Virus record (IMG/VR): IMGVR_UViG_3300008267_001287
Coordinates: 1 to 20,714 of that record
Origin: a virus
DNA length: 20,714 nt
Strand: one strand, 5' to 3'
The notes under the pieces are model-generated. The model was not told the DNA's origin and made no database searches. It saw nothing but the letters and a program-made list of their open reading frames with translations. The first letter of the stretch is position 1; the number at the start of each line of letters is the position of its first letter. Below, one piece after another: positions 1-20,714 of the stretch. A program made the translations under genes and the position numbers.

Positions 1-1777
1 GACGGACCATCGCTTTACCGTAACGGGTCATTACGGCTTTGCGTGGTGTGAAGTTAGTTGGATCGAAGATCGTTGGTGTGGTTTGTAGTGGAACGTATGG
101 TGCGTACACGAAACCGCTTTCGAGGAATGAAGCACCCTTACGGCCAACGAGGATTACGTTACGTGGGAAGTATGGGTCAACGATTACGTCGAACTTGGCA
201 TTTAGTGCGCCAACCTTGACTGCACCGGTTGAGCCTTTTTCGCTGTCGTGTGTAACGGTAGCGCGGAAGCCAGCGGTGAATTCAAGGATGTTTGCAACTT
301 CTGGTGATACAACGATGAAGTTTGCACCACCACGTAGTGTTTTACGGTGGATGTTTGCTGAAACGTCGTTGATTGTTTCTAATAGTGTTTCGTACCACAT
401 TGAAACGTTACCAGTGAAGTCTGGTGGTGCTGAGTAGGTGCCTGAACCGAGATCGACGCCTGTGTTGCGGTTTACGAACTTGCCGGGACGGCGTGACCAG
501 TACTTAACACCAGCTGTTGCGCCCTTGATTAGGTCGTTTAGAATTTCTTGGTCGATTTCAAGACCAATTTGTTCTGATAGAATTGAGGTTAATTCTACTT
601 CGGCGTCAAGGTTGTGGTAAGCGTTTAGATCTTGGCCTAATTCTGGGGTCCAAGCTGCCTTTAGCTTACGGGTACGTGCAGTGATTGAGAATGAGTCAAC
701 CTTTAGTTGAATTTCTGGAATGTTGCTGCTGTTTTCGAGTGACCAAGGTGAGGTACCGGCAAGAGCACCGAGGGCGCTGTTACCCATGCTGTCGGTTACG
801 CCAGCAAGCTTGTCCTTGATTGGAACTTCGATAACGAGTGAAGCAACTGAGCCAGTTGCGAAGTCGTCACCAGCGGCAAATGATACTGACGCGGTGTGTA
901 GGAATACCATTTCAACGTACTTGGTGCCGAGGGTATCGGCAGCAGCATAAACGCCAGCACCTTCAACAACTTTGGTTAGGCGGCGAACTGGTTGCGCTAA
1001 TAGGCCAGCGGCTGAGCCGAGTGAAGCAACTGAAGTACCGACACCAGCAATTGCTGAACCTGAAGCGATTGAGATTGAAGTTAGATCTTGTTCAGCAAGT
1101 AGGCCACCAGCGGTGGTTAGTGCTGAAACTGGGAAACGAACAACAACTGCCTTTTTGCTGGTTTCTGCAAGTAGGTCTGCGTCGTTACGGAGTAATGCTG
1201 AGCCAGCGTCTGATGGAGCAGATAGATCAACTGAGGCGGTGATTGCAACAACTGAGGTGCCTGCAACTGTTTCAGCGTAACGGGCGGTACCGTAACCGCT
1301 GGTTAGCGAGAAGAAGCCTTTTTCTGCGTATGCGTTACCGTCAACGCGAACGCCTTTACGGATTTCTTCGCCAACGCGATCACCGTAGAGTGATTCACCG
1401 GCAGTGATTACTTTGTCATCGGCTAGGCCGAGGTTGTCACCGTGCTTGAAATCCATGAAGAATACAAGACCGCTTGGTAGTGACATTGGTTGTACTGAGA
1501 CGAGGTCGTTGGCGATTAGGCCAGCGAATACACGGCGAACGATTGGGAATGCAACCGCTGCGAAACCTTGTACGTCGCCGCCAGCCATTGTGTTGGCTTC
1601 GCGGAGTAGTTCTTTGGCTTGGTTCTCTAATAGAACGGCCATTGAACCGCGTTGGTATTCATCGCTGATACCTTCGAGAAGACCGGAGGCTTCCCACTTA
1701 CCTACTAATGCTGCGCTTTCACGTTTTTTGTCTTGGAAGACTGTGCCTTCCGTTAGACGTTCTAAAATGTTTGACAT
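1..1777 (-). CDS. gp23: Major capsid protein, T4 gp23-like (C-terminus cut by window edge)
   Basis: This gene encodes the main shell protein of the phage head. The frame is open from an ATG at 1777 to the left edge, giving 592 residues without a stop. T4 gp23-like blocks are visible: VRRVFAGLIANDLVSVQPM near residue 80, ITARTRKLKAAW at 365-376, DAEVELTSIL at 391-400, GGANFIVVSPEVANIL at 483-498, and a C-terminal VDPYF...GFVYAPYVPL...FDPTNF...TRYG run. T4 gp23 has about 520 residues, so this one is longer; an Ala/Ser/Gly-rich stretch at about 160-320 probably holds the extra length. LLRE|A at residue 60 fits the T4 (L/I)-x-E prohead protease consensus and lies near the known gp23 cut at residue 65. 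The ribosome site AGGAG lies 7 bases before the ATG. It follows the scaffold gene by 29 bases. The gene is much richer in G/C than its neighbours, perhaps because of codon selection for high expression. Confidence 0.96.
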   Translation of the reverse strand, partial: MSNILERLTEGTVFQDKKRESAALVGKWEASGLLEGISDEYQRGSMAVLLENQAKELLREANTMAGGDVQGFAAVAFPIVRRVFAGLIANDLVSVQPMSLPSGLVFFMDFKHGDNLGLADDKVITAGESLYGDRVGEEIRKGVRVDGNAYAEKGFFSLTSGYGTARYAETVAGTSVVAITASVDLSAPSDAGSALLRNDADLLAETSKKAVVVRFPVSALTTAGGLLAEQDLTSISIASGSAIAGVGTSVASLGSAAGLLAQPVRRLTKVVEGAGVYAAADTLGTKYVEMVFLHTASVSFAAGDDFATGSVASLVIEVPIKDKLAGVTDSMGNSALGALAGTSPWSLENSSNIPEIQLKVDSFSITARTRKLKAAWTPELGQDLNAYHNLDAEVELTSILSEQIGLEIDQEILNDLIKGATAGVKYWSRRPGKFVNRNTGVDLGSGTYSAPPDFTGNVSMWYETLLETINDVSANIHRKTLRGGANFIVVSPEVANILEFTAGFRATVTHDSEKGSTGAVKVGALNAKFDVIVDPYFPRNVILVGRKGASFLESGFVYAPYVPLQTTPTIFDPTNFTPRKAVMTRYGKAMVR

Positions 1778-1783
1778 AATATT

Positions 1784-1788
1784 CTCCT
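1784..1788 (-). promoter_or_regulatory. Ribosome binding site of the major capsid gene
   Basis: The minus strand reads AGGAG followed by AATATT and the ATG at 1777. It is one of the best Shine-Dalgarno matches in the window, which fits very high expression of the capsid protein, and it fixes the start codon. Confidence 0.7.
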
Positions 1789-1806
1789 ATCCTTTTTGGA
1801 TAAATT

Positions 1807-2892
1807 TTATTTTTTGATACCTGCTAATAACTTCCAGCGATCCTGTGCAGGATCAACCGTGTTTGACTTTCTTGGTAGAAATGGGCTAGGAGCCTTGCTT
1901 AACGCCTCAGACAATGATTGTGGTGCTGTACGTTTTTCAACTACAGTCTGCATTGACTTTTGTAGGGTTTCGTAGACAGTCTTTGCTTCCTCTACCGTGC
2001 TTGCATTAGAAATGGCTTCGGCAATTTGATCGCGCTGCCGCTCATTAAGGGAGGCATTTCTTAAAACTTTATTTGAGTAAAGTAAACGGGCATTCATTAA
2101 GTTTACTTCATTTAACTTTTTGCTAAATTGTTCAAAACTTTCTTTTAGTTGAAGATTGATAGACATTGACTTCTTTAATTTTTCTTTTGATTCTTTTAGT
2201 TCGGAAGCCTTTGCGTTGAGCATGTCTTTTGCTTCTGATAGTTCAGCCTCGATGTGCTCAATTTGTGTATCTTTTAGTTTTAGGTGCTCTTTTAGGTCTT
2301 CAAGTTGAGCCTCTAAAGCCTTTGCGATACTCATTTGTTTTTCTAATTCAATGTGATTGCCTTGAACGCCGCCGGGAATTACATTTTCTAAATCAATTGT
2401 AAGTTCTTCGGCTAATTGTTCATCAACTTCAAAAGATTCTTCTTCTTGCAATTGTTGTGTTGATTCTTCTGATGTTTCTGGCATTTCTGTTTCGGCAATA
2501 GTATCTTGCGCGATACGTGTTGGAATTTGTGGCGTTGGCTCAGCAGCAGTTTCTTCTGCTGGGATTTCTTCAATGCTTAGGGTTTTTTTCATTTCGTTGA
2601 CTTTTTCAACTAATGAATCAAGGTCTAATTCAATTTCTTCTGAGTTGTTTTCACCAAGATAAGCGGGTGGAATTTTTTCTACAACCTTTTTTGTTTCTTC
2701 TGAAGTTCCAACATCTGTAGTTATGTCTGGTGTTGTCGCTTCAGCAGTTGGCTCATCTTGTTCTAATAAAGTTTCGATACTTTGTTTAATTTCGTTTGAG
2801 TACTTTTCAAGAATCGCTGCTTCTGCGTTTTTGCGGGCAGTTTCTTTTAAAGTCTTTGCATCAATAATGGCTTGTTCAAGCAATGAAGACAT
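1807..2892 (-). CDS. gp22: Prohead scaffold (core) protein, T4 gp22-like
   Basis: A 361-residue protein lying directly upstream of the capsid gene, as gene 22 does in T4. The scaffold forms the inner core on which the capsid assembles and is then degraded by the prohead protease. The N-terminus is a charged helix (MSSLLEQAIIDAKTLKET). Residues about 45-180 are very acidic and rich in Glu, Thr and Pro; residues about 180-270 form a long Lys/Glu/Leu coiled coil. The block LLYSNKVLRNASLNERQRDQ followed by AEAISNASTVEEAKTVYETL resembles the gp22 family as I know it. The C-terminus ends in DRWKLLAGIKK. It has several (L/I)-x-E sites that could be cut. T4 gp22 is about 270 residues, so this version is longer. 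A GAGGT ribosome site precedes the ATG. Assignment rests on position, composition and this family block. Confidence 0.88.
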   Translation of the reverse strand: MSSLLEQAIIDAKTLKETARKNAEAAILEKYSNEIKQSIETLLEQDEPTAEATTPDITTDVGTSEETKKVVEKIPPAYLGENNSEEIELDLDSLVEKVNEMKKTLSIEEIPAEETAAEPTPQIPTRIAQDTIAETEMPETSEESTQQLQEEESFEVDEQLAEELTIDLENVIPGGVQGNHIELEKQMSIAKALEAQLEDLKEHLKLKDTQIEHIEAELSEAKDMLNAKASELKESKEKLKKSMSINLQLKESFEQFSKKLNEVNLMNARLLYSNKVLRNASLNERQRDQIAEAISNASTVEEAKTVYETLQKSMQTVVEKRTAPQSLSEALSKAPSPFLPRKSNTVDPAQDRWKLLAGIKK

Positions 2893-2968
2893 TCGAATAC
2901 CTCGATTTTCTTATAACTTTGTAAATAAATAGTACCCCAATACTGTAAAAGAACAAAAAAGCAAGTCT
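2893..2968 (-). other. 76-base gap before the scaffold and capsid genes
   Basis: This is one of the larger non-coding gaps in the head module and lies before the two genes that need the highest expression. It carries the scaffold ribosome site GAGGT near 2900. The rest is A/T-rich, with two TTTACA hexamers on the minus strand but no convincing -10 box at the right spacing, and no exact T4 late-promoter TATAAATA. A promoter is plausible here but I cannot identify its elements. Confidence 0.3.
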
Positions 2969-3820
2969 TTAAGATAAAGTAACCGCTTTCCATTCTGTGC
3001 CGTTGTGAAAATATAAATTACTTCCAGAAACAGCCAGCATGCCTAATTGTCCATTTCCCGGTAATGAAGTTTTTGGGCTTAATAAAACAGAACTTGATAA
3101 AATAATTTTTTGATAAGAATCGTTGCCCGAAGTTTTAATTGCTATATCGCCACCATTTGATTTATTATCAATAACAATATTAGTTGGCGAAGGGCCGTTA
3201 CCATTAACAATATCTATGCCTGCTGGCGTGGCATACGTGTAATCTGTTCTTAATTTAATATAATCTGCTTCTACAACACCAACCATGTAATCTAAATTTG
3301 TTCTTCCAAAATAAAGACCACCAAGATCAGCAAATTGCGAACCATAATCTGAAAAATCTGCTCCAACTATTCTCGATCCAGTCGTTGGGTACGTTGTGCC
3401 ATCAGTTGCTGTAAATAATTTTTCATTCCATTTAGCAAAAGTTTTATTATTTAATTTGTATACTTCAGGCGCTGGGACATCAATCCCGCCAGAGGCCGCT
3501 ATTTCACTATTAATTATTATCTGTCCGTTAGAAGAAGTGATATCTGAAGAAAGACCAATATTTGTTAATCCACTACCGTTTCCAGTGAAAAACGAAGCGG
3601 AGATACCAGAAGAAGCAGATAATTGACCTTTTACATTAACAACATCAACGGAACTACTTCCTAAAGTAACATTATTTTTAAAATCAGCATTAGCATAGAC
3701 AACTAAGTTATCTACGTTTACATCTGTGTTTTCGAGACTGGACCCTATGGTGAAGGTGTCTTTTTTAGTAGAGCCTAACCCAAGAGATCCAGAAACCTCT
3801 AAATTATCTAATACTTTCAT
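2969..3820 (-). CDS. Fibre-like virion protein (putative head fibre)
   Basis: A 283-residue protein rich in Ser, Gly, Asn and Thr with beta-type repeats, typical of phage fibres. Residues 1-75 contain short repeating strands. ASFFTGNGSGLTNI at 75-88 is a motif I know from many phage fibre proteins. The C-terminus (GMLAVSGSNLYFHNGTEWKAV) resembles the end domain of many fibres in which a Tyr/Phe strand is followed by a Trp-Lys-Ala-Val strand. The same GNGS..TNI motif occurs at residues 80-88 of the neighbouring upstream gene, so the two are probably related or share modules. Location between protease and scaffold genes suggests a fibre on the head rather than the tail, which is inference. AGGAA precedes the ATG. 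Confidence 0.65.
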   Translation of the reverse strand: MKVLDNLEVSGSLGLGSTKKDTFTIGSSLENTDVNVDNLVVYANADFKNNVTLGSSSVDVVNVKGQLSASSGISASFFTGNGSGLTNIGLSSDITSSNGQIIINSEIAASGGIDVPAPEVYKLNNKTFAKWNEKLFTATDGTTYPTTGSRIVGADFSDYGSQFADLGGLYFGRTNLDYMVGVVEADYIKLRTDYTYATPAGIDIVNGNGPSPTNIVIDNKSNGGDIAIKTSGNDSYQKIILSSSVLLSPKTSLPGNGQLGMLAVSGSNLYFHNGTEWKAVTLS

Positions 3821-3829
3821 TTAAAATTC

Positions 3830-4657
3830 CTATTTGTTACTTATTTCGTACCAATAAGAACTGGTACCGTCGTTAATTAAAATTAATTCAATTACACCAT
3901 ATTGACCGACTGGTACTGAGTTACTTGAAAGTTGTAATGCGGTGTTTGTACCATCTTGATTTTTAAATGTGATTATGTGTGTACCAATATTGCAAATTAA
4001 TATTCTTGTGCCTTCCGCTATTCCATCTATTTTAATTGTTGGAGCGTGCGTTAGAGTTATATTTCCAGAAGAAGCAATTTTTAATACTGCTGCATCTGGC
4101 ATAATCATAGATGAGGCTGTTAAATTTTGCACCGCTGATGGTCTTTGTACAATAAGGCCAGTATCTATTGAGTTGGCGATAAGAGAATTGCTGGCGGTTA
4201 TAGTAGAACAAGAAATATTAGTAATTCCCGATAACGATGTTGTCGTTTGTCCTAATATTATTGGTGTATTTCCAATAACAGAGCCGGTATAAACTAACTG
4301 TATAGAACCGTTAGTATCATTATAATTAACGTATTGAGAGCCGCTCAATTTGCTTCTAACATCAGCAGTAAAATTATTTATATTAGAAGATGTGATATTT
4401 GTTATTGCAGAACCGTTTCCATTAAAAGAAGCAGTTATTGAAGTTACTGAAAAACTACTTTTTAATTGAACTGGTTCTTCTATTGTGCCGCTACCTTGTA
4501 TACCATCAGCAGTAACTATAGTTGGTACATATGAGGCAGTAATCGCGTATTCGCTTAAAGGAACTGCAACCCAGCCACCGCCTATACCATCATTATACAT
4601 AATAGAGCCAGTATTTAATATTTCCGCTGGTAATGGTTTTGGTCCGAATCTTGGCAT
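3830..4657 (-). CDS. Fibre-like virion protein (putative head fibre), partner of the next gene
   Basis: A 275-residue protein with fibre-like composition. The N-terminus (MPRFGPKPLPAEILNTGSIM, then GGGWVAVPLSEYAITASYV) resembles the attachment segment of structural proteins, followed by Ser/Thr/Asn-rich strands. ITASFNGNGSAITNI lies at 74-88, the same residue position as the motif of the downstream fibre gene. The C-terminal part (about 195-275: LTHAPTIKIDGIAEGTRILI, then IITFKNQDGTNTAL) looks like a compact beta domain, possibly for binding or trimerisation. The stop is followed 9 bases later by the downstream start, and its own ATG comes one base after the TAA of the preceding gene, so translation is probably coupled. 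A tail fibre cannot be excluded, but no tail genes are in view. Confidence 0.6.
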   Translation of the reverse strand: MPRFGPKPLPAEILNTGSIMYNDGIGGGWVAVPLSEYAITASYVPTIVTADGIQGSGTIEEPVQLKSSFSVTSITASFNGNGSAITNITSSNINNFTADVRSKLSGSQYVNYNDTNGSIQLVYTGSVIGNTPIILGQTTTSLSGITNISCSTITASNSLIANSIDTGLIVQRPSAVQNLTASSMIMPDAAVLKIASSGNITLTHAPTIKIDGIAEGTRILICNIGTHIITFKNQDGTNTALQLSSNSVPVGQYGVIELILINDGTSSYWYEISNK

Positions 4658-4658
4658 T

Positions 4659-5060
4659 TTATCCTACCCCAGAAGATCCAGACCAATTATTAGGAAGAGC
4701 ATTAGCGTCGATTCCAGTGAGTGACGCTATAACGGAAACACTTACTGTACTTCCATTATTGCTAAGAAGATATATTTTTGATAATTTTAAATCTCCTTCA
4801 AAAAACTCATCCTTATCTAATAAAAAATAGTTATTAGAATTTTTTATACCATTTACACTAAAACCAACCCTTAGTTTAGCGGAAGTAGAATTAACATTTT
4901 TTATTAAAACTGTTTTAGTTATAGTTGGAAATGTTATTTCAAGTGGTGCGCTTGAAGAAATGGGAGCAGATATAGAAGAGGTGGCCCAAGGAATACCGCT
5001 AACTTGATAACTGCCTACGTTATTTAATCCCGGTCTTAATAAAACATATTGATCCGACAT
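4659..5060 (-). CDS. Small virion-type protein, paralogue B of a tandem pair
   Basis: A 133-residue protein clearly related to the next gene upstream. Shared blocks are YQVSGIP (about 18-24), LRVGFS.NG (about 62-70), IYLLSNNGS.VS.SV (about 96-109), ASLTGI, and a C-terminus ending in SGS.GVG. There is no signal peptide or membrane segment, and the alternating polar/hydrophobic pattern suggests a beta-sandwich. Its setting inside the head operon makes a decoration or fibre-base role plausible, but I know no experimentally characterised member. The ribosome site is unusual: a run of seven G in AGGGGGGG before the ATG. Function inferred from context only. Confidence 0.6.
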   Translation of the reverse strand: MSDQYVLLRPGLNNVGSYQVSGIPWATSSISAPISSSAPLEITFPTITKTVLIKNVNSTSAKLRVGFSVNGIKNSNNYFLLDKDEFFEGDLKLSKIYLLSNNGSTVSVSVIASLTGIDANALPNNWSGSSGVG

Positions 5061-5082
5061 TACAAACCCCCCCTAAAAATCT

Positions 5083-5487
5083 TTAACCTACACCAGTTGA
5101 ACCACTATAAATAGTTGCCAAATCATAACCAGAAATACCAGTTAGGCTAGCGGCAACAGAAGCAGAAACAACTGAGCCGTTATTGCTTAAAAGATAAATA
5201 TCGGTGCATCTTACTTTTAATTCAATAAACGAAATACCTTGTGCGTTGCTATCGACCAAATAATAGTTTGTTCCTTTAACACCGTTAGAACTAAAACCAA
5301 CTCTTAATTGTTCGTTTTTTGTTAATAAGTGTACAGAAACTGCTTGCGTTACGCTTGGAAATGTAACACGATTTGGAGTGTTTGTAACAATTGGTCCAAT
5401 TGTGCTGGTTACAAATGGAATTCCACTTACTTGATACGGACCAGTGTTATGTAGCCCGGCTTTTAATGTCACTGTCTGATCTGCCAT
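5083..5487 (-). CDS. Small virion-type protein, paralogue A of a tandem pair
   Basis: A 134-residue protein with the same layout as its downstream neighbour: N-terminal ADQTVTLKAGLHNTGPYQVS, a central LRVGFSSNGVKG, then DIYLLSNNGSVVSASV, ASLTGI and the ending YSGSTGVG. The conserved Tyr-Gln-Val-Ser-Gly and Leu-Arg-Val-Gly-Phe blocks show that the two arose by duplication. The pair lies directly upstream of the two fibre-like genes and downstream of small core-like genes, so both are probably on the virion, perhaps the capsid surface. The start is supported by AGAGGAAA eight bases upstream. No enzyme motif or cysteine cluster is visible. Confidence 0.6.
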   Translation of the reverse strand: MADQTVTLKAGLHNTGPYQVSGIPFVTSTIGPIVTNTPNRVTFPSVTQAVSVHLLTKNEQLRVGFSSNGVKGTNYYLVDSNAQGISFIELKVRCTDIYLLSNNGSVVSASVAASLTGISGYDLATIYSGSTGVG

Positions 5488-5499
5488 TTACATTTCCTC

Positions 5500-5772
5500 T
5501 TACTTACGTTTTTTATCGTCTTGTGCTAATCTTTCAGATTCACGGAATTCACGTAATGCGCGTTCTTTTGCAATCTTACGTTCGCGACGTTCTTTTTGAC
5601 GTGGAGTTTCAAAGCGACGAACTCCAGCGCTTTTATCGAATACATTCTTTTGTAGGTCTTCTTTTTTGCAACTCTTTAGAAACTTCTTGATGAGAATCTC
5701 ATTCATATCAAGAGATGGTTTTACATCTGGTGGTAGCGCTGCGCTTGCGTGTGTTGGTGACTTAACGGACAT
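5500..5772 (-). CDS. Small basic protein of unknown function in the head module
   Basis: A 90-residue protein starting MSVKSPTHASAALPPDVKPS. I chose the ATG at 5772, one base after the stop of the upstream gene and 8-10 bases after GGAAAGG, rather than an in-frame TTG at 5793. Residues about 20-35 form a hydrophobic helix (MNEILIKKFLKSCKKED), followed by a strongly basic helix packed with Arg, Lys and Glu (RQKERRERKIAKERALREFR). T4 has small charged core proteins (gp67, gp68) in the same module; this could be a functional equivalent by position and charge, but I see no sequence match. Confidence 0.6.
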   Translation of the reverse strand: MSVKSPTHASAALPPDVKPSLDMNEILIKKFLKSCKKEDLQKNVFDKSAGVRRFETPRQKERRERKIAKERALREFRESERLAQDDKKRK

Positions 5773-5773
5773 T

Positions 5774-6178
5774 TTATTTTGCCTTTCCGGCAACTAACGT
5801 TTTCCACGTATTTTTGTTGCCTGATAATAAATTACTAATATCTACACCGGGATCACTTGGATCTATATTTGACATTGGTCCAGCGGCAGCATTGCTCGCT
5901 TGTGCTTCTGTTAATGGTTTTGTACCGGCGAATGGATCAAATTTATTGCTCATGTAACCGGACTTGCCAATTTCTTCTAACATTTTTTTACGTGCTTCTG
6001 TTATTTGTACTGTTTGTTCTTTTATTACTTTTTTAACTTGTGGCTGTTCTTTAGTTTCTTTAACTGATTCTGTTTTTGATTCGGCTATTATTTTTCCTAA
6101 ACCTTCTTCAACCAGAACTTCTCTGATGCATTGTTTTATTAAAGGCTTAAGCATTGCTTTTAGTTCTTTATTATCCAT
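5774..6178 (-). CDS. Small core-like protein of unknown function, adjacent to prohead protease
   Basis: A 134-residue protein immediately downstream of the prohead protease gene. It begins with a charged helix (MDNKELKAMLKPLIKQCIRE, then VLVEEGLG), has a Lys/Glu/Gln-rich middle, and ends in a Ser/Asn/Pro-rich tail with a terminal NTWKTLVAGKAK. That ending resembles the C-terminus of the scaffold protein (DRWKLLAGIKK), which hints at a shared docking role. Several I-x-E sites in the N-terminal half could be cut by the protease. No known domain recognised. It starts one base after the TAA of the protease gene. Confidence 0.6.
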   Translation of the reverse strand: MDNKELKAMLKPLIKQCIREVLVEEGLGKIIAESKTESVKETKEQPQVKKVIKEQTVQITEARKKMLEEIGKSGYMSNKFDPFAGTKPLTEAQASNAAAGPMSNIDPSDPGVDISNLLSGNKNTWKTLVAGKAK

Positions 6179-6179
6179 T

Positions 6180-6782
6180 TTAACCGCCTAATATTTTACT
6201 TGCTAAATCTGCTAAACGATTATTTTTTGCTTCTTTTACTAAACGCTCTTTTGCTTCTTTAACCATATATGCATTTGGTGTTGATGGCTCGCTAACCATA
6301 TCAAAACAAATAAGTTGGAAGTCGTCATCGACCATTGTAATGCCGCCAACTTGGTGCGTTGAACCAAGACCACGTGAACTAATACCTAATTTAACTCCGC
6401 TCTCTACAAGCGATTTTAGTATTTGGCCAGAAGGCGTTGGGAGTACTTTTAATTTACCCATAACCGCTGGGCCATCCCACCAAGTTTTAACGATCATATG
6501 TGAAGCATTCTTTAGATTTATTACAGAACTTTCTGGGTGGTCTAATTCTCCAAGAGCGCGATTTTCAGCAATAACTCCTTGGTACTTCTCTATTTCGCGA
6601 CGAAGTATTCTTTCGCTATATTTACGACCATTCCCATTTTTAACGTCTGCTTCTTGAATTTTTCCAGTAAGGTACATTGTGCCATTATTTTTAACGTCAA
6701 GTTTTTCGGCTTCCGTTAATAAATCTTGGCAAGTACCATTGGGCCAAAGTTCAAAAAATTCGCGTAATAATTCATTAGCCAT
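6180..6782 (-). CDS. gp21: Prohead core protease, T4 gp21-like
   Basis: This serine protease matures the prohead by cutting the scaffold, core proteins and the capsid protein N-terminus. The 200-residue product matches T4 gp21 in order and motifs: NGRKYSERILRREIEKY at about 51-67, ALGELDHPESS at 77-86 with the catalytic His at 82, and GISSRGLGS at 133-141 containing the nucleophilic Ser. Length is close to T4 gp21 (about 212). The start is supported by AGGAA and an A/T-rich spacer. In T4 the gp21 consensus is (L/I)-x-E, and several window proteins carry such sites. The gene lies between a leader-bearing small protein and a core-like protein. Confident assignment. Confidence 0.95.
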   Translation of the reverse strand: MANELLREFFELWPNGTCQDLLTEAEKLDVKNNGTMYLTGKIQEADVKNGNGRKYSERILRREIEKYQGVIAENRALGELDHPESSVINLKNASHMIVKTWWDGPAVMGKLKVLPTPSGQILKSLVESGVKLGISSRGLGSTHQVGGITMVDDDFQLICFDMVSEPSTPNAYMVKEAKERLVKEAKNNRLADLASKILGG

Positions 6783-6794
6783 TTTATATTATTC

Positions 6795-6899
6795 CTAAAA
6801 ATAATTTGCGGGCGCTACCCGCACGCTACTGCTTCCTGAACAACAACGGCGTACAGGTTGGAGCATATAGCGACGTGTAAAAGTAACCTCTTTGCGCAT
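6795..6899 (-). CDS. Possible 34-residue ORF coupled to the preceding gene
   Basis: An ATG overlaps the stop of the preceding gene (TAATG, at 6901-6897) and opens a frame of 34 codons ending in TAG. The product (MRKEVTFTRRYMLQPVRRCC and a short Ser/Val-rich tail) is Arg-rich and has no recognised domain. Similar TAATG couplings are used at 7599 and 8159, which supports it. Against it, the frame runs through a GC hairpin and codes a low-complexity tail. It may be a real small gene or an accident of a regulatory gap. Confidence 0.3.
   Translation of the reverse strand: MRKEVTFTRRYMLQPVRRCCSGSSSVRVAPANYF
6807..6823 (-). terminator. GC hairpin with weak T tract before the protease gene
   Basis: The minus strand reads TGCGGG-TAGCG-CCCGCA, a 6-base-pair stem with a 5-base loop, followed by AATTATTTTT. 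This is a weak or leaky intrinsic terminator, or an RNA processing or stability element, between the leader-bearing gene and the prohead protease gene. The T-rich stretch also overlaps the upstream part of the protease ribosome region. Confidence 0.4.
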
Positions 6900-7312
6900 T
6901 ATTTTTCCCTTCCACTAAAATCTAATATTTGCTTTTCCAAACTTGCATCAAAACGAACATTTGCTGGCGTGTTTTCGAACCAACTTAGTGTTCCGTTATC
7001 AATAGTAAACTTGAATTCTCCAACAGGAACAGCCCTGCCGGAAGTTAATTCAGGGTTGTCAAAGACTAAACGATATACATTTTTACCCTGAGTTATGTAC
7101 ATTTCGCCTTCTTCAGTTGTAGTTGGTGTTCTGCCGGTTTCATAAGCGTCACGACCTTTGTAAGGTTCGTACGTACGATTATCAGGTAATTGTCCTTGTG
7201 GAGAGTTCATCACATATCCATAACCGGGATACGCGTTGCCTTCCCCCTTTTGGGACATTCCACCAATTTCTTCCATTATTAATTGCTTTAATAGCGTTTT
7301 AGAGATTTTCAT
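6899..7312 (-). CDS. Leader-bearing small protein of unknown function (candidate internal head protein)
   Basis: A 137-residue protein. Its first residues, MKISKTLLKQLIMEEIGG, match the leaders of two other small proteins in this window (19773-20138 and 15654-15905). The I-M-E within it fits the T4 prohead-protease consensus. After the leader comes a Gly/Pro/Tyr-rich stretch (about 20-60: GYGYVMNSPQGQLP, then TYEPYKGRDAYETG) and a C-terminal half with beta-like strands (NVYRLVFDNPELTSG, then VGEFKFTIDNGTLSWFE). No enzyme motif seen. It lies just upstream of the protease gene. If the leader is a capsid-targeting sequence, the mature protein would be inside the head; this is inference. Confidence 0.65.
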   Translation of the reverse strand: MKISKTLLKQLIMEEIGGMSQKGEGNAYPGYGYVMNSPQGQLPDNRTYEPYKGRDAYETGRTPTTTEEGEMYITQGKNVYRLVFDNPELTSGRAVPVGEFKFTIDNGTLSWFENTPANVRFDASLEKQILDFSGREK

Positions 7313-7329
7313 GTTATTATAAGTAGTAT

Positions 7330-7599
7330 TTATTTTTTATTAGTTTTTAAATTTATGGTTATTCCATCGTCGTCTACAAGACGGCTAATAAAATAAGAAG
7401 CCCCGCTTGATATACAGCCTGCTACGAACCAGTTAAATGGTACACTAAGCAAGAACCAATTAAATACACCAACCCAAAAGCCCATGCACATAGGACAATG
7501 AAAAAAATGGTAATGTGGTCTAATGGCTTCAAAAATTTTGCCATAGACCACAATCATTGTCATGCCATAACAGGCTAATATAAAAGTTAATAATTCCAT
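7330..7599 (-). CDS. Small membrane protein with CPMC motif (DUF1360-like)
   Basis: An 89-residue protein with two or three hydrophobic segments: about 3-20 (LLTFILACYGMTMIVVYG), about 40-52, and about 55-72. Between the first two is HCPMCMGFWVG at 34-44, with two cysteines in CxxC spacing and a Gly-Phe-Trp, which I associate with the DUF1360-type family of small phage and bacterial membrane proteins. Function is unknown. The ATG overlaps the upstream stop (TAATG), so it is translationally coupled. A membrane protein in the head operon is slightly unexpected. Confidence 0.65.
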   Translation of the reverse strand: MELLTFILACYGMTMIVVYGKIFEAIRPHYHFFHCPMCMGFWVGVFNWFLLSVPFNWFVAGCISSGASYFISRLVDDDGITINLKTNKK

Positions 7600-8159
7600 T
7601 AATAATTATAGCGGTATATGCCTCGCGTGGGAAACCCATATTTTGGCACACTTCCTTTGAATTTTTCTTGTGGAACTTCGCCAAGTTCTGTGCTTACCTC
7701 TTCGTCCGGTGTCAATAGTTCGCGTTCAAGATCATCAATAAACTTCTTACGAATGCTATATTCTTCTTTGTCTTTATTTAAAAAGTTAGTAACGTTTAAT
7801 ATTACCACTTCTATTGGTTCTTCTTCGCCCTTTTTTTCTGTTGGATATTTCGCTTCCAGCGAACCATAAATGTTGCCACCGATAATAGAATCTGCGTTTA
7901 TAACACCGGCTTGTGTTAAATATTGAAATAATTGATCTTGATCAGAATAGCAATCATTATTAAATTCACCCTTCGGGAAGGTAACTATTTTGCCTTTTTC
8001 TGGTGATATAATGATGTTTATATTGTGGTGATCTTGAATTATCAAGTCGCCATCTAAAGTTTTTCTAATTGCTAATTTGACTTTTTTTACACTTTTTTCT
8101 TTTATTTTAAGAGTTAATTCGTCAGCAGAGGGGCCTTGAACTTTTAAACTTAATGGCAT
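7599..8159 (-). CDS. Uncharacterised protein downstream of portal
   Basis: A 186-residue protein without a recognised domain. Its N-terminal half has alternating strands (LSLKVQGPSADELTLKIKEK, then DGDLIIQDHHNINIIISPEK), followed by a more helical, charged part (about 95-165) and a short tail ending in RGIYRYNY. The start overlaps the stop of the previous gene (TAATG), with GAGGTG as ribosome site. Placement between portal and protease suggests a head-assembly or virion role, but T4 gp67 and gp68, which hold that place, do not visibly match. Confidence 0.6.
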   Translation of the reverse strand: MPLSLKVQGPSADELTLKIKEKSVKKVKLAIRKTLDGDLIIQDHHNINIIISPEKGKIVTFPKGEFNNDCYSDQDQLFQYLTQAGVINADSIIGGNIYGSLEAKYPTEKKGEEEPIEVVILNVTNFLNKDKEEYSIRKKFIDDLERELLTPDEEVSTELGEVPQEKFKGSVPKYGFPTRGIYRYNY

Positions 8160-8971
8160 TAGTTTTTCACCTCATTTACGAACTGTTGGACGTACATTAT
8201 TTTTTTAATTAAAGCATCATCTATTGTTTCAAATTTAAAAGACCTGATAGATTCACGAACAGAAGAAATCGTATCATTAGTTTCTTTTATGCTATCAAGT
8301 TCGCGCGATAAGCGATTTAATTCTTCGCTAATATAAAGTTTAAATTCCACGTCATCTTCGGAATGATTAATATATTTTGATAACAGAGTTTTTTGTTCTG
8401 CTAATAAAGTTTCTTTATATGCTTCGTTAAATCTTTCTACGAATCTATTAATTACGCTATTTTCTATTGGTTTAGTTTCTATGTTTTCTACAATTACTTT
8501 TTTAGTAATGCTTGAAACTAATTCTTGTTCGAGTAATACTTTCTGACGAGTTTCTACACTTTTATTAAAAATTTGAGAAACTGTAGCGATTGTTTTATAA
8601 TTTGGAACAAAGTTATCATAAACCTGTGTACCAACGAATTTATTAATTTTTGCTATCAATTTACTTTGTTCATTGTAGATTTCTGTCTCGTTTAGTTTTT
8701 CGTGTTCTTGTTTGATGTTATTAACGAGTTTTTCCGCAATTTCTTTTGGAAATTCATTGGTTTCATACAATTGTTTATACAAAGATAATTCTTTGTATAA
8801 AACATTATTTTTGTTAAAGTGTTCTTTAATCAAAGAAGAAATAAGTCTTTGGTTTTCTTTTTGACCGTAAACAACGCTTTTTGTTAATTCTTTTACTAAA
8901 GATTCAAATAAAAACGCAGTATTGCGTTTTTTATTATGCTTAAATTTTGGTTTTTGTAGTTTCATTTGCAT
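8159..8971 (-). CDS. Uncharacterised helical protein overlapping the portal gene
   Basis: A 270-residue, Lys/Glu/Asn-rich, mainly helical protein. The N-terminus (LQKPKFKHNKKRNTAFLFES, then LVKELTK) looks conserved; I recall similar starts in proteins next to portals of uncultured T4-like phages, but no function. No signal peptide, membrane segment or enzyme motif. The first ATG (8971) lies within the 3' end of the portal gene (32-base overlap) after GGAG; an ATG two codons later (8965), preceded by AAGGA, is an equally good start. By place and size it could be a head or neck assembly factor. Confidence 0.65.
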   Translation of the reverse strand: MQMKLQKPKFKHNKKRNTAFLFESLVKELTKSVVYGQKENQRLISSLIKEHFNKNNVLYKELSLYKQLYETNEFPKEIAEKLVNNIKQEHEKLNETEIYNEQSKLIAKINKFVGTQVYDNFVPNYKTIATVSQIFNKSVETRQKVLLEQELVSSITKKVIVENIETKPIENSVINRFVERFNEAYKETLLAEQKTLLSKYINHSEDDVEFKLYISEELNRLSRELDSIKETNDTISSVRESIRSFKFETIDDALIKKIMYVQQFVNEVKN

Positions 8972-10802
8972 CCTTATTCTCCAAAGTTGTCAACAGATTT
9001 TTTATTTCCTGATTGACTTCATGCAGTTTTATTTCATTTTCGTCTTCTTTGTGCTTATCGTAATTAGTTGATTCATAAAGACTTGACAGTTTGTCATAGC
9101 CGGGAATCATGGTTCTATATGTATTTCTTCTTGCCCCCTCTGGGCTTGCCTCGGATCGCATTTGAGAAGCGGTCTTTTTGGACATAGAACTTCTCATATC
9201 AGGCTTGTTATCTCTTCTTAATGCCGCTGGTAATTCTGTTACTGGCACCGCTGGCGTTTCTTCGGGTGCAGTCTCTTCTGGTGTTTTCGTTGCAGCGGCA
9301 GCTACAGCAGCCTCTTCGCCGCCCGTTGGAGCAGTAGCGGCACCGACTGAAGCTTCAATCGAAGCCTCAAATGATTTATCATAATAAATTTCACGTTGAA
9401 TTTTCTTGAATTCCATTTCGGAAAGATTAAAGATGTGTTCGGCAATCCAACGTTTGCTGAAATAACCGTCTTTTGCCTGTGAGGCGACTTCAAATTTAGT
9501 TTTCCAGTGTTCTAATTCCTGTAATTCGCTAATCTTTGAAGGATTGTTTAGCGAAAGGCTGAAATTTAATAAGTCTTCATTCCGATAACCAAGCGTGAAA
9601 AGATGAATAATACCTATCTTTTCTAATTCTGCAACGATAACTCTCTGTAATCTTTGAACTGTTCTTGCAAAACGAATATCTTTTTGCGCAAGTGTAGTCT
9701 TATCTTCACTGGCTTTAGGATCGCGAGCGAGATAGGATTGTGGAATCTTCAAAGCGGAAAATAGTTTATCTCTTAAATATTGTACGTCTTCAATATCACC
9801 AACGAAACTACCGCCATTTAAAGTTTCTATTTTTGTATTAGATGCACCACGAGTTGGAATAAAGTAATCCTCATCAATGCTCATTGGGTTATAACGTAAA
9901 TCAATACGACCAGTATTAGGATCAACAATCATGTTGCGCTTCATTTGTGATTGAATCTTTAGCATGAATTGCTCAACGTCTTCTGGTGCTATGTTACCAA
10001 CGTCAATGTAGAATACGCGACGATCTGGTGCGCGGACGATACGGTAAGCCATCATGGCGTCCTCTAATAGGTTTAGTTGACGCCAAATACGACGGGCTGG
10101 CTCAAGCACTGAGGTACCGTATGGTGCATACTTATCTTGTCCTAATATACGAAAGTGTGCAATCTGCCAATTTTCAAACGTCAAACCACCAGTGTTCCAT
10201 TGGAATTGTACATAGCTTGGGTTTGTCTTGTCTTGACCCTCTAAACGCTCAACCTCTGGTGAAGGTAACCCTATACAACTTTTAACACCTAACTCTGGGT
10301 CTATGTCGAGATACAGAAACATGTCACCAAATTTGCACATAGTTCTGCACCAGCCGAATAGATTAAACTCTACATTTAAAATATCATAATATAAAGATTC
10401 TAAGATTCCTCTTATCTCTTGATTTGATGATTTAATATGTAACATTTTTGACATACCGCTGTGGGTAGTCATTTCGTCTGCGTATATATCTAAAGTTGAA
10501 GCAATCTCTGGAGTATATTCCATTTGATCAAAGTCGCTGTAGCGTTCTGCGCGAGTTTGATTAGCCATGATGTTGGCTTGGATTGAGTCAAATGGGTTAT
10601 AACTGCTCTTTTGAAATTGTTTACCAGTGGCACTTTGAAAGTTAAATTTATTTAAATCACGTCTACGAAAACGTAATTGAGCTTGTTGGCGGAAATTAAC
10701 AATGGGACCAGAAAAAAGTCTTGTTAAACTTTTGAATAAAGGCGACTCTGGGTTTTTAATATTTTTATTAAATTTTACTTTTCTGTTATTCTGATCGGCC
10801 AT
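8940..10802 (-). CDS. gp20: Portal vertex protein, T4 gp20-like
   Basis: The portal forms the ring at the unique head vertex through which DNA enters and leaves, and it docks the terminase. The 620-residue product has gp20 signatures: YTPEIASTLDIYADEM at about 96-111, FGWCRTMCKFGDMFLYLDID at about 149-168, RIVRAPDRRVFYIDVGN at 254-270, and a following VDPNTGRIDLRYNPMSIDED with FIPTRG, which parallels T4's tail-to-stem region. Residues about 485-530 form an Ala/Pro/Glu/Thr-rich linker and the last 90 are charged, so the C-terminus is longer than a minimal portal. The ATG follows AAGGAT and comes 4 bases after the terminase stop. Confidence 0.95.
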   Translation of the reverse strand: MADQNNRKVKFNKNIKNPESPLFKSLTRLFSGPIVNFRQQAQLRFRRRDLNKFNFQSATGKQFQKSSYNPFDSIQANIMANQTRAERYSDFDQMEYTPEIASTLDIYADEMTTHSGMSKMLHIKSSNQEIRGILESLYYDILNVEFNLFGWCRTMCKFGDMFLYLDIDPELGVKSCIGLPSPEVERLEGQDKTNPSYVQFQWNTGGLTFENWQIAHFRILGQDKYAPYGTSVLEPARRIWRQLNLLEDAMMAYRIVRAPDRRVFYIDVGNIAPEDVEQFMLKIQSQMKRNMIVDPNTGRIDLRYNPMSIDEDYFIPTRGASNTKIETLNGGSFVGDIEDVQYLRDKLFSALKIPQSYLARDPKASEDKTTLAQKDIRFARTVQRLQRVIVAELEKIGIIHLFTLGYRNEDLLNFSLSLNNPSKISELQELEHWKTKFEVASQAKDGYFSKRWIAEHIFNLSEMEFKKIQREIYYDKSFEASIEASVGAATAPTGGEEAAVAAAATKTPEETAPEETPAVPVTELPAALRRDNKPDMRSSMSKKTASQMRSEASPEGARRNTYRTMIPGYDKLSSLYESTNYDKHKEDENEIKLHEVNQEIKNLLTTLENKDANETTKTKI

Positions 10803-10806
10803 TTAA

Positions 10807-12237
10807 TTATCCTTTTATTAACCACAAAAATTCTTTATATACATTTCTGTTGTTATTTGTTTCTATTTCTCTATGATTATGCATTCCGTTGATACTGCTA
10901 TTTAAAACGCTATTGCTTTTTCCTATAGAAGCAAGTATCGCTTTATTTAATTCTACATCCTTTTGGTTGTTTATTAAAGTAGTATCTCTTACCCAGCACG
11001 CTATTGCCAGCGACATAACTAAATCGTCGTTATATCCCTTTTGTGCTTCGGGCCTTCCATGCACCCAAATAAACTTTTCTAATTCTCTAATTAGTCGTGC
11101 GGAATTGATTGTTAAAACTCTATTTCTTAATAATTCGTCTAATTTAGCAATAATTAACGGTCTTGTTTTTACGGAGGTAGTAAAACCGGGTACAACATTG
11201 CTATTTCCTATTGCGGCAATTGGCTCCACGTATTCGTGCGTTGATTTATTTGAATAATATAAATTACGATAACCTAACTCCGCAACACGTTGCGCTACGG
11301 TAAAGCCAATGTTGTTGTTTTCTATAACAAGCAAAGCGTTACCGTATTCTTTGCCGACATCAATTAATAGTTTACAGAATTGATCTGGCTCACATTTTCC
11401 TTGATATTCGGCCACTTGTTCCATTGTGCTAACATTTATTACGTGAAAAACTGAGTAATCTTCGCCATCTCCACGCGCAACGTCAGCAACTAAAAGGTAT
11501 TTTCCTTGATGATTATAAGGTTTCCAAATGTGATAGTTTCTATCAATCCAAGATTTATGCTTTGGTTCGCTTGTGTTCTGTCTTAACTGGTCAAGAACTT
11601 CTGGATCTATTACGGTTTCACCGCTTGCGTTAAAGTTACACAAATATTCCTGTGCAATTTCTCGCTTAGACATATTTTTGGTTTCGTTATCAAACCAATC
11701 CTGATCGTGGTCTGGGTGTACATTCCAAGATAGATTGGTTGGTACAAACAAGTTCTGGCCGTTCTCTGAGTCTTCATATGTTTTGTGAAACCAGTTGCCA
11801 ATACCATTTGGCGAAGAAAGCGCTATACAACGACCGCCCGTAGATATCGTAGGATATAGACCGGTCCATATGCTTTCCATGTTATCAATGTGTGCTGCTT
11901 CGTCTACGACAAGAAGTGAAACAGCCTCTGAACGACCGGCATCTTCTGAAGTAGGAATTGCTTTAATTTGTGAACCATTTGTCAACTCGAATGAATGTTT
12001 GTTGTCAATACTGACAGTAGCAATTTTAAGCCAATCAGGTACGTTTTTAATAAGAAATTTTACCTTTTTAACCATGTTACTTGCTGTGCTGTATTTAGTA
12101 GCCATTACAAGCACGTTTTTTTCACGATAAAATAACAATAGCCAAGAAATATAGACCGCACAAATGGTAGAAATACCAAGTTGGCGGGCTTTTACTATTA
12201 CATTGAAACGGTGATCGCGGAACTTAATTCGTATGTC
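10807..12237 (-). CDS. gp17: Terminase large subunit, T4 gp17-like, main part (frame broken upstream)
   Basis: This enzyme pumps DNA into the head and cuts it. The open frame codes 476 residues, starting after a TAA at 12240 and containing no ATG ahead of the ATPase core. It has Walker A as KARQLGIST (codons at about 12192-12166), Walker B as LLVVDEAAH, and the coupling motif ALSSPNG. The nuclease domain shows LLVADVARGDGEDYSV with its acidic metal ligands, LLVIENNNIG, and GYNDDLVMSLAIACW near the C-terminus. The N-terminal 45 residues lie in a different frame at 12198-12362. Joining the two would need a one-base or longer change near 12225, giving about 518 residues. A TTG at 12138 would start too late and lose Walker A. 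Either a sequencing or assembly deletion, or a real mutation. Confidence 0.9.
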   Translation of the reverse strand, partial: DIRIKFRDHRFNVIVKARQLGISTICAVYISWLLLFYREKNVLVMATKYSTASNMVKKVKFLIKNVPDWLKIATVSIDNKHSFELTNGSQIKAIPTSEDAGRSEAVSLLVVDEAAHIDNMESIWTGLYPTISTGGRCIALSSPNGIGNWFHKTYEDSENGQNLFVPTNLSWNVHPDHDQDWFDNETKNMSKREIAQEYLCNFNASGETVIDPEVLDQLRQNTSEPKHKSWIDRNYHIWKPYNHQGKYLLVADVARGDGEDYSVFHVINVSTMEQVAEYQGKCEPDQFCKLLIDVGKEYGNALLVIENNNIGFTVAQRVAELGYRNLYYSNKSTHEYVEPIAAIGNSNVVPGFTTSVKTRPLIIAKLDELLRNRVLTINSARLIRELEKFIWVHGRPEAQKGYNDDLVMSLAIACWVRDTTLINNQKDVELNKAILASIGKSNSVLNSSINGMHNHREIETNNNRNVYKEFLWLIKG

Positions 12238-12362
12238 TTAAAAGGGATGGCACCTTTTTCGGGGTGCGTAATTCTTGCGTAGTTCTTTAAAAAGTAAGCA
12301 GGATTTCTGCCACACTTAATTATTTCTTGCTTTATCTCCTCTACGGATAACTCTTCTGACAT
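12198..12362 (-). pseudogene. gp17: N-terminal fragment of the terminase large subunit, frameshifted
   Basis: An ATG at 12362 opens 54 codons: MSEELSVEEIKQEIIKCGRN, PAYFLKNYARITHPEKGAIP, FKTYE, then out-of-family residues and TAA. The Asn-Pro-Ala-Tyr-Phe-Leu and Pro-Phe-Lys-Thr-Tyr blocks are the usual N-terminal lead-in of gp17-like terminases before the ATPase. The homologous continuation (KFRDHRFNVIVKARQLG) is in the -1 frame from 12225. The Tyr-to-Walker A distance is a few residues shorter than in T4 gp17, so several codons plus a non-multiple of three seem missing. The ATG lies 11 bases after the stop of the upstream gene, with only a weak GAGTGG site. Confidence 0.75.
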
Positions 12363-12373
12363 ATTCCACTCTT

Positions 12374-12928
12374 TTATTCACCTTTTGGACGAGTAATGTT
12401 TGAAGGCTTTACTTTTTTAACCATTTTCTCTTGCTTACCAAAATATTCTTTCATCTTTTCTAAATTACCAGCAGCAATTGAAGATTTGTCAGCACCAACG
12501 CTTGAAACTTCTTTTAGATTAAGTATTTCATAAGGCATCATTGCTTTTACAAGTGCCTTAACGCGGTTAGAGCTTTCAACTAATACTTTGATTTCACCAG
12601 CCTCTTTTAGTCTTAAATTTTGACCAGTAACTTTATTGAATTCTTTTACGATAAACTTTCTTACTTCTTCGATACGGCGCTCCATTTCTTTTTCAAAACG
12701 CTTTTCGTGAAGATTGCTTAGCGGTTCAAAACTGTTATATTTTAAAATCAGTAGATTTCCGTGCATTGCGACACCAAAACCGTCCATGATTTTTTGATCT
12801 TGTATTGGTTGCTCTTCGCGCTTTAAACCAATCTCGACTGCTTTGCCAGTTTCGTCAATAGCGCCATGGTGTTTGTTGTGGATTGCTTGCGAAATTCCCT
12901 TGACAACTTCATATATGCTAAGTGCCAT
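12374..12928 (-). CDS. Conserved protein of unknown function upstream of terminase
   Basis: A 184-residue protein. The start MALSIYEVVKGISQAIHNKH and the block GLKREEQPIQDQKIMDGFGV are, from memory, found in proteins of uncultured T4-like phages, but I know no function. A central segment (GNLLILKYNSFEPL) is strand-like, followed by helices with VRKFIVKEFNKVTGQNLRLK, and a basic C-terminus. It lies exactly where a small terminase subunit might be expected, but no helix-turn-helix or gp16-like coiled-coil core is evident, so I do not name it that. Good ribosome site AGAGGAAA before the ATG; the start falls right at the stop of the upstream gene. Confidence 0.65.
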   Translation of the reverse strand: MALSIYEVVKGISQAIHNKHHGAIDETGKAVEIGLKREEQPIQDQKIMDGFGVAMHGNLLILKYNSFEPLSNLHEKRFEKEMERRIEEVRKFIVKEFNKVTGQNLRLKEAGEIKVLVESSNRVKALVKAMMPYEILNLKEVSSVGADKSSIAAGNLEKMKEYFGKQEKMVKKVKPSNITRPKGE

Positions 12929-12929
12929 T

Positions 12930-14183
12930 TTATTTCCTCTTGTTATTTATTGATCTAAATTTATCGCCGTCAACTTTAAATAGTAATTTATGTTTTGTTT
13001 CTTTGTTTTTGTTTACATGCTTATTAAATAAACCTTCATAAACTAATTGTTTATTATTTTTTAAAACTTCGTTTAATGCTTCTTGCGCTTCTTTTTCGCC
13101 TAACATCCCAGTTTTTTGTAGTCCACTTGTAATAAATTCTGTAACTTTTTGTAAAATATTACGACTAACCGATTGTTCTACTTGCCTACCAACTTCTTCT
13201 GCTGCTTGCTGTATAGAAACCGATACTTGTTTAGGCGCCAACCCTGAACCGATGTAGCGACCAGTTTTTGGATCTATTTCGTCTGCATTTATGTGTGTTT
13301 TAATTTTTTCTATAGCCGATTGTGCTAAACGATTTTCAGTTGGACCCATATTTTCTTTTGCTGCTTCATCATAAAAATACTGGAACGGTAATTCTTTTAT
13401 ATATTCATCAGAAATTTCTTCTTCAGATGCGTTTGCTTGTTGAGGTGTTTCTGGAGATGGCTGAATTGGCTCTGACTCGCTTTTTTCTTTTGATTGAGCA
13501 GGAGCCTCAGTCTGTTCAGGTGCTTTTGTCTGTGTTTCTACCCCGCCTAACTTTTGAAACATACTGGTAAGCGCACTTTGGAAATTATTTGTACCGTATA
13601 ATTTTTTTAAATTACTGAATAATTCATTGTTTATAATTTGTTTAACCATACCTTTTATAACACTTTCTTTATCTATTACAGCTTCTTCTAATGTAAAGAA
13701 AGCGTATGGCTTCAGCAATTTATTGATAAAATTGACTTGTGAGGCGCTAAATTTAATATCTGGGAATGTATCTTTTAAGTGTTTTCTAATTGGTGAAACA
13801 AACTTAGGTTCAACAAGTTTATTTACTTCTGGTTCTTTTTTAGTGGAGCTCTTTTTTTCTGTAGATTTTTGATTAGCTTTTAAATCCTTCACAGGCTTAT
13901 CAACTATTCTATCTACTAAACTTTTTAGGTCGCCTATTTTACCAGCAGTAGCATTATAGATGCCAATTAATTTTTTATATTTATTTGTTGCTTCGTCTTG
14001 TATTTCTGACCATTTTTTATTTGGATTTATTTCTTTTACGCGCTTAATGATAGCAGCAGCATAAATATCTTTTTGTTGCTGTATAGAAATGTCAGAAAAT
14101 TTAGCAGGATTTTCCGTACCGGTAGCGGAGCCATTTGTAGTTGTGCCACTTTCGGCTTCTATAATGATTAATCTTGTTGCCAT
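12930..14183 (-). CDS. Large Lys/Glu/Gln-rich protein of unknown function
   Basis: A 417-residue protein beginning MATRLIIIEAESGTTTNG. Residues 30-75 and 145-210 are helical; about 100-125 and 215-260 are low-complexity linkers rich in Lys, Ser, Glu, Pro and Gln. The C-terminal part (about 290-410) is again helical, with IQQAAEEVGRQVEQSVSRN and NEVLKNNKQLVYEGLFNKHV. No enzyme motif, cysteine cluster or membrane segment seen. The start overlaps the upstream gene by 16 bases. LIIIE|A near the N-terminus also fits an (L/I)-x-E site, but this alone is weak. Very A/T-rich. It may be structural; no recognised homologue. Confidence 0.6.
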   Translation of the reverse strand: MATRLIIIEAESGTTTNGSATGTENPAKFSDISIQQQKDIYAAAIIKRVKEINPNKKWSEIQDEATNKYKKLIGIYNATAGKIGDLKSLVDRIVDKPVKDLKANQKSTEKKSSTKKEPEVNKLVEPKFVSPIRKHLKDTFPDIKFSASQVNFINKLLKPYAFFTLEEAVIDKESVIKGMVKQIINNELFSNLKKLYGTNNFQSALTSMFQKLGGVETQTKAPEQTEAPAQSKEKSESEPIQPSPETPQQANASEEEISDEYIKELPFQYFYDEAAKENMGPTENRLAQSAIEKIKTHINADEIDPKTGRYIGSGLAPKQVSVSIQQAAEEVGRQVEQSVSRNILQKVTEFITSGLQKTGMLGEKEAQEALNEVLKNNKQLVYEGLFNKHVNKNKETKHKLLFKVDGDKFRSINNKRK

Positions 14184-14530
14184 TTGTCTTCTCTACCCTC
14201 TATCTTGGCAATATAACACGTATGGCAGACTTTATATTTTGTCAGATATACGTCATCATCCCTGTTAAAAGAATAATGCTGGCAACTAATACATTGCCTG
14301 TTAATATTATTATTAATTAGTTTCTTTGATATTAAAACCCCGCCTAAATCTACTGGTTCATTGTTTTTCTGAGACGAAAACTCTTTTTTGTACGCTTCTT
14401 TAGTTTGTTCTAAATAAGATTGTTCTTTTTCTGGATTCCAGCCACTTTTTGGATTTATTGTGGCTATTTCACCATACTTCTCTGTAATTGCTTTTTCTAA
14501 CGCTGCGATATAATTTAAATCTTTTTTCAT
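14168..14530 (-). CDS. Small zinc-ribbon protein with two CxxC pairs
   Basis: A 120-residue protein. The N-terminal two-thirds is helical (NYIAALEKAITEKYGEIATI, then WNPEKEQSYLEQTKEAYKKE). The C-terminal part holds CISC at 80-83 and CHTC at 102-105 around a Tyr/Asp-rich segment (YSFNRDDDVYLTKYKV), then IEGREDKW. Four cysteines in two CxxC pairs indicate a structural zinc site. I recall similar Cys and Glu-Gly-Arg-Glu patterns in small proteins of marine T4-like phages, without known function. Possible nucleic-acid or protein binding. Start overlaps the upstream stop (ATGA), implying coupled translation. Confidence 0.65.
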   Translation of the reverse strand: MKKDLNYIAALEKAITEKYGEIATINPKSGWNPEKEQSYLEQTKEAYKKEFSSQKNNEPVDLGGVLISKKLINNNINRQCISCQHYSFNRDDDVYLTKYKVCHTCYIAKIEGREDKWQQD

Positions 14531-14982
14531 TTAGCAACCTGAACAGCAGCATAAAATATTACTACTGAGGCAACAAATCCAGCAACAAAACCGCCAGCAA
14601 GTATAAAGTCATTCCATTTACGTTCTTCGTTTAGTAAATCTATTCTGTCTTGTTTTATTTTAAGTAAATTTTCATACATTTCTTTATTTATTTGTATTTC
14701 TATATCTTTTTTCTTAGTTACTGTTTCTAATTCTAAATTTATTTTCTTTATTTCTGTATCTTTATCTAATGTTAGTTTTGCTAATTTAGCATCTTGCTTG
14801 GCAATTACTTTAGAAATAACTGTATAATTAAAAAATAGACCATCTTCAGGCACAAGATCGCCTTGCTTTAAATCAATAAAGCCTTCAAGTTCGTTCTTAT
14901 TTTCCTGTGCATAGGCAATAGGACACCAGCCCACTAATAAAGATAGTAGGAGTGACCAAGCCACTAATTTTTTAATAATCAT
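14527..14982 (-). CDS. Exported coiled-coil protein with C-terminal membrane anchor (lysis-cassette candidate)
   Basis: A 151-residue protein. The N-terminus (MIIKKLVAWSLLLSLLVGWC, then PIAYA) is a signal peptide with a likely signal-peptidase I cut after Ala25; the Cys at 20 has no good lipobox. GDLVPEDGLFFN at 41-52 follows, a Pro/Asp-Gly motif that I associate with small phage membrane proteins. Residues 60-122 are a coiled coil, and 126-148 (FILAGGFVAGFVASVVIFYA) a membrane helix. Predicted layout: periplasmic coil, C-terminal inner-membrane anchor. This could act with the neighbouring holin-like and coiled-coil genes in host lysis, similar to a spanin, but no sequence match is claimed. 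ATGA overlaps at both ends tie it to both neighbours. Confidence 0.6.
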   Translation of the reverse strand: MIIKKLVAWSLLLSLLVGWCPIAYAQENKNELEGFIDLKQGDLVPEDGLFFNYTVISKVIAKQDAKLAKLTLDKDTEIKKINLELETVTKKKDIEIQINKEMYENLLKIKQDRIDLLNEERKWNDFILAGGFVAGFVASVVIFYAAVQVAK

Positions 14983-15389
14983 TTTTTCTTTGGCCTACCT
15001 CTCTTTTTTTCCGGTACGCCTAATTTTGCGGCTACTTCTTTCTTGAATTTTTCTTTGTTTTCTTTTGCCAGCGTTTCTAACTTTTGCGCTTGTTTTGTTT
15101 CTTTTTGTTTTATTTCCGCTTCGGCTTGCTTCTTTTCTTTTTCTATCTCTTTTTCTTTTACTTTCTTTTCCTCTTCTACCTTTGCTTTTTGTTCTACTAT
15201 TTTTTTTTCTGTTTCTACCTTAATTTCGCTTTCTGAGGCAGTTTCATTACTTTTGTTTATTTCCTCACTTATATGTTTCTTCCAAGCAACGATTGCAATA
15301 ATAACGCCTGCAATTACAAGCCAAACCCACTTCTTAACTGATAGAGCCCAATCTTTTAATTTTAATAAAGTGCCTTTAACTTTTTCCAT
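14979..15389 (-). CDS. Membrane-anchored Lys/Glu coiled coil with C-terminal AT-hook
   Basis: I chose the ATG at 15389, one base after the upstream TAA and just after AGGAAAA, over a longer start at 15449 that would overlap the holin-like gene by 59 bases; the product is 136 residues. The N-terminus is strongly basic (MEKVKGTLLKLKDWALSVKK), then a membrane helix (WVWLVIAGVIIAIVAW). A roughly 90-residue Lys/Glu/Ala coiled coil follows, with repeats such as EKEIEKEKKQAEAEIK, and the protein ends KKRGRPKKK, a classic AT-hook core (Arg-Gly-Arg-Pro flanked by Lys). An inner-membrane spanin (Rz-like) has the same outline; the AT-hook instead suggests DNA tethering to membrane. Start overlaps nothing; stop overlaps next start (ATGA). 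Confidence 0.6.
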   Translation of the reverse strand: MEKVKGTLLKLKDWALSVKKWVWLVIAGVIIAIVAWKKHISEEINKSNETASESEIKVETEKKIVEQKAKVEEEKKVKEKEIEKEKKQAEAEIKQKETKQAQKLETLAKENKEKFKKEVAAKLGVPEKKRGRPKKK

Positions 15390-15390
15390 A

Positions 15391-15645
15391 TTATTTTCCT
15401 GCCCCTTTCCATTTAATTGCGATATCAGCAAAACCTTCCACCCCGACATATCCTAAAGAAATAGCAGTCCATTCGTCGGGCGTAATCTTACCAAGACCCA
15501 GAAAGGCACTTGCTACAATCCATACCAAGAGTTTTCTGGAAATGGCTTTTGCTGTTACAATATCAAGAAATCCTCTATCGTTATTATTTTCTTTCATTTC
15601 TTTTCTCACTTCCTTTTTCATATCGTCGATTATTCCCATTTCCAT
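15391..15645 (-). CDS. Holin-like small membrane protein
   Basis: An 84-residue protein. The N-terminus is charged (MEMGIIDDMKKEVRKEMKEN), followed by AKAISRKLLVWIVASAFLGL and TPDEWTAISLGYVGVEGFAD. Two hydrophobic segments (about 39-52 and 62-75) with the Ser-Arg-Lys entry and the Tyr-Val/Gly-Val-Glu-Gly-Phe-Ala-Asp end resemble several small phage holins as I know them. Holins make the inner-membrane hole for lysis. A near-perfect AGGAGG ribosome site overlaps the stop of the upstream gene. No endolysin is in the window, so the lysis role rests on topology and on the two following coiled-coil membrane genes. Confidence 0.55.
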   Translation of the reverse strand: MEMGIIDDMKKEVRKEMKENNNDRGFLDIVTAKAISRKLLVWIVASAFLGLGKITPDEWTAISLGYVGVEGFADIAIKWKGAGK

Positions 15646-15653
15646 AATTCCTC

Positions 15654-15905
15654 CTAAAATTCTACTTCTTTATCTGGTTTTGGATATGCCTTTTTCGATT
15701 CTTCCATTTTTTGTTTAATGTTTTCAATAATTTTATTTCTTTCTTCTGGGTTCATCATCATAAATTGGCCTAAGTTGCTTTTAAATATTTTATCTTTCGA
15801 AGCCATATATAAGAAAGATCTTTCAATATCTTCGTGAAATAGATCAAATTCATTTTCTAATTCTTCTTTAATTAATTGTTTTAATTTATCTTTTGTTAGT
15901 TGCAT
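15654..15905 (-). CDS. Leader-bearing small protein of unknown function
   Basis: An 83-residue protein starting MQLTKDKLKQLIKEELENEF. This leader matches those of 6899-7312 and 19773-20138, with I-K-E at the same place. The rest is helical: FHEDIERSFLYMASKDKIFK and GQFMMMNPEERNKIIENIKQ, ending in a Lys/Pro-rich tail. No known domain. It sits between the SbcD-SbcC fusion and the holin-like gene, so place gives no clear role. The start is supported by GAGGAATT. If the leader targets the head, this would be an internal protein; otherwise it is an amphipathic helix of unknown use. Confidence 0.6.
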   Translation of the reverse strand: MQLTKDKLKQLIKEELENEFDLFHEDIERSFLYMASKDKIFKSNLGQFMMMNPEERNKIIENIKQKMEESKKAYPKPDKEVEF

Positions 15906-15915
15906 TTTAATTCCT

Positions 15916-18900
15916 CTATTGATTTACAAAAGCAAAACCGTCTTGTCTATCAATATTAATTTGCATATCAACTGTGTCTTTGAGTGCATCAAGATGCGAA
16001 ACAAGAAGCACAGTCTTAAAGTACCCCTTAATTAGTTCCAGAATACGAATAAAACCAGCCAGATTGTCGTTATCAAGTGCTGTACCGGGTTCGTCAAGGA
16101 TAAAAATATCGCTTTTAGGTAGGCTGGTAACATTTAAGAATGCCAATCTAATAGCAACAGAAGCAAGAGACTTTTCTGCTCCGCTGCCCATCTCTAAAGG
16201 TCTGGCTTCGTATTTTGGATGCTTTATCATAATATCTAATTTATCGTCGTCGTTTAATAAAAACACATTAAAATCTACAATGTTTGCTAATATTTTATTA
16301 ATTTCTGCATTGATTACGGGTAATTTATTTTTGATTACTTGATAACTTATACCGTTGGGATGCATTGACTTCAAGTATAGATCATAAGCCCCAAACTCTT
16401 TACGTCTTTCTGCTAACTCTTGCATTTCTTCTTCTTGAGTTTCTAATTTAGAAATAAGGTATCCGTTTTCTTTGTATAAAGTAGTAATACCTTGCTGGAT
16501 TTTATTGGCTTCCATTTCTAATTGGCTAATTTTTGCTTTACAAGCCTTTTCACTATCTTGTAATAGGTTTAGATTACTAATAATATCCTTTTGCAGATCT
16601 AATTGTTGGAGTTTTGTATTACAGTCAAGAATGTTTGCTTCTATTGTTGATAATTTATTTATTTGTTTTTCTTTATCTAAGATTAGATCTTTTTGCTCTA
16701 ATTCAAGTTTTGTCTTGAGAGCAAGCGCAGAGTTATACTTTTGAATTTGTTTATTGATACCTTCGCTGTTTAGTGTCTGCAATTGTGTCTTCTTGCTGCC
16801 AATATTCTCGTTAATGGATTGTAAGTTGGTTTCAACTTGTGGTTTTTCTTCCTGCGCAGAGTGCGCATCCTTGATAAATTTACAAGACTTGAATTGCGTG
16901 CCGCAAGGAACTTCGCCAAGAAGAGTTACACGCTTTCGCAAATCCTTATCGGTTTGCGATAACATCTTGTATTCTGTTTCAAGTTCTTGAAGTTCTTTCG
17001 TAATAGCGTCAATCGCTGCTTTTTCTTTCAGTAACGACTCAATGTCTATTGATAAATCGCTTTCAAATGTTGCTTTTGCAGAGTTGACTTCTGTTAGTCT
17101 ATTTTCAATAACAGATAATTTTTCTTTGACGACTTTCAAAGTAATTTCATGCACTCTCTTTGCTTCGATTAAACCAACAGGTGATCCAACCTCAACCTTT
17201 ATGCTTTTGATAGATGTTACAAGATCTAAAAGTTCTTCGCGCTTCTTTGATAAGGCGAGTTGCACAACTTCGAGTAAATCTTTCTGCTCGTTTGTATCGC
17301 TTTCATTTTTCTTTATTTCTTGCTTTGTTTTTTCTATCTCTGCTGAGTAATCGGTGCCTTCTAACTTCTTAAGTACGGCCTTGATGTCTGCGGCTTCGCT
17401 CTTAGCAAGTTTAAACTTTGCTTCGAACATGTCCAAGTCCAAGAACTTAGCAAGGATTGCTTTGCGTTGCGTGGACCCTTCGTTAATAAAAGCAAGAGAG
17501 TTTAGTTGGCTGGACATTGATGTAAGCAAGAAATCATCAATTGTTCCAACAAATCTACGAATGTTTTTATCTGTATCGCTGCGATCTAAACCGTTTAGCG
17601 CCTCTTCGTCATCTGCGGAGAAAGTAACATCTGTCTTGGCTTCTACGCTTTCCACGCCTTTGCTTTTCTTTAGGTACTTCTCGCTGGTACGGTCGATTAC
17701 GTATTCGTTACCGTCAATCTCAAACACTACTTTTCCATGACCTTTTTCGCGGTTTTGATTAATAATGTTTAAGTTTTTACGGTTATTCTTGGAAGTAGTA
17801 TTAAATACTGTATAAAGCAGCGAGTCGATTACGGAAGTTTTACCAATGTAGTTCTTGCCGAAGATACCAACAACGCCGTTTAATTTATCAAAATTTAACT
17901 TGTTACCTTCGCCATAATTAAAAAGATTATCCCACTCAAGAGACTTAATCTTCCAATTAATATTGCGCGCAATCTCTTCACCTTGCTCAACTTGTGAAGA
18001 AAAGCGCTTATTCATGTCGTAGATTTTTTCTAACGTTTCTCTGTCTGGATTATAATCTTTTAGATAAGTTGAGATAAGATCTTCTTGGACAGACAAGTCG
18101 CGAAGATTAAGCGCCTTTGATAGACTGGATACTTCTTGTAGGTTTTCTTTACTGTTGTCACTCTTGTTTACGTAAGTAACGCTTTCCGGCTTGAAGCGTG
18201 TTTTTGCTGCATCAATAGCATTTTTAACTTTATCAACCGCAAGATTGCTACGCGAAATAAGACGGATACGCGAGCCTTTTGGTAGCACTACGCCGTCGCC
18301 AATCTCGCCCTCTGTCCCAAGTTCAATGGTAACAAAAGGCTTAGGATTACCAATGCGGATGTGGCGCACGTCAAAAGTATCCTTATCTTTTATGTCCCAG
18401 ATAAGAAAACCCTTGTCGTTTGTCTCACCGAAGTTTTGCTGGATTGTTGATCCTGCGTAACGCATGCGACCATCGGGATCTACAATTTGGTTGCTAAGAT
18501 GTATGTCACCAAGTAGTGCGTAATCATGACCTTCGAAAATGTCGATACAGTCATCGCCGTGTTCAATAATGTAGCCCGTATCGGTAACTACACCATTGAT
18601 GGAACCGTGGTATAGAGCAACGATTGGTCTGTTGTCATCTTTTGGTGGTTCCTTAAAAGAAACCCAATTTTCTCTATCAAAAATAGAGAGAACATTAAAA
18701 ATAATGTCTTTAAGATAAAGAGCACCCGAGTTTTTTAAATAAACAATTCGCTCATCTTCTATTGCACCAACAATTGGGCTAATAGAATCTAATCTTTTAT
18801 TGTTTCTTAAGTTTGTGTCATGGTTGCCAGCAATAATGTAAACTGGAGAAATTTCTGCTAATGATTTTAAAAATTCTGTTGCGAGCGTAACGCTTTCTGG

Positions 18901-19062
18901 GGTTAATTGCAACTTTGTATGAAATAAATCCCCAGTGTGTACAATGTAGTCTGGATTTTCTTTTTTGATAGTTTCGTAGATTTTACTGAAGACTTCTCTA
19001 TAATCATCGTGTCTTTTTAATGTCGGAATGTGCGTATCACTCAGATGTATCAATTTTGGCAT
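15916..19062 (-). CDS. sbcD-sbcC: Fused SbcD-SbcC (Mre11-Rad50) recombination nuclease, T4 gp47-gp46 in one chain
   Basis: A 1048-residue protein joining two enzymes that act as a complex in end processing and recombination-dependent replication. Residues 1-340 are the Mre11/SbcD phosphoesterase: SDTHIP at 8-13, TGDLFHTK at 43-50, AGNHD at 78-82, YHGSING at 151-157 and LLGDIH at 183-188, all metal-ligand motifs. From about 370 the Rad50/SbcC part starts (KSLEWDNLFNYGEGNKLNFD), with Walker A GIFGKNYIGKTS at 399-410, a long coiled coil (about 560-880) and a hook CGTQFKSC at 720-727, which is C-x6-C rather than the common CxxC. The ATPase ends with the signature MGSGAEKSLASVA at 958-970, Walker B DIFILDEP at 985-992 and VSHLD at 1021-1025. 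In T4 the two are separate genes. No frameshift at the join. The start lies within the homing endonuclease gene, after GGAGAG. Confidence 0.93.
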   Translation of the reverse strand: MPKLIHLSDTHIPTLKRHDDYREVFSKIYETIKKENPDYIVHTGDLFHTKLQLTPESVTLATEFLKSLAEISPVYIIAGNHDTNLRNNKRLDSISPIVGAIEDERIVYLKNSGALYLKDIIFNVLSIFDRENWVSFKEPPKDDNRPIVALYHGSINGVVTDTGYIIEHGDDCIDIFEGHDYALLGDIHLSNQIVDPDGRMRYAGSTIQQNFGETNDKGFLIWDIKDKDTFDVRHIRIGNPKPFVTIELGTEGEIGDGVVLPKGSRIRLISRSNLAVDKVKNAIDAAKTRFKPESVTYVNKSDNSKENLQEVSSLSKALNLRDLSVQEDLISTYLKDYNPDRETLEKIYDMNKRFSSQVEQGEEIARNINWKIKSLEWDNLFNYGEGNKLNFDKLNGVVGIFGKNYIGKTSVIDSLLYTVFNTTSKNNRKNLNIINQNREKGHGKVVFEIDGNEYVIDRTSEKYLKKSKGVESVEAKTDVTFSADDEEALNGLDRSDTDKNIRRFVGTIDDFLLTSMSSQLNSLAFINEGSTQRKAILAKFLDLDMFEAKFKLAKSEAADIKAVLKKLEGTDYSAEIEKTKQEIKKNESDTNEQKDLLEVVQLALSKKREELLDLVTSIKSIKVEVGSPVGLIEAKRVHEITLKVVKEKLSVIENRLTEVNSAKATFESDLSIDIESLLKEKAAIDAITKELQELETEYKMLSQTDKDLRKRVTLLGEVPCGTQFKSCKFIKDAHSAQEEKPQVETNLQSINENIGSKKTQLQTLNSEGINKQIQKYNSALALKTKLELEQKDLILDKEKQINKLSTIEANILDCNTKLQQLDLQKDIISNLNLLQDSEKACKAKISQLEMEANKIQQGITTLYKENGYLISKLETQEEEMQELAERRKEFGAYDLYLKSMHPNGISYQVIKNKLPVINAEINKILANIVDFNVFLLNDDDKLDIMIKHPKYEARPLEMGSGAEKSLASVAIRLAFLNVTSLPKSDIFILDEPGTALDNDNLAGFIRILELIKGYFKTVLLVSHLDALKDTVDMQINIDRQDGFAFVNQ

Positions 19063-19639
19063 TCTCTCTCCAAGTCTCGTTTTTTATTACATGTGACACA
19101 GTGCTTAAACCAACATTATACTCTTCTGCAAGCATAAGTAAAGTATATTTATTTTTTTGATATTTTTCTCTTATTTCTCTAACAAGTTGCCAATTTAATT
19201 TGGCTCTTCCGTTTCTTTCACCATTAAAATCTGCATGGTTATCGCTTATTTTTTTTCTTGATTCTGGCGAATGTGTTTTATTAAACATTCCATGTTTCTC
19301 TTTCTTAAGCGCAACCCCGGTCATTGGATCTTTGTGCGCTGTTTTGCAAATATTGTATCCGTATTGCTTTTCATACGATTTATAAAAATTTAAATAATAG
19401 TTTTCTCTTTCTATTATTATTTCTTTATTTTCTATTGTCTCTAATACTTCAAAAGAAAAATTTTTTTCTCCGTATTTATTCCAAGAATTTTGTAATCTCG
19501 GAGAATGATGTTTATTATTTCTTAATAAAACTTTATGTATAGACCATCTTTTAATAAAGTTTCTTGTCGTACTACCAACATAAATTTTATTGTTGATTAT
19601 ATTTTTTATTACATAAATGCCAAAAGTTTTATTTAACAT
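19037..19639 (-). CDS. GIY-YIG homing endonuclease, free-standing (Seg-like)
   Basis: A 200-residue endonuclease of the kind that spreads itself between phage genomes by cutting a recipient lacking it. The catalytic domain covers about 5-98: FGIYVIKNIINNKIYVGST with Gly-Ile-Tyr at 7-9 and Tyr-Val-Gly at 20-22, a conserved Arg near 31, and a Glu in EIIIERENYYL (77 or 79). A NUMOD3-like DNA-binding motif follows, KHGMFNKTHSPESRKKISD at about 115-133, then a helix-turn-helix region (145-190: KLNWQLVREIREKY, AEEYNVGLSTVSHVIKNETW). It overlaps the fusion gene by 26 bases. A candidate promoter and a ribosome site GAGGG precede it. T4 carries similar free-standing seg genes. Intact by all visible motifs. 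Confidence 0.92.
   Translation of the reverse strand: MLNKTFGIYVIKNIINNKIYVGSTTRNFIKRWSIHKVLLRNNKHHSPRLQNSWNKYGEKNFSFEVLETIENKEIIIERENYYLNFYKSYEKQYGYNICKTAHKDPMTGVALKKEKHGMFNKTHSPESRKKISDNHADFNGERNGRAKLNWQLVREIREKYQKNKYTLLMLAEEYNVGLSTVSHVIKNETWRENAKIDTSE
19066..19071 (-). promoter_or_regulatory. Ribosome site of the fusion gene inside the homing endonuclease gene
   Basis: The minus strand reads GGAGAG, a short spacer, then the ATG at 19062. The site lies inside the coding sequence of the homing endonuclease, so that gene's last 14 codons both encode its own tail and carry the start signals of the recombination nuclease. Confidence 0.55.
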
Positions 19640-19672
19640 GTAAATCCCTCTAAGTAAATAGATTGATTTACA

Positions 19673-19701
19673 ATTTTACCATCGTGACTTGATTTTTTTA
19701 A
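19673..19701 (-). promoter_or_regulatory. Candidate sigma70-type promoter for the homing endonuclease-nuclease unit
   Basis: On the minus strand TTAAAA (19701-19696), 17 bases, then TAAAAT (19678-19673) preceded by TGG, an extended -10 pattern. It lies just after the terminator and about 35 bases before the start at 19639, so transcription would begin near 19665 and run through the endonuclease and the SbcD-SbcC fusion. A/T-rich sequence makes chance matches likely; placement right after a terminator is the main support. Confidence 0.4.
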
Positions 19702-19711
19702 CAAAATAAAA

Positions 19712-19734
19712 TGGCCCTGCTACTAACAGGGCCA
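19712..19734 (-). terminator. Strong intrinsic terminator
   Basis: The minus strand reads TGGCCCTG, loop TTAGTAG, CAGGGCCA, an 8-base-pair GC-rich stem, followed by TTTTATTTTGTT. This is a textbook Rho-independent terminator for transcripts ending after the 19773-20138 gene. It divides the primase-side unit from the endonuclease-nuclease unit. Confidence 0.85.
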
Positions 19735-19772
19735 AGTATACTACAGCATATATAGAGTTTCAACTAAACTTT

Positions 19773-20138
19773 TTATGTTTTTGGAGAGGACAACGTAAGT
19801 TTTATTTTTTCTAATTCGTCAATAACATTTTTTGCATTCACTTGCACCTGTTGCATATCCCGTATAGCGGCTCTGATATCGTCCTCGGACATTTGTCCTG
19901 TAATTTCAATAGGCTTAGAGGACTCAATCCTATCAACAAGTATAGATAATTCTTTATTAAAGAATGCTGCTATGTCTTCTAAACTTTTATTAGACATTTC
20001 CGATGTCATGGCTGGCTGTATTTCTGATTCACGACCAGAAGTTACGTCGCTGGTAGCAGTGCCAGTGTGTTCGCCGCCATGCATTTCCTCAAGTGATTCT
20101 ACAATAAGCGCTTTTAGTGTTTTTTTATCAAGTTTCAT
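19773..20138 (-). CDS. Leader-bearing small protein of unknown function, downstream of primase
   Basis: A 121-residue protein starting MKLDKKTLKALIVESLEEMH, the third member of the leader set; I-V-E lies at the place of the I-M-E and I-K-E of the others. A Gly/Thr/Ser-rich linker follows (about 21-45: GEHTGTATSDVTSGRESEIQ), then two helices (SLEDIAAFFNKELSILVDRI and SEDDIRAAIRDMQQVQVNAK). No enzyme motif, membrane segment or cysteine. The ATG is 1 base after the primase stop, so the two are co-translated. The transcript ends at the hairpin just downstream. Function unknown; candidate internal head protein by leader only. Confidence 0.6.
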   Translation of the reverse strand: MKLDKKTLKALIVESLEEMHGGEHTGTATSDVTSGRESEIQPAMTSEMSNKSLEDIAAFFNKELSILVDRIESSKPIEITGQMSEDDIRAAIRDMQQVQVNAKNVIDELEKIKLTLSSPKT

Positions 20139-20139
20139 G

Positions 20140-20714
20140 TTAGATACTCATTATTTTTTGTAAAAGTAGACTGTCCGTGTTTTTAATTAGTTTTGCAGAA
20201 CCTTTTCGTCGTAAAAATTCCTCTTTTGTCATTTCGCCAACGTCTTTATAAGGTTTAATTTCTATCTTGTAGATCTCTATTCCATAACGCAGCAGCGCTT
20301 CTATAAGGTGCTCAATCTTCTTTTCTGCATCTGGATCTAATGCAAGATAAATAGCGCTATCGTTTTTAACTATTTGCGCAAATAACTTGCTGTCTTCACG
20401 CAGCGTAGAACCTAAAATTGGTATACTGTTAGGAATTTTTAGCGCATCGAATACACCTTCACACAGCACAACATCTTCATCCCAATCGATCATTAATTCG
20501 TTAAAGATAATGTCCCGACTTTCGGGCGGGTTCATATACTTTTTCCAATGTTTTGTGTATGTGCGGCCAACAAAATAGTTGCATTTACCGTCTAAATTAA
20601 TACTTAATTTACGTTTGTGATGATTGCAATATGGACAACGAAACAAGAATTCGTTGCCTGAAACAGTATAGTTTCCAAATATTTCTACTAAAATTTTAAG
20701 TTTTTTGTCTTTAA
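20140..20714 (-). CDS. DNA primase-like TOPRIM protein (5' end beyond window, internal part apparently missing)
   Basis: Reading starts off the right edge; 190 residues are visible. A TTG at 20646 is only an internal codon. After KILVEIFGNYTVSGNEFLF comes CPYC followed by NHHKRKLSINLD, the first half of a primase zinc ribbon. The chain then jumps to GKCNYFVGRTYTKHWKKYMN, which looks like the segment just before the TOPRIM fold. The TOPRIM part is clear: VVLCEGVFDALK with the catalytic Glu-Gly, PILGSTL, and IYLALDPDAEKK with the Asp-x-Asp acidic motif. The usual second Cys pair and the linker domain of DnaG-like primases seem to be absent, which suggests an internal in-frame deletion or a reduced design. 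T4 gp61 primase has about 340 residues. Primes lagging-strand synthesis if functional. Confidence 0.75.
   Translation of the reverse strand, partial: KDKKLKILVEIFGNYTVSGNEFLFRCPYCNHHKRKLSINLDGKCNYFVGRTYTKHWKKYMNPPESRDIIFNELMIDWDEDVVLCEGVFDALKIPNSIPILGSTLREDSKLFAQIVKNDSAIYLALDPDAEKKIEHLIEALLRYGIEIYKIEIKPYKDVGEMTKEEFLRRKGSAKLIKNTDSLLLQKIMSI

Follow-up and report, generated by a model that had tools for sequence, protein, structure and literature searches.

The stretch of DNA analysed here, called the window throughout, is a 20.7-kb viral fragment (20,714 nt; IMG/VR record IMGVR_UViG_3300008267_001287) whose minus strand carries a T4-type head cluster made up of terminase, portal, gp21-type protease, a protein in the position of gp22 and the capsid protein (Table 1). 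The gp22-position protein gave no informative family match. For the major capsid protein, a propeptide was predicted from phrog_138 together with an alignment of 31 relatives and T4 gp23, and comparison of the N-termini of relatives of the window gp21 points to LLTE24↓A as its conserved candidate self-cleavage site (↓ marks the position of a known or candidate cut). Within the window lie three genes for small proteins that a preliminary description, made from the letters alone, had singled out as sharing an N-terminal leader. The three N-termini quoted there are exact and belong to real open reading frames, all on the minus strand, which that description had omitted. The bodies behind the leaders are unrelated, as had been claimed, with no BLAST match among the three tails at E<10; the consensus then proposed has three matches in the window and none in 32,000 codon-shuffled genes, and the gp21 homologue recognised at the time is confirmed by its match to phrog_207.

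Table 1. Features of the window discussed in the text, with coordinates, strand and basis of assignment.
Feature	Position	Strand	Basis and relatives
Portal protein (gp20); the head gene cluster starts here	8940..10802	-	phrog_213, E=4.8e-71
gp21-type prohead protease	6180..6782	-	phrog_207, E=8.6e-56
Conserved helical protein downstream of gp21	5774..6178	-	relatives in ~93 loci
361-aa protein in gp22 (scaffold) position	1807..2892	-	assigned by position only; 42 relatives
Propeptide predicted for the major capsid protein; its end, LLRE60↓A, coincides with the position cut in T4 gp23	1598..1777	-	
Leader protein 1, 137 aa, directly upstream of gp21 (-1, where T4 has gene 68)	6899..7312	-	
Leader of gene 1, MKISKTLLKQLIMEE	7268..7312	-	
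Leader protein 2, 83 aa	15654..15905	-	L003 orthologue (277-528) retains the leader
Leader of gene 2, MQLTKDKLKQLIKEE	15861..15905	-	
Leader protein 3, 121 aa	19773..20138	-	L334:12698-13069 orthologue retains a leader, MKKLNKIALKELVVES
Leader of gene 3, MKLDKKTLKALIVES; second site L-E-E18 directly after	20094..20138	-	

The leader is N-terminal in all three window proteins; scored with a matrix derived from relatives, those of genes 1, 2 and 3 reach 28.1, 29.0 and 9.1, that of gene 3 being the weakest. In the leader of gene 1, K2, I12 and E14 are invariant among 12 orthologues. The predicted structure of the 137-aa protein (mean pLDDT 63.5) consists of a leader helix at residues 5-15, a disordered linker to about residue 70 and a beta-rich domain at residues 71-133 (pLDDT about 80); no Foldseek/PDB relative of this protein was found, either by fold or by sequence. 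A tblastn search of INPHARED found no relatives of the three window proteins or of the protein encoded downstream of gp21.

Sequence, frequency and spread of the leader

Across relatives the leader reads M-K-[IL]-T-K-x-x-L-[KR]-x-I-I-x-E-E, or in fuller form M-K-I-T-K-x-Q-L-[KR]-x-I-I-[KR]-E-E-[LI], and spans about 15-22 residues, information falling to background beyond residue 22. Since a set selected by the pattern itself would be biased, rates and gene positions were tested on loci selected for gp21. In 80 IMG/VR loci fetched only because they hold a relative of the window gp21, the leader stands on 89 of 1427 gene N-termini, and gp21-bearing loci contain about 95 leader ORFs in 1.06 Mb, whereas in random viral contigs none of 1606 genes and none of 4873 internal Met positions reached a leader score above 5. 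When IMG/VR was scanned with a strict 45-base DNA pattern, at least 120 matches were listed, which bears out the earlier statement that similar leaders occur on many hypothetical proteins of environmental phages; the pattern was absent from the 27 random contigs searched, and the reversed pattern had no match. In GTDB (257 Gb) the strict pattern occurs in eight stretches, all in metagenome-assembled bins, and gp21 was also present in two of the five bins tested. Genome-wide, exact-pattern copies number up to 14 per contig and always lie on the same strand as gp21, an agreement that says little because these genomes are almost wholly one-stranded. The score matrix finds about 26 leader genes in one 289-kb contig (G008), 15 of them consecutive at 52332-58201, and most members of this array consist of the leader, [LI]-x-E and a different body (for example ...IIREEKQKLLKE↓S and ...IIREEYSRLKRQGLIRE↓T). 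The motif is not printed in any of the papers searched, and with the 22-residue leader alone as query tblastn found nothing in INPHARED even at E=10, so short a query being uninformative. The contigs are metagenomic and fragmentary, genes were called with a home-made caller, and several of the tests reported here were chosen after the data had been seen. Nearly all candidates for leaderless homologues of the cargo proved to be start-codon errors of this caller.

Grouped by their tails, the 356 leader proteins make up 242 unrelated families, 208 of them singletons. Recognisable cargo domains include pentapeptide-repeat and GNAT domains, more weakly an RMF-like domain, and one match to the C-terminal part of FliG, and such domains would suit injected, host-directed proteins. 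It is very improbable that the leader proteins form one ancient family, related by plain homology with bodies diverged beyond recognition and with no targeting involved. Some tail families do have several members, and one BLAST-linked group comprises 53 proteins, but the bodies have different folds (a pentapeptide-repeat helix, GNAT, RMF-like), singletons are numerous and the helix recurs at differing positions of the chain. Just as slight is the chance that the first 45 bases are an element conserved at DNA level for recombination or expression, with an encoded peptide that has no role. The shuffling of leader genes with unrelated bodies in arrays might suggest such an element, as might the hyperplastic nature of T4-type internal-protein loci. 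However, synonymous codons vary freely and all occur at conserved residues (six Leu codons at position 8, for example), indicating that selection acts on the peptide, and copies internal to proteins or at their C-termini exist as well.

Association with the gp21-type protease

In 21 of the 27 leader contigs longer than 37 kb, gp21 (phrog_207) was found; of 28 random contigs, four had it (Fisher p=2e-6). The tie to the protease put forward in the preliminary description is thus borne out in this direction, but the presence of gp21 does not predict the leader: most cultured gp21 phages lack it, and the strict pattern was absent from 12 such phages and from four random contigs with gp21, and the leader therefore belongs to one branch of the gp21 phages. 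Six of the 27 leader contigs are gp21-negative (G001, G006, G007, G013, G019 and G022). The leader array of G001 is shared with G025, which has gp21; G006, G013 and G022 also lack terminase and portal, and the terminase match of G019 is no more than marginal; these four are therefore likely fragments. A possible exception is G007, where a single leader gene accompanies a T4-type terminase and portal but no gp21 or capsid gene was recognised. A phrog_77 search did not help in typing the gp21-negative contigs.

Position of leader genes around gp21

In the gp21-selected set, strict leader genes occupy the position directly upstream of gp21 (-1) in 21 of 79 loci and that directly downstream (+1) in 15 of 73, compared with 0-2 of about 50-65 loci at each position from +2 to +6 (within two genes of gp21 versus farther away, p=2e-7). 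In the T4 record, gene 21 has the prohead-core genes 67, 68 and 22 as its neighbours, and it is gene position that argues that leader proteins may enter the prohead core. The conserved protein encoded downstream of gp21 in the window has an N-terminal helix, LKPLIKECIxEVLxEE, that resembles the leader helix; hhalign matched the two with a probability of 29-63%, one of 20 shuffled controls reaching 52%, and the profile match is suggestive only. Leader genes show no enrichment of the T4-type late promoter TATAAATA upstream (0.3% versus 0.4%), and this promoter therefore gives no evidence on timing.

Internal and C-terminal copies of the helix

The helix is found also inside proteins and at the C-termini of relatives, usually with L-x-E at an equal distance; in control contigs no internal or C-terminal copy exceeded a stringent score. 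C-terminal copies retain L-x-E although almost nothing comes after it (e.g., ...LIKEELLRVLNEKK-stop). A single C-terminal copy (MKITREQLKEKIRIIVKRVLNEAMK, in WWT39336.1) is found in the cultured Microcystis phage Mel-JY01, the closest isolate, and adjoins recombinase, polymerase and helicase genes. A prohead-loading helix therefore fits better than a cleaved N-terminal signal. What stands of the targeting leader as first proposed is its presence on unrelated small proteins, in gp21-type phages, with crowding at the prohead-core cluster; strict N-terminal placement has to be given up. Internal and C-terminal copies would equally suit a general docking motif, and it is possible, though unlikely, that the helix docks proteins onto another machine, such as the replisome, RNA polymerase, the ribosome or the membrane, so that they act in the cell and never enter the capsid. 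The neighbours of the Mel-JY01 copy might be expected on such grounds, and most leader genes, for example those in large arrays, do lie far from gp21. Docking elsewhere in the cell agrees poorly, however, with the crowding of leader genes at -1 and +1 of gp21, with the association of the leader with gp21 contigs, with the similar helix in the conserved protein downstream of gp21 and with the Glu-specific [LI]-x-E behind the helix.

Candidate cleavage sites

The preliminary description had proposed a cut at an I-x-E common to all leaders. The site itself is general, occurring in 98% of leaders, but cleavage there is uncertain, as P1' is Glu in 86%. In the major capsid protein that these phages encode, P1' is A, S or Q, and LL[RK]E↓[ASQ] is conserved at the T4 gp23 cut position. 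A second [LIVM]-x-E within residues 16-29, its first residue lying at 16-27, is present in 176 of 241 non-redundant leaders (73%), compared with 82±7 after shuffling (34%), and ends mostly at residues 18-22, sometimes at 27; in the window only one of the three proteins, that of gene 3, possesses it. Judged by sequence, this second site, where present, appears to fit the T4 rule better than the first I-x-E. In E-rich subsets [LIVM]-x-E occurs in 71% of control proteins versus 82% of leaders, and part of the second-site signal is therefore due to composition. A post hoc comparison found A, S, G, T or Q at P1' of the first site in 15 of 58 leaders without a second site versus 9 of 183 with one (p=2.5e-5). 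That Glu at P1' would bar a cut at the shared I-x-E is less convincing in view of the gp21 proteins of these phages: at their N-termini, the residue behind the conserved LLTE is in most cases E or D.

These observations bear on whether the helix might be an uncleaved scaffold-binding tag, one that loads the prohead core and contains no gp21 substrate site, [LI]-x-E merely reflecting the polar and hydrophobic pattern of a helix. Such a tag would be in keeping with Glu at P1' of the first site, with the frequency of [LIVM]-x-E in E-rich controls and with C-terminal copies that hold L-x-E near the end of the chain. It is nevertheless improbable, given that Asp does not substitute for Glu in the second site (39 Asp counterparts versus 176), that L-x-E is constant while its distance varies (18, 21, 22 or 27), that P1' residues compensate between the two sites and that [LI]-x-E holds both for the T4 gp21 substrates and for the capsid protein of the present phages.

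Comparison with known systems

The internal proteins of T4 have only a short capsid-targeting sequence (CTS) in common (PMC3012670); fusions to the CTS bring foreign proteins into the core, and gp21 removes the signal (PMC9958956, PMC10229621). According to the T4 record, IPIII begins MKTYQEFIAE↓A, with the cut after residue 10, and IPI begins MKTFKEF...TITE19↓A, a cut that agrees with the 76 residues of the mature form (PMC3012670), while the gp21 site LLIE↓T and the gp23 site FLTE↓A follow the same rule as LL[RK]E↓[ASQ] of the window capsid relatives. The leader resembles the CTS of IPI, IPII and IPIII in being a short N-terminal sequence on unrelated small cargo in a phage with a gp21-type protease, in its M-K start, in an [LI]-x-E end that is here a candidate protease site, and in the variable distance of the candidate sites, as the cut distance varies in T4 too. 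It differs in being longer (15-22 residues, core T-K-x-x-L-K-x-I-I-K-E-E), in occurring in tens of copies per genome and in tandem arrays whereas T4 has three, in its internal and C-terminal copies, and in standing on genes at -1 and +1 of gp21, whereas the CTS is stated to be absent from the other core proteins of T4 (PMC9958956). The leader matrix gives IPI and IPIII a score of -9.7, only M-K and the hydrophobic-x-E end being common. Because its sequence is not recognisably related and it is not strictly N-terminal, the leader is kept apart from the T4 CTS family; on present evidence it appears to work like a CTS, and would be a variant of the capsid-targeting principle.

The T4 core proteins gp67, gp68 and gp22, which are packed and processed by gp21, are encoded in the same positions around gp21 as leader genes, but have no significant similarity to the leader (scores -1.6, 2.7 and -3.3). 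Encapsulin cargo-loading peptides are short, stand on unrelated cargo and serve packing into an HK97-fold shell; they are mostly C-terminal and uncut and take no part in viral assembly, and the analogy is functional only. In giant phages of the SPN3US/phiKZ type, head and ejection proteins have N-terminal propeptides, and the prohead protease removes those of head proteins, some of 20-24 residues, but protease specificity and propeptide lengths differ, and the portions of that source drawn on here describe no common leader on unrelated cargo (PMC10052503).

A model for loading and trimming of leader proteins

The model that we favour, with moderate confidence, is that the leader is a prohead-loading signal followed by gp21-type trimming, the cargo being kept in the head and some of it ejected. 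Loading by a helix and subsequent trimming at [LI]-x-E are proposed because of the T4 precedent and because the gp21, gp23 and capsid sites share one rule. We infer docking, cleavage, virion location and ejection as follows. A short amphipathic helix would dock small, otherwise unrelated proteins to the scaffolding core or the inner shell of the T4-type prohead during its assembly. The gp21-type protease would then most likely release them with a cut after [LI]-x-E. Leaders that have a second site (residues 18-22, sometimes 27) would be cut there, and the others at their I-x-E. The freed proteins would remain in the head, and part of them would probably be ejected with the DNA as host-directed effectors. 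A wider form of this model, in which one modular helix, be it N-terminal, internal or C-terminal, packs dozens of small effectors per genome that are trimmed by the protease at [LI]-x-E and injected, throughout a large uncultured T4-like branch, is put forward more tentatively, as a possibility that we would not yet call probable.

On the wider form, several hundred phage proteins now called hypothetical would be identified as injected cargo. If the model is correct, hundreds of unannotated environmental-phage proteins could be recognised by a simple N-terminal signature as packed in the head and probably injected. Such proteins would be candidate counter-defence and host-takeover proteins, the role played by IPI in T4. 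The leader would further provide a second, longer tag for loading foreign proteins into phage heads, and the choice of cargo by the T4-type prohead would become testable.

Leader genes beyond the window

The leader, the N-terminal helix that unrelated small phage proteins share, begins every one of fifteen small genes that follow one another in a 289-kb contig (G008). Most of the encoded proteins join L-x-E, the candidate gp21-type cut site, to an unrelated body; one carries an internal copy of the leader in addition, and one weakly matches ribosome modulation factor. In the 125-kb contig G007, a leader gene occurs alongside a T4-type terminase and portal, and neither gp21 nor gp23 was recognised on that contig; its head genes may be rearranged or may lie past the contig end. 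In Mel-JY01, the nearest cultured isolate, WWT39336.1 carries a copy of the leader motif at its C-terminus, and its N-terminus, MQFKQYILGES, resembles by eye the T4 capsid targeting sequence.

Features considered here
Feature	Position	Strand	Source
Two adjoining paralogous proteins, 133/134 aa	4659-5060 and 5083-5487	-	window
Basic protein of 75-90 aa after gp21	5500-5772; L360:13062-13289	- (window)	window; locus L360
Split in terminase large subunit gene	12138-12362	-	window
SbcDC fusion, 1048 aa	15916-19062	-	window
GIY-YIG homing endonuclease	19037-19639	-	window
WWT39336.1, 428 aa	L384:12405-13691		Mel-JY01
Leader gene	L394:4787-5314 = 58786-59313		G007
Fifteen consecutive small leader genes	L347:12332-18201 = 52332-58201		G008

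Other genes of the window

The paralogous pair, situated between gp21 and the gp22-position gene, may perhaps encode capsid decoration proteins; neither the pair nor the basic protein of the window found a match in Pfam. The place of the latter is taken in Mel-JY01 by a gene annotated as ribosomal protein S21, and a similar gene again follows gp21 in G008. The terminase gene of the window is divided into an N-terminal 54-aa ORF and a main ORF in differing frames, and is intact at that point in two relatives (L003 and L004); the split could reflect either an assembly error or a real lesion. Between the SbcDC fusion and the leader gene at 19773 lies the homing endonuclease gene, which overlaps the start of the fusion ORF. 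That single ORF unites an SbcD-like phosphoesterase with an ATPase resembling SbcC; in T4 the two, gp47 and gp46, are not fused.
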